Origin: Saprospiraceae bacterium
Lineage (GTDB): Bacteria > Bacteroidota > Bacteroidia > Chitinophagales > Saprospiraceae
Assembly: GCA_025056735.1 (NCBI GenBank)
Contig: JANWVR010000104.1
Span: 1-64,000 of the forward strand
Reading direction: 5' to 3'
DNA: 64,000 nt
Position 1 is the stretch's first letter, and every line of letters begins with the position of its first letter. The notes under the pieces are model-generated. The model was not told the DNA's origin, made no database searches, and saw only the letters and a program-made list of their open reading frames with translations. Both the position numbers and the translations under genes were made by a program. This document shows, one piece after another, positions 1 through 64,000 of this stretch.

Positions 1-1
1 C

Positions 2-634
2 CCGCGGCGGGCGTGGCTGTGCTATGTTGAAATGATGCAGCACATTGAGGTGGATGGCAAAGACCTGTGCCGCCTTTCGATGTGTCAGCGCCTTGCCGGC
101 GACGTGAAGGAAGCGAAAGCCACTGCGCGTCGGGCGCTCCAGCTCGACCCTTACCACGCTGAGGCCTGCTACCAGCTGGCGGCCGGCTTTGCCGAGGAGC
201 ATGATTACTGTCAGGCCTTGCGTTGGCTGCGACAGGCCGTACGCAACGACGAAAACCATGTCGCGGCCCACCAACTGCTCGCTGCCGTGTACAATCAGAC
301 CAATCAGCCATCGCTGGCCCACCGCCACGCCTGGCACGCCATTGAACAAGCCCCCGACTCCGCCGACGCCTGGACATGCCTGTTAGAAAGCCTGCTGCTG
401 CAGCAAAACTTCAAAGATGCCGCGCAAACCGCCCAGGTAGCCCTGCAACACGCGCACACCGCTGAACTCCTCTACTGCGCCGCCGCCTGCCACTTCTTAG
501 CCGAACAACGCGAGCAGGCCCTCGACCTGCTCCACCGCGCCTTCCAACACGCCCCCGAACACAGCGCCCTGCTCTTCCAATGGGCGCCTCACCTGCTTGA
601 CGACGAGGCCGTGCAAAAAGTCTTACAACTTTAA
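2..634 (+). CDS. TPR-repeat protein, 3' part (gene enters from the left edge)
   Basis: The reading frame is open from base 2 to the TAA at 632-634 with no stop before the first ATG at 32, so this is probably the end of a longer gene rather than a complete 200-residue protein. What is visible is a chain of helix pairs with the ~34-residue spacing and residue pattern of tetratricopeptide repeats, for example ALQLDPYHAEACYQLA and AFQHAPEHSALLFQWA. TPR arrays are protein-protein interaction scaffolds; the partner cannot be inferred here. No signal peptide can be judged because the N-terminus is missing. The gene ends just upstream of the rplU promoter, so it is probably a separate transcription unit. 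If the ATG at 32 were the true start, the protein would be a small six-repeat TPR protein. Confidence 0.8.
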   Translation, partial: PRRAWLCYVEMMQHIEVDGKDLCRLSMCQRLAGDVKEAKATARRALQLDPYHAEACYQLAAGFAEEHDYCQALRWLRQAVRNDENHVAAHQLLAAVYNQTNQPSLAHRHAWHAIEQAPDSADAWTCLLESLLLQQNFKDAAQTAQVALQHAHTAELLYCAAACHFLAEQREQALDLLHRAFQHAPEHSALLFQWAPHLLDDEAVQKVLQL

Positions 635-640
635 AAAAAC

Positions 641-673
641 TTTGCTCAACTAAATGCAACGTGCGTACCTTTG
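641..673 (+). promoter_or_regulatory. Bacteroidota-type promoter for rplU-rpmA
   Basis: TTTG at 641-644 and TACCTTTG at 666-673 are separated by 21 nt, matching the known Bacteroidota sigma consensus TTTG / TAnnTTTG. It lies 55 nt upstream of the rplU ATG. Transcription start not demonstrated. Confidence 0.65.
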
Positions 674-728
674 CCGGCCCTTTCGGGGGTAGTCACTCTT
701 TTTTGGCAATAAAACTGCATTTTCTCAC

Positions 729-1040
729 ATGTTCGCGATCGTTTCCATCGCCGGTCAACAGTTCAAAGTTGAGGAAGGTCAGAAGATCTTCGTCCACCGG
801 CTGGCAGCTCAGGAAGGAGATGCCGTCTCCTTCGACACCGTGCACCTTATTGACCGCGGCGCGGAGGTGTCCATCGGTACCCCGTACGTAACGGGCGCCC
901 AGGTAAAAGCCACCGTACTGGGGCATTTGAAGGGCGATAAGGTGATTGTCTTCCACAAAAAACGCCGCAAAGGCTATCGCAAGAAGAAGGGTCATCGTCA
1001 GTCTTTCACCCAATTACAAATCGAAGCCATCGCCGGCTAA
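729..1040 (+). CDS. rplU: 50S ribosomal protein L21
   Basis: A 103-residue protein that begins MFAIVSIAGQQFKVEEGQ and contains the basic segment FHKKRRKGYRKKKGHRQ, both characteristic of bacterial L21. L21 binds 23S rRNA domain I/II next to L20 in the large ribosomal subunit. It has the normal L21 length; some Bacteroidota L21 proteins, as I recall, carry a C-terminal helix-hairpin-helix extension, and here that extension is on the neighbouring L27 instead. The gene is followed after 39 nt by rpmA in the usual rplU-rpmA order, and a good promoter lies upstream. The ATG at 729 gives the canonical N-terminus, so the start is secure. Confidence 0.97.
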   Translation: MFAIVSIAGQQFKVEEGQKIFVHRLAAQEGDAVSFDTVHLIDRGAEVSIGTPYVTGAQVKATVLGHLKGDKVIVFHKKRRKGYRKKKGHRQSFTQLQIEAIAG

Positions 1041-1079
1041 CGGCCATCCATTCATCCACCTTTAAAAAGACTCCTCGTC

Positions 1080-1964
1080 ATGGCACATAAGAAAGGCGTA
1101 GGTTCTACCGATAACGGCCGCGACAGTAAAAGCAAACGCTTAGGCGTCAAGATCTTCGGCGGCCAGAAAGCCATCGCAGGCAACATCATCGTGCGCCAGC
1201 GCGGCACGAAGTTTCACCCCGGCAATAACGTGTACATGGGGCGCGATCACACTCTCCATGCAGCTGTGGACGGCATTGTAGCTTTTAAGCGCACTTACAA
1301 GGATCGCCGCATCGTCAGCGTCATTCCGTTCTCGGAGGTAGAAGTGTTGGAAGTCGCGGCTCCCGAAGCTGTTCTCCAAACCGCTCCCAGCTCGCGTAAA
1401 CCCGAAATTTCCGTTCCAGCGCCTGCAATAACAGAGGCGCCGTCCGTACAAGCGCAAGAGGAACTGCCCGCAGTAGAAGGGGCGCCTGCGGCCGTGGCCG
1501 AAGTACCTGCATCAGAGGCAGAAGCGCCTGCTTCGTCTATGGAATGGTCGGAAGCCGCGCTGGAACTGCCTGCAATAGAAGAGGCATCCGCAGCGGTGGC
1601 CGAAGCACCTGTGGCAAAGGCGGAAACGCCGGCAACCTCTGAGATACCCTCTGCCGAAGAAGCTGTTCAATCGGCTAAAAAGGCCAGTAAAAAAACGCCT
1701 AAGCTCAACGATCTCAAGATCATAGAAGGCATCGGCCCCAAAATCGAGCAGATACTGAAAGAGGCAGGTGTTGACACCTGGGAAGCGTTGGCCAATACTC
1801 CGGTAGAGCGCCTGCGCGAGATTCTGGATGCTGCAGGCCCACGCTATCAGGTACACGACCCGGCCACCTGGCCCGCTCAGGCGCGCTTTGCCGCTAACGG
1901 CGAGTGGGAAGAGCTGAAAGACTACCAGGACATGCTCATCGGCGGGCGCAAGCCTGAAGAATAA
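1080..1964 (+). CDS. rpmA: 50S ribosomal protein L27 with long C-terminal extension
   Basis: Residues 1-86 are a standard L27 ([20 protein letters not shown] at the start, then [22 protein letters not shown]), a protein near the peptidyl-transferase centre. Unlike the usual ~85-90 residues, this product has 294. Residues ~95-205 are an Ala/Pro/Glu-rich, probably disordered linker that contains two imperfect 26-residue repeats (128-153 [16 protein letters not shown]... and 162-187 [16 protein letters not shown]...). Residues ~207-294 form a compact domain with a helix-hairpin-helix core ([20 protein letters not shown]). Similar HhH tails occur on ribosomal proteins of Bacteroidota (family knowledge, from memory). 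The N-terminus has no cleavable prepeptide of the Firmicutes type. The fusion is a single uninterrupted frame ending at 1964, followed by a strong terminator. Confidence 0.95.
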
Positions 1965-2014
1965 GGCTGGCGGCGCGAGTCCAGTTACGAAATCCATCCT
2001 TTACCACAAAAAGC

Positions 2015-2055
2015 AAGAGCGGTGGGCGTTCGCTGAAGAACCCCACCGCTCTTTT
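2015..2055 (+). terminator. Rho-independent terminator after rpmA
   Basis: A perfect 12-bp stem AAGAGCGGTGGG (2015-2026) / CCCACCGCTCTT (2042-2053), loop of 15 nt, ending in TTTT. It closes the rplU-rpmA unit and stands 15 nt before the crcB start. Confidence 0.85.
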
Positions 2056-2069
2056 GTATCTTCTGACGC

Positions 2070-2435
2070 ATGCTCAAGCCTTTCGTTCTGGTTTTTTTCG
2101 GCGGCGGTTTAGGCAGCTTAGTTCGCTATGGGCTCTGGCTTTTGCTGCGCCCCTGGCAGGCCCACTTTCCTTGGGCGACGTTTGCTACTAACGCCATTGC
2201 CTGCTTCCTGTTTGGCCTGTTTCTGGCCTGGCAAGGGCACGGCTGGCTGTCGGACGACCGCCGCCTGCTGCTGATTACGGGCTTCTGCGGCGGATTCAGC
2301 ACCTACTCTACCTTTACCTCCGAGAGTTGGGGCCTGTGGCAAAGCGGCCACCACGGCGCATGGTTGGCCTACGTAGCGGGCCAGTTCTTGGTGTGCACCG
2401 CCTTTTTGCTGCTTGGGCTGCGTCTGGGCAGCTGA
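2070..2435 (+). CDS. crcB: Fluoride exporter CrcB/FluC
   Basis: A 121-residue membrane protein with four hydrophobic segments, the expected size for one subunit of the dual-topology FluC dimer that exports fluoride and protects enolase and pyrophosphatase. Family motifs are visible: GGGLGSLVRYG near the N-terminus, FATNAIACFLFG in helix 2, and GFCGGFSTYSTFTSE in helix 3 (the polar track and central Na+ region). The gene is monocistronic in appearance: a terminator precedes it and the next gene is convergent 17 nt away. No fluoride riboswitch was recognised in the 15 nt between the terminator and the ATG, so regulation is not evident. Confidence 0.93.
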   Translation: MLKPFVLVFFGGGLGSLVRYGLWLLLRPWQAHFPWATFATNAIACFLFGLFLAWQGHGWLSDDRRLLLITGFCGGFSTYSTFTSESWGLWQSGHHGAWLAYVAGQFLVCTAFLLLGLRLGS

Positions 2436-2452
2436 GCCTTCGCGCGTGTCCC

Positions 2453-3064
2453 TTACTTCGCGGAGGCGCGCCATTTAATGGTGCAGCCGATAGCCTTGGT
2501 TTCCGTGCGCGGTACTTCTTTGCCAGCCAGGAGCGCCTCGATGGCGTTTTCTAAATAGCGCTCTTTGACGGCATTCGGCTCCTCGTGGTTGTCGTCAATA
2601 GCGCCAATGTAGCGCACCCGGCGATTTTTGTCGAGCAGATAGACGTGCGGCGTGCGCGTGGCGCCATAAGCGCGCGCAATCTCCTGGGTTTCATCGTACA
2701 GATAGACGAACGGGAAGCCCTTCTCCTTGGCGCGCTTTTGCATGTTCTCGTAGCTGTCAGCAGGCTGGATGTCCTTGTCGTTGGGGTTGATGGCAATGAC
2801 CGGAAAGCCTTTTTTCGCGTACTTCTTGTGCAAAGCAATGATGCGGTCTTCGTACGCCACTGCAAAAGGGCAGTGGTTGCAGGTGAAGATGACGACGTAG
2901 CCTTTGGCCTTTTTCATCTTGCCCAGAGAGACCGTTTTGCCATCCACGTTTTTAAGATTGAAATCGCGTGCTTCATCGCCTACGCGATAGCCACCGCTTT
3001 GCGCCCAAAGCGAGACAGCCGAAAAAAGGAAAAACAGGAGCGACAGTTGGAGTGCTTGTTTCAT
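2453..3064 (-). CDS. Exported thioredoxin-fold (redoxin) protein, PRX-like
   Basis: A 203-residue protein with a signal peptide (MKQALQLSLLFFLFSAVSLWAQ) followed by an AhpC/TSA-Redoxin fold: VGDEARDFNLKNVDGKTVSL, then the redox site FTCNHCPFA (CxxC), PNDKD, and the cis-Pro loop GATRTPHVYLLD. The layout matches the PRX-like thioredoxin family in which an extracytoplasmic CxxCP motif replaces the classic WCxxC. It probably acts as a periplasmic thiol oxidoreductase or reductase; the substrate is unknown. It lies 37 nt downstream of a second thioredoxin-fold gene on the same strand, so the two are probably co-transcribed. The product has four cysteines in all: the pair in CNHC, one in the signal peptide region absent, and one near the C-terminus (AIGCTIKW), the last a possible structural or resolving residue. 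Confidence 0.88.
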   Translation of the reverse strand: MKQALQLSLLFFLFSAVSLWAQSGGYRVGDEARDFNLKNVDGKTVSLGKMKKAKGYVVIFTCNHCPFAVAYEDRIIALHKKYAKKGFPVIAINPNDKDIQPADSYENMQKRAKEKGFPFVYLYDETQEIARAYGATRTPHVYLLDKNRRVRYIGAIDDNHEEPNAVKERYLENAIEALLAGKEVPRTETKAIGCTIKWRASAK

Positions 3065-3101
3065 GTACTATAAAATGATTTGTTTGAATGATGAAATGCG
3101 T

Positions 3102-3593
3102 TTACTGGCCTAAGGCTTCCTGCACGGCCTTCTCGAGGTCTTCATAGTGAACCTGACGCTCAAAAAAGCGCTCAAATTTCTTCTTGGGTTGCACCACCAA
3201 TGTTGCCGGAATGGCGCCCGACCACTCGGTAGCCACAACGTCTATCCAGTCGTTGGGCGTTTTTTCGTCCAGAAAAACAACGTGACTTTTCAGGGCATGG
3301 CGCTCGACGAACGGCTTGAGCCGGCGGTCCACATCGCGTCGAAAATCGGTACTGACGAGCACCACGCGCACGGGCTTCTGGCTGTATTCCGCGTGAAGTT
3401 TCTCAAAGTGCGGCAGTTCGGCTACACATGGCGCGCACCACGTGGCCCAGAAATTAAGTACATAAACCGTGTCGGAGGCGCCCGAACGCCAGGCGCTTAG
3501 CTGCGCCGATTTGATAAATGGTATCGTGTCTTGTCCCTTCATCAGGGAAAAAGTAAAGGTCGTTACCAGCAAGAGCAATAGGGTTTTTCTCAT
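3102..3593 (-). CDS. TlpA-like exported thiol:disulfide oxidoreductase
   Basis: A 163-residue protein with an N-terminal signal peptide (MRKTLLLLLVTTFTFSLMKGQ) and a thioredoxin fold: VLNFWATWCAPCVAELPHFEKL carries the WCxxC redox site (Cys pair), followed by VVLVSTDFRRD and the cis-Pro loop AIPATLVV. TlpA/ResA-type proteins reduce disulfides in exported proteins such as cytochromes c. Spacing (37 nt) and orientation suggest an operon with the following redoxin gene, giving two exported thioredoxin-fold proteins in one unit. The ATG at 3593 gives the signal peptide directly. A promoter-like TATTTTTG element lies on the minus strand 38 nt upstream. Confidence 0.9.
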   Translation of the reverse strand: MRKTLLLLLVTTFTFSLMKGQDTIPFIKSAQLSAWRSGASDTVYVLNFWATWCAPCVAELPHFEKLHAEYSQKPVRVVLVSTDFRRDVDRRLKPFVERHALKSHVVFLDEKTPNDWIDVVATEWSGAIPATLVVQPKKKFERFFERQVHYEDLEKAVQEALGQ

Positions 3594-3630
3594 AGCGCAC
3601 CATTAACGCGCTAATTGCGCGGATTGTTGG

Positions 3631-3663
3631 CAAAAATAGATGGACGGGCGTGCTTCCGCGCAA
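3631..3663 (-). promoter_or_regulatory. Predicted promoter of the thioredoxin-fold pair
   Basis: On the minus strand TTG (3663-3661) and TATTTTTG (3638-3631) are 22 nt apart, close to the Bacteroidota consensus. The TlpA-like start codon is 38 nt further on. Confidence 0.5.
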
Positions 3664-3930
3664 CAGGTTTCAGAGCGCTCCCAATCTGCACAGGCTGCCG
3701 TCGGGTCTGGCATCGGTCGCGCGTTGTGCGCGACGCCGAACGGACAGACTCGTTTTTTACCAACGGCGAAACAAACATTTAATACAACTGCTGGCGCAAC
3801 AATCGGCACGCACGTGCACCTTTGGGAGTTTATTTCTGAAGACCGTGCCGAAGCTATTTTCCTCGCTTTTGCGGGCCTCCGGAGTTTCGTCAAGTCTGCC
3901 AGCCTTTTTTCATAGAAAAGCCTTTTGCCT
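3664..3930. other. Intergenic region between divergent genes
   Basis: No gene is supported here. Overlapping open frames exist on both strands but their translations are rich in Arg, Ser and Cys without any family pattern. It presumably holds the promoter of the large gene at 3931, but I see no clear TAnnTTTG element for it. Confidence 0.5.
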
Positions 3931-6900
3931 ATGCCACAAGTTATCCAGACTCCCAATGGCATTGAAGTGCCGTTAATCAAGCCGCGCAAGTTTCTGGGCG
4001 AGCGTTCGAGCGCATCGGTGCGCTACACGGTAAACAATGCGCCAGATGTGCTTTTTGCGCTGTTGCAAAACCAACCTTTCCCGCAGCGCGTCATTCGGCT
4101 GAGCGAGGTTTCCGCTCAGGCAGGCGCGGGTGGCGAGGGCATTCAATTCGCCAACGGCCAGGGGACGGTGAGTTTTCAGGCGCGCGGACGGGTGGCTTCG
4201 GGCATGGCAATTTATCCTGACCCGGCGCTGCTGCTGCGCGAGTTGGGGCTGGAGGACGACATCAGCCCTGGGCTGCCGCTGAAGGCCGACCCGGCGAGCA
4301 ACTATTTGCTGCTGCGCTGGGCATATGCGTTCGACGCGCGCGGCAAGGGCAACGCGCTCTTTGGCAGCGCGGCAGCAGCTTCGGCAAGCGCAGAGGGTCG
4401 TAGCGAAGGGCTATTTGCCATCGTGCGCCGCCTGCCCAAAGACATGGGCGCTGCCGAGGCCGTCTTCGAGGCCACGCAAAATTGGCTGCTGCCGGCGCAA
4501 ATCACGTCGGCAGACGACCTCGAGCCGGGCACGTGGCTCATCGCCGAGGTGGATAGCAGCATTGCCGCTGGGCTGCAGGCGCAGTACGGTTTTCTATACA
4601 GTTGGGTGCGCGAGACGCAGGCGCAAGGCCTTTCGGGCGACATAGGGCTACACCTTCAACTGGGCGCCACCGCAGGCGTAGGGTTTCAGGCGTCGGGCCG
4701 CTTTGCCGTTGTCGTCAGCCGCGAGGGCAACGATCCCAAAGACCGCCGACTGCGCATTCGGCTGTTCAAGCAGCGCCAGCGCGGATGGAGCGCCAGTGCC
4801 GACGTGCGCGCCGGCCTCCGGGCCGACCTGAGCCGCTTCCTGCCGCCCAACCTGACGGACTTCGTCCGCGCAGCGTTCGGCGCGCAAGGGCTGCAGGTGC
4901 TCAAAGACTTAGAAGACATAGAAGCCTGGACATCGCCCGACGCCGACCTGCCCGGCATGCTGGCTGGCCTGAGCAGCCGGTACTTCCAGAAATTCGTCAA
5001 AGACACTACCAAAATAGACCCAAAAACAGCATTCGACGAAGCCAAAAAGACGCTGCAAACCTGGCTCGACCGCTGGAACGAGCTCGACCACGAGGTCGCC
5101 AGCTTCCTGTGGAAACAGGCCGAAAAGAAGGTGAACCTGACCAAAATCCGCGCATTTAACGAGCAGTTGCGGCAGATGGATGCCGAGAAAGCGCAGGCCT
5201 TTTTGCGCCAGCAAATCGAGAAGGTGGACTTTTTCCAGACGCTGGGCGGTCAGTTTCTGCTGGCGCTGCTGCCTGAGGAGAACGTGCTGACGCTGCTGAG
5301 CGACCGAGGTGTCTTCCAGCAGGTGCGCGAGCGCGCCCAAAAGGCGGCAGCGATTCTCGACGGCAGCGCGTTCACCGACCTGCTGGTGCGCCTGCAAAAC
5401 CAGCTGAACAAGCGCCTGCGCGTCGAAGAGGCCGAAAAGTGGGCCGATGACTTAGAATTTGAACAGATAGACGAGTGGCTGCGCCTCAAAATGGCGCGCT
5501 TTTTAGATGAAAAAGCCTTTCAAAAACCGCACGTCCGGCAGGTGCGCGAGACGGTGCACCGCCTACTGGCGCAAAAAGAGGTTTTTTATGAAAAAGCCCT
5601 GCAAGCCCTTCAGCGCCACTACGGCTACGGCTTGAGCGCTGCCTTTCAAAAAAGCGCCAGCCATGCGGCGTTGGTGGACCTTACGGTGGACGGAGCAAAA
5701 GCCCGGACACTGCTTCGCCAGGCGCTGCTGGGCCGTTTCGATGCGATCCTCACCGCGCCGAAGGCCGGTGTTACGCTGCACGAAGGCACGCTCACGCACG
5801 GCATTCGCACGCAGAGCAGCATCGCGGTGCAGCTGCCGTTTGCGCAGGGAAGTGGCACTTTTTTGAACGAGAGCTTAGCCAAAGCCAGCGCCATTGACGA
5901 GGCCAATGGGCGCATTTTCGTCTATGACCTCAAGGCAACGGACACGGCCGTGAGCAACCGTACGCAGATGAGCGCGCTGACCATAGGCGCCCACGTCCGC
6001 ACCTCGGGCAATCGCGTGCGCGTGTACGACGAACGCTCGCTGACGTATGCGTATTCGTTCCAGCAACTCCGGCCGGCCATGCACGCCGCTGAATTGAAGT
6101 GCCAGGTAAAACCCTATGCCCAGCAGTATCTGAGCGAAGCCCTCGGCCAGGATGCCGACGCCGCTGTAGACGCCTGGGTAGAAGCCTTGGAACGCGACGC
6201 TGAACGCTTGCACCCCAATGGCGCCGGCCTGCTGGGCGATACCTTGCTGCGCTTAGACGTAACGCTGCCCGCCCAGGTCGCTTCTGCCTGGTTGCGCGCA
6301 CCCCTCAGCCCGCAAGCGCCGGAGTACACGCGCATGTCGCGCAACCTGCAACGCCGCATGCGCGAGCTGATACCGCTCTTTTACTTCCAGGACGCGCGCA
6401 AATACGGCGAAAAAGTCGCCCCGGCGTTGGTCGCCTACTCGGCCATGATACCCACGACGGGCTTCCGCCGGGAGGGCAACCGGTTGCTGCTGACCGACGA
6501 TGGCCTGTACTGGAACTGGCCCGACACCGACCAGCGCCGCGCCCTGTTGCTGCACCCCGGCACGCAGGGCCGCCTGAGAGCGCGCCTGCAGGAAATACAC
6601 GACCTAATCCAGCGCCTGCCCGGCCTACCGGCGACCCTGCGCAGAACGTACGACCCAGGGCGCATAGAAGCTTTCACGGACGACCTGCTCAACCTTCTCA
6701 AAGAAAAGCAAAGCGGGTTCGACAGCCTCTTCTTCACCGAGGCGACCATCATCGAGAAAGCCCGCGACGCCGGTGTGGCGCTGGCGCGCTTTCTGAAGGA
6801 AGCCAACAGCCAACCGGCGCGCGCAGTGCGCCATCTGGCGGAGTTTGGCGCGGCCATCACAGAGGCGTTCAATCAGCGGTTGGCGCCGGTCTATGGCGAT

Positions 6901-7104
6901 ACCGGCCTCCGGCCACTGGGTACAGCGCTGTTCGTAGAAGCCGCCCAGGCTTTCCTGCCCGCTGCTACACCTGTGCGGCCCCAGGCGCTCTTGCAAGCGG
7001 CCGTGCTCAAGCCCGATAGCGGCATTAAGCCCGACCCGCGTACGCCGCCTACCCAGGTAGCGCCAGAGGCCATACTCGTGTGCCGCCAGCTGAGCCAGCT
7101 GTGA
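3931..7104 (+). CDS. Unrecognised 1057-residue cytoplasmic protein
   Basis: I do not recognise this protein. The ATG at 3931 is preferred over an in-frame TTG at 3925. There is no signal peptide or obvious membrane helix. Residues ~1-310 are rich in beta-type alternation with Gly/Ala stretches (for example GLHLQLGATAGVGFQASGRF), residues ~310-560 look alpha-helical and charged with coiled-coil character (FLWKQAEKKVNLTKI, RLQNQLNKRLRVEEAEKW), residues ~600-720 return to beta-type sequence (SSIAVQLPFAQGSGTFLNES, RVRVYDERSLTYAYSFQQ), and the rest is mixed helical. It reads as one intact gene with base composition like its neighbours. It is flanked by a divergent gene pair and by a repeat-bearing intergenic region, so it appears monocistronic. 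Its function cannot be inferred from context. Confidence 0.85.
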   Translation: MPQVIQTPNGIEVPLIKPRKFLGERSSASVRYTVNNAPDVLFALLQNQPFPQRVIRLSEVSAQAGAGGEGIQFANGQGTVSFQARGRVASGMAIYPDPALLLRELGLEDDISPGLPLKADPASNYLLLRWAYAFDARGKGNALFGSAAAASASAEGRSEGLFAIVRRLPKDMGAAEAVFEATQNWLLPAQITSADDLEPGTWLIAEVDSSIAAGLQAQYGFLYSWVRETQAQGLSGDIGLHLQLGATAGVGFQASGRFAVVVSREGNDPKDRRLRIRLFKQRQRGWSASADVRAGLRADLSRFLPPNLTDFVRAAFGAQGLQVLKDLEDIEAWTSPDADLPGMLAGLSSRYFQKFVKDTTKIDPKTAFDEAKKTLQTWLDRWNELDHEVASFLWKQAEKKVNLTKIRAFNEQLRQMDAEKAQAFLRQQIEKVDFFQTLGGQFLLALLPEENVLTLLSDRGVFQQVRERAQKAAAILDGSAFTDLLVRLQNQLNKRLRVEEAEKWADDLEFEQIDEWLRLKMARFLDEKAFQKPHVRQVRETVHRLLAQKEVFYEKALQALQRHYGYGLSAAFQKSASHAALVDLTVDGAKARTLLRQALLGRFDAILTAPKAGVTLHEGTLTHGIRTQSSIAVQLPFAQGSGTFLNESLAKASAIDEANGRIFVYDLKATDTAVSNRTQMSALTIGAHVRTSGNRVRVYDERSLTYAYSFQQLRPAMHAAELKCQVKPYAQQYLSEALGQDADAAVDAWVEALERDAERLHPNGAGLLGDTLLRLDVTLPAQVASAWLRAPLSPQAPEYTRMSRNLQRRMRELIPLFYFQDARKYGEKVAPALVAYSAMIPTTGFRREGNRLLLTDDGLYWNWPDTDQRRALLLHPGTQGRLRARLQEIHDLIQRLPGLPATLRRTYDPGRIEAFTDDLLNLLKEKQSGFDSLFFTEATIIEKARDAGVALARFLKEANSQPARAVRHLAEFGAAITEAFNQRLAPVYGDTGLRPLGTALFVEAAQAFLPAATPVRPQALLQAAVLKPDSGIKPDPRTPPTQVAPEAILVCRQLSQL

Positions 7105-7228
7105 GGTTTAAAACCGCCGAGGAGGCAAATCGCTCCGCAAGCCTCGGCATCCGCGGCAGTTGCTGTTTTTATGCTCACTAACAGCCCGTAACTCGTTGAC
7201 TGGCATAATGTTAAAAGTGGGTCGTGTG

Positions 7229-7316
7229 CATCTGTCATCCCGTAACCCTCTGATATCCAAAGGGCTGCTGTGCCCTCTCGGGTTCTTTTATCCATCATGC
7301 TGACAGGCATCACATC
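7229..7316 (-). repeat. Dispersed ~86-nt palindromic repeat, copy A
   Basis: Read on the minus strand it starts GTGATGCCTGTCAG and ends TTACGGGATGACAGATG. It contains the CCCTTTGG...AGAGGG stem variant. It forms an inverted pair with copy B, 24 nt away, in the 607-nt gap between 7104 and 7712. The rest of that gap shows no supported gene. Confidence 0.75.
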
Positions 7317-7340
7317 CGGCTGCTGGCAAGAGGTGTGAAT

Positions 7341-7426
7341 GTGATGTTTATCGGGATGTTTGATGCAGGAGGGAGGTATCTGCGTCTATCCACCCGATGA
7401 ATTGGACGGTTACAGGATGATAGATG
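7341..7426 (+). repeat. Dispersed ~86-nt palindromic repeat, copy B
   Basis: Starts GTGATGTTTATCGGGATG, has the CACCCGATGAATTGGACGG core and ends TTACAGGATGATAGATG. It aligns without gaps to copy C (26091-26176). It stands 286 nt upstream of the CapA-like gene. Confidence 0.8.
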
Positions 7427-7711
7427 CGGTGTTACGCCCAAATTTCGGCTAACGGCTTTTAACCGATGGAATTGCAATCTATTGAAAACTGGATTTTTGA
7501 GTGTGCGCTTCTGTTAGCCCAGGTTTTCTATACGGACTCACTGTGTCCCAATTGCACAGAACAGCATTGCGGCCAGCTGGCGCAGGTTAGATGAGGAAGC
7601 GAGGATACAAGCATTTAGCGACCTTTGCCATTGCTTTTAATCGGGCCGCCTTAGGATATTTTTTAGATAAAAAAAAACCGGACTGGCCGGTGACAGAGAA
7701 GACACGACGCT

Positions 7712-8857
7712 ATGCCAACGCTTTTCATTCGATTGGGCTTGATTTTGCTCGCTGCTGCTTCATTGTGGTGGGGCGCTGAAGCCAATGGATGGTTTCGCCT
7801 TTCCTCTAACGATGATGCGCACGGGCAGCTCGATACGCTCACTTTGCCACCGGCGGATACGCTGCTGCAGCCGCGCACGTATCGGGTCATTGGCGTGGGC
7901 GACATCATGCTGGGCACGAACTACCCTTCGCCGTCGTACCTGCCGCCGGAAGACGGCGCCACGCTGCTGGCTGAGGTGCGCGATACCTTGCGCCAGGCCG
8001 ACGTTACGTTTGGCAACCTGGAGGGTACCATGTTTGACCACGGCGGCTCGCCCAAGCGGTGCCAGAACCCTTCGGTGTGCTACGTGTTCCGCACGCCCTC
8101 GCGTTATGTGCGGCACTTGGTGGATGCGGGCTTCGACCTGCTGAGTCTGGCCAATAACCATTCGGGCGATTTTGGCCCCGAGGGCCGCCGCCAGACGATG
8201 GAGACGCTGCGCCAGGCCGAGATTGCCTTTGCGGGATTAGAGGGCGTATGCGACACGGTGATCATCGAGCGCGCCGGTAAGCGCTGGGGCATGTGCGCCT
8301 TTGCGCCCAACACCGGCACGTGCGACCTGCGCAACATCGCCCGCGCTCAGACATTGGTGCGCCAGCTGAAGGAACAGGCCGATTTTGTCATTGTCTCCTT
8401 CCACGGAGGCGCCGAGGGCGCCCCCCACCAGCATGTGCCCAAACGCATCGAGTATTTCCACGGCGAAAACCGCGGCGACGTGCACGCTTTCGCCCATGCC
8501 GTCGTGGACGCCGGGGCCGATATTGTCTTCGGGCATGGCCCGCACGTTACGCGCGCCCTCGAGCTGTACAACGACCGGCTCATTGCCTACAGCTTAGGTA
8601 ACTTCTGCACTTACGGACGCTTCAGCTTAGCTGGCCCGGCGGGCATTGCGCCTATCCTGCAAGTGGACATTGACGAGCAGGGCCGTTTCGTGGCCGGGCA
8701 AATTATGCCCACCTATCAGCAAAAACACCACGGGCCAAAGTTCGACCCACAGGGGCGAGTCATTCAGGCCCTCATTGAACTGACGCGGGCGGATTTTCCC
8801 GATACGCCGTTAGACCTTTCGCCCAACGGGCAAATTACCCGTCGCCCGGCAGAGTGA
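7712..8857 (+). CDS. CapA-family protein (PGA_cap metallophosphatase fold)
   Basis: A 381-residue protein with an N-terminal hydrophobic segment (LFIRLGLILLAAASLWW), probably a membrane anchor or signal, followed by a CapA/PgsA calcineurin-like domain. Family motifs in order: GVGDIMLGTN (~residue 66), GNLEGTM, SLANNHSGDFG, VSFHGGAE, and GHGPHVTRALELY. CapA proteins are associated with poly-gamma-glutamate or other envelope polymers, but homologues occur in many bacteria without PGA synthesis; capB/capC genes are absent here, so a role in PGA production is not supported. The active site faces the periplasm if the anchor is real. It stands alone, preceded by the copy A/B repeat region and followed by fbp in the same direction after 119 nt. 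Confidence 0.9.
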   Translation: MPTLFIRLGLILLAAASLWWGAEANGWFRLSSNDDAHGQLDTLTLPPADTLLQPRTYRVIGVGDIMLGTNYPSPSYLPPEDGATLLAEVRDTLRQADVTFGNLEGTMFDHGGSPKRCQNPSVCYVFRTPSRYVRHLVDAGFDLLSLANNHSGDFGPEGRRQTMETLRQAEIAFAGLEGVCDTVIIERAGKRWGMCAFAPNTGTCDLRNIARAQTLVRQLKEQADFVIVSFHGGAEGAPHQHVPKRIEYFHGENRGDVHAFAHAVVDAGADIVFGHGPHVTRALELYNDRLIAYSLGNFCTYGRFSLAGPAGIAPILQVDIDEQGRFVAGQIMPTYQQKHHGPKFDPQGRVIQALIELTRADFPDTPLDLSPNGQITRRPAE

Positions 8858-8915
8858 TGACCCGGTACATGCCAACGAGAGCAAAAACGACCGCTGTTCT
8901 GGCTGAGAACTTTGC

Positions 8916-8923
8916 TACTTTTG
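8916..8923 (+). promoter_or_regulatory. Possible -7 element for fbp
   Basis: TACTTTTG, matching TAnnTTTG, 53 nt before the fbp ATG. The upstream TTTG partner is poor (CTGTTC at 8895-8900), so this is only suggestive. Confidence 0.35.
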
Positions 8924-8976
8924 CTTCGTCATTCTAACCATTAGCGCCACACCTTAACCACGTTATCCAGATTATT

Positions 8977-10041
8977 ATGGCTACCGGAAGAAACGGCAAA
9001 CCGGCCGAAACCTCCAGCAAACTCTATCAGCCGAGCAACCGCATCGTTACGCTCGATGAATTCATCATCCGCTCAGAGAAGGACTTTGAATTTGCCACAG
9101 GCGAGCTCACCGGCTTGCTGCGCGACATCGGCGTGGCGGCTAAGATCATCAACCGCGAAGTGAACAAGGCGGGCTTAGTCAACATCCTCGGCGTAGCCGA
9201 CGGCAGCGACAACGCCTCTGGCGACATCCAGCAGAAACTCGACATTTACGCAAACGAGAAGCTTATTGAGTGCCTCAAAAACAGCGGAGAATGCTGCGCC
9301 ATCGCCTCCGAGGAATGCGAGGATATCATCCAGGTAGAACCGGTGCATTCCAAAAAGAGCAACTATGTGGTGTTGTTTGACCCCTTAGATGGCTCCTCCA
9401 ACATTGACGTAAATGTGTCGGTGGGCACCATTTTCGCCATTTATCGGCGCAAGAGCGACAACTCAGGGCCAGCCACCCACGAAGATTTCCTCCAGCCCGG
9501 CACCAAACAGGTGGCTGCCGGCTACGTGCTCTATGGCACCTCTACTATATTGGTCTACACGACCGGAAATGGCGTCAACGGCTTCACGCTTGACCCCAGC
9601 ATCGGCGAGTTTTGCCTGAGCCACCGCAACATGCGCATACCGGAGAACGGCCAGTTCTATTCGGTCAACCAGGGCTACTATTCCAAGTTTGATTTGGAGC
9701 TGCGCCGCTACATTGACCACTGCAGCGACCAGAACTACGGCCTGCGCTACATCGGCTCCATGGTCAGCGATATCCATCGCATTCTCATCCAGGGCGGTAT
9801 TTTCCTGTACCCCAGCACGCGCAAATACCCGAAAGGCAAGTTGCGTTTGCTCTACGAATGCAACCCACTCGCCATGATCGTAGAGCAGGCTGGCGGAAAG
9901 GCTATTAGCACTCAGCTGAAGCGCATCTTAGAAATAGAACCCAAAGAATTGCATCAGCGCTCTACCATAGCTATCGGCTCTCCCGTCATGGTGGACGAAC
10001 TTAAAGGCTTTATCGAGCGCTATGCCGCCTTGCCGCTGTAA
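8977..10041 (+). CDS. fbp: Class I fructose-1,6-bisphosphatase
   Basis: A 354-residue protein that hydrolyses fructose 1,6-bisphosphate to fructose 6-phosphate in gluconeogenesis. Class I motifs are intact: EECEDI (metal-binding acidic residues), LFDPLDGSSNIDVNVSVGT (metal and substrate loop), YIGSMVSDIHRIL and GKLRLLYECNPLAMIVEQAGG near the C-terminus. The length fits the class I family. The next gene, an ABC ATPase, starts 11 nt after the stop and may be co-transcribed; no functional link between them is apparent. A TACTTTTG element lies upstream. Confidence 0.97.
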   Translation: MATGRNGKPAETSSKLYQPSNRIVTLDEFIIRSEKDFEFATGELTGLLRDIGVAAKIINREVNKAGLVNILGVADGSDNASGDIQQKLDIYANEKLIECLKNSGECCAIASEECEDIIQVEPVHSKKSNYVVLFDPLDGSSNIDVNVSVGTIFAIYRRKSDNSGPATHEDFLQPGTKQVAAGYVLYGTSTILVYTTGNGVNGFTLDPSIGEFCLSHRNMRIPENGQFYSVNQGYYSKFDLELRRYIDHCSDQNYGLRYIGSMVSDIHRILIQGGIFLYPSTRKYPKGKLRLLYECNPLAMIVEQAGGKAISTQLKRILEIEPKELHQRSTIAIGSPVMVDELKGFIERYAALPL

Positions 10042-10052
10042 CTGGACAACAC

Positions 10053-10820
10053 ATGATCCGAGCAGAAAACATCCACAAATCGTTTGGGCAGCAAGAGGTG
10101 CTCAAAGGCATCACCTTTACCTTTGAGACCGGCAAATGCAACCTCATCATTGGCCGCTCTGGCTCGGGCAAGACCGTGCTGGTTAAAATTCTGGTGGGGC
10201 TGCTGAAACCCACGAGTGGGCAGGTGTGGTACGACGACGTCGAGTTCACCCGGCTGAATGCTGAGCAAATGCGGGAAATCCGCATGCAAATGGGCATGCT
10301 GTTTCAAGGCTCAGCGCTCTTCGACTCGCTAACGGTGGAGGAAAACGTCCGATTTCCATTGGATATGTTTACTCGCATGACTGCCAAAGAAAAAGCCGAC
10401 CGCGTCAACTATTGCTTGGAGCGCGTCAACTTAGCGGGCAGCAACAAAAAATACCCCTCGGAACTTTCGGGCGGCATGCAAAAGCGCGTAGGCATCGCGC
10501 GTGCTATTGTCCTAAACCCGAAATACCTATTTTGCGACGAACCCAACTCTGGCCTCGATCCTAAGACGGCCATTGTCATTGATGAGTTGATCCGAAGCAT
10601 CACTCAGGAAAATAATATCACCACCATCATCAATACCCACGACATGAACTCGGTGATGGAAAATGGCGATAATATTTGCTTTCTCTTTGAGGGCCGCGTC
10701 GAATGGAGCGGCAATCGGCACGAGGTGCTGGGTAGCAATAACCAAAACTTGCAGTCCTTTATCTTTGCTTCTCCCTTCTTACAGCGTCTTCGGCAGGCCG
10801 CTCTGCGCCCTCCAGCTTAG
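10053..10820 (+). CDS. MlaF-like ABC transporter ATP-binding protein
   Basis: A 255-residue ABC ATPase. Walker A is GRSGSGKTVL, the Q-loop lies in MGMLFQGSALFDSLTVEENV, the signature is LSGGMQKRVGIARAI, Walker B is YLFCDEPNSGLDP and the H-loop is NTHDMNSV. GMLFQGSALFDSLTVEENV and the signature with MQKR are typical of the MlaF/Ttg2A subgroup, which powers lipid transport between the membranes together with MlaE and an MCE protein. Here the MlaE-like permease lies immediately downstream but on the opposite strand, and the two genes overlap by four bases at their stop codons (TTAG). No MCE substrate-binding gene is present in the window. Confidence 0.92.
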   Translation: MIRAENIHKSFGQQEVLKGITFTFETGKCNLIIGRSGSGKTVLVKILVGLLKPTSGQVWYDDVEFTRLNAEQMREIRMQMGMLFQGSALFDSLTVEENVRFPLDMFTRMTAKEKADRVNYCLERVNLAGSNKKYPSELSGGMQKRVGIARAIVLNPKYLFCDEPNSGLDPKTAIVIDELIRSITQENNITTIINTHDMNSVMENGDNICFLFEGRVEWSGNRHEVLGSNNQNLQSFIFASPFLQRLRQAALRPPA

Positions 10821-11578
10821 CGCATAAGAATGAGGGCCACTAAGTAGTCGGCCAGCAGGATAAGGATATCGCTGTACACCACAGCGCGTGTGCTGGCTTG
10901 GCCCAGCTCGATACTACCGCCTTGTACGTAGTAGCCCTGATAGCAAGAGACGGTGGTCAGTATAAATGCAAAGACCACCGACTTGACGTACATCATAAAC
11001 ACATTGTACGGCTCGAAGAAAGAGCGCAACCCTTGGTTGTATTCGTCGTCGGTCAGCCAGCCCGTGGGTACGCTAGCCACATAGCCGCCGATGATGGCCA
11101 CAAAGGCCGAAAACGTAACTAAAAGCGGAATAGCGACCAAAGCGCCCACGATTTTAGGTCGGATCAGGTAGGCCGCCGAATTGACTCCCATGACTTCCAT
11201 GGCGTCAATATGTTCCTTTTGGCGCATGCCGCCGATTTCGGCCGTCATGTTGGAGCCCACTTTGCCGGCCAGCACTAAGCAGGTGATGGTGGGCGAAAGC
11301 TCAATAATGGCTAAGTCGCGCACAATATAGCCAATGTAATAGCGAGGGATAAGCTGCCCATCGAGCTGATAGGCAAACTGTATTGCCGCCACCGCTCCGA
11401 TAAAAATGGAAATCAGGCAAACAATGATGAGGGAGCCGATCCCAATGTGGTTCATCTGGCGCATGGTTTCTTTCCAGTACATGGAGAAGTTCTCCGTGCG
11501 CCCGAAGGTCTGCTTCATCAGCAGCAGGTAACGGCCGAAGTGGTAAATAAAGTTAAAACGCTTATCTATGACGAGCAT
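10817..11578 (-). CDS. MlaE-family ABC transporter permease
   Basis: A 253-residue integral membrane protein with five to six hydrophobic segments and the diagnostic MlaE loop IELSPTITCLVLAGKVGSNM followed by TAEIGGMRQKEHIDAMEVMG and RPKIVGALVAIPLL. MlaE dimers form the inner-membrane channel for phospholipid traffic that maintains outer-membrane asymmetry. The ATPase partner is almost certainly the neighbouring convergent gene, although permease and ATPase genes of this family are normally co-directional. No promoter of the TAnnTTTG type was recognised in front of the start. The MCE component must be encoded elsewhere. Confidence 0.93.
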   Translation of the reverse strand: MLVIDKRFNFIYHFGRYLLLMKQTFGRTENFSMYWKETMRQMNHIGIGSLIIVCLISIFIGAVAAIQFAYQLDGQLIPRYYIGYIVRDLAIIELSPTITCLVLAGKVGSNMTAEIGGMRQKEHIDAMEVMGVNSAAYLIRPKIVGALVAIPLLVTFSAFVAIIGGYVASVPTGWLTDDEYNQGLRSFFEPYNVFMMYVKSVVFAFILTTVSCYQGYYVQGGSIELGQASTRAVVYSDILILLADYLVALILMR

Positions 11579-11758
11579 GGCAACGCGCGTGGATGACGTT
11601 ACAAAGGTAGAAAACTGATAGCATTAGCAAAGATTGCGCCCTTAGGCAAACTTTAAGGCCATAGGATGGTTTGGCAGGCTGGCCGCACTCTTGCGATTGC
11701 TGAAACGCGAAGAAGAATTCTATTCAGAAGGCACAAAGAAGCATAAGAAGGGTTTTTT

Positions 11759-12490
11759 ATGCCACAACATAATTCTACAACACACCCGCCCGTAGCCGTG
11801 ATTAGCGGAGCCACCAAAGGGCTGGGCCGCGCCATTGCCGAGCGTTTTGCTCAAAACGGCTTTGACCTGGCCGTCTGTGCGCGGACGGCTGCTGATTTAG
11901 TGGACATGCAACAGCACTGGGCAGAGCGCTATCCCAGTCGGACACTCTTGGCCGTACCTGCCGATTTGGCCCAGCGCGCGGATGTGGAACGCTTCGCGGA
12001 GGCGGTGCGCAGTCGCTGGTCGCGCATAGATGTGCTGGTCAACAACGCCGGCATTTTCCGCCCTGGGCGCGTGTGCGACGAGGCGGAGGGCACGCTGGAA
12101 TTCCTCATCGAGGTCAACCTGTACAGCGCATACTATCTGACGCGCGCCCTGTTGCCGTTGATGCGGCCGCATCAAAGCGGCCATATTTTTAATATGTGCA
12201 GCATCGCCAGCCTGAATGCTTACCCGAATGGCGGCTCTTACAGCATTTCCAAGTTTGCGCTGTTGGGCTTTTCTAAGGCGCTGCGCGAAGAGCTGAAGAC
12301 CGAAGGTATCCGCGTAACGGCACTGCTGCCCGGCGCCACCTGGTCCGACTCCTGGCGTGGCGTCGAGTTGCCCGCGGAGCGGCTCATGCAGGCCGACGAT
12401 ATCGCGCAGCTGGTATGGGCAGCCTATCACTTATCGCCCTCGGCGGTGGTCGAAGAGCTGGTGGTGCGCCCTCAGTTGGGTGACCTGTGA
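11759..12490 (+). CDS. Short-chain dehydrogenase/reductase
   Basis: A 243-residue classical SDR. The NAD(P)-binding glycine motif is SGATKGLGRAIAERFA, the adenine-ring motif is PADLAQRADV, NNAG is in DVLVNNAGIFRPG, and the catalytic Ser-Tyr-Lys are in MCSIASLNAYPNGGSYSISK (S, YxxxK with Y of SYSISK). The C-terminal segment SAVVEELVVRPQLGDL resembles SDRs annotated as 3-oxoacyl-ACP reductase-like or sepiapterin reductase-like, but substrate cannot be assigned. The gene appears monocistronic; rsgA is convergent 12 nt downstream with no terminator visible between them. Confidence 0.92.
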   Translation: MPQHNSTTHPPVAVISGATKGLGRAIAERFAQNGFDLAVCARTAADLVDMQQHWAERYPSRTLLAVPADLAQRADVERFAEAVRSRWSRIDVLVNNAGIFRPGRVCDEAEGTLEFLIEVNLYSAYYLTRALLPLMRPHQSGHIFNMCSIASLNAYPNGGSYSISKFALLGFSKALREELKTEGIRVTALLPGATWSDSWRGVELPAERLMQADDIAQLVWAAYHLSPSAVVEELVVRPQLGDL

Positions 12491-12502
12491 GGCTGTTTAC
12501 GG

Positions 12503-13456
12503 CTACTTAACGGCCTTGTTGCGTTCCCAATAATTGATTTGCTCTACCTCGTCGAGGATGGCTAAGTAGTTGAAATAGCGCAATTCGCTCACCTCGCCGC
12601 GCTCCAAGGCCGCACGTACGGCGCAGCCCGGTTCGTTGCGGTGCAGACAGGCGGCGCCAAAACGGCATTGCGCCGACAGGCGGAAAAATTCGCGAAACGA
12701 ATGCGCCACGTTTTGTGGGTCTTTGTTGTTGAACGACAGCGTCTTGATACCCGGCGTGTCAATGATATATCCCCCAAAGTCCAATGCGAACATTTCGGCG
12801 AACGTGGTCGTATGTTTGCCTTTGCCTGAGTAATCGCTCAGGTCGCCTGTGCGCAGGTTTAGGTGTGGCTGTATGGCGTTTATCAGGCTGCTTTTGCCCA
12901 CCCCTGACTGGCCGGAGAGCAGCGTCGTCTTGTCCTTTAATGCCTCCTTGACAGCCTCTAAGCCCTTGCGCTCGACGACCGAAGTAGCCAGCACAGTATA
13001 TCCAATACCTTCGTAGAGGGCTTTCATTTCAAAAAACACATCCACAGCGCGCTCGTCGTAAAGGTCGCCTTTATTGAACACGATGACCACCGGGATCTCG
13101 TGCGGTTCTGTCATCAGCAAAAAGCGGTCAATAAAACCCGGCTTCAGATCGGGCTGCACCACGGTGGTGATGAGCATGGCCTGGTCAATGTTGGCCGCCA
13201 GCAAGTGTAGGTCGTGCTTGCGCCGCGGCGACTGGCGCACCACGTAGTTGCGGCGCGGCAAAATCTGGACGATGACCCCCTGACCTACCTGTTCGGGCTT
13301 TACCTCTACACGATCGCCCACAGCCACCGGATTGGTCAAAGGCATGTCCTCTAATCGAAATTTGCCGACAATCCGGCATTCCCACACCGCACCGTTGGCG
13401 TCGAGCCTGACCTGATACCAACTCCCCGTTGATTTGACAACCGTTCCCGTTTGCAT
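12503..13456 (-). CDS. rsgA: Ribosome small-subunit-dependent GTPase RsgA (YjeQ)
   Basis: A 317-residue GTPase that helps late maturation of the 30S subunit. It shows the circularly permuted order of the family: OB-fold N-terminus (GTVVKSTGSWYQVRLDANG), then G4 FNKGD, G1 LSGQSGVGKSSLINA, G3 DTPGIKTL, and a C-terminal zinc-binding region with CRFGAACLHRNEPGCAV. I chose the ATG at 13456 because the family N-terminus begins there; an upstream in-frame ATG at 13525 would add 23 hydrophobic residues without homology. It is convergent with the SDR gene and divergent from the M23 peptidase gene. Confidence 0.95.
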   Translation of the reverse strand: MQTGTVVKSTGSWYQVRLDANGAVWECRIVGKFRLEDMPLTNPVAVGDRVEVKPEQVGQGVIVQILPRRNYVVRQSPRRKHDLHLLAANIDQAMLITTVVQPDLKPGFIDRFLLMTEPHEIPVVIVFNKGDLYDERAVDVFFEMKALYEGIGYTVLATSVVERKGLEAVKEALKDKTTLLSGQSGVGKSSLINAIQPHLNLRTGDLSDYSGKGKHTTTFAEMFALDFGGYIIDTPGIKTLSFNNKDPQNVAHSFREFFRLSAQCRFGAACLHRNEPGCAVRAALERGEVSELRYFNYLAILDEVEQINYWERNKAVK

Positions 13457-13763
13457 AGTAGCTGGCAAAGGTGCAGAAAAAACCTGTGGAAAAATAATTG
13501 AAGTAAGCAGATGAGCGAGAGACATGGATTTAAATCTTTAAAAATCAATGTTTTAAGACCGCTTCGCCAAGCGGCATCTCCGTCCTGCAAGTGTTAAAAT
13601 TTTACGCTGTTGTTTAACAAATATTTCAGAAAGTACTTTCTTCGCCCTTGCAAAAAGCGATGCTGGATGGGCAACATCAGCGCCAAAAAGAGGCGGATGC
13701 GAGGACCCTTGAAGGCGAATTTGCTGCGCAGCAGACCTTTTTGTTTTATTTTTTGTAAAAATG
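13457..13763. other. AT-rich intergenic region upstream of rsgA
   Basis: This part of the gap between the divergent rsgA and M23 genes is AT-rich at 13500-13650. It probably contains the rsgA promoter on the minus strand, which I could not pin down. No gene is supported. Confidence 0.4.
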
Positions 13764-13795
13764 TTTGGTTACTATCGCACGTCTAAATACTTTTG
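13764..13795 (+). promoter_or_regulatory. Bacteroidota-type promoter upstream of the M23 gene
   Basis: TTTG at 13764-13767 and TACTTTTG at 13788-13795 with a 20-nt spacer match the consensus well. The start codon is ~178 nt downstream, so a long leader (13796-13972) is implied. I see no riboswitch-like structure in it. Confidence 0.6.
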
Positions 13796-13972
13796 TGCGC
13801 CGGTTGGCGAAAGAGCCGAACGACAGAACCAACCTGAGTCATCCATTGTGGGCATCTGCCCCCAGGATTTGAGCAAATGCAAACGAATGCATTTTAATCC
13901 GCAGCCGTCCACGCCAGGGCATGTTTTCAAACAGCAGCCATGTGAACGATGGCTTGGGTAAAAACCGACCAT

Positions 13973-14956
13973 ATGGGCAGGAAAGAAAAGTTTGTTTACA
14001 ACACACAAACCCTTAGCTACGAACGTGTAGTTGTCCCCCTTCGAACAAGAATTCTACAGGCCTTTGGTTTCTTCTCGGCCGTTTTGGTAGCGGCTATCGG
14101 CCTGCTCGCCTTACTGTACCATTACTTCCCTTCCCCGCGCGAAAAGGAGTTGCTACAGGAGATTGCACAAATGGAGCGCAAATTTGCCCAGCTCAACGAA
14201 GAGATGGACAACATGTCTAAGACGCTCCGACACATTCAGGAGCGCGACGCTTATGTGCATCGCGCGGTGTTTGGTATGGATCCGATTGACCCCGACGTCT
14301 GGCAAGCGGGTACGGGCGGTCACGAATCGCACCCGGAAGTGAAAGCCTTCAAATACGGAGGCGAGACCATCCGACAAACGCTCATCCGCATGGACGTACT
14401 CCAGCAGCAGATGGCTATTCAGGCGCGCTCGTTGGACACCATCATGGCCTTAGCCAAAGACCAGGAAAAGATGCTGGCGAGTATTCCCAGTATCAAGCCC
14501 GTGCGTGAAGATAAGCTGCAGAAGAGCATGAACGTGCTATCGGGCTTCGGATACCGCATCCACCCGGTATATAAGATTCGGAAGTTTCATCAGGGCGTTG
14601 ACTTCCCCGCGCGCATTGGTACGCCCATTCAAGCCACTGGAGACGGCGTAATAATAGAGGCTGGTTGGCACCAGGGCTATGGCAATTGCGTGCGCATCAA
14701 CCACGGCTACGGCTATGAAACCTGGTACGCCCACATGCACAAAATGTCTGTTCGCGTTGGCGAGCGCGTCAAAAAAGGCCAGAAAATTGGCGAAGTGGGC
14801 GATACAGGCCTGTCTACAGCGCCGCATTTGCACTACGAAGTGCACTACAAAGGCAAACCGATCAATCCGATCCACTTCTGCATGGACAATCTGACGCCGT
14901 TAGAATATCAGGAATTGGTCAACAGCGCCAGTGCAGCTAATCAGTCGCTGGACTAA
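13973..14956 (+). CDS. M23-family (LytM-type) metallopeptidase, membrane anchored
   Basis: A 327-residue protein from the ATG at 13973; an alternative ATG at 13949 would add eight residues. It has a short cytoplasmic N-terminus (MGRKEKFVYNTQTLSYERV), one transmembrane segment (~residues 25-48), a coiled-coil region (KELLQEIAQMERKFAQLNEE) and a C-terminal peptidase M23 domain. Zinc ligands are visible: HQGVDFPA (His and Asp) and HLHYEVHYKG (HxH). The family cleaves peptidoglycan cross-bridges or stem peptides, or activates other amidases when catalytically inactive; here all ligands are present. This N-terminal layout is common in Bacteroidota M23 proteins that act in cell division or envelope remodelling (family knowledge). 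Confidence 0.93.
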   Translation: MGRKEKFVYNTQTLSYERVVVPLRTRILQAFGFFSAVLVAAIGLLALLYHYFPSPREKELLQEIAQMERKFAQLNEEMDNMSKTLRHIQERDAYVHRAVFGMDPIDPDVWQAGTGGHESHPEVKAFKYGGETIRQTLIRMDVLQQQMAIQARSLDTIMALAKDQEKMLASIPSIKPVREDKLQKSMNVLSGFGYRIHPVYKIRKFHQGVDFPARIGTPIQATGDGVIIEAGWHQGYGNCVRINHGYGYETWYAHMHKMSVRVGERVKKGQKIGEVGDTGLSTAPHLHYEVHYKGKPINPIHFCMDNLTPLEYQELVNSASAANQSLD

Positions 14957-14974
14957 GCGGGCACGGGTAAAATG

Positions 14975-15011
14975 AAGCGGCCCTCGCGTCACCGAGATGC
15001 GAGGGCCGCTT
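14975..15011. terminator. Bidirectional terminator between convergent M23 and peroxiredoxin genes
   Basis: Perfect 13-bp stem AAGCGGCCCTCGC (14975-14987) / GCGAGGGCCGCTT (14999-15011), loop 11 nt. The minus-strand side is followed by CATTTTACC. It serves genes ending at 14956 (+) and 15017 (-). Confidence 0.8.
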
Positions 15012-15016
15012 GCGTT

Positions 15017-15472
15017 TCAGGCCTCCAGCAACTGAGCAGCGTGGTTTTCCGTATCCACCTTTGTGATGATGCGCTCGATACGCCCGTTTTCATCAATGAC
15101 AAACGTAGTGCGGTGGATGCCGTCAAAAGTCCGGCCCATAAACTTTTTGGGCCCCCATACGCCGTAGGCTTCGGCTACCGCGTGGTCTTCGTCGGCCAGC
15201 AGGCTGAAAGGCAGGTTGTACTTTTCGATGAACTTTACGTGTTTTTTTACCGGGTCGGGGCTTACGCCCAAAATGGCGTACCCTTTGCCCACGAACTGGC
15301 TGTAACCATCGCGCAGGCTACAGGCCTCGGCCGTGCAGCCCGGCGTGTCATCTTTAGGGTAGAAGTAAAGCACCAATTTTTTACCCTTAAAATCGGACAG
15401 GCGAACAATTTCGCCCTTCTCGTTGGGGGCCGCAAACTCGGGAGCAGCATCCCCTTCTTTTAAATGAAACAT
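15017..15472 (-). CDS. bcp: Thioredoxin-dependent peroxiredoxin (BCP/PrxQ type)
   Basis: A 151-residue atypical 2-Cys peroxiredoxin that reduces hydroperoxides. It begins MFHLKEGDAAPEFAAPNEKG and has FYPKDDTPGCTAEACSLRD, which holds the peroxidatic Cys (TPGCT) and, five residues on, the resolving Cys of the PrxQ subgroup (EACS). The downstream GVWGPKKFMGRTFDGIHRTT is also typical. I set the start at the ATG at 15472; a much longer open frame continues upstream but overlaps the flippase gene out of frame and shows no homology. It is 32 nt downstream of the flippase gene on the same strand. Confidence 0.95.
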   Translation of the reverse strand: MFHLKEGDAAPEFAAPNEKGEIVRLSDFKGKKLVLYFYPKDDTPGCTAEACSLRDGYSQFVGKGYAILGVSPDPVKKHVKFIEKYNLPFSLLADEDHAVAEAYGVWGPKKFMGRTFDGIHRTTFVIDENGRIERIITKVDTENHAAQLLEA

Positions 15473-15504
15473 AGCGGTGTAAGTGTTTTTGGCGGCAGTA
15501 ACAA

Positions 15505-16974
15505 CTATCGCCGTACAGCGGTTTTTTCCCAGCGGAAAATTGCCCACACAAATCCACTCCACAGCACTGCACCAATGGCCAGGTGCGTCCACAGCGTTTG
15601 CGGAAGCACCGCCCTCAGGGCCAGGCTTAAGGCGTACAAGGTCCACGCGCCAACGACGTAGGCTGCCATTCGCCCCAGCGGATACGGTACCGGATAATGG
15701 CGCCGCCCCATGTACCACGTAGTAACGCACAGGAACGCATAACACACCAGCGTTACCCAGGCGGCGCCCGTATAGCCGAAACGCGGAATGAGCCACAGGT
15801 TCAGCCCTACCGTCAATGCGGCGCCGGCGGTTGAAATCCAGGCGCCCAGCACTGTGCGGTCTTTGAGGCGATACCAGGCCGAAAAGTTGTAATAAACGCC
15901 CAAAAACACGTTGGCCATGAGGAGTATTGGCACAACGTGCAGACCCGACCAGTAGTGAGGTGCAATGAAATACTTGACCACATCTAAGAACAGCAGGATG
16001 CCCAACATACCGGCCACGGCGGCGGCTGTGAACCACTGGGTTACGCGGGCCTGGTTTTGCAAGGCGTTGTCCGTGTGGGCGTTGCGAAAGAAGAACGGCT
16101 CCGCTGCATAGCGATATGCCTGAGTGAACAGCGAAATCAGGGCTGCCAGTTTGTAGTTCGCCCCGAAGATGCCAACCTGCGCTAAGTTCTCCTCCGTCGA
16201 GCCAGGCAGCAGGTATTTGAGCATGGCCCGGCTGAACATTTCGTCCACGATGCCGGCAAAACTGACGATAATCAGCGGCGCGGCATAGGTAACCATACGG
16301 CGCCACAGATCTGCGTCGAACAGGGCTTTTACGCGCCGCAATTGGGCGCTCAAAAGCAGCATTGTAACCGCGCTGGCGATGAGATTGGAAAGAAAAATGT
16401 AGCCCACCGGGTTGTCGGGCGACCACACGGCATGCACCCATCCGTACCCATGCCGGCTGGCCCAAGGACAGAAGACGAGCCAGAACAGATTCATGCCGAT
16501 GTTCACGCCGATGTTCGTCAGCCGAATGGCGGCAAACCGCAGCGGGCGTTGCTCCATGCGCAGGCGGGCAAAGGGCAGTTCGGCTAAGCAGTCCAGCCCC
16601 AGGATGAGGGCAAACCAGCGCACGTATTCGGGATGCGCCGGGTAGCGCAGTGCGTCGGCAATGGACGGTGCGAACACGAGCATAGCGGTTACGACGACTG
16701 CCGTTGTGGCCAGCAGCGACCACACGCCCGTGCTGTAGGCGCGTTCGCGGTCTTCGAGCGGCGTGCCAAAGCGAAAAAACGCCGACTCCATGCGGTACGA
16801 CAGCACTACCATAACGAAAGCCGACAGGGCATACAGGTCAATGACGACGCCATATTCCGCTGTGGAGGCAAGCACGCGCGTATAAAACGGCACCAGCAGG
16901 ACGTTGAGCAGGCGCCCGACGATACTGCTCAGCCCATACAGAGCCGTCTCGCTAGCTAACTTTTTGACAGACAT
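15505..16974 (-). CDS. Oligosaccharide flippase / polysaccharide biosynthesis protein
   Basis: A 489-residue polytopic membrane protein with about 12-14 hydrophobic segments. The N-terminus (KKLASETALYGLSSIVGRLL) and the pattern of GIVDEMFSRAMLKYLL and ANYKLAALISLFTQAYRYAA match the MATE-like flippase superfamily (Wzx, RfbX, MurJ relatives) that moves lipid-linked sugars across the inner membrane. Polymerase and glycosyltransferase genes are not adjacent, so its cargo is unknown. It lies in a probable minus-strand unit: SH3 protein, flippase (64 nt gap), peroxiredoxin (32 nt gap). Confidence 0.9.
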   Translation of the reverse strand: MSVKKLASETALYGLSSIVGRLLNVLLVPFYTRVLASTAEYGVVIDLYALSAFVMVVLSYRMESAFFRFGTPLEDRERAYSTGVWSLLATTAVVVTAMLVFAPSIADALRYPAHPEYVRWFALILGLDCLAELPFARLRMEQRPLRFAAIRLTNIGVNIGMNLFWLVFCPWASRHGYGWVHAVWSPDNPVGYIFLSNLIASAVTMLLLSAQLRRVKALFDADLWRRMVTYAAPLIIVSFAGIVDEMFSRAMLKYLLPGSTEENLAQVGIFGANYKLAALISLFTQAYRYAAEPFFFRNAHTDNALQNQARVTQWFTAAAVAGMLGILLFLDVVKYFIAPHYWSGLHVVPILLMANVFLGVYYNFSAWYRLKDRTVLGAWISTAGAALTVGLNLWLIPRFGYTGAAWVTLVCYAFLCVTTWYMGRRHYPVPYPLGRMAAYVVGAWTLYALSLALRAVLPQTLWTHLAIGAVLWSGFVWAIFRWEKTAVRR

Positions 16975-17038
16975 GCGGTATTGAAAGGCCGTGCGCGCTG
17001 CGCCCGGGGGTTGAAGGTGTTACATGGCGGTAGCGTCG

Positions 17039-17647
17039 TCATTCCACTCCTGGCCGTTTCATCGGGTAATAATGCACGCCTGCGCCGAAGACCCAGCCTT
17101 CTTTGCCTGAAGGGGTGCGAATGTTGACCCAGTAGTCAGTAACCTTTTCGCGGCCGAGGTTGATCTCTTCGGGTTGGTCGCTTTTTTTATTGAGATAGAG
17201 CACGGGCGCGTGGAGTTTGAGCCGCTCGACGACGGCGCTGTGTCGGTTGGGTTCTTTGCGCACGTTGAGGCCGTCAATGGTAACGTAGAGGGTGCTGTAC
17301 TGAGCGGCGGTAGGGGGAGCAGCGGTAGGCGCAGGTTGCGGCTCCGGCGTGAGGGTGGGCCGTTTGGGCGGTGGGCCAGCAGGTGTGGGCTGCGGTGCGG
17401 CCGGACTGGCGGTTTGTGGCGGGCCGGCTGGCGCGGGTGCAGACGCAGTGGGCTGCGGTTGCGGCAGATAGACCGTATCGCGTTTGGGCGCGGGGCGTTC
17501 CTGGGCGCGCAGCTCTTCCTCTTCGGTGGGCGCCCTTCGGATGCGCTCGCGGCGCGACTCGGAGCATTTGGAAATGGCCCACAGCGCCACGCTAAGCAGG
17601 AAGGCGACGACGATGAGCGACTCCACCTGGGGTATTTTTTTCGCCAT
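17039..17647 (-). CDS. Membrane-anchored SH3-domain protein with Pro-rich linker
   Basis: A 202-residue protein with an N-terminal membrane segment (VESLIVVAFLLSVALWAISK), a ~75-residue Pro/Ala-rich linker (residues ~45-115) and a C-terminal bacterial SH3-like (SH3b/SH3_3) domain, TLYVTIDGLNVRKEPNRHSA... to WVNIRTPSGKEGWVFGAGV. SH3b domains commonly bind peptidoglycan peptides, so a periplasmic wall-binding role is plausible. The gene heads a probable three-gene minus-strand unit and is divergent from dprA, 97 nt away. The linker makes the ORF GC-rich; this explains the many open shadow frames here. Confidence 0.8.
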   Translation of the reverse strand: MAKKIPQVESLIVVAFLLSVALWAISKCSESRRERIRRAPTEEEELRAQERPAPKRDTVYLPQPQPTASAPAPAGPPQTASPAAPQPTPAGPPPKRPTLTPEPQPAPTAAPPTAAQYSTLYVTIDGLNVRKEPNRHSAVVERLKLHAPVLYLNKKSDQPEEINLGREKVTDYWVNIRTPSGKEGWVFGAGVHYYPMKRPGVE

Positions 17648-17682
17648 GAGAAAACGGCATTTTTGCTAAAGAGCGCCAGCAG

Positions 17683-17714
17683 TTGCAGCAAGCCGTCGGC
17701 CTGCCCTACCTTTA
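17683..17714 (+). promoter_or_regulatory. Predicted promoter of dprA
   Basis: TTG at 17683-17685 and TACCTTTA at 17707-17714, spacer 21 nt; the last base departs from TAnnTTTG. The dprA ATG is 30 nt downstream. Confidence 0.5.
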
Positions 17715-17744
17715 GCCGGCAAAAATAGCTACGCGCTGCTGGAC

Positions 17745-18854
17745 ATGACGGACGCTTTGTTGTATCAAATTGCGCTGACGTTTCTGCCGCAGGTGGGCGC
17801 CATCACGGCCCGCACGTTAGTGAGCTATTGCGGCGGCGCCGATGAGGTATTTCGCGCCTCGCGCCGGGAACTGCTCCGAATACCCGGCATTGGGCCGACG
17901 ATAGCCGAAAGCATCGCTAATGCTGGCGAAGCGCTTAAACGCGCCGAGGCAGAGCTGCATTTTATCCAAACGCACGGCGTACAAGCGGTTTTTTATACCG
18001 ACAGCCGCTATCCGGCGCGGCTCAAGCAGCACAACGACAGCCCGGCGCTGCTGTACTTTAAAGGCTCGGCCTCCGAATGGCTGAATGCTCAGCGCATCGT
18101 CTCGATCGTGGGCACGCGCCAACCAACCGACTATGGCCGGGCAGTATGCGAGGAGTTGGTAGAGGGTCTCCAGGCTTACGATGCCCTCGTTATCAGCGGC
18201 TTAGCGTTCGGTATTGACGTGGTGGCGCACCGTAAAGCCGTCGCGCTCGGTATGCCCAACATAGCGGTGCTGGGGCATGGGCTGGGGCGCATCTATCCGG
18301 CGGAGCACCGCTCCATCGCGCTGCGCATTGCCGAAAACGGCGGCTTGCTCACCGAATTTACCCACGATACCGGCCCGGAGCGCGAACACTTTCCCATGCG
18401 CAATCGCATCATCGCGGGTCTGTGTGATGCGCTCATCGTAGTGGAAACGGGCGCCACGGGCGGCTCCATGATTACGGCCAACATCGCCCAACAGTACGGA
18501 CGCCCCATCTTCGCCGTACCCGGGCGCCTGCGCGACCCCAAAAGCGCCGGCTGCAATCGCCTCATCCGCGCCAGCATAGCCACGCTCATCGAGTCGGCTG
18601 CCGATGTAGCCACAGTGCTCAACTGGAGCGAAAAGGGCAAGATGCAGGCCGTGCAGCAAACGCTTTTCTTAGACCTCTCGCCCGCCGAGCAGGCGCTGGT
18701 GGACATTATCCGAGCGCGGCCGCAAATTCCTGTGGATGAGCTGGCCTTAGCGGCTCAGTGCGCTCCAGGCCAACTGGCTGCCCTGCTGCTGGGGCTGGAA
18801 TTTAAGGGCGTCATCCGAACCCTGCCCGGCAAACGGTACGAATTAGCGCGATAG
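17745..18854 (+). CDS. dprA: DNA-processing protein DprA
   Basis: A 369-residue protein that loads RecA on incoming single-stranded DNA during natural transformation. Domains in order: N-terminal helix-hairpin-helix (ELLRIPGIGPTIAESIANAG), the Rossmann-fold core with GTRQPTDYGR, VISGLAFGIDVVAHRKAV, GHGLGRIYPAEH, FPMRNRIIAGLCDALIVVE and GGSMITANIAQQYGRPIFAV, and a C-terminal winged-helix domain (LSPAEQALVDIIRARPQIPV). All three parts are intact and the length is typical. It is monocistronic in appearance with its own promoter. Presence of dprA alone does not prove natural competence. Confidence 0.96.
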   Translation: MTDALLYQIALTFLPQVGAITARTLVSYCGGADEVFRASRRELLRIPGIGPTIAESIANAGEALKRAEAELHFIQTHGVQAVFYTDSRYPARLKQHNDSPALLYFKGSASEWLNAQRIVSIVGTRQPTDYGRAVCEELVEGLQAYDALVISGLAFGIDVVAHRKAVALGMPNIAVLGHGLGRIYPAEHRSIALRIAENGGLLTEFTHDTGPEREHFPMRNRIIAGLCDALIVVETGATGGSMITANIAQQYGRPIFAVPGRLRDPKSAGCNRLIRASIATLIESAADVATVLNWSEKGKMQAVQQTLFLDLSPAEQALVDIIRARPQIPVDELALAAQCAPGQLAALLLGLEFKGVIRTLPGKRYELAR

Positions 18855-19049
18855 ACTCGCGTATTTCGTCGCTTTTCCAACATTCCAACATTTTAACGCC
18901 GCAAAGGCTTGTGTCGAGTCTGTTTTTCGGCGACATTTGCCAGCGAAGTTTCGCAACCCCGCATCTACCCATAGCGGGCGCGCTAATCCGATGGAGTGTC
19001 TCCGGAATACTTGTGCCACCCAAAATTACTCACGTTAAAATGCTTCCTT

Positions 19050-22000
19050 ATGACCGCCTTTTTTACCCAATGGCCAGCCTGCGCAGCGCTTTGCGTTGCA
19101 GGGACCTTCGCCTCCTTTGCCCAGACGCCTTCGGTAACGACCAACATCCCTACCGACCTTTCTGCCTGTGAGGAAGCGGTCTTCTCCATTGAGGTGGCCA
19201 ACCCTGGAAATCAGCCGTTGGCAGCCGGTACGTTGCAATACTGCCTGACGTCGGGTCTGACTTTTGCCGGCGCTACGGGTATTGCCGTGTCCGACAGCGC
19301 TGACGCGCGTTGCCCGGTACTAACGCTGCCTGCCTTAGCGCCCCAGGGCAAACTGACCTTCTCGCTGCGCGTGCGCGTGGGCTGCTTTGCTGTGGATGTA
19401 GGCGACCGACGCGACACGATACGCATCACTTCAGGCGGCATGCCCCAGCCGCTCGTGTTGGGCAGCGCGTATAACGTGCGCACGCCGCTCATCACACTGA
19501 CGCCCGGCTCAAACTGGTCGTTTGCCGGCTCCAACGGCACGGTATTCACCCGCACCTTCACCCTACGCAACGAGGGCGTAGGCAATGCTTACCGCGTGTT
19601 TGTGATTGACCCTTACAAAACGGCCGGCCTGGAGCTCGTCCAGACCACCGGCGCCTTTAGCGGCGATACGCTCCTTCTGACAGGCAGCCATTTGGGAACT
19701 AAGGGCTTTCTGGCCTTCCGCGACTCGGTTGTGGTTACCCAAACATTTCGCCTGAGAAGCTGCACGACGGCTGGTACGACGGTCGCCTATGGATGGTCTT
19801 GCTCCGGCGCTCCTCCTTGCGCCGTTCTTCGTTTTCAACAATACGAAACGAGAAGCGACACTGCCAGCCCAACTGTGGTGGAAGTCCGCCTTGGTCGTCC
19901 CTTCAAGACGCCACAGCCCTGCCAGCAGGATAGCGTCGTCTTGAAAATAGAAAATAAAGGTCAGGCCCCGGCTTTTAGTATAGAATGTGTGCTGGGGGTG
20001 GCGCCCATGTTTTCCCTGTCTGCTGAGGAGTCTGTGAAAGACGACGCCTGCTACCCGATGACCCAATTCCGGGTAGGAAACGCATTACTGGCCGACGCTT
20101 CGGCAGGCTCACCCTCCGAACCGTTTCGATTTCTTTTTTCAACCCTCACGACCGACCCCGACGGCCCGGGCGGCCTGAGCGACGAAGACGGCGATGGTCA
20201 ATTCGACGACTTAGCGCCAGGCGCTACGGCATCGCTGGCCTTCCTCTTTGCCATCAACCCGTCGTGCAAACAATGCAATCAACTTTTTGTGCAACAGTTT
20301 ATCATCGCCGATGTCCACTTCACTGACGCCTGCAAACAACCGCAGACGAGTTTTCTGCAGAGTCCGCCCAATATCGGCATTGGCTTCGACAAAAGCGACT
20401 TAGACATTGAGCATGATTTTATCCTGTTTGCCGACTCGGTTTACACCTTTTCTTATGTGTTGGACGCCACGTTTTTTGGGCTATCGCAGATATGTCCTAA
20501 CGACAGCATCATCGCGCAGTTTACTCTGCCCATTACGCTGAAGCGCCCGTCAGCTTTTTTCCCGGAGATGGATGGCCAGCCGCTGCCGTGGTGGCAGCCC
20601 AACGATACGACCATTAACTTGCGGCTGCCGCACGAGCGCGGAAATCTGTCGTTGCCGCTGTTGGTGGTGTGCCCACCCGACATTGACAACTCGGCCATCT
20701 GCACACCCTCCTATGAGCCGCGCACGTATCGTATGCCCCTGCGCATCTATTGGCGCTGCGGCAACGGCTGCCCGCAAACGTACGAGCTGATCTGCATCGG
20801 CGGCCCATTCTTTACAGTGGACTGCCCACGCCCCAAAGACACCAGCCAACAGCACGGCATCTTTGCCGACACCTTCTTTGTGCAGCGCCTGTCGTTGGGC
20901 TATGTGGACAACCTCCTCTCTGCCCGGGTTAGCCCGCAGCCCGGCCTGCAATTAGACATCGCCTTACCTTTCGATACGGTGCTTATGCAAGGCCGAGGCC
21001 GCATCGAGGGCTTTCCGGGCGAGGCCTTCGACTCGGCTAAGGTGGAAATTTACTACTGGAACGGTGTCGAGCCCTACTTCCAGCACTTGAATACGCGCAT
21101 TTTATTCGACGACTTTGAGACCGGTGCTTCGGTCAACTGCACCAATCTATCGCCTGCTTATCGGTATGTGGATGGCTACCACGTGTGGGCCTTCGACTTG
21201 CTGCCGCTGAGCCAGCCGGGTGGGTGTTTGGCAGCCGCTGGCGTTCGCCCTACCGTTGGCGACCGCATCCGGGTGGAAGTGCTGAGCGTCATGAGACAGC
21301 TGCTGCCCAGCGACGTGGCAAGATTTGTAAACGACCTGCGCATACGCTTCCCTTACCGCTATGGCGGCGACACACTGCTGTGCGAAACGTTTAATGCTGC
21401 CTTCCGGTGCATCAATCCTTACTACGAGGTGAGCATGTTTGCCTTTCTCAAGGACGGCGTCTGCGGGCAGCTCTCCGTGGACGTCGCGCTCATCCAGGGC
21501 ATATCTGACGACGTAGATAACGACCTTTTCCCAGGCGAAATCCGACCGCTGTTTGTCTATGACACGCTGACGATTGCCGTGTTGCCCGGATATGCCTACG
21601 TGCCGGGCAGCTCCCAGTGGTTCTACCGCCAGGGCGACGGCGCTCAGGGCCTGCCGCCGTTTGCCTCGCAGCCTTTGGCGGATCCGGAGATCATTCCTTT
21701 GTTTGATGGGAGCGCACTGCTGCGCTATGTGCGACCTGCCAAACTCCCCGTTACAGACTATTACATCGGCGGCGCGTTCTCCACGCTGTCGCTTTTGCTT
21801 GAGGTGAATTGCCCTGCCGATACACCGGTTTTTCCAGTGCGCATTGTCGGCAACAGTTACTACAGCCTCTACGATACCATAAGCGTATTTTATTTTGGCG
21901 CTTTTGGCCATTTTGAAGACCTCAATGAAACGCGGCTGACGACCGACCATCCGGTGTCGAACCTGCGCACGCCGACCTGGAGCGTCCGGCTGTGCAACCC

Positions 22001-25000
22001 CAGCGACGGCATCGAGATTCCCGAGCCCATGGTGTTTTTTGAAAACAACAGCGACCTGCCGCTGCTGTCGGTGCAGCACGTTACGCCCTTCTTCGACACA
22101 CTGGCGCTGACCATTGAGGCCGGGCCAAACGGCCAACGGTTCGTGCGATTGCCAGCCTTAAGTCAAAACCAGTGTATCGAATTGAGGATCCGCGCTGCGA
22201 CGCCGCCCGATTGCCAGCCCGACACGTTGCGGCTGCGGGCGGGCTTCCAGTGCGCGGGCCAGAGCGAGCCGTGTTTTCTCAAAAACGAGCTAGAGCTCTA
22301 CTTCCGCTCCCAGGATGCAGTCCCGCAGGTGATCGCCTCGGGCCCGCCGCTGCCCGTAGACCTCTGTTCTCCGGCTTCTTACGAGGTGTATTTAGTCAAC
22401 CAGGGTGAAGGGCCGATGTACGACATTTCTGTGCTGGTACGCCTGCCCGAAATTGGCCAGACGTATGTGCCGGGCAGTCTTTCAGTGGTGTACGACACGA
22501 TCGCCGTGGCGCTGCCCGACCCGCAAATAACGCCCGAAGGGCTGCGCATTACCTTGAATCTGGCCCAGCTGCCCCTATTTATAGAGGCCCTACCCGGGCT
22601 GGCAGCTGCTCCTAAAAATGCCCTGGTGTTCCGTTTTCAGGTGAGAGCCAACTGCGACTATATAGACGCCGCGCGCATCCGCTACGGCGCGGCCTGGCAA
22701 AATGCCTGTGTCGGAGCAGAGAAATCGGTGGGGCCTTTTGCTGCGCCCAAAATGAACATTCTCGGCGCCCCGACGGAGTCCAATAACTACGCCGTCACGA
22801 TAGCAGCGCCCGTTCCCTTTGCCTATTGCGGGCGCATACCGCTGCGCGTGAGCATCGTGAACCCGGGCAATCTCGGTCCCACGCGGGCCAATGAAAAGGT
22901 GCGCCTGATGCTGCCCGAAAGCTTCCAGTATGTGACGGGCAGCCTGCAGCCCATACACAACGGCCCAACGGCCGGCCCTGTTGTCTTGACGGCTGACGGC
23001 CAGCGTTTCCTGGTTTTTGGGCTGCCTGCGGGCGTGCAGGCCGGCGATTCTATCGTTTTCCTCCTCGAGGTGCGCAACACGGCGCCCTTGACGGCTTGCA
23101 CAGAGATCTACGCTATTGCTGCGCAGATGCTCCAGACGGTAGATCTCCCGTGTGGCCCCCTTCGCTGCCCGGTGGACTTTGCTATGCTGGAATTCGATGC
23201 CTCATTGGTGTTGGAAAAACCCACCTACCAGCTGGTGGGCCTGGAGGGTGTGTCCATACCGGCGAATGCCAATTTGGAAAACTGGCAAATGGAGGTGCGC
23301 ATCCTGAACGCTTCGGCGGTTGCTGGCGGCGGCGCGCTAACGCTCCAGGTGCGGTTGGATGCCGACCGGAACGGCCAATTAGACCCGACCGACCCGCTGC
23401 TGAGGTCGTTTAATGTGCCCACCGATGGGCTATTTCCAGGCGTTGCTCAGGCGTTTGATTTTACGGTTGACGTGTCGGCAGCCCAAAGCTGCTCTGGGCT
23501 ATGGGTGGTGCTGGCGGATAGCGCCTGTGCCTGCCAGCCAGATGCCGTGTACGTTCCGTTTGTGCCGCTGCGCAATACCGGTCAAGACCTTACCCTTTGC
23601 GCCGGGCAAACGGTCAGCCTTGGCGGGCCGCCTTTGGCCGGAGCGACGTACAGCTGGTCGCCGGCGTCGGCGTCATTGAGCAATGCCGCTATAGCCAATC
23701 CGACCTACCGCTATACGGGGCCTTTCGATGCCTCGCTGCAGCGCCAGGAGCAGCTGCTCCTGCAGACGACGCGCGCCCAGGGGTGCACTTCGTTCGACAC
23801 GGTGCTGATCACCGTGCGCAAGGTGGAAGCGACCTTAGCGATGTCACCCGTTCTGTGTGCGGGCGATAGCACGGGCGCGCTGGCAGCCTCGGTGCAGGGC
23901 GCATTGCCGCCCGTGCAATATCGGTGGAGCCCAGGCGCTAGCTCAGATAGCCTGCTGCTCCAACTGCCCGCCGGCACGTACCGGCTAATAGTAATAGACT
24001 CGCTGGGCTGCGCCGACACGGTAGCAGCCATCGTAACCGAGCCGGCGCCGCTGGGTCTACAGCTAACGGCGGCAGATTACAACGGCTTTGGCGTCTCCTG
24101 CGCCGGCGCTACCGACGGAGCCATCAGCGCGGCAGCAACAGGCGGCGTCCTGCCCTACACTTACGAATGGCTGCCCTTCGGCAGCGGGCCAAACCCGACG
24201 AATTTACCTCCAGGCACGTACGCGCTTACGCTGACCGACGCCAATAACTGCACCACAGAAGCCGTCGTTGAACTTACTGAACCGCTGCCGCTGCAGCTGT
24301 CACTAACCCCTCAGGACGAACGTTGCGCTGGCGCGGCCAACGGCAGCATTGCTGTCTCGATTTCGGGCGGCGCTGGGCCGTATCGCGTCAACAACCGGCC
24401 GCCAGGAGGTGCTCTTCAGACACTTTCGGGCCTCTCCGGCGGCGCCTACACGGTGGTGGTAACGGACGCTAACGGGTGCAGCGCCAGCGCCGACACAGCG
24501 CTGCAGACGCTGACCTCTCAGGTGTCGGTCCGCTCAGACTCCGCCGCCTGTTTTGGCGGCAACGGGCGCGCAGAAGTGGTAGCCTCGGGCTACCCGCCCT
24601 TCACGTATCAGTGGTCGAACAATACGGGTGCTCCCAGCATCACGGCGCCGGCTGGCGCTTACGCTGTAACGGTTTCCGATGCTTTGGGCTGCACGTACGT
24701 GCTGCAAACGACCATTGCTCAGCCGCCTGCACTCACAGGCCAGGCGCTGGCCCAGCCGGTACGGTGCTTTGGCGAGGCTAATGGCCGCATCGAGCTGACG
24801 GCGCAAGGCGGCACGCCGCCGTATCAGTTCGACCGGGGCGGCCAACCTGTTAGCACTCCGTTGACGGGCTTAACGCCAGGCGTTTACACCCTGCGCCTGA
24901 CCGACGCTAAGGGCTGCACGGTGCTGCTTTCGGCAACGATAACACAGCCGGCGCCGCTGCTGGCCACGGTCAGCACGACCGACGTGCGCTGCTTTGGAGA

Positions 25001-25961
25001 GCGCACCGGCCAGGCCGCCGCACAGCCTACGGGCGGCACGCCGCCTTATGTCTACGCCTGGTCGAACGGCAGTGCTGCCGCCACGGCGCAAAACCTTGCC
25101 GCAGGCACCTATACGCTGACGCTCACAGACGCCAATGGCTGCACGCTGTCCGTCAGCGCCACCGTGCGCGAGCCGGCGCCTTACGAGCCGGCGTTTGTGG
25201 TAGAACGCCAACCCTGTGCCGACCGGGCCAACGGCATTCTGGCCGTGTCGGGCTTCCCACCGGGCACGCGCTATGGCCTCAACCGGCCGCCGAATACCGA
25301 CGCGCCGCGCTTCTCCGGCGTAGGCGGCGGGCCGCTCACACTCAACGTCATAGACTCGGCAGGCTGCCGCTTTGCCTACGATTTTTCCATGCCAGCGCTG
25401 CCGGCACTGCTGGGTCAGGCCTTCTCCGACACCACTATCCGGCTGGGCGATAGCGCCTGGCTGCGCGTAGAGGTGTCGCCAGCGGCGGTTGCCGCCAGTC
25501 TGGTGCGTTTTCAATGGCTCAACCCTGCCGCAGTGCTGTCGGGCTGTGATACGTGCCCGACGTTGTGGGTTCGACCGCTGCGCACAACGCCCTATGTGGT
25601 GGAATTTACCACCGAAAACGGCTGCCGCTCCGAAAGCCGCATCTTGGTAAGCGTCGTGCGCGACAGCGTGTATGCGCCCAACGTCATTCAGGGAGAGGCT
25701 TCTTTAGTCGAAAATCAGCGCTTCACCCTGTATGCCCGGCCCGGCGCCCTGCGCGAGATTCGCCTGCTGTGCGTGTTCGACCGCTGGGGCAGCCTCGTTT
25801 TCGAGCAGCGCGCTTTTGCGCCCAACAACCCTTCAGAGGGCTGGGATGGGCGCTATCGCGGTCAGCTCCTGAGCCCGGGCGTGTACGTGTGGTATGCTGA
25901 AGTGGAGTACTTCGACGGCGTGGTGGAGCTGCTGCGCGGCGACGTTACGCTTATCCGCTAA
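19050..25961 (+). CDS. Giant T9SS cargo protein with SprB repeats and gliding-motility-type C-terminal domain
   Basis: A 2303-residue secreted protein. I chose the ATG at 19050, which starts directly with a signal peptide (MTAFFTQWPACAALCVAGTF, cleavage after SFAQ); an upstream GTG would put 18 residues before it. Residues ~25-1530 are a long series of DUF11-like beta-sandwich modules with paired Cys. A PKD-like segment (SWSPASASLSNAAIANPTY) follows. Residues ~1590-2115 hold seven SprB-type repeats of ~70-80 residues, each with a C-x-G-x-x-x-G start and a G-x-Y-x-L-x-x-x-D-x-x-G-C ending, for example VRCFGEANGRIELTAQGGTP. The last ~80 residues (FDRWGSLVFE, NPSEGWDGRYRGQLLSPGVY) are the gliding-motility-associated C-terminal domain used as a type B T9SS sorting signal. 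Likely a surface adhesin exported by T9SS. Confidence 0.92.
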   Translation: MTAFFTQWPACAALCVAGTFASFAQTPSVTTNIPTDLSACEEAVFSIEVANPGNQPLAAGTLQYCLTSGLTFAGATGIAVSDSADARCPVLTLPALAPQGKLTFSLRVRVGCFAVDVGDRRDTIRITSGGMPQPLVLGSAYNVRTPLITLTPGSNWSFAGSNGTVFTRTFTLRNEGVGNAYRVFVIDPYKTAGLELVQTTGAFSGDTLLLTGSHLGTKGFLAFRDSVVVTQTFRLRSCTTAGTTVAYGWSCSGAPPCAVLRFQQYETRSDTASPTVVEVRLGRPFKTPQPCQQDSVVLKIENKGQAPAFSIECVLGVAPMFSLSAEESVKDDACYPMTQFRVGNALLADASAGSPSEPFRFLFSTLTTDPDGPGGLSDEDGDGQFDDLAPGATASLAFLFAINPSCKQCNQLFVQQFIIADVHFTDACKQPQTSFLQSPPNIGIGFDKSDLDIEHDFILFADSVYTFSYVLDATFFGLSQICPNDSIIAQFTLPITLKRPSAFFPEMDGQPLPWWQPNDTTINLRLPHERGNLSLPLLVVCPPDIDNSAICTPSYEPRTYRMPLRIYWRCGNGCPQTYELICIGGPFFTVDCPRPKDTSQQHGIFADTFFVQRLSLGYVDNLLSARVSPQPGLQLDIALPFDTVLMQGRGRIEGFPGEAFDSAKVEIYYWNGVEPYFQHLNTRILFDDFETGASVNCTNLSPAYRYVDGYHVWAFDLLPLSQPGGCLAAAGVRPTVGDRIRVEVLSVMRQLLPSDVARFVNDLRIRFPYRYGGDTLLCETFNAAFRCINPYYEVSMFAFLKDGVCGQLSVDVALIQGISDDVDNDLFPGEIRPLFVYDTLTIAVLPGYAYVPGSSQWFYRQGDGAQGLPPFASQPLADPEIIPLFDGSALLRYVRPAKLPVTDYYIGGAFSTLSLLLEVNCPADTPVFPVRIVGNSYYSLYDTISVFYFGAFGHFEDLNETRLTTDHPVSNLRTPTWSVRLCNPSDGIEIPEPMVFFENNSDLPLLSVQHVTPFFDTLALTIEAGPNGQRFVRLPALSQNQCIELRIRAATPPDCQPDTLRLRAGFQCAGQSEPCFLKNELELYFRSQDAVPQVIASGPPLPVDLCSPASYEVYLVNQGEGPMYDISVLVRLPEIGQTYVPGSLSVVYDTIAVALPDPQITPEGLRITLNLAQLPLFIEALPGLAAAPKNALVFRFQVRANCDYIDAARIRYGAAWQNACVGAEKSVGPFAAPKMNILGAPTESNNYAVTIAAPVPFAYCGRIPLRVSIVNPGNLGPTRANEKVRLMLPESFQYVTGSLQPIHNGPTAGPVVLTADGQRFLVFGLPAGVQAGDSIVFLLEVRNTAPLTACTEIYAIAAQMLQTVDLPCGPLRCPVDFAMLEFDASLVLEKPTYQLVGLEGVSIPANANLENWQMEVRILNASAVAGGGALTLQVRLDADRNGQLDPTDPLLRSFNVPTDGLFPGVAQAFDFTVDVSAAQSCSGLWVVLADSACACQPDAVYVPFVPLRNTGQDLTLCAGQTVSLGGPPLAGATYSWSPASASLSNAAIANPTYRYTGPFDASLQRQEQLLLQTTRAQGCTSFDTVLITVRKVEATLAMSPVLCAGDSTGALAASVQGALPPVQYRWSPGASSDSLLLQLPAGTYRLIVIDSLGCADTVAAIVTEPAPLGLQLTAADYNGFGVSCAGATDGAISAAATGGVLPYTYEWLPFGSGPNPTNLPPGTYALTLTDANNCTTEAVVELTEPLPLQLSLTPQDERCAGAANGSIAVSISGGAGPYRVNNRPPGGALQTLSGLSGGAYTVVVTDANGCSASADTALQTLTSQVSVRSDSAACFGGNGRAEVVASGYPPFTYQWSNNTGAPSITAPAGAYAVTVSDALGCTYVLQTTIAQPPALTGQALAQPVRCFGEANGRIELTAQGGTPPYQFDRGGQPVSTPLTGLTPGVYTLRLTDAKGCTVLLSATITQPAPLLATVSTTDVRCFGERTGQAAAQPTGGTPPYVYAWSNGSAAATAQNLAAGTYTLTLTDANGCTLSVSATVREPAPYEPAFVVERQPCADRANGILAVSGFPPGTRYGLNRPPNTDAPRFSGVGGGPLTLNVIDSAGCRFAYDFSMPALPALLGQAFSDTTIRLGDSAWLRVEVSPAAVAASLVRFQWLNPAAVLSGCDTCPTLWVRPLRTTPYVVEFTTENGCRSESRILVSVVRDSVYAPNVIQGEASLVENQRFTLYARPGALREIRLLCVFDRWGSLVFEQRAFAPNNPSEGWDGRYRGQLLSPGVYVWYAEVEYFDGVVELLRGDVTLIR

Positions 25962-26090
25962 GCCTTGCCGAGGTTGACAGTCGTTTTATAGAAAACATTG
26001 TCAGCGTCCCACCTGTCGGCTCGGGCCTTTTACAAGCGCTCCATTCTTGGGACAAACTTTTACTCCTGACATCGGGCGCTTATCCATAAT

Positions 26091-26176
26091 GTGATGTTTG
26101 TCAGGATATTAGATGAAATACGGGGGAAACCAGCCCGTTTCACCCGATGAATCGGGCGGTTACAGGATGTTCGATG
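26091..26176 (+). repeat. Dispersed ~86-nt palindromic repeat, copy C
   Basis: Starts GTGATGTTTGTCAGGAT, core CACCCGATGAATCGGGCGG, ends TTACAGGATGTTCGATG. It sits alone in the 293-nt gap between the giant protein gene and the convergent fadH; I see nothing else in that gap. Confidence 0.8.
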
Positions 26177-26254
26177 TGCCCGCTGCGAAATAGGGCTGTT
26201 TCCTGAAGTAAACAGTGCCCTGCCTCGCCTGCGTGAGGTCAACGTTGTGGCGCT

Positions 26255-28291
<2,037 letters not shown>

Positions 28292-28378
28292 TCAGGGCAG
28301 GCTGAGAAGGCGCCTTTGGCGCGTCGTTATCGTTGTTATTGCCAGCAACAATTGAGGGCAAAAAAAGGATAACTTTCG

Positions 28379-29728
28379 CTAACGGGCGAACTGGAGGCGT
28401 TGCAGCAGCTGATCGGCCAGGCATTGGCCGGCGCGTCGTCCCTCCTCGCAGGAGCGTCGGAAATGAATACCGCCGAGCATAGGCGCAAAGACGGCCTCTT
28501 CAGCGGCCTGGCGGACGGCGCCGAAGGTGCGTTCGGGCAGGACGAAGGGGCCGCCGTCGGGCGTGAAGAGGAGGCTGCCGGAGTGCGTGCGGTCCACAAG
28601 GCCGCTATCGCCCAGATACCGGATGATGATGTGTGCGCTGGCGGCAGCTATGGCAGCGCCCTCGCTGGGGTATTCCGGGTGTGCCGGAGTGAAAATGGAG
28701 GGTCGCCAGTTAGGGTCTATATTTTCCTGGATGTACGTGATGGGGCGCAGCAGGAAATACTGGTATTTGACTGACCAGCACAGCAAAGCGGCGTCGGCGG
28801 CAGCCAGGCCGAGCAGGCAGTACAGTTGGGCGCAGTCGACTAAGTGATTGCCGCCGCGTTCGAGCAATTGGCGGGCAATGTTGAACCAGTGGCCGGCAGC
28901 AGTACTGGAGCGACCCGGGCCATCTTCCCAATGAAAAGCAACAAGGCGGTTTGCAGTAGTTTTTGGGATATTGGCCACTTCCTGGGCCTGCAGGTACCAG
29001 GAGCTGTTGCTGTTTATGGCGTAGGGCGGCGGCGCCGGCGGCAGGCAGGTGGTGTTGGGTTCCCAGACGAAGGTGTTGACCTGGCGCCAGAGCGGTTCTA
29101 CAGATGTTTGGCCGGGCGCTGAGGGGGTCCAGTATTGGGGGTGGCCATCATCGCGGGGTGGGAGGGCCGGGGTGATCTGGCGCAGGCCGATGCGACCATC
29201 GCGTCGAGCGCGCGCGGCGATTGCTGCGGCGATGCGTCCGCCCAGAAGACGAGAGTCCTGGCGAACGCGCTCGCTGATGCCGCGCCGGACGAGGGTATCC
29301 TCTTGCGCGGCGGCAAGCACTTCTAAAGCCGAACGCTGGTTGTTAGGCATGTTTTCCAACACTTCGGGTAATACGTTGCGCATGGCTGTGCAAAGCACAA
29401 TTCCCCAGTCGTATACCCTGTTGGGGTCGAATGCGGGCGCTTCATAGTCGCGAATCTGGCCGCTCAGGCTTGTGCTGTTAGCCACGCCATGGCAAATGGC
29501 TTCCCAGGCAGTCAGGCCTACGTAACCGAGAACGCGAGCGGCTTCGGGAGGGCTAAGGTGCTGCTCTTGAATGGAGGAAAGGGTCAGGGCTATCCAGTCG
29601 TTGAGAAGGCGGCCTTCGTAGCGCTGGGCTTGATAGGTCAGGTGTGCGGATGCCGATGGGCTTTTCTCCCGCTGGCAGGCGAGCCACAGCAACGTAAACA
29701 GTATAAAAAATGCGCCGACTTTTCTCAT
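28379..29728 (-). CDS. Vanadium-haloperoxidase/PAP2-fold lipoprotein with altered active site
   Basis: A 449-residue lipoprotein (signal LFTLLWLAC, lipid-anchored Cys18) with the all-helical vanadium-dependent haloperoxidase/PAP2 fold. Motif 1 is intact: KYQYFLLRPI gives Lys321 and Arg328. Motif 2, normally PSGH or PSAH, reads PSEG (354-357): the Ser is kept but the expected His is absent. Motif 3 reads APMLGGIHFR: the His (422) is kept but the Arg normally six residues earlier is Pro416. Two of the residues that bind vanadate/phosphate or act as acid-base are thus missing, assuming this alignment is right. The protein may bind oxyanions or have lost catalysis. It may be co-transcribed with fadH (90 nt gap). 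Confidence 0.82.
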   Translation of the reverse strand: MRKVGAFFILFTLLWLACQREKSPSASAHLTYQAQRYEGRLLNDWIALTLSSIQEQHLSPPEAARVLGYVGLTAWEAICHGVANSTSLSGQIRDYEAPAFDPNRVYDWGIVLCTAMRNVLPEVLENMPNNQRSALEVLAAAQEDTLVRRGISERVRQDSRLLGGRIAAAIAARARRDGRIGLRQITPALPPRDDGHPQYWTPSAPGQTSVEPLWRQVNTFVWEPNTTCLPPAPPPYAINSNSSWYLQAQEVANIPKTTANRLVAFHWEDGPGRSSTAAGHWFNIARQLLERGGNHLVDCAQLYCLLGLAAADAALLCWSVKYQYFLLRPITYIQENIDPNWRPSIFTPAHPEYPSEGAAIAAASAHIIIRYLGDSGLVDRTHSGSLLFTPDGGPFVLPERTFGAVRQAAEEAVFAPMLGGIHFRRSCEEGRRAGQCLADQLLQRLQFAR

Positions 29729-30012
29729 GATACGGATTGATGATGCAAAGTTCGCGCTTTTTCGCCATACGGCGGTTAATTCCCTGCGCCGTTAGACATT
29801 CTGGCCGCATTGAACGTTTTCCAAATGCAAAGGCCTACGCGCATTTGGATGATATAAGGGCAAATATTTTGCCAGCCTTTACCCGTCTGTTTTGTCGCCT
29901 GCCAGACAGGAAGCAGCGCAGCACGGGTTTCCAGGCCGCCTGATGGGCAAAAATCGCCTAGCTGGTACGGAAATTGCCCTTTTTTAAATCTACTACGCTA
30001 CACACATACGCT

Positions 30013-30690
30013 ATGACCAGTCCTGCAGTGAGAACGCTCAGCGTCGTTATTGCCGACCCGCAGCCCATCTTCGTGGAGGGCCTACAACAAGCGCTTTCTC
30101 TGGGGAGCAGCCACTACCGCTTTGACATCCGCGGCGTGGCGGCCCAGTTCTCTGACCTGTCGCCTCTGCTTTTTCAGGAGCAGCCCAACTTATTGCTGTT
30201 GGATATCATGCTGCTGGGCGGAGAGGTGGCGCAATCGTTAGCGGGTCTGCGAAAAGCATATCCTTACGGGCGCATTTTGCTCTTCACGTACAACGACGAC
30301 GTACGGTTGCTGAAAGCCGCTCTTCGCGGCGGCGCCGACGGCGTTATCCTCAAATCCGCTTCTGCCGAGGAGGTTTTCTCTGCTGTAGAGGAGATTTTAT
30401 CGGGAAAAACCTACTTAGGCCCGGGCCTGACGCTTAACGAGCACATGGCTGGTTTGGGCATGGACCCTACCCTACCCGACACGCGCTTTGCCCGAAAATA
30501 CGGCCTGACGCGCCGCGAAATGGAAGTGCTGCGCTACATCGCGCAGGTTATGAGCAACAAGGAGATTGCCCAGCAGCTCTTCATCAGCGACCAGACCGTC
30601 AGCGTGCATCGCAAGAACATCATGCGAAAGCTCAAAGTGAATAACACGGCCAGCGTCGTCAAAATTGCGCTGGAAAATCACTTAGTCTGA
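30013..30690 (+). CDS. NarL/LuxR-family response regulator
   Basis: A 225-residue two-domain regulator from the ATG at 30013 (an earlier in-frame start would add 13 residues). The N-terminal receiver has an acidic Asp in VVIADPQPIF, the phospho-acceptor Asp in LLLLDIMLL, Thr in LLFTYNDD and Lys in GVILKSAS. The C-terminal LuxR helix-turn-helix is LTRREMEVLRYIAQVMSNKE followed by IAQQLFISDQTVSVHRKNIM. No histidine kinase is adjacent, so it is an orphan. It is followed by a terminator and then by the 1452-residue secreted protein, so any regulatory link to that gene is only suggested by position. Confidence 0.93.
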   Translation: MTSPAVRTLSVVIADPQPIFVEGLQQALSLGSSHYRFDIRGVAAQFSDLSPLLFQEQPNLLLLDIMLLGGEVAQSLAGLRKAYPYGRILLFTYNDDVRLLKAALRGGADGVILKSASAEEVFSAVEEILSGKTYLGPGLTLNEHMAGLGMDPTLPDTRFARKYGLTRREMEVLRYIAQVMSNKEIAQQLFISDQTVSVHRKNIMRKLKVNNTASVVKIALENHLV

Positions 30691-30713
30691 CGTTCCCTCG
30701 AAAAATTGGCACA

Positions 30714-30769
30714 AAACCTGCCTTCTCTCTGCCGTAAAAAAAATGGCGGGAGGAGGCAGGTTTATTTTT
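30714..30769 (+). terminator. Terminator after the response regulator
   Basis: Near-perfect ~19-bp stem from AAACCTGCC (30714-30722) to GGCAGGTTT (30755-30763), followed by ATTTTTA. Confidence 0.75.
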
Positions 30770-30901
30770 AGGGAATAAGGCATTCTTTTTGCAGCGAGCA
30801 AGACATTTGTATAAAACAACCGACCTTTATCCCAGGATTCAGGGCATCGTCCCTCCCGCATAATCTCACATCTCATGGTTCCATTTATCTACCTTAATCA
30901 C

Positions 30902-33900
30902 ATGAATCAGAATCGCTTTACTCTAACCGTTTTCGGGTGGCTGCTGCTGGCTTTGCTGGCCTTTGGCGCAGCCACACCCGCCCAGGCGCAATGCACGATG
31001 ACCTGCAACAATTTCGTGCAGATTTCCTTGGACCAGGACTGCGAAGTGGCCATAGACCCGGACATGATCTTAGAAGGCAACGGTTGTCCAAACGGCAACT
31101 TTGTCGTCGAGATTCGGGTCAACGGCGTGTGGGTGCCTGGCATTGTCAACGCCAACCACATCAACCAGACGCTGCAAGTGCGCGTGCGCGAGCTGAACAG
31201 CGGCAATAGCTGCTGGGGCTACATTTTAGTGCAGGACAAGCTCGCCCCCCAGATCACCTGCACAAACATCACGCTGGCCTGCGGCATTACCAATTACACG
31301 CCGCAGTACTTGCAAAACGAGCTCAACATCAGCGCTGCCTACCCGAATGTGGTGGAAAACTGCGGCAATACCACCCTGTCGTACATTGACCAGTTTACCG
31401 ATCTGCCCTGCAACGGTACCATCAATGGCCTGACCAACATCAGCGCCTATGTGCGCCGCACCTGGACAGCTGTGGACCAGAGTGGCAATTCGGCTTCGTG
31501 CACACAATTTATTTATTTCCAGCGCCGCAGTGTCAATGTGGTGCAGTTCCCGGCCGACATAACGATCTCTTGCGAAAACCCTAACACACACCCGTCCAAT
31601 ACGGGCGTGCCGTTCATTACTGAATTTGGCCGGCAATTCCCGCTCTTCCCGCAAAACACGTTCTGCGAGCTGAGCATTACCTACACTGACCAGACACTGC
31701 CCATCTGCGACGGCTCGCGCAAAATCCTGCGTACCTGGACGGTGCTCGACTGGTGCCTGCCCACTAACCCGGGCACAAACCCTCGCCAGCACCTGCAAAT
31801 CGTCAAAGTCCAGGACGACGAAGGGCCCGTGGTAGATTGCCCGGAAAACATTACCGTCAACACGAACCCGCAAAACTGCGTGCGCGACCTCGACCTGCCG
31901 GATGTGATGATCGAAGACAACTGCTCGCGCATCAAGGATATCTGGGCCGAATACACGGTGAACGGTATTGGCCGAACGCTGGCGGGCAAACTGCAGAATT
32001 TTCCGGGCAACAACCCCTGGCTGCCCGATACCTTGGGCGTGTTCGGTGTGGCGCAAGGGCTGCCGTTGGGCAACACGCTCATGCGCTACGTAATACGCGA
32101 CGACTGTGGCAATACCTCGACCTGTCAGTTCCTCATCACCGTGGCCGACCAGACGCCGCCCAACGCAGTATGTGTCGAGTTCACCAAAGTGTCCTTAGGC
32201 TCTTCGGGCGTATCCTTAGTGAACGCCAGCACCTTTGACAAAGGCTCCTACGACAACTGCTCGCCGACAGTGCGCTTCAAAGCGCGCCGTATGAACCCCA
32301 ACAGTTGCCAGGCCAACGACCGCTTCTACGATCAGGTGCGCTTCTGCTGCGAAGATGTGGGCAAAAGCATCACGGTCATCCTGCGCGTTTACGACATCTC
32401 GGTGCCCAGCGGCGAAGTGTCGCTCGAATTCGGCGAAGACAACGCCAACGACTGCATGATCCAGGTAACCGTAGAGGACAAACTCAAGCCCACCTGCACC
32501 GCACCGAGCAACGTCACGGTATCGTGTAAAAACTTTGACCCGTCGCTGTCGAAATACGGCACTGTGCAAGGCACCGATAACTGCTGCATAGACAGCAGTT
32601 GCGCTGAATTAGTCAACCTGGCTCAGTTCGATACGCTGTGCAACCGCGGCACCATCACGCGCGTTTTCTGCGTCAGAGATTGCGCCGGCAATTCGCAAAC
32701 CTGCTCACAGCGCATCTTCGTTACCTACGAGCAGGATTACTTCGTCCGCTTCCCTAACGACGCCATCGTTACTGCCTGCGACGGTACGGGCAACTACGGC
32801 CAGCCTACCTTCTTCGGCAAAGACTGCGAGGCACTGGCGGTGTCACACCAGGATGAAATTTTTACCGTTGTGCCTGACGCTTGCTTCCTCATCGAGCGCA
32901 CGTGGACGGTCATTAACTGGTGCAGCTATAACCCAAATCAAGGGCTGACGAACGTACCCAATCCGGAGCCCAATTCTATTGCTAACCACCCGTCTAATTT
33001 ACCTGGCCCTACGGTGTCGCCCGCCGGCACACCCGCGCCTTGGGCGCCTACTGTCGTCTCGATTACGCCAGGCGCACCGCCGACCAACTACTCCACCTAC
33101 TGGAGCACAACGACCAACGGCTATCGCTATAAGCAGATCATCAAAATCATTGATAACCAGAAACCTATTCTCGAAAACTGCAAGGCCAGCCCGGACACCG
33201 TGTGCGACCTGACGAACAACGATGCCAACCTGTGGAATGCCATGTACTGGTGGGATGCCACCACGGGCAGCCATGACCTGTGCGAGAGCCCGACCGACCT
33301 GAGCGTTACGGCTACCGACCTGTGCTCGGGCGCTAACGTTAACTTCCGATACCTCTTGTGCTTAGACCTCAATGGCGATGGCACTCGGGAAACCATCATC
33401 AGCAGTACACAGACGGGCTTAGGCGGCTTAGGATGGAACCGCGTCAACTTCAACAACGCCTTCAATCCCAACTACACCGGCGGCGAGGCGCGCGAATTTG
33501 ACTTCCGCCCGGTGCCACCCAACCAGAAGTACGGCTTTGCCCTACAGGTAACCACCAGCGGCAATAAGCGCACTGCCGCCGTCCGCTGGAACACGCAGCA
33601 GTCGCCCAACACGTTCGTCGTGCCTGAGCTGCCCTATGGCTCGCACAAGATCATCTGGTACGTGGACGACGGCTGTGGCAACGAACGCACCTGCGAGTGG
33701 GTCTTCGAGGTGAAAGACTGCAAGAAACCGACCATCGTTTGCAGAAACATCAGCGTCAACATCATGCCGACGAAGATGATCACCCTCAATGCAGCTGACT
33801 TTCTGCAATCCACTTCCGACAACTGCACGCCTGCAGATAAGCTGGTAACCGCCATCCGCAAAAAAGGGCAGGGCCAGGGCTTCCCGACGCTTCCTAACGG

Positions 33901-35260
33901 CCAGCCGCAAAAGACAGTAACCTACACGTGCAGCGATTTGGGGCCGCAAGAGGTGGAAATCTGGTCGCGGGATCTGGCGGGCAATGCCGATTTCTGCATC
34001 GCTACCGTCAACGTTCAGGATAACATGAGCGCCTGTAGCAGCCAAAACGCCAGCGTGGCCGGTGTGCTGAAAACCGAGAAAAACGAAGGTCTTGCTTATG
34101 CTGAAGTCAAACTGAATGTCGCCGTCGGAGGGCTCCCGCCTGCAGAAGCCTTTGCCATGACCGACAACGATGGCCACTATGCCTTCCCAGGCGCCATACC
34201 CACGGGCGCCTCGTACGAACTCACACCTATTAAAGATAATGACGCGCTTAACGGCGTCTCGACGTTCGACCTGCTGCTCATCAACAAGCACATCCTCGGC
34301 CTCGAGCCGCTCAACAGCCCGTATAAAATGATCGCTGCCGATGCCAACAATAGCCGCTCCGTTACCACATTTGACTTGGTGGAGCTGCGCAAACTTATTC
34401 TCGGCATCTACACCGAACTGCCCGCTGCGCCCAGCTGGCGCTTTGTGCCTGTTGATTTCGATTTTCCCGACCCGACCAACCCGTTCAAAACGCTCTTCCC
34501 AGAGCACATCTCGAACACGAATGCACTCGCCGACCGCCTCCATGAAAATTTCATAGCCATTAAAATAGGCGATGTCAACGGCAGCGCTGTGGCCAACGCC
34601 ACCTCCGCTGAGGAGCGCACCAGCGGCACAAGCTTCCTGACCTCAGACGAGCGCCGCGTCAAAGCTGGCGAGGTGTTTACTGTCGCTTTCCAGCCCGAAT
34701 CCGCAGCTGCTTATCAGTTCACTTTGGCCCACCCGGACTTAGATCTCATAGACATCCTGCCGGGCGAAGCACTCTCGCGCGACCACTTTGCCGTCTTCAG
34801 CCAGGAGCGCGCCCTGACGGCAGCCCTCGACCGCAGCACGGGCTTTGCCCTGCAATTCCGCGCCCGTCGCGACGGCATCCTTAGCCAGATGCTGCACCTA
34901 AGCAACCACATTACCCGCACTGAAGCCTACAGCGCCGACGGTCAGAAAAAATCCCTTGCTCTACGCTTCAACAACGGCCCGGCTCTCGCTCCAGAAGCAG
35001 CATTTGAACTGTTGCAAAACACGCCTAACCCGGTGCGCGAGTTTACGACTATCGTCTTCTCGTTACCGCAGGCCACTGAGGCAACGCTGACCATCACCGA
35101 CGCTGAGGGCCGCCTGATTAAGCGCATCAAAGGCCAATTCTCAGCCGGCCTCAACAGCACGGTGTTGCAGCGCGCCGAACTGCCCGCCGGGCTGCTGTTT
35201 TATCAGCTCGATACGCCTACGCACAGCGCAACTAAGAAAATGTTTGTGATGCAAGAATAG
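30902..35260 (+). CDS. Large T9SS-secreted protein with dockerin-like repeats
   Basis: A 1452-residue secreted protein. The start at 30902 gives a clean signal peptide (MNQNRFTLTVFGWLLLALLA, ending AQAQC); an ATG at 30875 would add nine residues. Residues ~25-1050 are repeated HYR-like and Cys-rich beta modules, recognisable by VDQSGNSASC, VADQTPPNAVC and VQDDEGPVVDCPENI. Residues ~1051-1114 resemble a carboxypeptidase-regulatory/CnaB-like fold (AGVLKTEKNEGLAYAEVKL). Residues ~1110-1170 contain two dockerin-like calcium-loop repeats, NGVSTFDLLLINKHILGL and SRSVTTFDLVELRKLILGI. The last ~85 residues (LLQNTPNPVREFTTIVFSLP) are a type A T9SS sorting domain. It is probably a cell-surface or secreted structural protein; no catalytic domain is evident. 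A terminator follows the stop. Confidence 0.92.
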   Translation: MNQNRFTLTVFGWLLLALLAFGAATPAQAQCTMTCNNFVQISLDQDCEVAIDPDMILEGNGCPNGNFVVEIRVNGVWVPGIVNANHINQTLQVRVRELNSGNSCWGYILVQDKLAPQITCTNITLACGITNYTPQYLQNELNISAAYPNVVENCGNTTLSYIDQFTDLPCNGTINGLTNISAYVRRTWTAVDQSGNSASCTQFIYFQRRSVNVVQFPADITISCENPNTHPSNTGVPFITEFGRQFPLFPQNTFCELSITYTDQTLPICDGSRKILRTWTVLDWCLPTNPGTNPRQHLQIVKVQDDEGPVVDCPENITVNTNPQNCVRDLDLPDVMIEDNCSRIKDIWAEYTVNGIGRTLAGKLQNFPGNNPWLPDTLGVFGVAQGLPLGNTLMRYVIRDDCGNTSTCQFLITVADQTPPNAVCVEFTKVSLGSSGVSLVNASTFDKGSYDNCSPTVRFKARRMNPNSCQANDRFYDQVRFCCEDVGKSITVILRVYDISVPSGEVSLEFGEDNANDCMIQVTVEDKLKPTCTAPSNVTVSCKNFDPSLSKYGTVQGTDNCCIDSSCAELVNLAQFDTLCNRGTITRVFCVRDCAGNSQTCSQRIFVTYEQDYFVRFPNDAIVTACDGTGNYGQPTFFGKDCEALAVSHQDEIFTVVPDACFLIERTWTVINWCSYNPNQGLTNVPNPEPNSIANHPSNLPGPTVSPAGTPAPWAPTVVSITPGAPPTNYSTYWSTTTNGYRYKQIIKIIDNQKPILENCKASPDTVCDLTNNDANLWNAMYWWDATTGSHDLCESPTDLSVTATDLCSGANVNFRYLLCLDLNGDGTRETIISSTQTGLGGLGWNRVNFNNAFNPNYTGGEAREFDFRPVPPNQKYGFALQVTTSGNKRTAAVRWNTQQSPNTFVVPELPYGSHKIIWYVDDGCGNERTCEWVFEVKDCKKPTIVCRNISVNIMPTKMITLNAADFLQSTSDNCTPADKLVTAIRKKGQGQGFPTLPNGQPQKTVTYTCSDLGPQEVEIWSRDLAGNADFCIATVNVQDNMSACSSQNASVAGVLKTEKNEGLAYAEVKLNVAVGGLPPAEAFAMTDNDGHYAFPGAIPTGASYELTPIKDNDALNGVSTFDLLLINKHILGLEPLNSPYKMIAADANNSRSVTTFDLVELRKLILGIYTELPAAPSWRFVPVDFDFPDPTNPFKTLFPEHISNTNALADRLHENFIAIKIGDVNGSAVANATSAEERTSGTSFLTSDERRVKAGEVFTVAFQPESAAAYQFTLAHPDLDLIDILPGEALSRDHFAVFSQERALTAALDRSTGFALQFRARRDGILSQMLHLSNHITRTEAYSADGQKKSLALRFNNGPALAPEAAFELLQNTPNPVREFTTIVFSLPQATEATLTITDAEGRLIKRIKGQFSAGLNSTVLQRAELPAGLLFYQLDTPTHSATKKMFVMQE

Positions 35261-35297
35261 GCACCCCGCGCGTGTCTGACTTAGAGAGAAGTTCGTC

Positions 35298-35345
35298 CAC
35301 TGGCCCGTCTTTGCAATTTATGCCGAGACGGGCCAGTGCCTTTAA
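35298..35345 (+). terminator. Terminator after the large T9SS protein gene
   Basis: Perfect 13-bp stem CACTGGCCCGTCT (35298-35310) / AGACGGGCCAGTG (35326-35338), followed by CCTTT. It may also act for rnpA on the minus strand, which ends at 35468. Confidence 0.7.
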
Positions 35346-35467
35346 ATAGCCCAGCCCCTCTGCAGGCTTCTAAGGAGTTGACGTGTCTGACGAGAAAAAG
35401 CCTGCGGGTCTGGCCATTCGCGCTGTGTCTAAGTGTTTGTTGGTGCAATAGCTGCTTTGCCCAGGCA

Positions 35468-35884
35468 TCAGGCTGTAGCCGGGTCGTTGACAGGCATTTT
35501 TTCAAAATAGTGGAGGAGTTTGCTCATGCTGTCAGTGAGTTGGTCAAAGGTGGGCGTCTCTTTGCCAACGAAGATGAGGAGGAGGGCGATATCCAGGTTT
35601 CGATGCTCCAGTGTCTGGTAGAGCAAGTGTTTGTGTAGCCGATAGGCTTCTCGCACCTGTCGGCGGATTCGGTTGCGTACTACGGCTTGGCGATATCGTC
35701 GCTTAGGCACGCTGACGGCTACCTGAGCGCGGTTGGTCTCGAAGCGCGCTGCTTGTCGCTCGGTTGGGGAGAGCGGCAGCCACACAACGCGCACCGGGAA
35801 AGCCATGAACGAGCGGCCTTCTTGGAATAGACGCCCCAAAAGTTTTCGGCTTCTGAGGCGTTCGCAGCGCTCAAATGTGTGCAT
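35468..35884 (-). CDS. rnpA: Ribonuclease P protein component
   Basis: A 138-residue basic protein that assists the RNase P RNA in 5' maturation of tRNAs. It shows the order expected for RnpA: an N-terminal segment (HTFERCERLRSRKLLGRLFQ), the RNR signature region KRRYRQAVVRNRIRRQVREA, and a C-terminal segment (LDIALLLIFVGKETPTFDQL). Position directly downstream of rpmH on the same strand confirms it. The ATG at 35884 is 123 nt after the rpmH stop, and a terminator-like hairpin lies in between, so rnpA expression depends on read-through or on its own promoter (a CATCTTTG sequence just before the start is a weak candidate). Confidence 0.93.
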   Translation of the reverse strand: MHTFERCERLRSRKLLGRLFQEGRSFMAFPVRVVWLPLSPTERQAARFETNRAQVAVSVPKRRYRQAVVRNRIRRQVREAYRLHKHLLYQTLEHRNLDIALLLIFVGKETPTFDQLTDSMSKLLHYFEKMPVNDPATA

Positions 35885-35921
35885 AGGACTACAAAGATGC
35901 GATGTGCAAGGCAGCGCAGGG

Positions 35922-35967
35922 CAAAAGCAAAGCCGTCAGCGTGCTTGCAGACGCGCTGACGGCTTTG
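35922..35967 (-). terminator. Terminator-like hairpin between rpmH and rnpA
   Basis: Perfect 14-bp stem CAAAGCCGTCAGCG (35928-35941) / CGCTGACGGCTTTG (35954-35967), 12-nt loop; on the minus strand it is followed by CTTTTGC. It lies 39 nt after the rpmH stop and 37 nt before the rnpA start. Confidence 0.75.
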
Positions 35968-36006
35968 AAAAACGGATAAAATTCCGTCCGAAAGGACGGC
36001 AGCCGT

Positions 36007-36162
36007 TTATTTCAAGCGTTTTTCGTCGGAGACGGTGAGCTTATAGCGGCCTTGTCTGCGGCGGCGGGCCAATACGCGGCGGCCATTTTTGGTGGCCATG
36101 CGGCTGCGAAATCCGTGCTTGTTTTTGCGCGCGCGTCGAGATGGTTGATAAGTGCGTTTCAT
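36007..36162 (-). CDS. rpmH: 50S ribosomal protein L34
   Basis: A 51-residue, very basic protein: it begins [20 protein letters not shown], continues [19 protein letters not shown] and ends DEKRLK. This is the universally conserved L34 sequence, a small protein of the large ribosomal subunit bound to 23S rRNA. Its adjacency to rnpA on the same strand is the usual bacterial arrangement. The gene is short enough to be missed by length-filtered gene calling. A TACCTTTG element 44 nt upstream on the minus strand is a likely -7 promoter box. The start ATG (36162-36160) and stop TAA (36009-36007) are unambiguous. Confidence 0.98.
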
Positions 36163-36205
36163 CGCTATTTTTTCAAAAAGTACGACTGGTCTGAAAAACG
36201 GGCTG

Positions 36206-36213
36206 CAAAGGTA
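36206..36213 (-). promoter_or_regulatory. -7 element for rpmH
   Basis: TACCTTTG on the minus strand, 43 nt before the rpmH ATG. The matching upstream TTTG is unclear (T-rich TTTTTCCC lies about 20 nt away). Confidence 0.5.
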
Positions 36214-36284
36214 AGGGCCTTCTTTGGGAAAAAAGCATTTTTAGAAAAAATGAAATTTTGGGCACGGGTCAATTAGCGCTTGTG

Positions 36285-36980
36285 TCAGTGGGCAGGTGGT
36301 TGGGTTTGGAGGCCAACCGCCCAAACAAAGGAGGGTATGGCTGGGCGTGGGGTGGGTTTTTCAAAGTACAATTGATAGGATTGGAAAGGCAGTTGTTTAC
36401 ATACCCAGCCGGTGGTTTCGCCGTTTCCGCCCGACCAATCGAACGGCTCAATGCGCAGGTGTTGGCGAAAATCGAGCGCTTTGAGGCCGTAGGCTTTGTA
36501 AAGGCTTTCCTTCGCCGTCCAGAAGATGTGCTGCAGTTCGAGTTGGATATCGGTAGCGAAGGTGCGCACGAAGTCGGTTTCCTCCTCGTGCAGGAAACGC
36601 GAGGCCAGTTGCGGCATTTTATCGGTCAGCACTTGCAGGTCGCAGCCGGCCGGGGTGTCGGCCAGCAAGGCGCCTACCAAGCCCTTTGAATGGCTCAGCG
36701 AACAGTATAGGCCATTTTTATCGGAAAAGAAGGGCTTGGCGAAGGCGTCTTTGTCTAAAGTCCATCGGTCTCCGTTGCCGGTAAGGAGATGGAGCAGGTA
36801 GCGCACGGCCAACCATTCCCGGCGTCGCAGGCCTTTGTAGCGCGCCAAGTCGGCCTCTTCGGCAGTGGTCAAGTGGAGGTGCTGCCGAAAAAATTCCTCC
36901 TCTTCGACGATGTGCCATACACCGAAGAGCGGCGGCTGCCGGTGAACAGCGGGGAGGTATCGGGTAAACAGCAAAGGCAT
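36285..36980 (-). CDS. 4'-phosphopantetheinyl transferase (Sfp type)
   Basis: A 231-residue protein that transfers the phosphopantetheine arm of CoA to carrier proteins. Motifs of the Sfp-type family are visible: FSDKNGLYCSLSHSKGLVG (P-loop-like region with SHS), AGCDLQ (equivalent of GxDxx, Mg/CoA binding) and FWTAKESLYKAYG (the WxxKEAxxKA signature). I chose the ATG at 36980 because a TACCTTTG box ends only 11 nt upstream; an in-frame ATG at 37010 lies upstream of that box. No PKS/NRPS genes are in the window, so it may serve acyl carrier protein or an unlinked pathway. Confidence 0.9.
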   Translation of the reverse strand: MPLLFTRYLPAVHRQPPLFGVWHIVEEEEFFRQHLHLTTAEEADLARYKGLRRREWLAVRYLLHLLTGNGDRWTLDKDAFAKPFFSDKNGLYCSLSHSKGLVGALLADTPAGCDLQVLTDKMPQLASRFLHEEETDFVRTFATDIQLELQHIFWTAKESLYKAYGLKALDFRQHLRIEPFDWSGGNGETTGWVCKQLPFQSYQLYFEKPTPRPAIPSFVWAVGLQTQPPAH

Positions 36981-36990
36981 AGTTGGCGGA

Positions 36991-36998
36991 CAAAGGTA
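36991..36998 (-). promoter_or_regulatory. -7 element very close to the PPTase start
   Basis: TACCTTTG on the minus strand ends 10 nt before the ATG at 36980, implying a leaderless or nearly leaderless mRNA. No good TTTG box is seen at the right distance. Confidence 0.4.
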
Positions 36999-37040
36999 CG
37001 CCTTGATCAAAATTTTTGTCTGATACTACCGTTCCATTGC

Positions 37041-37073
37041 GCAAAAGCCTCATGCCAAAGGCGAGGCTTTTGC
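37041..37073. repeat. Perfect inverted repeat between divergent promoters
   Basis: GCAAAAGCCTC (37041-37051) / GAGGCTTTTGC (37063-37073), 11-bp arms, 11-nt spacer, between the PPTase and PorP/SprF promoter boxes. It could be a terminator-like hairpin or an operator for a dimeric regulator. Confidence 0.5.
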
Positions 37074-37088
37074 TCGGCGCATATCCTG

Positions 37089-37096
37089 TACTTTTG
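37089..37096 (+). promoter_or_regulatory. -7 element for the PorP/SprF gene
   Basis: TACTTTTG, 19 nt upstream of the ATG at 37116. The nearest TTTTG (37068-37072) overlaps the inverted repeat and is 16 nt away, shorter than usual. Confidence 0.45.
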
Positions 37097-37115
37097 CCCA
37101 AACTTTTTGCATCGC

Positions 37116-38153
37116 ATGACGGTACACGCCCGATTACTGATTTTTGGCCTTCTCTTTACGGGGCGCCTTTTAGTGGCTCAAGACCAGCATTTTACCCAGT
37201 TCTACGCCTCGCCGCAGTTGCTCAATCCAGGGCTTACAGGCGCTTTTGAAGGGCGCTATCGCGTCAATGCCCTCTACCGCGATCAATGGCGCAACGTACT
37301 GGATAATCCTATCCGTACCTTCGCGGTGGCCGGCGACCTGCGCCTCAATCCACCTTTTTCCCGCTTTTCGCAGGACGCTGTGGGACTGGGCCTGACGTTT
37401 TTTACTGACCAGGTGAGCGTGCTGGATTTTAGCACCACCCAAATTGCGCTGGCGCTGGCTTATCACAAAGCGTTAGACGCTGACGGCCGCCAATACCTGA
37501 CGCTGGGCGTTCAGGGTGGCCTGACGCAGCGCAACGTCAACTATGCCTACCTGAACTTTTCCGACCAGTTTGATGGTTTTACAGGCTTCGTCTTGCCTAC
37601 GGGCGAACAATTTCCGGAAAATAATTTTGCTTATCCTGATTTAAATGTTGGTCTAAACTATTTGCTGCGCTTTGGGCGCAGCGGGGCGCTGTTCGCTGGG
37701 GCCGCCATTCACCACATTTTGGAGCCGCGGGCCACCTTTTACAACCAGGGTATTGCTGGCGACCGTTTTTATAAAAAAATCTCGGGCCAACTGGCGGCCA
37801 ATATTCCCATCGGCGCTTCGCGTACGTCGCTGCTCCCTCGCTTTTTGTTCGCGTTACAAGGGCCGCATGCACAGATCAACGCCGGCACGAATGTGCGTTT
37901 TCCGGTAGGTCGCTATGGTACTTCGGCTGTACATTTGGGCAGTTGGGTCAGACCTGTGCGCGGTGTCAGCGGCTTTGGCTTAGATGCTATCGTAGGTCTG
38001 ATTGGCTTTGAGGTCAACAACGTGCTTTTTGGCATCAGCTACGATATCAATCCGGGCGCCCTCAGTTTTGGGCGTCGCCAGGGCGCGTTGGAGTTCTCAG
38101 TGGCCTATCTCGGTGAATACGAGAATGAGCAGATCCTTTGCCCGAAGTTCTAA
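37116..38153 (+). CDS. PorP/SprF-family type IX secretion membrane protein
   Basis: A 345-residue outer-membrane protein of the PorP/SprF family. It has a signal peptide (MTVHARLLIFGLLFTGRLLV, cleavage near VAQ) followed by QDQHFTQFYASPQLLNPGLT, the diagnostic N-terminal motif of the family, and then an even beta-barrel-like pattern with terminal DINPGALSFGRRQGALEFSV. PorP/SprF proteins work with T9SS; SprF-type members are needed for export or surface attachment of a specific giant cargo. The cargo is usually encoded next door, but the nearest giant proteins lie at 30.9-35.3 kb and 39.9-42.8 kb, separated by other genes. The ATG at 37116 follows a -7 box; upstream extension into the PPTase gene region is not supported. 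Confidence 0.92.
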   Translation: MTVHARLLIFGLLFTGRLLVAQDQHFTQFYASPQLLNPGLTGAFEGRYRVNALYRDQWRNVLDNPIRTFAVAGDLRLNPPFSRFSQDAVGLGLTFFTDQVSVLDFSTTQIALALAYHKALDADGRQYLTLGVQGGLTQRNVNYAYLNFSDQFDGFTGFVLPTGEQFPENNFAYPDLNVGLNYLLRFGRSGALFAGAAIHHILEPRATFYNQGIAGDRFYKKISGQLAANIPIGASRTSLLPRFLFALQGPHAQINAGTNVRFPVGRYGTSAVHLGSWVRPVRGVSGFGLDAIVGLIGFEVNNVLFGISYDINPGALSFGRRQGALEFSVAYLGEYENEQILCPKF

Positions 38154-38225
38154 CGATTACACGGCCCGCTGGCCTCAGGCGCTATGGGTTTTCATTGGGC
38201 AGACTGGCGAAACGCCGCGGAAAAA

Positions 38226-39206
38226 ATGACGCTGCGCCGCGCGTGGAATGCTGTTCGGGTGCTGACCTCGTATTATTTAACGCGCCTGATCGGGGTGCCG
38301 GTGCAGTGGGGGATGCCTATCTCTATCAGTATTGAACCCACGACAGCCTGTAATTTGCGCTGCCCAGAGTGTCCCAGCGGCCTGCGCGCTTTTAGTCGGC
38401 CTACCGGTAATGTGCGCGCCGACTTCTTTCGCCGGATAGTGGACGAACTAAGCCGCGATACCTATTCTTTGTACTTCTACTTTCAGGGGGAGCCCTACAT
38501 CCACCCAGAGTTTTTCGACATGGTGCGCTACGCTCACGAGCGCGGTCTATTTACAGCTACCAGCACCAACGGACATTTTTTGGATGCCGAGCGAGCACGC
38601 CGCACGGTAGAGTCGGGTTTAGACCGCCTCATTGTTTCGGTGGATGGCCTTACCCAAGAGACCTACGAGCGCTACCGCGTGGGCGGGCATCTGGCGCGCG
38701 TTGTGCAAGGCATCCGGGAGCTAGCCTACTGGAAACGCCGTCTGCGTTCGCGCCGCCCGCACGTCATCGTTCAATTTCTGGTCTTCCGCCACAATGAAAG
38801 CCAGATAAACGCTTTTAGACGCTCAGCTCTCGGCTGGGGCGCTAACGAAATACGCCTCAAAAGCGCCCAGGTCTATGACTACCAGCACGGCAACCCGCTT
38901 ATTCCGGAGCAGGAGCGATATGCGCGCTATGTAAGGCAGCCCAACGGGACCTGGGCGCCGCGCCACGCCTTAGCCAACCGCTGCTGGCGACTCTGGCACG
39001 CCTCCGTCATCACGTGGGATGGCATCGTCGTGCCTTGCTGTTTCGACAAGGATGCCCAACATCGCTTAGGTGACCTTAAGACGGCACCCTTTCGCGACAT
39101 CTGGCACGGCGCAGCCTATCGGCAGTTTCGACAGCGGCTGCTGCGCGGGCGAAAGGAAATTGACATCTGCTCCAATTGTTCTGAAGGCTGCCGCGTATGG
39201 GTCTGA
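38226..39206 (+). CDS. Radical SAM/SPASM domain protein
   Basis: A 326-residue radical SAM enzyme with the 4Fe-4S cluster motif CNLRCPEC near residue 42 and a C-terminal SPASM-like Cys set (HASVITWDGIVVPCCFDKDA and ICSNCSEGCRVW). The core has YFQGEPYIHPEFFDM and SVDGLTQETYERYRVGGHL. SPASM proteins often modify peptides or serve in cofactor maturation; no substrate peptide is recognised nearby. I set the start at 38226, where the sequence begins to resemble the family; an in-frame ATG at 38184 would add 14 residues. It ends exactly where the convergent VanZ-like gene ends. Confidence 0.88.
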   Translation: MTLRRAWNAVRVLTSYYLTRLIGVPVQWGMPISISIEPTTACNLRCPECPSGLRAFSRPTGNVRADFFRRIVDELSRDTYSLYFYFQGEPYIHPEFFDMVRYAHERGLFTATSTNGHFLDAERARRTVESGLDRLIVSVDGLTQETYERYRVGGHLARVVQGIRELAYWKRRLRSRRPHVIVQFLVFRHNESQINAFRRSALGWGANEIRLKSAQVYDYQHGNPLIPEQERYARYVRQPNGTWAPRHALANRCWRLWHASVITWDGIVVPCCFDKDAQHRLGDLKTAPFRDIWHGAAYRQFRQRLLRGRKEIDICSNCSEGCRVWV

Positions 39207-39596
39207 TTACTCCAGCGCCTTCAGCCAGGCAGCCAGCCGAGCCGGGGGAATGAAATGGGCGAATACCCACCAGCCCAACAGCGCCCCCACAGCATTGGCC
39301 AACATGTCATCGTACTCGAAGGCTCGATCCGGAAAATAGCGAAACTGTACGTACTCCAGCCCTGCACCGATAAGCGAGGCCACGACCACCGTTGCAATAC
39401 CGTGATAGAGCTCTGCGCGCCTGCGCCAGCGAATAAATCCCCAAAGCGTCAGCCACGACAACAAAGCGTAAGCAGCCGCATGCGCTATTTTATCGGTTGA
39501 GAGCAGCTGAAACTTAGGCATCGAGACGCCACCCGTCGTGGATAAAAACACAACGGCAGCTAGCCACAGCAGAGCGGGAGCAAAGGCGCGCATCAT
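39207..39596 (-). CDS. VanZ-family membrane protein
   Basis: A 129-residue protein with four hydrophobic segments. The VanZ pattern is visible: LSTDKIAHAAAYALLSWLTLW (Asp, Lys and His of the family), GAGLEYVQFRYFPDRAFEYD and DMLANAVGALLGWW. VanZ of enterococci confers low-level teicoplanin resistance, but most VanZ-like proteins have no known function and resistance should not be inferred. It is convergent with the radical SAM gene, with adjoining stop codons. Confidence 0.85.
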   Translation of the reverse strand: MMRAFAPALLWLAAVVFLSTTGGVSMPKFQLLSTDKIAHAAAYALLSWLTLWGFIRWRRRAELYHGIATVVVASLIGAGLEYVQFRYFPDRAFEYDDMLANAVGALLGWWVFAHFIPPARLAAWLKALE

Positions 39597-39929
39597 TGAG
39601 GCGAAATTAGGCTCCTAATGGCAGATGCGCGAGGGATTACACATAAAATTCCCTTTTCCACTCTAAAAATTCGAGGCCGTGAAAGAGCGAGCGTCCGCGC
39701 AGCGAACTCTCATTCAAACAACAAAACGCGGCGTTTATCTTAAAAATAAACTTCAAGGATGGTGTCATTATTCGTTGATTTTCTTTATTTTATGAGAAAA
39801 ATTATTCGATTTTAACATTGAGTTCGATTAAAAAACGCTCAACAAAGGCGAAATTTTGTCCTTACTTAGGGCGTTTTTGGGCCGCACTTTTGTACTGTCA
39901 AAAAGCATCTGCCTCTAATCTTCCCGCAT
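39597..39929. other. AT-rich intergenic region before a T9SS protein gene
   Basis: This 333-nt region is markedly AT-rich at 39740-39840 compared with the window. It contains CACTTTTG at 39885-39892, a one-mismatch -7 candidate 37 nt before the ATG at 39930. It probably holds the promoters of both divergent genes; no gene is supported. Confidence 0.5.
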
Positions 39930-42806
39930 ATGCAAAGAATTTTTCTCGTATGTAGTCTCTTGCTGTCGGTAGTGATGGTTTCTGCCCAGGGCTGGGAGCG
40001 CGTATTTGACGGCGGCGGTCAGGGTCAGATCAACGACATCAGCCCCGCGGCAGATGGAGGGTATGTTGCGGTGGGCTATTATGCCAGCCTTAACCGCGCC
40101 CGCCTTTTTAAGACGGATGCTGATGGCAAGCTTCAGTTTACGAAAGACTTTTCTTTAGGTACGCAGACGACGGCTGAAGGGATAACTGTTTGTCCTGATG
40201 GAACCTACGGGATTACGGGCTTTACCCGGACGGGCATAGCACCTCGTCGCGCTTTTATTATAAAGACGGATGTAAAAGGGAATGCGCTGTGGACGTATTT
40301 TCTACCGAGTGCGTTTGACACGGAGGCGAAAGATATCGTCGCGCTTAACGATGGTAGTTTTGTCGTTTGTGGTTACCGCAAAAACAGCGCGGGTACGGAA
40401 GACGGTTTGGTTTTTCGCGTATCGGCGAGTGGGCAATTGCTGTGGAGCAACGTCTATGGGGAGCCTAATGTAGTGGAAAAAGCCAATGCTTTGGCCATAA
40501 TGCCCGATGGCTCGGTCGTAGTAGTGGGTGAAAAGCGGGTAGTTCCACGCGATATTTGGGTCATCCGGGTTGCCACTGCAAACGGCAATCTGCTGTGGGA
40601 AAATCTCTTCAATTTCTTTGAAATAACCAGCGGCGTGCCCGCGGACGACGTGGCGCGAGCAGTGGCTGCCGACACGGATGGCCACATCCTCGTTGGTGGT
40701 CGGAGTACCTATGAGGAGAATGGTGTTGGTCTTTTGATGAAGATCAACGGGCAGGGCACAGGCCAGGCCTTATGGCGATCGGGCTTTTCGCAAGCGGATT
40801 TGTACGGCATTGTGAAGGCGAACACGGGCGAGATATACGCCACGGGCACGAAAGCGACCAACCAGTCTGAGGATGTGTACATTGTGCGCGCCAGTGCGCT
40901 GGGCACTAAAATATGCGACATTGCCGTGGGGCGCCCAGGCTTCGACCAGGGCATGAGTATTGTCGTTACTCCAGACGGCGGCGCCATTGCCGCAGGTGTG
41001 GGCGAATTTTTCTTCCCTACGATTGGCTCGGAAGCCAACCCGTATTTAGTGAAGATGGACCGCAACTGCGTGTCTTTTTCCAGCTATGTTTCGGGTAAAA
41101 TCTTCTACGACATCAACGGCAACTGCCTGCGCGACGCCAACGAGCCAGGGTTAGAGAACTGGATTGTACGTTTAGAGAGCACCAACTTCACGCGCTATGC
41201 CGTGGCCAAGAGCGGTGGCGAGTTTTTGCTGCTGGTAGATACGGGCAACTACAAAGTCAAACTGTTCCCGCCCAACAACTCGTGGGCCTCCTGCACGCCA
41301 GAAATACCGCTTAAGGTGTCGGGCTTTTTGGATACGTTCGCGGTGGATATTCCGGTGCGCGCTGTATCGCTGTGTCCGCGCAATGAAGTGGATGTAGCTA
41401 CGCCCATTTTGCGCCGCTGCGCTGAAAATATCTACACGGTTCGCTATTGCAACTCGGGCACGTTGCCCTCGGCGAACACGCGCATCGAGGTTGAATTAGA
41501 CCCTAACCTGACGCTTATCAGTAGTTCGATACCTGCCACATTGGTGCAGGGCAACACCTATGCCTTTAACATCGGTCTGCTGCCAAACGGTGAGTGCGGC
41601 TCATTTAGTTTTAAGGCATTCCTCAACTGCAACACTCTTACGGGCCAGGCGCACTGCGTGCGCGCGCACATTTATCCGGACTCGTTCTGCAATGTGAGCG
41701 GGTGGGATCGCTCTATTGTGCAGGCGCGCGCCACATGCGAACAGGGTACAGTACGCCTTAGCTTAGCCAACGTTGGTACGGGCGACATGCAGTCGTCGGT
41801 AGGTTTCGTCATCGCGGAGGACGTCATCATGCTTACGCAGCCGGGTGATCCGCTCTATCGCCGCCAGCTGAAAGCCGGCGAGGAGTCTACGGTATGGACC
41901 ACACCTGCTAACGGCCGTACGTATCGCGTCATTGCTGAACAAACGTCGGGCTATCCGGGCACCAGCTACCCCACTGCAGCCGTAGAAGGATGCCGTTCCG
42001 ACACCAGCGCAACATTTACCACTGGCTTTTACACCATGTTTGCGGAGGACGACTTAGAGCCCTTCCGCTCTTACGATTGTCAGGAAAGCCAGGCTCCTGA
42101 CTTTAATCCCACGTACTTAAAAAGAGGCCATCCCAAAGGCTACGGCGTAGCTAACTACGTCCGCCCAGAGACTGAAATGGAATATTTAATCCAATTCCGG
42201 AATGCCGGTACCGATACAGCATTCCAGATCATCGTGCGCGATACGCTGTCGCCGTTCCTCGATCCCGCCACAGTGCGTCCGGGAACGGCCAGCCATCCGT
42301 ACGACTTCGAGGTGTACGGCGGCGGTATTGTGCAGTTCACATTACCCAAAGCTGCTCTTCCACCGCAAAGCGGCGCCAACGAGGGCTTTGTGAAATTCCG
42401 GGTGGCTTTTGCGCGAGGGCTACCCTGCCGGACGGAAGTGCGCAACACCGCTGCCATTTACTTCGACTTCAAGGCGCCAGCGCTGACCAACCAGACCTTC
42501 CACACGGTGTGTGCCTTAGACACTTTTGTAGTGGTCAAGACCAAAGACATCCAATGGAAAGGCGCCGAAGTTAAGGTGTATCCCAACCCATTTGAGGACA
42601 GTGCCATCTTCGAGATAATAGATGCACCCGCCACGGGTTACATGCTCCAAATCTTTGACTTACAAGGAAAACGCCTCTTTAATCAATCCTACCAACAACC
42701 CACGTTCCGACTGCAGCGGCAACAACTGCCGGCAGGTACATTGTTCTTCCGCATTACGACCGACCGCGGAGAACCTATTGCCTCCGGAAAGCTCCTCGTC
42801 CGATGA
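39930..42806 (+). CDS. T9SS type A-sorted secreted protein (beta-propeller, SdrD-like, DUF11-like)
   Basis: A 958-residue secreted protein with a signal peptide (MQRIFLVCSLLLSVVMVSAQ). Residues ~20-385 are repeated ~45-60-residue blades such as GGYVAVGYYASLNRARLFKT and DGSFVVCGYRKNSAGTEDG, resembling a beta-propeller. Residues ~388-455 are an SdrD B-like module (FYDINGNCLRDANEPGLENW). The next ~400 residues are DUF11-like modules (AGTDTAFQIIVRDTLSPFLD). The C-terminus has KVYPNPFEDSAIFEI and ends KLLVR, typical of the type A T9SS sorting domain. A likely surface or released protein; function unknown. It is monocistronic and followed by a strong terminator. Confidence 0.9.
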   Translation: MQRIFLVCSLLLSVVMVSAQGWERVFDGGGQGQINDISPAADGGYVAVGYYASLNRARLFKTDADGKLQFTKDFSLGTQTTAEGITVCPDGTYGITGFTRTGIAPRRAFIIKTDVKGNALWTYFLPSAFDTEAKDIVALNDGSFVVCGYRKNSAGTEDGLVFRVSASGQLLWSNVYGEPNVVEKANALAIMPDGSVVVVGEKRVVPRDIWVIRVATANGNLLWENLFNFFEITSGVPADDVARAVAADTDGHILVGGRSTYEENGVGLLMKINGQGTGQALWRSGFSQADLYGIVKANTGEIYATGTKATNQSEDVYIVRASALGTKICDIAVGRPGFDQGMSIVVTPDGGAIAAGVGEFFFPTIGSEANPYLVKMDRNCVSFSSYVSGKIFYDINGNCLRDANEPGLENWIVRLESTNFTRYAVAKSGGEFLLLVDTGNYKVKLFPPNNSWASCTPEIPLKVSGFLDTFAVDIPVRAVSLCPRNEVDVATPILRRCAENIYTVRYCNSGTLPSANTRIEVELDPNLTLISSSIPATLVQGNTYAFNIGLLPNGECGSFSFKAFLNCNTLTGQAHCVRAHIYPDSFCNVSGWDRSIVQARATCEQGTVRLSLANVGTGDMQSSVGFVIAEDVIMLTQPGDPLYRRQLKAGEESTVWTTPANGRTYRVIAEQTSGYPGTSYPTAAVEGCRSDTSATFTTGFYTMFAEDDLEPFRSYDCQESQAPDFNPTYLKRGHPKGYGVANYVRPETEMEYLIQFRNAGTDTAFQIIVRDTLSPFLDPATVRPGTASHPYDFEVYGGGIVQFTLPKAALPPQSGANEGFVKFRVAFARGLPCRTEVRNTAAIYFDFKAPALTNQTFHTVCALDTFVVVKTKDIQWKGAEVKVYPNPFEDSAIFEIIDAPATGYMLQIFDLQGKRLFNQSYQQPTFRLQRQQLPAGTLFFRITTDRGEPIASGKLLVR

Positions 42807-42869
42807 CGAGAGACCTCCCAGCCATTGCCAACAACCGATTTTTACCCATAACCGCTTACCCACAAGCGC

Positions 42870-42906
42870 AAAAACCGCAGGTATAATCCCCTGCGGTTTT
42901 TCTTTT
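42870..42906 (+). terminator. Strong Rho-independent terminator
   Basis: Perfect 12-bp stem AAAAACCGCAGG (42870-42881) / CCTGCGGTTTTT (42890-42901), loop 8 nt, followed by CTTTT. Ends the T9SS protein transcript. Confidence 0.88.
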
Positions 42907-43031
42907 GGAAGCCCTCTAAGCAGTCGCCAAAAATAAACAAGAAAAAAATGGATGCAAAGGCCGCGCCTCCGGCTATTTGGGTTACACGGCTTTTGCCTTC
43001 AAAAAGCCACTAACACTTGAGGGAGGGATTG

Positions 43032-43039
43032 TATTTTTG
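43032..43039 (+). promoter_or_regulatory. -7 element for the YtxH-like operon
   Basis: TATTTTTG matches TAnnTTTG and lies 23 nt before the ATG at 43063, which also has an AAGAAAGG purine tract as ribosome-binding site. No clear -33 box. Confidence 0.45.
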
Positions 43040-43062
43040 TGCTGACTCTAAAAGAAAGGACT

Positions 43063-43431
43063 ATGGCGGGGCGAAAAGTGTCTTTTCTCACAGTGATCCT
43101 TGCTGGCACAGCCATAGGTCTGGCCTTAAGCGCTTACGCGGCTTCTAAGAAAAGCCCGGCTTTTCGCCGTCGGGTGACTAACTATGTGTTGTCTCGTCTG
43201 CAGTTTTTGAGCAGTCGGATGCTCGAGCGTCTGACCTCGTTTTTAAACCTTGAACTGCCCGAGGGAGAGGAGGAAGTGTCGCCAGATATCTCTAAGGAAG
43301 CCGCTGTTGCTGCCGGGCCTGAACAGAAGGCGCCGTTGAGCGAAGAAGATATCCGCACGGCGTTTTCTGCAGGCGCTGAACGCGCCCGTCAGCGCCTTGC
43401 TGAGCGGTGGGCATCGATCCGGCATAAATGA
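43063..43431 (+). CDS. YtxH-like membrane-anchored small protein
   Basis: A 122-residue protein with one N-terminal hydrophobic segment (SFLTVILAGTAIGLALSAYA) followed by basic residues and an extended helical tail rich in Glu and Ala (SAGAERARQRLAERWASIRH). This organisation resembles YtxH/general-stress-type proteins; the role is unknown. The start at 43063 has the AAGAAAGG tract; an earlier GTG at 43039 overlaps the -7 box. It is the first gene of a three-gene set with a holin-like protein and a helical protein. Confidence 0.7.
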   Translation: MAGRKVSFLTVILAGTAIGLALSAYAASKKSPAFRRRVTNYVLSRLQFLSSRMLERLTSFLNLELPEGEEEVSPDISKEAAVAAGPEQKAPLSEEDIRTAFSAGAERARQRLAERWASIRHK

Positions 43432-43461
43432 CCGCTCTCTCGCCATATCTGTTTGCCGAAT

Positions 43462-43866
43462 ATGCCTGAAACGAAAAAAGATACCGAAGAACTGCTCCAG
43501 TCTGCGAGCGAAACCGCGACCTATCTGCGCGAATACGTCCGGCTGCAGGTGGACTATCTCCGCTTAGACTTAGCCGAACGCATGGCTAAAGTAGCGTCTG
43601 TGCTGGCTGCTTTTCTGGCTATAGGCGCTTTGCTTACCTTTGGCTTTTTCATAATAACCATCGCGTTGGCGCTCGTGCTGGGCGAATGGTGGCACTCGTA
43701 TGCTTTAGGCTTTCTGGCTGTTGCCGGTCTTTACTTAGTGCTGGCAGCGCTACTGGCGGCGTTTCGAGAGCCACTGCTCACCAACCCGCTGCTGAACAAC
43801 CTGTTCAAAGCCTTTTTCCAAAACACGGACGAACCTGAGCACTATGAATCGCAAAAACATCCATAA
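43462..43866 (+). CDS. Phage-holin-superfamily-like (Holin-X) membrane protein
   Basis: A 134-residue protein with an amphipathic N-terminal helix (TYLREYVRLQVDYLRLDLAE) and two transmembrane segments (~residues 43-72 and 80-105: VASVLAAFLAIGALLTFGFF; YALGFLAVAGLYLVLAALLA). This matches the chromosomal Actinobacterial Holin-X/DUF1469-like family found in many phyla outside phages. There are no phage genes nearby, so it should not be read as a prophage holin. It follows the YtxH-like gene after 30 nt and overlaps the next gene by 23 nt, indicating translational coupling. Confidence 0.75.
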   Translation: MPETKKDTEELLQSASETATYLREYVRLQVDYLRLDLAERMAKVASVLAAFLAIGALLTFGFFIITIALALVLGEWWHSYALGFLAVAGLYLVLAALLAAFREPLLTNPLLNNLFKAFFQNTDEPEHYESQKHP

Positions 43867-44224
43867 TCTGCGCGACCTGGCCGCTGAAAAAGCCCTCTTG
43901 CGCGCCAAAATGCGCGTAACAGAAGAGGAATTGCTGGCCAGTGCGCTGCGCACGCGCAACGCCTTAGAGGCGTATGTGGAGGAAAAGATGGAGATACCCA
44001 ACCAGATAGGCCAGCTGTTGAAGCAAGACGCTCAGCAATCCGTTGGCACAACGTTGCTGCGCACCCTCCTGCAGACGATTGGCGTTAACCCGCGCTGGAG
44101 CAACGTCTTGCTGCTGCTGGCGCCGGCCGCCACGGCATTTGCCCGAAAGAGATGGCAACAGTGGCGCGAGCGCAAGAAAAACGCACCGGCGGTGCCAGCA
44201 GAAGACCTCACTTTGCCTCGTTGA
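43844..44224 (+). CDS. Small helical protein, third gene of the YtxH-holin set
   Basis: A 126-residue protein of unknown function. The N-terminal ~60 residues look helical and charged (EKALLRAKMRVTEEELLASA), a central hydrophobic stretch (WSNVLLLLAPAATAFA) may touch the membrane, and the tail is very basic (RKRWQQWRERKKN). Its ATG lies inside the end of the preceding gene (23-nt overlap), and its 3' end overlaps the convergent DUF547 gene by 17 nt. The three genes probably encode an envelope stress or membrane-support module, which is inference from composition only. Confidence 0.7.
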   Translation: MNRKNIHNLRDLAAEKALLRAKMRVTEEELLASALRTRNALEAYVEEKMEIPNQIGQLLKQDAQQSVGTTLLRTLLQTIGVNPRWSNVLLLLAPAATAFARKRWQQWRERKKNAPAVPAEDLTLPR

Positions 44225-44987
44225 GCGCCCAGTTGTAATCTAAGTATGTCAGAGGCGTATGAGGCCCTATGGGCGTGCTGAGGTAACGGTTGAGGTAAGC
44301 GCGTACGGAGCCGGCGTCGCGCTCGAAGTCGCCGCTAAACCAGGAAAAGATTTTAGACACTTCCGCTTTGTCGGGGCCAATGCGGTTGCGGAGCGGGTCG
44401 CTGATAAAACGGCGCATGGCGTCGTCCAGCTGCGCATCTAAGCGTTCGGCGAGGAAAGCCTCATTGCGCAGCGGCGGGCAGGAATAAGAGGCGCAGTTGA
44501 TGGCTGCGTGGATGCGCGCATCTTTGAACACCGGGCGCAGGATGTTGTGCTCGATGTTGTTCAAGTCGTATTCATAGCCCTGGATGCGGATGAACTTGAT
44601 ATCCCACACCGAATTGACGAAGGCGATGCCGCTTTTGATGTCCTTGATGCTGCTAACAGGGTAATGGCGGAGGATGAGTTGCACGGTATAGGCGTTGTAG
44701 GCGTTGATCCAGTAGGCCATTTGCTCGGCGCGCGTCCAGGTTTTTTCGTTGGGGTGTGCGCTTTCTAATAGGCGCAGGTAGGCGTTGAGTTCGGCGCTAT
44801 CGCGCAGGAAGTCGCGATAGCGCACCAACCCTTCAGGGCTGACGTACTTGCGGAGCAGGGCGTCCCAGCGTTCGTGCGAGACCGGACGCGAGTCCACATC
44901 GCGGCGGATAGCGCGGCAGTTGGCGCAGGTAAACCAGACGGTGAGGACGGCCAGCAGGGCTATGAGCAGGAAGAGTATTTTTTTCAT
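44208..44987 (-). CDS. DUF547-domain exported protein
   Basis: A 259-residue protein with an N-terminal hydrophobic segment (MKKILFLLIALLAVLTVWFT), probably a signal anchor. It contains the DUF547 core: YWINAYNAYTVQLILRHYPV, GYEYDLNNIEHNILRP, ARIHAAINCASYSCPPLRNE, and LNRYLSTPIGPHTPLTYLDY. DUF547 has no established function; its conserved Asn/His/Cys pattern suggests a transglutaminase/protease-like fold in some analyses, which I cannot verify here. It lies 21 nt downstream of the glycosyltransferase gene on the same strand, so the two may form an operon. Confidence 0.9.
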   Translation of the reverse strand: MKKILFLLIALLAVLTVWFTCANCRAIRRDVDSRPVSHERWDALLRKYVSPEGLVRYRDFLRDSAELNAYLRLLESAHPNEKTWTRAEQMAYWINAYNAYTVQLILRHYPVSSIKDIKSGIAFVNSVWDIKFIRIQGYEYDLNNIEHNILRPVFKDARIHAAINCASYSCPPLRNEAFLAERLDAQLDDAMRRFISDPLRNRIGPDKAEVSKIFSWFSGDFERDAGSVRAYLNRYLSTPIGPHTPLTYLDYNWALNEAK

Positions 44988-45008
44988 GCAATAAGAAGTT
45001 AGCGGATT

Positions 45009-45737
45009 TCAATGCGCGCCGGAGAGCGTCGCTTCGGCCCCTGCTTTGGGGTGCCGAAGACAAGCATAATAGAAGCGCTTAATGCAGCGCGGTTCGATGC
45101 CGAGGCGGAACAGCATAAAAGCGCCAGCATTGGCCAATTGCACGCGCAGCCAGCTGTTGTGGTCGTACTTGCGGGCCGACACAACGACGTCTTTGGGCAA
45201 GATGCGCAGCGGATACTGTTTCATGGCTTTACGCAAGAAGTCGTATTCCTCCATGACCACGAAGCGCTCGTCGTAGCCGCCCATAGCCTCGAAGACATCG
45301 CGCCGGATGAAGAACGTTTTATCACCACCTTGGCACCACAGACGCTGGAAGCGTGTGAAGTAAGCGTTGATGCGCAACAGGCGGCTGGGCGAGTCGAAGC
45401 GATAGCGATAGCAACCCATGACGGTGCCAGTGGCTATTTCGGCTTCAATATCGGCGGCAAAGGAGGGCGGAGGCAGGGTGTCGGCGTGCACGAAGTAAAG
45501 GACATCGCCCTGCGCTGCGCGAGCGCCCGCGTTCATCTGAGCAGCGCGGTTGCGCTGCGGGCAGGGCACTAAGCGCGCGCCTTCCTGAAGGGCGACAACG
45601 GCAGTATCGTCCGTGCTCCTGGCGTCGGCTACCAGGATTTCAAAGGCATACCCCTGGGCGTTCGCCCGAAGGTAGGGCAACAGACGACGCAGGTTGTCGG
45701 CCTCATTAAGCGTAGGAAGGATGATGGAAAGAAACAT
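45009..45737 (-). CDS. GT2-family glycosyltransferase (arsenosugar-type TIGR04283 group)
   Basis: A 242-residue GT-A glycosyltransferase: FLSIILPTLNEADNLRRLLP opens the Rossmann-like fold, DARSTDDTAV follows, VHADTLPPPSF carries the DxD-equivalent (HAD), and GGDKTFFIRRDVFEAMGGYD is the acceptor region. The small size and PCPQRNRAAQMNAGARAA motif fit the TIGR04283 group, whose members are often beside arsenosugar genes; the usual partner genes are not present here, so that role is not supported. Start chosen at the ATG at 45737, with an alternative ATG at 45746. It probably shares a transcript with the DUF547 gene. Confidence 0.85.
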   Translation of the reverse strand: MFLSIILPTLNEADNLRRLLPYLRANAQGYAFEILVADARSTDDTAVVALQEGARLVPCPQRNRAAQMNAGARAAQGDVLYFVHADTLPPPSFAADIEAEIATGTVMGCYRYRFDSPSRLLRINAYFTRFQRLWCQGGDKTFFIRRDVFEAMGGYDERFVVMEEYDFLRKAMKQYPLRILPKDVVVSARKYDHNSWLRVQLANAGAFMLFRLGIEPRCIKRFYYACLRHPKAGAEATLSGAH

Positions 45738-45881
45738 ACATCTCAAACATCTACGAGAGCGCAGAGAGGGAGGTTTTGCCGCACAGTAAAAAACTGCAGT
45801 ATTGCAAATGCTCTAGGCATAGGCGCTAAAATTATCCGACAACAGCAGTACACTTCTGAAACTGCGCCCAATACCCATGCC

Positions 45882-45889
45882 TACCTTTG
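45882..45889 (+). promoter_or_regulatory. -7 element for the nagB-type gene
   Basis: TACCTTTG, 24 nt before the ATG at 45914. A -33 box is weak (TTCTG at 45854-45858). It overlaps an upstream in-frame TTG, which supports the ATG as the start. Confidence 0.5.
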
Positions 45890-45913
45890 CACACAGAAAA
45901 AATCACGATCGCC

Positions 45914-47863
45914 ATGAATGACGTCAAGGGCAAAACGGCTGCTGGCTACCTCAAATACGAGCTGAAGACCTTCGAGAAAATACCTGTGCGTATCTGGGAC
46001 GATGCCCGCGAAGCGTCGCGCTATGTGGCACAGAGCATTGCGTTGGCCATCCGTCAGAAACAACAGGACGGGGAGAAAATTGTACTCGGTTTGGCAACGG
46101 GTAGCACACCCATCAAAGTGTATGAAGAGTTGGTGCGACTGCACAAAGAGGAGGGCCTGAGCTTCCACAACGTGGTAACCTTCAACTTAGACGAGTACTA
46201 CCCCATGCCCAAAGAAGCGCGGCAGAGCTATTGGCGTTTCATGCGTGAATACCTGTTCGATCACGTGGACATCCCGCCCGAAAACATCCATATCCCTGAC
46301 GGTACACTACCCATTGAGGACGTAGCCGCCTATTGCGACCGCTACGAGAAGCTGATTGATCTGGCTGGCGGGATAGACATTCAAATTCTGGGTATCGGTC
46401 GTACAGGCCATATAGGCTTTAACGAGCCCGGCTCCTGGGAAACTTCCACCACTCGCATGGTGCGACTCGACCACCTGACGCGCCAGGACGCCATTAAAGA
46501 CTTTGGCAGCGAAGACGCTGTGCCTTATCGGGCCATTACAATGGGTATCGCCAGTATTTTCAAGGCCCGTACCATCTATCTGATGGCTTTTGGCCAGCAT
46601 AAAGCCAGCATCATTCGCGAGGCAATAGAAGGCGAGGTTACGCACTCCGTGCCAGCGTCCTTTTTGCAAAAACACCCCAACACCCGCGTCATCTTAGACC
46701 GCAGCGCCGCCGAAGACCTCACGCGCATGAAGGCGCCCTGGTTGGTGGGCATCTGCAACTGGACCGACGACCTCATTTGCAAAGCCGTCGTTTGGCTCTC
46801 GCAAAAGACAGGTAAGCCCATCCTGAAACTTACCGACGAAGATTACAACGAACACGGCCTGAGCGAGCTGCTCATCGAGGAGGCGAACTACTATGAGCTC
46901 AACATCCGCATCTTCAACCGCCTGCAACGCACCATCACGGGCTGGCCAGGCGGAAAGCCCAACGCCGACGACACCAACCGCCCCGAACGCGCCTTACCAG
47001 CGCGCAAGCGCGTCGTCCTCTTCAGCCCGCACCCCGACGACGACGTCATCTCTATGGGCGGCACCTTCCAGCGCTTGGTAGATCAGGGACACGACGTGCA
47101 CGTGGCCTACCAGACTTCAGGAAACATCGCCGTACATGACCACGATGCCTTACGCTATGCCGAGCTTATGCTCGAATTTGGACAAACTCAGCAGGTGCTC
47201 CATGAGGAAAGCCGCGCCCTATACGAGAAGGTCATTCACTTTTTGCGCAATAAGCGAGCAGACCAATTGGACATTCCTGAGGTGCGCGCCATTAAGGGCC
47301 TCATCCGGCGCGGAGAGGCTCGTGCCGGCGCCCGGTTTGTCGGCCTGAACGACGACCACATCCATTTCTTAGACATGCCTTTTTACGAAACCGGCGCCAC
47401 ACGCAAAATGCCGCTGAGCGAAGCCGATATCCGCATCATTACAGACCTGCTCGAGCGCATCCAGCCGCATCAGGTCTATGCTGCAGGCGACTTAGCCGAC
47501 CCGCACGGCACACACCGTGTTTGCCTGGATGCCATCTTTGAGGCCTTCCGCCGCCTGCGAGAGCGCCCCTGGATGAAAGACTGCTGGCTGTGGCTCTACC
47601 GGGGGGCCTGGCATGAATGGGCCGTGCACGAAATCGAAATGGCCGTGCCCATGAGCCCCGTGCAACTACGCCGAAAGCGCCAGGCCATCTTCATGCACCA
47701 AAGCCAGAAAGACCGACCGCCCTTCCCTGGCGACGACAGCCGCGAATTCTGGCAGCGCGCCGAAGACCGAAACCGCGCCACTGCCCACACCTACCGCCAA
47801 CTGGGCTTAGCTGAGTACGAAGCTATGGAAGCCTTCGTGCGCTGGAAAGGCCTAGACGCCTGA
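45914..47863 (+). CDS. nagB: Glucosamine-6-phosphate deaminase fused to a PIG-L-type deacetylase domain
   Basis: A 649-residue two-domain protein. Residues ~20-290 are NagB-like: LGLATGSTPIKVYEELVRLH, FNLDEYYPM and GIGRTGHIGFNEPGS (160-174), with His166 and Glu171 kept. The Asp found in E. coli NagB (GxxxDGH) is Thr164 here. Residues ~365-590 are PIG-L-like, with the zinc motif SPHPDDDVIS (PHPDDD at 372-377), matching GlcNAc-PI/N-acetylglucosamine-type deacetylases. The fusion is known in Bacteroidota, where these long NagB proteins convert amino-sugar phosphates for catabolism or recycling; whether the Thr is normal in that subgroup I recall only uncertainly. No N-acetylglucosamine operon surrounds the gene. 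Confidence 0.9.
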   Translation: MNDVKGKTAAGYLKYELKTFEKIPVRIWDDAREASRYVAQSIALAIRQKQQDGEKIVLGLATGSTPIKVYEELVRLHKEEGLSFHNVVTFNLDEYYPMPKEARQSYWRFMREYLFDHVDIPPENIHIPDGTLPIEDVAAYCDRYEKLIDLAGGIDIQILGIGRTGHIGFNEPGSWETSTTRMVRLDHLTRQDAIKDFGSEDAVPYRAITMGIASIFKARTIYLMAFGQHKASIIREAIEGEVTHSVPASFLQKHPNTRVILDRSAAEDLTRMKAPWLVGICNWTDDLICKAVVWLSQKTGKPILKLTDEDYNEHGLSELLIEEANYYELNIRIFNRLQRTITGWPGGKPNADDTNRPERALPARKRVVLFSPHPDDDVISMGGTFQRLVDQGHDVHVAYQTSGNIAVHDHDALRYAELMLEFGQTQQVLHEESRALYEKVIHFLRNKRADQLDIPEVRAIKGLIRRGEARAGARFVGLNDDHIHFLDMPFYETGATRKMPLSEADIRIITDLLERIQPHQVYAAGDLADPHGTHRVCLDAIFEAFRRLRERPWMKDCWLWLYRGAWHEWAVHEIEMAVPMSPVQLRRKRQAIFMHQSQKDRPPFPGDDSREFWQRAEDRNRATAHTYRQLGLAEYEAMEAFVRWKGLDA

Positions 47864-47874
47864 AAATCAGCCGC

Positions 47875-48852
47875 CTACACCTGGCCTACAGCCTCTAAAA
47901 CCAGCCAGAGCACGTAGGCAAGGTACAGCCCAAACAGTAGCCATCCTTTAGGACGATACATAATTTGCTTCTTAAGCACCAAGCCACCGGCAAACATCAG
48001 TATCGTAGCCAGCATGCACACGATAAAGTCTACCAGCGTGATTTTGCCAATGGCCAACGGCCTGACGGTGGCGCTCACACCCAGGATGAAAAAGGTGTTG
48101 AAAATGTTGGAGCCAACCACGTTGCCCATGGCCATATCCGCTCGCCCCCGCAATGCTGCGGCCACCGACGTGGCTAACTCGGGCAACGAAGTGCCTACGG
48201 CCACAATCGTCAGACCAATGACGGCCTCGCTAACCCCTAATGCTCGAGCAACGCCGATGGCGCCATCAACCGTTAGACGGCCCCCATAGGCCAGCGCAAC
48301 CAGCCCACCCACTACCCAAATAAGGGATAACCACAACGGCCGATGCGCTAAATCCTCCGTAATAAACAACCTTTCCTGACGAGCAATATTATAAGTGTAA
48401 TACAAATAAATCGCGAAAAAACACAGTAAAACCAGGCCGTCGGAGCGGGAAATCACTGCCTGTGAATTCAGCGAGCGGTCTAAGTGGTGGTCGCCCGCCA
48501 TCAACATGACGACAATAATCCCGACAAAACTAAATGGAATATCCTTCCAGATGGTGTTGTGTCGAATGCGCAACGGCTGAATGATGGCTGTCAGGCCCAA
48601 AATAAGGCCAATGTTGGCCGTATTGCTCCCGATAACATTGCCGATCGCCACCTCACCCGAGCCATTCAGGGCAGCGATCACCGATACCACCAATTCGGGC
48701 GCCGAGGTGCCAAAGGCGACCACAGTCATGCCAATAATTAGATCAGAAACCCCTAAGCGTTTGGCTAAGCTGGAAGCGCCTTCTACTAAGTAATGGGCAC
48801 CACCGCTGACTAAGGCAATGCCCAAAGCCACAAATAAAATAGAAATAAGCAT
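47875..48852 (-). CDS. Calcium/sodium antiporter (CaCA family)
   Basis: A 325-residue membrane protein with ten or so hydrophobic helices arranged as two inverted repeats. The alpha-1 repeat is GTSAPELVVSVIAALNGSGE followed by AIGNVIGSNTANIGLILGLT; the alpha-2 repeat is GTSLPELATSVAAALRGRAD followed by AMGNVVGSNIFNTFFILGVS. The conserved Glu in each GTSxPE motif is the ion-binding residue. The length and features match YrbG-like exchangers that use a Na+ gradient to move Ca2+ out of the cell. It is convergent with nagB (11 nt between stop codons) and divergent from the NicO-like gene. Confidence 0.93.
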   Translation of the reverse strand: MLISILFVALGIALVSGGAHYLVEGASSLAKRLGVSDLIIGMTVVAFGTSAPELVVSVIAALNGSGEVAIGNVIGSNTANIGLILGLTAIIQPLRIRHNTIWKDIPFSFVGIIVVMLMAGDHHLDRSLNSQAVISRSDGLVLLCFFAIYLYYTYNIARQERLFITEDLAHRPLWLSLIWVVGGLVALAYGGRLTVDGAIGVARALGVSEAVIGLTIVAVGTSLPELATSVAAALRGRADMAMGNVVGSNIFNTFFILGVSATVRPLAIGKITLVDFIVCMLATILMFAGGLVLKKQIMYRPKGWLLFGLYLAYVLWLVLEAVGQV

Positions 48853-48985
48853 GTTTTTACAAAAGTAGGCGAGTGCTCGAGGCCGTAAAGATAGCGGCAG
48901 CAGAATTGCTTACGCATATACACTTTTTTCAGCAGAACACCGCACCTTTGGCGGCTTAAACAACCACGCCCGACGCCGCTATGCT

Positions 48986-49588
48986 ATGGATGCGCTCCTC
49001 TTTGGCGTTTTAGCCCTGAGCCTTTTGCATGCCCTGATACCCAGCCACTGGCTGCCGGTAGTCGCTATCGGACGCCAGAACAGCTGGACAGCGCCGCAGA
49101 CGCTATGGGTTACCTTCCTGACGGGGTTGTTTCACGTGCTGAGCACCGTGCTCATCGGCCTCTTGCTGGCTTTCGTAGGCGGCTGGGTCTCGCATCGAGT
49201 GGAAGCCTTTACGCGCTGGATAGCGCCGGCGCTCCTGATCGCCTTAGGCGCATTCTACCTGTACCAGCACTACCGCCACAATCACTTCCACCTGCACGCC
49301 CAGCAAACGCGCTGGGGCGTTGTAGGCACGCTGGCAGCTGCCATGTTCTTTTCGCCGTGCTTGGAAATCGAAGGCTATTTCCTGACCGCCGGCCAATACG
49401 GCTGGGCATTCGTCGGCCTGCTCGCCCTCCTCTACGCCCTCGTTACCATTACCGGCATGCTCATCTGGGTATGGCTGGCCCTTCACGGCCTGAAACGCTT
49501 AGACTGGCACGCCTGGGAACACAACGCCGGCCTCATCACCGGGCTAACCCTCGTTGCCTCTGGTATTGCCCTGTTGTTCTTTGAATAA
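48986..49588 (+). CDS. NicO/RcnA-like six-helix membrane protein
   Basis: A 200-residue polytopic protein with six hydrophobic segments. It starts LLFGVLALSLLHALIPSHWL, whose HALxPSHW sequence resembles the HALxPDH motif of NicO/RcnA nickel-cobalt transporters, and has a His-rich loop (QHYRHNHFHLHAQQTRW, residues ~92-108) as in metal transporters. A further GMLIWVWLALHGLKRL helix is present. Nickel or cobalt export is an inference from these motifs; no metalloregulator is next to it. It stands alone, with a weak CACCTTTG -7 candidate at 48943-48950 and a promoter shared by the divergent CaCA gene. Confidence 0.65.
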   Translation: MDALLFGVLALSLLHALIPSHWLPVVAIGRQNSWTAPQTLWVTFLTGLFHVLSTVLIGLLLAFVGGWVSHRVEAFTRWIAPALLIALGAFYLYQHYRHNHFHLHAQQTRWGVVGTLAAAMFFSPCLEIEGYFLTAGQYGWAFVGLLALLYALVTITGMLIWVWLALHGLKRLDWHAWEHNAGLITGLTLVASGIALLFFE

Positions 49589-49628
49589 AGGATGCTGTGC
49601 ATGGCTTGCATGAAGGCTGTAAACATGT

Positions 49629-49644
49629 CGTCCCTGTCGGGACG
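49629..49644. repeat. Short palindrome, REP-like
   Basis: CGTCCC (49629-49634) / GGGACG (49639-49644), 4-nt loop, within AACATGTCGTCCCTGTCGGG. Small palindromes of this kind recur in some bacterial genomes; only this copy is in the window, so it is weakly supported. Confidence 0.3.
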
Positions 49645-49733
49645 AGGGCAGCGTTCAACTTCAAATGCTGGGAAGTCCCAAGGATTTGATTATCAATGCT
49701 AAAATCATCATTCATTACCCAATTCACCACCAA

Positions 49734-49765
49734 ATTTTTCCTTTTTCCCTTTTCACTTTTCACTT
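49734..49765 (-). repeat. GTGAAAA heptamer tract at the end of the MmcQ gene
   Basis: On the minus strand GTGAAAAGTGAAAAGGGAAA begins inside the last codons; the TGA of the first unit is the MmcQ stop codon. Confidence 0.6.
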
Positions 49766-50101
49766 CCTCCTCTCCCGTCTAAGCGTCTTCACCACCTGCT
49801 CATAGGAATGGTCTATCAGCTGCCGCAGCAAAGCATCGCCGATGCTGCCTTCGAAGTCCACCGTGTTCCAGTGCTTTTTGTTCATATGCCAGCCCGGTTG
49901 CACCTCGTCGTAGCGCTCGCGTAGCTCCAGTGCGTAGGCCGGCTCGCACTTCAGGTTGACGCTCAGGCGCTCGTTTTTGAGGTCGGTGATGGCAAAAATT
50001 TTGCCCTTGACGCGAAAGCAAAGGGTCGTCTCGCCGAAGGGAAAATCCTCTGACGTATCCGGCTTGCTCAGGCAATAAGCGCGCAGTTGTTCGATGTTCA
50101 T
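49760..50101 (-). CDS. MmcQ/YjbR-family protein
   Basis: A 113-residue protein of the MmcQ/YjbR (DUF419) family, with DTSEDFPFGETTLCFRVKGK and KHWNTVDFEGSIGDALLRQL. The fold (similar to CyaY-like or DNA-binding modules) is known but the biochemical role is not established. It is a single gene with a heptamer tract exactly at its end. The ATG at 50101 is the first available start; 25 nt separate it from the end of the next upstream minus-strand gene, so a shared transcript with the two DUF3592 genes is possible. Confidence 0.88.
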   Translation of the reverse strand: MNIEQLRAYCLSKPDTSEDFPFGETTLCFRVKGKIFAITDLKNERLSVNLKCEPAYALELRERYDEVQPGWHMNKKHWNTVDFEGSIGDALLRQLIDHSYEQVVKTLRRERRK

Positions 50102-50126
50102 GGATTGGGATGCGGTTGCAGATGAA

Positions 50127-50603
50127 CTATTGACCCGTCTTTTGAAGCGCCCGACGCATTTTTTCTACGTCCTCTTCTAACGCGCTAATAGCCGGGTTTT
50201 CGGGCAGGTAAACGATGCGCAGCAGGTCGCCGCTTTTCAGGCGCAACGCCTGCTCGCTGCTCACGGCCGGGGTGTGTCGGAGGGTGCGACCATCGGGCGC
50301 TGTGTAGCGATACGTCAGCCAGTAACGCCTACCGCCGCGCGTAGAACGGCGCGCGTGGATTTCTTCTACATATGCCACAGCAGCAACGCCTTCTGTTGCC
50401 AACCGCCGCATCTGGAGGGCGCGCTGTGCCAGGCGCCAGACGTTGTAGCCCACCAGCCCTGCCAGAATAACTCCGAACGCCACAGCTTCCCACTGGCGCG
50501 CTAAAAGCCCAACCACTAGGCTGATCACCACCACAAAGAGGAGCAGCAGGAGCACGATACCTCCTAAGACCACGGCAGCGCTGTTGGACAGGATGTGTTT
50601 CAT
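50127..50603 (-). CDS. DUF3592-family membrane protein, copy 1
   Basis: A 158-residue protein with two hydrophobic segments near the N-terminus (AAVVLGGIVLLLLLFVVVI and AFGVILAGLVGYN) and a C-terminal extracytoplasmic beta domain ending LKSGDLLRIVYLPENPAISA. The DUF3592 signature is visible: GRRYWLTYRYTAPDGRT and IVYLPENP. Start taken at the ATG at 50603, giving the usual topology; an open frame of 96 additional codons upstream has no homology and overlaps the next gene's end. It is a clear paralogue of the gene at 50663-51130, and they form a tandem pair (59-nt gap). Confidence 0.8.
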   Translation of the reverse strand: MKHILSNSAAVVLGGIVLLLLLFVVVISLVVGLLARQWEAVAFGVILAGLVGYNVWRLAQRALQMRRLATEGVAAVAYVEEIHARRSTRGGRRYWLTYRYTAPDGRTLRHTPAVSSEQALRLKSGDLLRIVYLPENPAISALEEDVEKMRRALQKTGQ

Positions 50604-50662
50604 TCCATGGAAACCTGTTTGGGTGAACGGGTGCGAATTCAGGATGCTGACGAGCAAAAGGT

Positions 50663-51130
50663 TTAGCGGGTTTCGCCCTGAAATTCGTAGCGCCAGGGGG
50701 CAATTTCTTCCTCTAAGACGCTGACGCCTGGGCTTTGCGGCAGATAGACGATGCTCACTGTGTCGCCGATGTTCAGGCTTGCCCACCGGTTGCTGTTTAC
50801 CTCTGCCCGGAGGCAAAACGAACGACCGTTGGGCGCAGCATACCGGCAAACTAAATAGTAAACCTGGTAATCGGACAGGTAAGCCGTCCACTTTCGCTCA
50901 ACGTGCGCTACGCCGCCAACGCCCTTCGCGGCCAGCTGTTGAGTGCGGTGGTTTCGCCGGTGCGTGTCCGCGACGCCGTATGCTAACAAGCCCACGGTAA
51001 CGGCCCCTATGGCCAGATTGAACCACAAGCGGCTGCGCTGGTAGAGAAAATTCAGCACAAGAGCGCCCGCTCCAGCCAGCAGTGCGAGAGCGCCGTAAAT
51101 CCACCAGGAAATATCGCCGACAACAGGCAT
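50663..51130 (-). CDS. DUF3592-family membrane protein, copy 2
   Basis: A 155-residue protein that matches copy 1 in layout: two N-terminal membrane segments (WWIYGALALLAGAGALVLNF and WFNLAIGAVTVGLLAYGVA) and a C-terminal beta domain with VYYLVCRYAAPNGRSFCLRA and DTVSIVYLPQSPGVSVLEEE. Both copies end in the IVYLPxxPxxSxLEE pattern. The start at 51130 (ATG) excludes a much longer frame that runs antisense over the 51278 gene and has no family resemblance. Duplication is old: outside the motif the paralogues differ widely. Function unknown. Confidence 0.8.
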   Translation of the reverse strand: MPVVGDISWWIYGALALLAGAGALVLNFLYQRSRLWFNLAIGAVTVGLLAYGVADTHRRNHRTQQLAAKGVGGVAHVERKWTAYLSDYQVYYLVCRYAAPNGRSFCLRAEVNSNRWASLNIGDTVSIVYLPQSPGVSVLEEEIAPWRYEFQGETR

Positions 51131-51277
51131 GAAGTACGCGCGTTTAAGTGGCCCAAACACCCCGCCCCCTGAAACCTCGCGTCCAAGTTCCGTCAAAAGC
51201 CCCGAATTTTGGGCAAAATTTAGCCTTCGCCAAACGTTGCAAAAGCATCCACTGCAACCCAACCGCCTTGTTTTCAC

Positions 51278-51763
51278 ATGTTTATCCAGAAAAAAAGCCT
51301 CGTCGCCCGCATAGGAATCGCCCTGTTGTGCAGCTTGAGTACCCTGCGCCTCTCCGCCCAAATGGAGCGGACAGTGTACCAAATCTTCGCCGTGGACTCT
51401 ATCGAAACCGTCGTTATTGACATGGTGAACTTCATCTACCCGGAGGTGCACCTTTGGGCCGGCACCAGCATCCTCACTGAAGTACACGTGCAAATTTGGG
51501 ACGCCTCGCCCGAGCGCGTGGATACGCTTATCAGCAAAGGGCGCTACGCCTTCGAGTCGGAACGCCAGGGCAATACCCTGCGTATCTATTCCAAAACGCG
51601 ACGCCGCGAACCCATCTACATGTTCCGCGAAAGGCAGAAAAAACAGTGTCTGGAGCAGACCGTCATCAAGGTCTTTGTACCCGATTTTTATGAAATAAAC
51701 CCCGCCGAATGGCGGCCCGACCAGGTGGACAAGCCTAAAACCCTGCGGCGAAAAACGCCGTGA
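51278..51763 (+). CDS. Hypothetical exported protein
   Basis: A 161-residue protein with a signal peptide (SLVARIGIALLCSLSTLRLSAQ spans residues 7-28, cleavage near SAQ). After it comes a beta-type sequence with VDSIETVVIDMVNFIYPEVH, and a C-terminal basic region. I do not recognise it as a characterised family; the pattern of paired beta strands vaguely recalls DUF4097-type adhesin domains, which is not enough to assign. It is divergent from the DUF3592 pair (147 nt) and lies 76 nt upstream of the FAD protein gene in the same direction, so it may be co-transcribed. Confidence 0.65.
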   Translation: MFIQKKSLVARIGIALLCSLSTLRLSAQMERTVYQIFAVDSIETVVIDMVNFIYPEVHLWAGTSILTEVHVQIWDASPERVDTLISKGRYAFESERQGNTLRIYSKTRRREPIYMFRERQKKQCLEQTVIKVFVPDFYEINPAEWRPDQVDKPKTLRRKTP

Positions 51764-51839
51764 GAGACGAAGAAGCCCGCCACTGGCAGCGTTTTTTGCC
51801 AGCCAATTTTTTTTCCGATAAAAACGGAACACACGTACC

Positions 51840-53429
51840 ATGGCTACCCTTACCGAGATTGCCCTCCTGCCCCAGGAGCGCTACGACCCTGAGCGGTTGC
51901 GGCAAAAAGCCGCCGAGGCGCTGGGCATTTCGCCTGCCCAAATCGGGCATTTAGAAGTGCTCAAGGCGTCGTTGGATGCGCGCGGACGCGAGCCCGTGTA
52001 TCGCCTGCGCATAGCGGTGTACGCGCCCGATGAGGTGTTTGTGCCGGAGCCGGCTGTGCTCAGCGGCTTTCGCCCGGTGAGCGAGCACGCTCCGCGCGTA
52101 CTGATTGTAGGCGCCGGGCCAGCAGGCTATTTTGCCGCGTTGGAATTGCTCGAGCGCGGTCTTCGGCCCATCGTGCTCGACCGCGGCAAGGATGCGCGCG
52201 CGCGGCGGCGCGACCTGAGGGCCATCCAGCAGTTGGGCGTTGTCAACCCGCATTCCAACTATTGCTTTGGCGAGGGCGGCGCGGGCACGTACTCCGACGG
52301 CAAGCTCTACACCCGCTCGGTGAAGCGCGGCGATTGGCGTAAGGTGCTGCGCCTGCTGGTCGAGCACGGCGCCAAGAGCGACATCTTAGTGGAGGCGCAC
52401 CCACACATTGGCTCCAATAAGCTGCCGGGCGTGGTGCAAAACCTGCGCGCCACCATCGAGCAGTACGGCGGCGAGGTGCATTTTGGCCAATGGATGACCG
52501 ACCTGCTGCTGCGCGACGGACGCGCGGTAGGCGTTGTTACACAAGAAATTACGGACGTCGGCCCCGGCCCTGTGCGCGAATGGCTGGCCGACGCCGTCGT
52601 GCTGGCCACTGGCCACTCGGCGCGCGACGTGTATCGGCTGCTGCACGCGCGCGGGCTGCGCCTGGAAGCCAAGCCCTTTGCCCTCGGCGTGCGCGTGGAG
52701 CACCGGCAGGCATTAGTGGACGCCGTGCAGTACCACCGCCCCGAACGCGGCGAGCACCTGCCAGCAGCCAGTTACAGCCTGACGTGCCAGGTGCGCGAGC
52801 GCGGCGTGTTTTCCTTCTGCATGTGCCCAGGCGGCCTCATCGTGCCCGCAGCCACGGCGCCCGGCGAAATCGTTACCAACGGCATGAGCATGAGCCGCCG
52901 CGACTCGCCCTTCGCCAATTCGGGCGTGGTAACCGCCATCGAGGCAGCCGACCTGAAGCCCTGGCAACGCCACGGCGTCTTCGCCCACATGGCCTTTCAG
53001 GCAGAAGTGGAGCAACGCATGTTCAACGCCGGCGACGGTAGCCAGCGCGCCCCCGCCCTGCGCCTCACCGACTTTGTAGCCGGGCGGCTGTCCGCCGACC
53101 TGCCCGCGTCGTCCTACATCCCCGGGCTGTTTGTGGCCCCACTCTACGAACTGCTGCCGCCCTTCGTCTATCAGCGCCTGCGCGAGGGGCTGAAACAGTT
53201 TGGCCGCCTCTTCCGAGGCTATCTAACCGCCGAAGCCGTCGTGGTGGCGACCGAAAGCCGCACCAGCGCGCCCATCCGCATCCCGCGCGACGCGCACACG
53301 CTCATGCACCCCGATGCAGCCTTCCTCTATCCCTGCGGCGAAGGCGCAGGCTATGCCGGCGGCATCCTCTCCGCCGCCATGGACGGGCAGCGGGTGGCCC
53401 AGGCCATCGCCGCCGCGCTCAAGGGCTAA
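51840..53429 (+). CDS. FAD-dependent oxidoreductase (YtfP/FixC-like uncharacterised group)
   Basis: A 529-residue flavoprotein. An N-terminal ~70-residue region precedes the FAD-binding motif IVGAGPAGYFAALELLERG. Further motifs are GVVNPHSNYCFGEGGAGTYS and DGKLYTRSVKRGDW. A glycine-rich C-terminal FAD contact (YPCGEGAGYAGGILSAAMDG) also points to the FAD-dependent protein family that includes the uncharacterised Bacteroidota and Firmicutes NAD(P)/FAD-dependent oxidoreductases. Substrate is unknown. The N-terminal extension may be a small substrate-binding lid. It is a single gene convergent with the NUDIX gene (stops overlap by 4 bases). Confidence 0.85.
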   Translation: MATLTEIALLPQERYDPERLRQKAAEALGISPAQIGHLEVLKASLDARGREPVYRLRIAVYAPDEVFVPEPAVLSGFRPVSEHAPRVLIVGAGPAGYFAALELLERGLRPIVLDRGKDARARRRDLRAIQQLGVVNPHSNYCFGEGGAGTYSDGKLYTRSVKRGDWRKVLRLLVEHGAKSDILVEAHPHIGSNKLPGVVQNLRATIEQYGGEVHFGQWMTDLLLRDGRAVGVVTQEITDVGPGPVREWLADAVVLATGHSARDVYRLLHARGLRLEAKPFALGVRVEHRQALVDAVQYHRPERGEHLPAASYSLTCQVRERGVFSFCMCPGGLIVPAATAPGEIVTNGMSMSRRDSPFANSGVVTAIEAADLKPWQRHGVFAHMAFQAEVEQRMFNAGDGSQRAPALRLTDFVAGRLSADLPASSYIPGLFVAPLYELLPPFVYQRLREGLKQFGRLFRGYLTAEAVVVATESRTSAPIRIPRDAHTLMHPDAAFLYPCGEGAGYAGGILSAAMDGQRVAQAIAAALKG

Positions 53430-53851
53430 AGACGCCCCGCAAGCAAACGCGCGCGCAACGCCTCAGGATACAACACCACCTCCTGGCGCAACAGCCTCGG
53501 AATCGGCATCCACACCCCGCTGCGCAGGTTGCCGTTGTCGGTAATGGGCACCCTTTCGCTGGCAAACAACTGCGCACTCACCGGCCTGGCCCGAAAGAGA
53601 AACACAATCTCGTGATGCTGCCGCTCGCCGTAACGGAACAGGTTTTCAAAAACCTCCAGCAGCTGCACGTCTTCCAGCTCCGTGTCGAGTTCTTCGCGCA
53701 TTTCGCGGCGCACAGCCTCCTCGGCGCGCTCGCCGTGCTCAATGCCGCCGCCAGGCGGGCGGTAGTAGGTGTACTGCTCGAACTCATGCCAGAATTCTTG
53801 CAGCAAGAGGCAGTCGTTGTGTTGGAGCAGACAAAGGGCAATAGCGCGCAT
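53426..53851 (-). CDS. NUDIX hydrolase
   Basis: A 141-residue NUDIX protein. The NUDIX box is G-G-x5-E-x7-R-E-x2-E-E, here PPGGGIEHGERAEEAVRREM followed by REELDTEL, placed near residues 31-58. The N-terminus is RAIALCLLQHNDCLLLQEFW. The family hydrolyses nucleoside diphosphates linked to other moieties. I set the start at ATG 53851, because the frame upstream continues through a GAAAAGT-type heptamer tract as a low-complexity run of Phe/His/Ser/Pro, which is not protein-like. It is convergent with the FAD protein. Confidence 0.88.
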   Translation of the reverse strand: MRAIALCLLQHNDCLLLQEFWHEFEQYTYYRPPGGGIEHGERAEEAVRREMREELDTELEDVQLLEVFENLFRYGERQHHEIVFLFRARPVSAQLFASERVPITDNGNLRSGVWMPIPRLLRQEVVLYPEALRARLLAGRL

Positions 53852-53852
53852 T

Positions 53853-53937
53853 AAAAGTGGAAAGTGGAAAGTGAAAAGTGAAAAGTGGGGAATGGAAAGT
53901 GAAAAATGAAAAATAGGGGATGGAAAGTGAAAAATAG
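53853..53937 (-). repeat. GTGAAAA/GTGGAAA heptamer tract upstream of the NUDIX gene
   Basis: About twelve degenerate heptamers on the plus strand (AAAGTGGAAAGTGAAAAGTG), directly adjacent to the NUDIX ATG. Same unit as at 61175-61206. Confidence 0.65.
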
Positions 53938-53967
53938 TTTTTGTCTTCGTATTTCTTGAATTTGGCG

Positions 53968-54858
53968 CTATTCGTGCAGCAGGTGGTAGTTTCGGTATTC
54001 GCCGGGTCTCCAGCCGGTGTGTTGTTCTATCCAGTGGGAGAGTCGGTCTTTCCAGGACCATCGGGCGTGCGTGGGGTCGGCGTCGAAGTGCCAGTTAAGC
54101 GCTTGAATGCGCGGCTGCATGACGGCCGGGTGCGTGCCCTGGAAGCGTTCCAGCGGTTCGGTTCCGTCGTAGGTATAGATGGGGGCATCGCCGGCTCGCT
54201 GTAGGGCGACGTCGTCGGGGTGCCACCAGCGGTGGAAATGGCGCTGCTTGCGCTGTTGGGCCTCAGGGGGTTTCACCCAGCCATAGTGGTGGATGTAGGC
54301 GTCGAGCAGGCGCACGCGCAGCTTGCGGCCGTCGAGACGGAAGCCTTGTGCGTCGCCCCAGGAACGGATGCGCTTGTCGTTGCGCACAATGCGCACCTCG
54401 CGCCGGTACCAGCGGCGGCTGGCGCCGATGTAGTCGTAAGAGCCATAGAAATGCCGGTACTGGAACAGCAGCCCCTCCGTTTGCGGGTCGCGCCACCAGC
54501 GCCGCATGGCCGCCTGAATGGCGGGCAGGTCGTCTTCGTGGACGCACTCATCGGCCTGGATGTAGAAGCACCAGTCGTATTCGGGCGATATGGCGTCGAA
54601 GGCCTTGTTGGTCTCCTCGGCTAGCACGCGCCCGCCGGTGCGGAGCGTTTCGTCCCAGATGGTTTCCACAATGTGCAGGCGCGGGTCGTTCAGGCTGCGC
54701 ACCAAGTCGAGCGTCTCGTCTTCGGAGCGCCCGACGGCTACGACGAAGTAGTCGCACGCGGGCAGGATGGAGCGAATGGCCTCCAGCACGGGATAATCGT
54801 ACAAAAGCGCGTTGCGCACGAAAGTGAAGCCCGCTACGCGGGGAGAGTCGTTCGTCAT
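53968..54858 (-). CDS. Glycosyltransferase family 2-like protein
   Basis: A 296-residue protein with a GT-A-like N-terminus: GFTFVRNALLYDYPVLEAIR, YFVVAVGRSEDETLDLVRSL, and WCFYIQADECVHEDDLPAI, whose QADE is the DxD-equivalent. The C-terminal half has YRREVRIVRNDKRIRSWGDA and HFDADPTHARWSWKDRLSH. This pattern is common in uncharacterised GT2 proteins of environmental bacteria. The donor and acceptor sugars are unknown. Start is set at the ATG at 54858; an in-frame ATG ten codons upstream is possible. It is separated from the NUDIX start by the heptamer tract (116 nt). Confidence 0.85.
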   Translation of the reverse strand: MTNDSPRVAGFTFVRNALLYDYPVLEAIRSILPACDYFVVAVGRSEDETLDLVRSLNDPRLHIVETIWDETLRTGGRVLAEETNKAFDAISPEYDWCFYIQADECVHEDDLPAIQAAMRRWWRDPQTEGLLFQYRHFYGSYDYIGASRRWYRREVRIVRNDKRIRSWGDAQGFRLDGRKLRVRLLDAYIHHYGWVKPPEAQQRKQRHFHRWWHPDDVALQRAGDAPIYTYDGTEPLERFQGTHPAVMQPRIQALNWHFDADPTHARWSWKDRLSHWIEQHTGWRPGEYRNYHLLHE

Positions 54859-55066
54859 CGAATGCAAAGAACGCAACGCGCAGCGCAAGTCTGTGCGGGG
54901 CAGGCGTAGAATTTCTATGAGGAACTCAAAGGCTCTGTTGGGCCAGCGCCTGCGCCTTTAGCGCGGCCACACAGGCCGGATGGAAGTGCTTTTCTTACAA
55001 ACCTTTAGCCGCCGCGCTTCGTTTTGCATTCTATAAAACAATCTATAAAACAAACCATTCATCGCT

Positions 55067-55984
55067 ATGAACACACTCCGACCACTCCTGATGCACGTGG
55101 GAGCGCTTTTGTGGATCCTCCTCAGCGGCGCCACGGCTTTGTTGGCTCAAAACGACGACCTGCTGTCGTTGCTGGAAGAAGAGCCTGAGATAGAATACAC
55201 TACAGCCAGCTTCAAAACCACCCGCGTCGTCAATGGCCATTCCATCGAAAACACCGGCGCCGGCGTGTTGGACTTCAAGATTTCACACCGCTTTTCGCCC
55301 ATCAATCAGGGCTTCTACGACATCTTCGGCCTCGACGGCGCCACCATCCGCATTGGAATGGATTACGGCATCTCCGACCGCCTGATGGTGGGTCTGGGCC
55401 GCAGCAGCAAAGAAAAAATCTACGACGGTTTCGTGAAATACAAAATCTTGCGCCAGGCCACCGGCAAACGCCAAATGCCCATCAGCCTGTCGGCACTGGC
55501 CGACGCGCAAATCAAGACGGTGCGCTTTGCCAACCCTGACCGCGAAAATCGCTTCTCCTCGCGGCTCTATTACACGTTCCAGGTGCTGCTGGCGCGCAAG
55601 TTCAACGACTACCTGACGCTGCAGCTGATGCCTACGCTGGTGCACCGCAACTTAGTGGAGACGCGGGCGGAGAAGAACGACGTGTATTCGCTGGGCGTGG
55701 CGGGTCGCATTCGGCTGACGCGCCGCGTTACGCTCAACGCCGAGTACTACTACGTGCTGCCTAATCAGCTGGCGTCGCAGTACGTCAACGTGCTGTCGGT
55801 AGGTTTCGACATCGAGACCGGCGGACACGTGTTTCAGCTGCACTTTACCAACTCGGCCGATATGACGTACAAGGGTTTCATCACGGAGACAACCGACCGG
55901 TGGTTTGGCAACCCCAACGGCATTCGCTTTGGGTTCAACATTTCGCGCGTGTTTACGGTGGTTCGTCCGCCGGAGTTCCGCTAA
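55067..55984 (+). CDS. DUF5777-family outer-membrane beta-barrel protein
   Basis: A 305-residue protein with a signal peptide (PLLMHVGALLWILLSGATAL, then LAQ) and a beta-barrel-like body: FKTTRVVNGHSIENTGAGVL, FKISHRFSPINQGFYDIFGL, DYGISDRLMVGLGRSSKEKI and a C-terminal GIRFGFNISRVFTV. The HRF/DYGIS/GLGRS pattern matches DUF5777 (family knowledge), a Bacteroidota family of barrel proteins of unknown function. Its 3' end meets the convergent S66 gene with 6 nt between the stop codons. Confidence 0.85.
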   Translation: MNTLRPLLMHVGALLWILLSGATALLAQNDDLLSLLEEEPEIEYTTASFKTTRVVNGHSIENTGAGVLDFKISHRFSPINQGFYDIFGLDGATIRIGMDYGISDRLMVGLGRSSKEKIYDGFVKYKILRQATGKRQMPISLSALADAQIKTVRFANPDRENRFSSRLYYTFQVLLARKFNDYLTLQLMPTLVHRNLVETRAEKNDVYSLGVAGRIRLTRRVTLNAEYYYVLPNQLASQYVNVLSVGFDIETGGHVFQLHFTNSADMTYKGFITETTDRWFGNPNGIRFGFNISRVFTVVRPPEFR

Positions 55985-55990
55985 GGGCGC

Positions 55991-57013
55991 TTAGCGACAG
56001 GCGGGCTCTAAGAGGGTGAGTGCGATGGCGTTGGCGTCCAATTCGGCTCGGATGCTGTAGGGCAACGTGGCCTGCTCGTTCATGTGCCCGAACGGCAGGC
56101 CGTACGCGATGGGCATGTCCAGCTCACCTAAGCAAAGGCGCAGCGTTTCGACTAAGGAGAGCGAGAAGTCGCCGTTTTTGGGCGCACAGTCCACGAATGT
56201 GCCCAGTGCGATGCCGGCGGCTTTGCGCAGGTCGGTGGTCTGGAGCAGTTGCGTCAGCAGGCGGTCAATGCGGTAGGGTTGTTCGCCGACGTCTTCGAGG
56301 AAGGCGATTTTGCCCCGGAAGGAGGGCTGAAAGGGCGTGCCCACGAGCGCCGCCAGCAGAGACAGGTTGCCGCCGATGAGGGGGCCGCTGGCTTTGCCCG
56401 GGCGCAGGGTCATAGGCGTCGGATCGGTAGCCGCGGGCGAGGCGCTCAGCGTGTAGGGCGTCTGTGGCGCTGTGAGGACAGCCCCCAGGTGTTGCAGCGT
56501 CTCTGGCGGCAGCTCCGCCGAGGCGCCTGGCGCGTGGAAGGTGATCAGGCCGGTGCGCTGCCCAATGGCTATGTGCAGCGCCGTAATGTCGCTGTAACCC
56601 ATAAACGGCTTAGGGTTTCGGGCGATGAGGCGGAAGTCCACATGAGGCAGCAGGCGCGTGGCCCCGTAGCCGCCGCGCGCACACCAAATGGCGTCCACCT
56701 CCGGGTCGGTAAAAGCCCAATGCAGGTCGCGTAAGCGCTCGGCGTCCTCACCGGCCAGATAGCCGTAGCGGCGGCGCAATGCCTGGCCCTCGCGCACGCG
56801 ATAACCCAGCCCGGCTATGTTGGACAAAGCCCTCTGCAAACGCTCCTCCGAAACCGGACCTGCCGGAGCAATCAGGGCCACAGTAGCGCCCGGACGCAAA
56901 CAGGCCGGCCGATGACGCGGCGACCGGTGTAGCGACGGCCAACTGCCACTGCCTGCCAACCACCAGCCAACGGCGCCCAAAAGAGTTTTTTCCATAAAAG
57001 AACGGCGTGTCAT
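55991..57013 (-). CDS. LD-carboxypeptidase (peptidase S66), possible Tat substrate
   Basis: A 340-residue S66 peptidase, which cleaves the L,D bond of muramyl tetrapeptides in peptidoglycan recycling. Motifs: VALIAPAGPVSEERLQRAL, WCARGGYGATRLLPH, the nucleophilic Ser in PFMGYSDITALHIAI, and GKIAFLEDVGEQPYRID, where the catalytic Glu is expected. The start at 57013 gives MTRRSFMEKTLLGAVGWWLA, an RR motif followed by a hydrophobic stretch, which could be a Tat signal. The family is usually cytoplasmic, so an exported form would be notable. Convergent with the DUF5777 gene; upstream lies the repeat-rich noncoding region. Confidence 0.88.
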   Translation of the reverse strand: MTRRSFMEKTLLGAVGWWLAGSGSWPSLHRSPRHRPACLRPGATVALIAPAGPVSEERLQRALSNIAGLGYRVREGQALRRRYGYLAGEDAERLRDLHWAFTDPEVDAIWCARGGYGATRLLPHVDFRLIARNPKPFMGYSDITALHIAIGQRTGLITFHAPGASAELPPETLQHLGAVLTAPQTPYTLSASPAATDPTPMTLRPGKASGPLIGGNLSLLAALVGTPFQPSFRGKIAFLEDVGEQPYRIDRLLTQLLQTTDLRKAAGIALGTFVDCAPKNGDFSLSLVETLRLCLGELDMPIAYGLPFGHMNEQATLPYSIRAELDANAIALTLLEPACR

Positions 57014-57050
57014 GACAAAACCTCCCGGGCGCAAACCTCGCACAAAGGCC

Positions 57051-57317
57051 GGAAACGGGGGGTTCCGGATACGGGCCGCTGGATAGGATGCCCGTCAGGA
57101 TTAGGGATGAAAGTGTGTGAGGGAGCGCTTCGTACCCTCCGGTAAACCAGAGGGTTACAGGAGAGTAGATGAACATGATGAGAGTTCCAGGCGGGCGGCG
57201 GCACGTTCCGTGAAGACGGCGCCTCAAGTCAACTCCTCTGCGGTCCTCTGCGGTTTTTTAATTTTTTAACCGCCAAGGGCCGTGGAGAGACGACACCCGC
57301 CACCGGCAAAAGCGCAT
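57051..57317 (+). repeat. Direct repeat copy 1 (~267 nt) containing repeat copy D
   Basis: From GGAAACGGGG to AAAGCGCAT; matched by 57453-57710 over essentially its whole length with scattered differences. It carries the 86-nt-type element and TTTTTTAATTTTTTAACCGC followed by CACCCGCCACCGGCAAAAGC. It is noncoding. Confidence 0.8.
57085..57171 (+). repeat. Dispersed palindromic repeat, copy D
   Basis: AGGATGCCCGTCAGGAT at the left, TACCCTCCGGTAAACCAGAG core (the alternative stem type), TTACAGGAGAGTAGATG at the right. Confidence 0.75.
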
Positions 57318-57328
57318 GCCCGAAAACA

Positions 57329-57414
57329 CATCTACCATCCTGTAACCGCCCGATTCATCGGGTGGATACGCGCGCGGCCCTCTCTCACACATCTACCATC
57401 CTGACGAACATCAC
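57329..57414 (-). repeat. Dispersed palindromic repeat, copy E
   Basis: On the minus strand: GTGATGTTCGTCAGGATGG at the left, CACCCGATGAATCGGGCGG core, TTACAGGATGGTAGATG at the right. It is 86 nt like copies B and C, and lies between the two direct repeats in opposite orientation. Confidence 0.8.
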
Positions 57415-57452
57415 ATCTATGACTCCAGCCGGCAGATGTGCCACGGGCGCCC

Positions 57453-57710
57453 GGAAACTGGAGTTTCCGGATACGGGCTGCTGGATAGGATGCCTGTCAG
57501 GAGGATAGATGAAAGTGTGTGGGCGCCTCATACCCTCCGGTAAACCAGAGGGTTACAGGATGATGGATGAACATGATAGGGGTTCCAGGCGGGAAGCAGA
57601 CGGCGCCTCAAGTCAACTGCTATGCGGTTGTTTACATCCTCTGCGGTTTTTTAATTTTTTAACCGCCGAGGGCCGTAGAGAGACGACACCCGCCACCGGC
57701 AAAAGCGCAT
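57453..57710 (+). repeat. Direct repeat copy 2 (~258 nt) containing repeat copy F
   Basis: Second copy of the 57051-57317 block (GGAAACTGGAGTTTCC at its left end, AAAAGCGCAT at its right end). Copy F is at 57487-57569. The 304 nt after it (57711-58014) show no gene that I can support; a hairpin near its right end is listed separately. Confidence 0.8.
57487..57569 (+). repeat. Dispersed palindromic repeat, copy F
   Basis: AGGATGCCTGTCAGGAGG left, TACCCTCCGGTAAACCAGAG core, TTACAGGATGATGGATG right; 83 nt. Confidence 0.75.
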
Positions 57711-57973
57711 TAGCCAAAGCCAGCAAACTTATTGACGCCTTTTACTTTTACGATGGAAAATTTGCATTTTCGTGTGGGGAAAGAGGCCGTTAGAACCAAT
57801 TTTATTTTATGGACGAAAACGGCGGTAAAGTTGCCGATTTGGGCATATAGGACGCCGCAAGTCTCCGCTTCGGCTGGCGTTGTGCCCGTTGGTGAAGCGG
57901 TTAGGTCTTCTGCGCAGGTTGTACATGGCGTTGGTGATGCGTCTCTTCGCCCGGCGCTACCGGGCCGGCGAGG

Positions 57974-58014
57974 CGCCAGAGGTTTCCCTCTCTATCCATA
58001 AGGGCCCTCTGGCG
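57974..58014 (-). terminator. Hairpin directly after the stop of the outer-membrane protein gene
   Basis: CGCCAGAGG (57974-57982) / CCTCTGGCG (58006-58014) with inner CCCT/AGGG pairing. It begins one base after the stop codon; no T-tract follows, so it may be a termination or RNA-stability hairpin. Confidence 0.5.
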
Positions 58015-58764
58015 TCAATGCGGCTCCTCTTCTCCCAAATCCAAATCCCAGCCCAAGAGGTTCACCTCCAGCACTATTCCGAAGGGTTTGGGGTTCTCCG
58101 GATTGGGAACCAACAGCCCTGCGCACAGCTGCATCCGCCGTGTCAGGTTGTACATGCCTCCGAGCACGGCTACGGAGGAGTCATTATTTCCGCTGATCCA
58201 GTCGCCCATAAGATAAAACCGCTTACCAACCTTGACCTCATAGCCCAGCAAAACGCCCAAATGGTTACCAGTGCCGACAAACATGCGGTTGGTGTGATAG
58301 AGCCCGCCAACCAGCCGGCTTTTTCTTTCCATGAAATAAAAGACGCCTAAGGCATAATTGAAAAAAGCCAGCTCCTTGTTCATTATTTTATGGCTCACAT
58401 TGACGCCCGCCTGAGCGCCCAGATTGAGGTCGAACCTGCCGCCGAGAATGACCTTTTTTTGCAGCGTCGGCATGATGTACGGGTACAAGGCGCCCATGTC
58501 GGGGTTGTCGTTGTAAAACAGTCTCCACTCCGGCGTGAAGTACACCCCTTTGCCCACCAGATTAACGCCAGCATCCCAACCGCGGCCCAGACCATAGACG
58601 AAATGCCCCTTGGACTCCAGCTTACTGGCGTACAGGTTGACCTGGTGCTGATAAAATACCTTATTTTTTTCGGTTACATCGCCTGAAGGAATATTAAAAA
58701 GATTTTGCTGGGCAGACAATTTAATTATTGATAAAAACGCCAAAACAAACGATATATTTTTCAT
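58015..58764 (-). CDS. Predicted outer-membrane beta-barrel protein
   Basis: A 249-residue protein with a signal peptide (MKNISFVLAFLSIIKLSAQQ) followed by alternating hydrophobic/polar strands that look like an outer-membrane barrel: HFVYGLGRGWDAGVNLVGKG, ILGGRFDLNLGAQAGVNVSH, HLGVLLGYEVKVGKRFYLMG, GIVLEVNLLGWDLDLG. I do not recognise a named family. It is less GC-rich than its neighbours in the first quarter of the gene. It stands alone between the repeat region and a coiled-coil gene; a hairpin follows the stop codon. Confidence 0.75.
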   Translation of the reverse strand: MKNISFVLAFLSIIKLSAQQNLFNIPSGDVTEKNKVFYQHQVNLYASKLESKGHFVYGLGRGWDAGVNLVGKGVYFTPEWRLFYNDNPDMGALYPYIMPTLQKKVILGGRFDLNLGAQAGVNVSHKIMNKELAFFNYALGVFYFMERKSRLVGGLYHTNRMFVGTGNHLGVLLGYEVKVGKRFYLMGDWISGNNDSSVAVLGGMYNLTRRMQLCAGLLVPNPENPKPFGIVLEVNLLGWDLDLGEEEPH

Positions 58765-58994
58765 ATGTGGGTATTTTTTGTGTAGAAAAAATAATGCACT
58801 CAGGCTTTATAACATTGCATTCTGTGGGCCTTAAGGTGTGGCGAAGTAACTGCCGACTCGGAGGCTTTGTTTTGAGTGGGTAGTCAGTATATTATTCTGT
58901 TGTGTTAGGTATTGCTCATATTGGCCAATTGCATATTAGCCGGGTGGTTGGGTAGGCGGCTGGGCAGGCGGTGTTGGGGGAGGGCGGAAGAGAA

Positions 58995-59036
58995 AGCCAG
59001 CGGCCCGACTCGTTTGCACGAGCCGGGCCGCTGGCT
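58995..59036 (-). terminator. Strong hairpin downstream of the coiled-coil gene
   Basis: AGCCAGCGGCCCG (58995-59007) / CGGGCCGCTGGCT (59024-59036), with a second inner stem CTCG/CGAG and TTTGCA loop. On the minus strand TTCTCTTCC follows. The remaining 58765-58994 shows nothing supported. Confidence 0.65.
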
Positions 59037-59041
59037 GAATT

Positions 59042-59084
59042 GGCCAAACAAGTTTGGCGGGCACTGGGCCAAACAAGTTTGGCC
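59042..59084. repeat. Twin tandem palindromes after the coiled-coil gene
   Basis: Two copies of GGCCAAACAAGTTTGGC (59042-59058 and 59067-59083), each a GCCAAAC/GTTTGGC hairpin with a 2-nt centre, 8 nt apart, beginning 10 nt after the stop codon of the 59094 gene on its strand. Confidence 0.75.
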
Positions 59085-59093
59085 GTTACATGG

Positions 59094-60119
59094 TTATTTC
59101 AGGTTGAAAGAACCGGTGCCGACCAGGAAGCCTTTGTTAAAGATTTTGACGTTATAGGTACCTTTGATGAAGCTCTGGCCGGGCTGCCAGGCGCCGCACA
59201 CGTTGGTTTCGCCGTTGTTGTACTGACAGGTGGCAGTGGTAGTGTAGCGGAAGTCCTGCTCCTGGCGCTTGTCCTTAGCAATGCCAGAGCCGAGGCTCTC
59301 GATGGCCAGCGTAGCGCCGGTGGGGTCAATGATGGCGATGTAGAATACCTCTTCGCCGGCCTCTACGACTTCGTTGGGTTCGGTGGTAAAGCAGATGTTC
59401 AACTTATCCACGCGGCTGGCGCGGGTCTTGGTCTTTTCCTTGCCGCTGCTGCGCACATCTACGGGCTTTATGGTGATGTCCTTGACGCGGATAGCAGAGG
59501 CGATGTCCACTTTTCGACTCAACACTTTGCGCTCAGACTCCAGCTGCGACTTTTCCGAGATGAGCGCAGCCTTGGCACTACTTTCTTCGGCTAAGCGCGA
59601 CTGGGTCTGCGACAACGACGTGCTGAGGTTGCTGACCTCTTGCGTGAGTTGCGTGTTTTTCTCCGTCAGGATACCGATTTCGGCTTTCAGTTTTTCGATT
59701 TCGGCTAAGTACTGCTTTTTCTGGCTCTCGAAGCGGCTAATAGCAGCGCGGTAGTCGCGATTTTCGCGGATCATGGTCTCGATTTGCGCCTTCTGCTGCT
59801 CGAGTTGCTGCAATTGCTGGTTGATTTTTTCGTCCAGCTGTGCATTGAGGCCTTTTTGCTGTTCCAGCTGAGCCACAGCGTCATTGTACTTTTGGTCCAG
59901 TTCGGCGAAGGCTTCTTTCTGGAGGTTCAGCTCCATTTTGCTGGCCTCCAAATCTTGCCCTTTGCGGTAGGTCTGGATGAGGAGGAAGATGCTCAGTCCC
60001 AACAGGACTGCGATGGCAATGCCGGCGATGGTGAGCAGACGTTTGGAGTTGTCGCCCGAAGGGTTGTCGAAGTTAGGCGAGTTGCCAAACGTAGGCTGAT
60101 TGAAAGAGGGAGTGCTCAT
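59094..60119 (-). CDS. Membrane-anchored coiled-coil protein
   Basis: A 341-residue protein with a short N-terminus (MSTPSFNQPTFGNSPNFDNP), one transmembrane segment (LLTIAGIAIAVLLGLSIFLL, residues ~28-47), a long Gln/Glu/Lys-rich coiled coil (~55-215, for example DEKINQQLQQLEQQKAQIET) and a C-terminal globular domain of ~130 residues (SSGKEKTKTRASRVDKLNIC to LVGTGSFNLK). I chose the ATG at 60119: a TAAATTTG box lies 9 nt upstream on the minus strand, and the longer open frame has no membrane-protein character. The architecture is common in Bacteroidota; function unknown. Downstream are two palindromes and a strong hairpin. Confidence 0.85.
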   Translation of the reverse strand: MSTPSFNQPTFGNSPNFDNPSGDNSKRLLTIAGIAIAVLLGLSIFLLIQTYRKGQDLEASKMELNLQKEAFAELDQKYNDAVAQLEQQKGLNAQLDEKINQQLQQLEQQKAQIETMIRENRDYRAAISRFESQKKQYLAEIEKLKAEIGILTEKNTQLTQEVSNLSTSLSQTQSRLAEESSAKAALISEKSQLESERKVLSRKVDIASAIRVKDITIKPVDVRSSGKEKTKTRASRVDKLNICFTTEPNEVVEAGEEVFYIAIIDPTGATLAIESLGSGIAKDKRQEQDFRYTTTATCQYNNGETNVCGAWQPGQSFIKGTYNVKIFNKGFLVGTGSFNLK

Positions 60120-60128
60120 GATGTTGTG

Positions 60129-60136
60129 CAAATTTA
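60129..60136 (-). promoter_or_regulatory. -7 element for the coiled-coil gene
   Basis: TAAATTTG on the minus strand, only 9 nt before the ATG at 60119, so the transcript would be nearly leaderless. No upstream TTTG box was found. Confidence 0.4.
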
Positions 60137-60393
60137 GGTTTAACGAATGAAAAAGTATGGTGTCGAGAAGTAAGGCTTTTCGGCAGGGTCGAGCAGGGCA
60201 ATTTTGCTTAGAGTGCAGCCACCTCGGCACTGTCGAAATTCGCGGATAAAACTACGCGAGTTGGCTGGATGGTATGCGAGTAGAGGCAAAATTTTGTCTT
60301 TAACCCTGAAATGGTGGTAAATCCGAACAGTATTTCAGGGAAATCCCGCACAGCGCGCCATCTGGTATCCACCGAAATCTGTGCAGGTCGGCT

Positions 60394-60401
60394 TACCTTT
60401 G
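60394..60401 (+). promoter_or_regulatory. -7 element for the exonuclease gene
   Basis: TACCTTTG, 26 nt upstream of the ATG at 60428. It lies inside an upstream extension of the frame, which argues for the later ATG as start. The rest of 60120-60393 shows no gene. Confidence 0.5.
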
Positions 60402-60427
60402 CCAGACAACCAGAAAAGCGCCGCCGT

Positions 60428-61174
60428 ATGGCTGTTTGGGACAACTATGATCTGAGCAACATCCTCTTCCTCGACGTAGAGACCGCGCCAATAGCGCCCA
60501 GCTACGACGAGTTGAGCGATGACCTGCAGGAACTGTGGGCGCATAAGGTGCGCAGCCTGCGCCGCCAGCCCGACCTGGAAGAGGAGATTATTGCCAACGA
60601 CTTTGAGCAGCGCGCCGGCATCTACGCCGAGTTTGGCAAAATCATCTGTATTTCAGTGGGTATCCTGCGCTCAGTGAACGGCGAGCCTCGCCTGCGCCTG
60701 AAATCGTTCTACGGGCACACGGAGGCGTCCGTATTGCAAGAATTTTGCGAACTGCTCGACCAAAAATTTGCAGACCCGGCCCGCTTCGCCCTATGTGGGC
60801 ACAACATTCGCGAGTTCGACGTGCCCTACATCTGCCGGCGGCTATTGGTCAACCAACTACCGCTCCCGCGCCTGCTGGATATTGCCGGCCAGAAACCCTG
60901 GGAAACAAAACATCTGCTGGATACCATGGAAATGTGGAAGTTTGGCGATATCAAAAGCTTCACTTCCCTACGCTTGCTAGCCGCCGTGTTTGGCTTCCCC
61001 TCGCCCAAAGACGACATGGACGGCAGCGACGTATCCAGCGTCTACTGGCAAGACCGCGACTTAGAGCGCATCGCCACCTATTGCGAAAAAGACGTGGTCG
61101 CCACCGTGCAACTCTTCCTGCGCTTCCGGCGCCAGCCGCTGTTGAATAGCGAGCAAATTGAAGTAGTAAGATAG
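60428..61174 (+). CDS. Predicted 3'-5' exonuclease (DEDDy/PolB-like)
   Basis: A 248-residue protein with RNase H-like exonuclease motifs: ExoI LFLDVETAP (Asp and Glu), ExoII CGHNIREFDVPYICRRLLV (Asp), and ExoIII RIATYCEKDVVATVQLF (Tyr and Asp; DEDDy type). Between them lies CISVGILRSVNGEPRLRLKS. This matches the PolB-like 3'-5' exonuclease group found as stand-alone proteins in Bacteroidota and others; possible roles in repair are inference. The ATG at 60428 is supported by the -7 box just upstream. It is followed by a heptamer tract that starts directly at its stop codon. Confidence 0.9.
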   Translation: MAVWDNYDLSNILFLDVETAPIAPSYDELSDDLQELWAHKVRSLRRQPDLEEEIIANDFEQRAGIYAEFGKIICISVGILRSVNGEPRLRLKSFYGHTEASVLQEFCELLDQKFADPARFALCGHNIREFDVPYICRRLLVNQLPLPRLLDIAGQKPWETKHLLDTMEMWKFGDIKSFTSLRLLAAVFGFPSPKDDMDGSDVSSVYWQDRDLERIATYCEKDVVATVQLFLRFRRQPLLNSEQIEVVR

Positions 61175-61206
61175 GTGAAAAGTGAAAAGTGAAAAGTGAA
61201 AAGTGG
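61175..61206 (+). repeat. GTGAAAA heptamer tract after the exonuclease gene
   Basis: Four perfect GTGAAAA units followed by GTGGGGG begin right after the TAG stop (61172-61174) of the exonuclease gene. Confidence 0.7.
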
Positions 61207-61323
61207 GGGTGTTGCCCTGGCTTTTGGGGATTAGCGTTTTTTCTGTGAAGCCCGTTGAGAAGGTGAGGAGTGGGGGGAATGCCTTTTTACGTAGCGTGTA
61301 GTTTTTTTCTTCGTTTTATCTAT

Positions 61324-61992
61324 ATGCCCAAACACAAGATAGCACCTTCGTTGCTGGCGGCTGATTTTACCCGTCTGAGCGAGGAGGTGGAGATGGTGAA
61401 CTGCAGCGAGGCAGATTGGCTGCATCTGGATGTGATGGACGGGCGCTTTGTGCCCAACATCACCTTTGGCATGTTTATCGTGGAGGCGGTGCGGCGGCTG
61501 TGCACCAAGCCGTTGGATGTTCATTTGATGATTGTGGAGCCGGAGCGCTACGTGGAGGCTTTCCGGAAGGCGGGAGCGGACGTCATCACGGTGCACTATG
61601 AGGCTTGCCCGCACCTGCATCGGGTGGTGCATCAGATCAAGGAGACGGGCGCATTGGCAGGCGTGGCGCTTAATCCGCACACGCCGGTGAGCGTGTTAGA
61701 AAATCTGCTGGAAGACATAGACTTAGTGTGCTTGATGTCGGTCAATCCGGGATTTGGAGGGCAGAAATTCATCTATCAGACCCTGCCCAAGGTGCGGCGG
61801 CTGCGCGAGATGCTGACGGTGGCCAATTCGCCTGCGCTCATCGAAGTGGATGGTGGCGTGGGGTTGCAAAACGCCGAAGTCCTTTTGCGCGCCGGCGCCG
61901 ATGTGCTGGTAGCGGGCAGCAGCGTGTTTGGTGCTCCAGACCCGCAGGCAACCATCGCGACCATGAAAGCGCTCAATGAAACCTGGCTCTGA
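61324..61992 (+). CDS. rpe: Ribulose-phosphate 3-epimerase
   Basis: A 222-residue TIM-barrel enzyme that interconverts ribulose 5-phosphate and xylulose 5-phosphate in the pentose phosphate pathway. Family motifs: APSLLAADFTRLSEEV, HLDVMDGRFVPNITFG, VHLMIVEPERYVEAF, and SVNPGFGGQKFI with the phosphate-binding loop GADVLVAGSSVFGA. The metal-binding His and Asp residues of LDVMDG are present. The start at 61324 is where the homology begins; an earlier in-frame ATG at 61270 precedes 18 hydrophobic residues. The gene starts a probable operon with the lptF-like gene (12-nt gap). Confidence 0.97.
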   Translation: MPKHKIAPSLLAADFTRLSEEVEMVNCSEADWLHLDVMDGRFVPNITFGMFIVEAVRRLCTKPLDVHLMIVEPERYVEAFRKAGADVITVHYEACPHLHRVVHQIKETGALAGVALNPHTPVSVLENLLEDIDLVCLMSVNPGFGGQKFIYQTLPKVRRLREMLTVANSPALIEVDGGVGLQNAEVLLRAGADVLVAGSSVFGAPDPQATIATMKALNETWL

Positions 61993-62004
61993 CCCTCGCG
62001 CGCT

Positions 62005-63564
62005 ATGAAGAAGATAGACAAGCTCGTGCTGACCAGTTTTTTCGGGCCGTTCTTGGTGTCGTTTGCCATCGCCCTGTTTGTGCTCATCATGCAGTTCCTG
62101 TGGCTGTACATTGACGACATGGCAGGCAAAGGCATTGGCATGCTCATTCTGCTGGAAGTCATCGGTTACATGTCTATTTCCATTTTTCCGATGGCACTGC
62201 CGATTGCGGTGCTCATTTCATCGGTGATGGTACTGGGCAATCTGGCCGAGCGCTACGAGCTGTCGAGCATGAAGTCGGCAGGTGTGTCGCTGTTGCGCAT
62301 CATGAGCAGCCTGATCATCGTTTCGTGTTTCATCGGCATTTTCTCTTACGTCTGCTCCGATTATCTCAGCCCGTTGGCCAATCTGAAATTCAAATCGCGC
62401 CTCTACGATATTCGTAAACAGAAGCCCGCGCTGGCCATCGAGGAAGGCGTGTTCAACGACGATTTCCGCCAGTTTGTCATCCGCATTGGCGACAAGGCCA
62501 AAGACAACGAGACAATCCGCGACGTTTTCATCGAGGATCAAAGCCAACTGGGTCGCCTGAAGCTCAACGAAATCATGGCCGACAGCGGCCAGATGTTCAC
62601 GACCAAAGATGGGCGTTTCTTCGTTATGAATCTCTACAACGGTGCTCAATATCAGGAGCCCAGCCCAACGCGCCTGCGCAGCGACGGCAGTAGCGGGGCG
62701 CCATTCATCCGCCTGACCTTTCAGTCCTGGACGAAAGTGTGGGAGCTGAGCGAATTCGAGATGAGCCGTACCGACGAAGACCGTTTCAAAGGACAGCGGA
62801 CGATGCAAACCATCAAGGAACTGCGCCACAGCATAGACTCGCTTCAGCGCGAAATGGACGAGCAACGCCGCGACATGGCTGAAGAGTTGCTGGCCACGCT
62901 TAAGCGGTTGGAAAAGAAGCCCGACCCCCAAAACGACCCCATCGAACGGGAGCGCCTGCGCCAGGACTCCATCCTGCGCGCTAATCGGAAACCCGGCGAC
63001 CCACCTCTGCCTGAACTGGTGCTGCCCGACTTACCCCGGCAAGCGCTGCAAAAAGCGCTGGCGGAGTACGCTACCTGGACCGAAACGTTTGAGCCGCCCT
63101 ATCGCCCACGCCTGTGGCAGGAAGGACTAGTGCAATTGCGCCTGAGCAAATCCGTCGTCGAGCGCCGCTCCAACCAGATCGAATACCGCCGAAAGGAGGC
63201 CGCCAAAATGGGCTACGAGCTCTACGCCAAGTACAGCTTTGCCGTGGTGTGCGTCGTTTTTCTCTTCATCGGCGGCCCCATGGGCGCCATCATCCGCAAG
63301 GGCGGCTTCGGCTACCCTATCCTGGTGTCTATCGTGTTCTTCGTAACGTTTATTATGCTGACCATCCTGTGTCGCAAGCTGGCAGAAGCCTACATCCTGA
63401 CGCCCTTTTGGGCGGCCATGATGCCCAGCTTTGTGCTGGTCCCCATCTCGGCCTTTCTCACCTGGCGCGCGCTGAACGACACGGCCATGTTCAGCACCGA
63501 CCGCATAGACCGCATAGCGCTACGCATGCGCCGTTACTTAGAAAAACGCTTTTTAGGTTCATGA
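62005..63564 (+). CDS. LptF/LptG-family permease
   Basis: A 519-residue YjgP/YjgQ-type protein. Three transmembrane helices at the N-terminus (for example LLEVIGYMSISIFPMALPIA, VLISSVMVLGNLAERYELSS), a large extracytoplasmic region with an inserted helical segment (~residues 255-390), and three C-terminal helices (YSFAVVCVVFLFIGGPMGAI, KGGFGYPILVSIVFFVTFIM). LptF/G form the inner-membrane part of the LptB2FG machine that extracts lipopolysaccharide. Bacteroidota commonly have one larger member. It is 12 nt downstream of rpe and overlaps the following PAP2 gene by four bases (ATGA), so translation is probably coupled. Confidence 0.92.
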   Translation: MKKIDKLVLTSFFGPFLVSFAIALFVLIMQFLWLYIDDMAGKGIGMLILLEVIGYMSISIFPMALPIAVLISSVMVLGNLAERYELSSMKSAGVSLLRIMSSLIIVSCFIGIFSYVCSDYLSPLANLKFKSRLYDIRKQKPALAIEEGVFNDDFRQFVIRIGDKAKDNETIRDVFIEDQSQLGRLKLNEIMADSGQMFTTKDGRFFVMNLYNGAQYQEPSPTRLRSDGSSGAPFIRLTFQSWTKVWELSEFEMSRTDEDRFKGQRTMQTIKELRHSIDSLQREMDEQRRDMAEELLATLKRLEKKPDPQNDPIERERLRQDSILRANRKPGDPPLPELVLPDLPRQALQKALAEYATWTETFEPPYRPRLWQEGLVQLRLSKSVVERRSNQIEYRRKEAAKMGYELYAKYSFAVVCVVFLFIGGPMGAIIRKGGFGYPILVSIVFFVTFIMLTILCRKLAEAYILTPFWAAMMPSFVLVPISAFLTWRALNDTAMFSTDRIDRIALRMRRYLEKRFLGS

Positions 63565-64000
63565 AACAGGCTTTTTGGGCCAATCCCTGGTTTACCATAC
63601 CTGCGCTGGTGTTCATCAACGCGGGTTTGCTGCTTGCGCTGTTTTTACCCCCGGGCATGGAAATTCTCCATCTCAACGACTGGCGCAGGGAACCGCTCAA
63701 CACGTTTTTTCGCTGGGCGACCCGTTTGGGAGAGGTCTGGCCTTTCTTAGCCATCGGCCTGCTGAGCCTGCTGTGGCGCTACCGCATCGCTGTGCTGCTT
63801 GCTATGGGTGGGCTGCTCATTTTTACTTCTTCTCAGTTGCTCAAAGTAACCGTCAGCAAAGACCGCCCCATGCTCTTTTTTGCCAACCATGGGCTGACCG
63901 AGCGGGTCGTGCTGGCGGGCGAATGGCCCCACGGTGGACGCACGAGTTTTCCCTCTGGGCATACGATGACGGCCTTTGGGCTGTTTGGCGTCCTGGCTTT
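63561..64000 (+). CDS. PAP2-family phosphatase, 5' part (cut by the window edge)
   Basis: At least 146 residues of a membrane phosphatase. The visible part has a hydrophobic N-terminus (TIPALVFINAGLLLALFLPP) and the PAP2 motifs KVTVSKDRP (KxxxxxxRP) and RTSFPSGHT (PSGH). Such enzymes dephosphorylate lipid phosphates such as undecaprenyl pyrophosphate or phosphatidylglycerol phosphate; which one cannot be decided from this fragment. The start codon overlaps the lptF-like stop (ATGA), so the two belong to one operon. The remainder with the third motif lies outside the window. Confidence 0.88.
   Translation, partial: MKQAFWANPWFTIPALVFINAGLLLALFLPPGMEILHLNDWRREPLNTFFRWATRLGEVWPFLAIGLLSLLWRYRIAVLLAMGGLLIFTSSQLLKVTVSKDRPMLFFANHGLTERVVLAGEWPHGGRTSFPSGHTMTAFGLFGVLA

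Follow-up and report, generated by a model that had tools for sequence, protein, structure and literature searches.

What does the long reading frame at 3931..7104 (+) encode, and does it belong to any known protein family? It lies in the window, a 64,000-nucleotide stretch of Saprospiraceae DNA, in a source genome of 3.7 Mb assembled in 152 contigs. The frame, called the orphan gene below, runs from an ATG start to a TGA stop with zero internal stops, and its 1057-residue product has a mass of ca. 117 kDa. A first-pass annotation made from the letters had described it as a long intact gene of unrecognised family.

A single gene under purifying selection

An in-frame TTG is also present two codons upstream of the ATG at 3931; in three homologues (L005, L006 and L007), the earliest start codon that the open frame offers is an ATG at the corresponding position. 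Base composition (GC 0.628, GC3 0.756) is comparable to that of the downstream PGA_cap gene (0.619, 0.743). Between 3550 and 7720, there were 0 promoter-like sites (1.0 in shuffles) and six terminator-like sites (5.8 in shuffles). No tandem repeats were found in positions 1-16000, and the 64-kb window contained no Rfam match and no tRNA.

The copies in the window, G035 and G002, which represent the three nearest species, comprise 1057 codons each and align free of gaps. Their dN/dS is 0.086, 0.078, and 0.064 in the three possible pairs, values that are rough because dS among these species is 0.84-1.48; dN per 100-codon window varies from 0.04 to 0.14. Among the neighbours, PGA_cap has dN/dS of 0.081 and 0.065 and a gene presumably encoding an SDR protein 0.078, and the genes presumably encoding Fbp and an ABC ATPase are under stronger constraint (0.009-0.021). 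Purifying selection maintains the orphan gene. Ratios of 0.064-0.086 exclude both a chance frame and a fusion of pseudogenes, and 3931..7104 is a single, real, and intact gene. The absence of internal stops, the full-length homologues and the selection thus bear out the initial description, and the composite of two pseudogenes that it had named as a counter-reading is excluded, seven homologues aligning end to end under purifying selection.

Distribution and descent

Homologues were sought in a collection holding one genome per species, in draws that overlap, count the own genome, and rely on a first-pass search that may miss remote relatives. Counting the own genome, seven of 42 in the genus have the gene at full length, and the other six carriers encode proteins with 87, 83, 53, 48, 47, and 46% identity to that of the window. 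Among 100 genomes of relatives, the own counted, seven have the gene. The family draw (318 genomes) and the order draw (366) each returned two, the own and G002, and the class draw returned the own only (1/395); outside the genus, these three draws gave no homologue. Some non-carriers are 76-90% complete, so that a few absences may be gaps. A single-sequence search of genome contigs found two loci, those of G035 and G002. In the phylum draw two of 395 genomes have the gene, the own and G209. The latter belongs to another class of the same phylum, and its homologue is 31% identical and aligned nearly end to end. Within its own family and class, G209 is the only carrier found (1/11 and 1/244 genomes, respectively).

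Descent was followed on a tree of Fbp, built from the best-scoring loci of 30 genomes out of the 41 in which Fbp had a match; the carrier G040, in which it had none, and 11 non-carriers whose matches were weaker were left out. Only eight of the 27 inner branches have good support. The six placeable carriers fall in a single, weakly supported branch with eight members (82/85, drawn open), in which the only non-carriers are G011 and G039. Two changes suffice to explain the gene on this tree. None of 1000 label shuffles reached two; they required three (5 times), four (56), five (247), or six changes (692). The tree of the orphan gene itself, with midpoint root, joins G019 to the three nearest species (83/86) and unites G022, G040, and G029 (96/98), and is compatible with the Fbp tree. 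Since the placeable carriers share one Fbp branch and two changes stand against three to six in the shuffles, the data are compatible with, and point to, gain of the gene before the carrier branch, followed by descent with loss within the genus.

The homologue of G209 needs either ancient transfer or widespread loss, as none was found elsewhere in its class or outside the genus in the draws made. Because this homologue stands outside descent in the genus and because the place of the gene is unconserved among distant carriers, transfer or many losses of the gene have occurred. At E 0.01, no relative of the window protein was found among 50,697 phage records or 72,556 plasmid records, the L017 and L006 proteins had no plasmid match at E 1, and three scans of viral contigs gave no relative. 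Two places in Rhodococcus plasmids (E 2 and 3 in a search to E 10) were dismissed as chance, being antisense to a gene that we take to be monooxygenase-like.

Genomic neighbourhood

The orphan gene is flanked upstream by a divergent gene at 3102..3593 (-), whose product we assume from its WCAPC motif to be thioredoxin-like, and downstream by PGA_cap (PF09587, a family match) at 7712..8857 (+). The order is the same in G035, where the orphan gene also stands between the thioredoxin-like gene and PGA_cap. It is adjoined by PGA_cap in G002 as well, where the contig ends ca. 450 bases beyond the other side.

When 14 window genes were sought around the five more distant homologues (G019, G040, G022, G029, and G209), the loci shared only the orphan gene itself, the sole exception being a 33% identical ABC-ATPase paralogue in G022. 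Their own neighbours, read by eye from lists of open reading frames, also differ from one another. A DUF2490 gene follows the orphan gene by 23 bases in G022 and was seen beside none of the other homologues; in G029, a divergent gene on one side and a convergent one on the other leave the orphan gene solitary. A conserved partner gene, sought around the homologues, was thus found nowhere beyond the three nearest species, in agreement with the earlier statement that functional neighbours are lacking, and for this reason the protein probably works by itself or with partners encoded elsewhere.

PGA_cap is present also in the non-carrier G011, together with Fbp and the two genes that come next in the window. 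A clean empty site was considered there and rejected. None of the six upstream window genes has a match in the 11 kb upstream (L054, 1-11280), so the junction is a rearranged one, and the region upstream of PGA_cap in G011 has been rearranged at some point.

Several other genes of the window were noted alongside. At 1080-1964 (+), ribosomal protein L27 (PF01016) is followed by an Ala/Glu/Pro-rich linker and then a helix-hairpin-helix domain (HHH_5, 27 bits, cut-off 27); the same layout was seen by eye in G035 (L010, 6499-7317). At 10053-11578, two genes, presumably for an ABC ATPase (+) and an apparent MlaE-type permease (-), lie tail to tail with a 4-base overlap and form no operon, and their convergent order is found also in G035, G002, and G011. 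The 2321-residue product of the gene at 18996-25961 (+) has six matches to SprB repeats (PF13573), and its match to the CHU_C type IX secretion signal stays below cut-off. A glucosamine-6-phosphate isomerase domain is fused to a PIG-L deacetylase domain at 45887-47863 (+), and the only match of a 449-residue protein at 28379-29728 (-) is vanadium chloroperoxidase, sub-threshold at E 0.074.

Protein architecture

Secondary structure was called from propensities and hydrophobic moments averaged over an eight-row alignment, a crude home-made method by which residues ca. 1-300 and 560-725 are predicted to be beta-rich and residues 300-560 and 730-1000 helical. Four parts may accordingly be delimited, the first boundary being approximate: a beta-rich N-terminal part (residues 1-302; 3931..4836, +), a helical part (residues 303-560; 4837..5610, +), a second beta-rich part (residues 561-725; 5611..6105, +), and a mostly helical C-terminal part (residues 726-1057; 6106..7101, +). 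The alternation of beta-rich and coiled-coil-like segments proposed at first is in this way supported as one of beta-rich and helical stretches, by propensities and moments only. The companion suggestion, of a kinship between the two Gly/Ala-rich beta regions, found no support: HHalign comparison of slices of the eight-row profile gave at most 2.5% probability, the best pair being residues 190-300 and 556-740 over 11 columns.

The protein has two Cys and a pI of 9.0. Its highest 19-residue Kyte-Doolittle mean is 1.17, which makes a transmembrane helix unlikely. No signal peptide was evident by eye, as had been stated before, and with no likely transmembrane helix the protein is presumably soluble and cytoplasmic.

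In all eight sequences, 147 columns are invariant, 99 of them L, G, A, W, F, or P. They include eight Asp, four Glu, a single His (H623, in the second beta-rich part), and no Ser or Cys. The densest block is formed by the 88 residues 199-286 (4525..4788, +), a candidate ligand-binding module with 29 of the 147 invariant columns, or 0.32 per residue vs. 0.07-0.16 in other parts. Invariant here are PGTW (199-202), G236, D237, G239, L240, R264, R275, R277, K280, R282, and W286, with five Arg/Lys between 264 and 282.

Searches for known families and folds

No match above curated cut-off was obtained in Pfam or NCBIfam with any of the eight sequences, nor in Pfam with their consensus. Sequences of the PDB gave nothing below E 0.05 with single sequences, seven- and eight-row profiles, four part profiles, or the consensus. 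PHROGs and PADLOC have no curated cut-off; their best matches reached E 0.037 (PHROGs, seven members, the G209 homologue left out) and E 0.0038 (PADLOC, PDC-S06, in the homologue L004 over 153 residues). In PADLOC, none of the eight sequences matched at E 0.001 and seven had no match up to E 1. With the homologue of G209, scans of Pfam, NCBIfam, and PADLOC gave no match up to E 1.

The sub-threshold matches were examined and set aside. The window protein gave EST1 (E 0.035) and NblA (E 0.057) in Pfam, both below cut-off, and the Pfam scans of seven and eight members gave GASH (0.0012), MINDY (0.086), NCTSP (0.094), and DO-GTPase2 (0.16). NCBIfam gave NF002424 (8.6e-05) and TIGR01766 (0.041), again below cut-off, and the only Pfam match of the weighted consensus was IZUMO (E 0.92). 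GASH, NF002424, PDC-S06, EST1, NblA, TIGR01766, and DO-GTPase2 all match between residues 338 and 572, inside the helical middle or at its margin, and NCTSP at residues 658-751. The GTPase-associated system helical domain (GASH, PF19994) resembles residues 338-416 of one of the eight sequences (L005), but with 18.6 bits at a cut-off of 27, and the other seven sequences do not match it. V-type ATP synthase subunit E (NF002424) resembles three homologues at ca. 464-551 (E 8.6e-05, 0.00018, and 0.065), but the best match has 22.2 bits at a cut-off of 241 and covers the helical region only. As the GASH, subunit E, and PDC-S06 matches lie in the helical middle, occur in one, three, and one homologues, respectively, and stay below such cut-offs as exist, they are taken for helical composition.

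Against PDB sequences, the best E of the four part profiles were 0.1 (choloylglycine hydrolase), 0.056 (DnaJ C2), 0.24 (LM2363), and 0.28 (transcriptional regulator), and those of the whole profiles 0.23 and 0.24. AlphaFold2 with a three-row alignment gave pLDDT 34 and pTM 0.22 for the whole protein and pLDDT 45 and pTM 0.44 for residues 120-302. With the latter model, the best Foldseek E was 1.8 and the best VIA-align Z 5.2; models of pLDDT 34 and 45 make the fold comparison uninformative, and the top VIA-align matches (actin-capping protein, then phage coat proteins, pneumolysin, and others) are read as meaningless.

The library and PDB-sequence searches agree with the first-pass annotation that the protein has no recognisable family and that a new one is possible, and the confident match to a characterised family that would speak for the contrary did not appear in them. 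The orphan gene very probably represents a real family without recognised relatives. "New" would here mean new by sequence, and a known fold is quite possible.

Possible functions

The most plausible alternative, to which we give somewhat less than an even chance, is that the protein belongs to a known domain family from which it has diverged strongly, a kinship that only a good structure would reveal, and is possibly an enzyme. The eight-row alignment is shallow, which limits profile sensitivity, and the sub-threshold match of residues 176-222 to choloylglycine hydrolase points the same way, but it spans only 47 residues, and no library match exceeded its cut-off and no PDB-sequence match fell under E 0.05. 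The invariant eight Asp, four Glu, and His623 would allow an enzyme; against this, no classical catalytic motif was seen by eye.

This alternative overlaps in part with the role proposed here, which is put forward tentatively and as rather unlikely to be right in full: a soluble cytoplasmic protein that would bind an anionic partner through the module of residues 199-286. It would act by binding or as a scaffold, not as a classical enzyme, either by itself or as a homo-oligomer, and with no conserved partner gene. The strongest clue is the conserved, basic module predicted to be beta (PGTW, GDxGL, R264, RxRLFKxR, and W286), which may hold the anionic partner, for which nucleic acid, a phospholipid surface, and polyphosphate are candidates, and the helical parts may arrange or oligomerise the protein. 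The evidence for anion binding is the set of conserved basic residues in eight sequences, and nothing else.

A single-gene anti-phage defence system is considerably less probable. It would suit a solitary gene present in only seven of the 42 genomes of the genus, and the weak PDC-S06 match of L004, but seven of the eight sequences lack any PADLOC match up to E 1, the carriers cluster on the Fbp tree, the place of the gene is conserved in the nearest species, and neither phages, plasmids, nor viral contigs hold a relative at the limits used.

Least probable of all is delivery by a contractile injection system, as a large effector or cargo, or secretion as a toxin, as might be imagined for a large multidomain protein with no evident signal peptide and no partner, but no secretion gene was seen beside the orphan gene, and evolution is even in its nearest copies, dN/dS staying below 0.09. 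The phage-sheath family PF04984, the one sheath family used as a test, exceeds its cut-off in three of seven carriers (G029, G022, and G040) vs. six of 35 non-carriers, a difference that, if anything, speaks for this reading. At E 0.001, it occurs in 27 of the 42 genomes, 24 of the 35 non-carriers among them, but is absent from the carriers G000, G035, G002, and G019 (96-100% complete). As carriers of the own branch lack it while three of seven carriers exceed the cut-off, the effector reading is weakened for the branch of the window, not for the whole family.

Comparison with catalogued novel families

A survey of uncultivated taxa lists 404,085 novel gene families (FESNov-type; PMC10849945). 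The orphan family resembles them in having no known domain over Pfam or NCBIfam cut-offs, in occurring in several species (seven of 42 genomes, and G209) with enrichment in a clade, and in strong purifying selection (dN/dS 0.064-0.086 in three of three pairs), and differs in having a homologue in another class. Two of the carriers are uncultured Saprospiraceae MAGs, and G209, a single-contig genome, may be an isolate.

Saprospiraceae abound in wastewater plants and are still poorly understood (PMC9304909). The orphan family is one more uncharacterised, well-conserved, and clade-specific family. More speculatively, and improbably on present evidence, the protein may form a self-sufficient cytoplasmic assembly or scaffold of new fold, specific to one Saprospiraceae branch and shared with a second class in the phylum through an ancient transfer. 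If true, such a new assembly would mean one more fold and a clade-specific trait for the Saprospiraceae.
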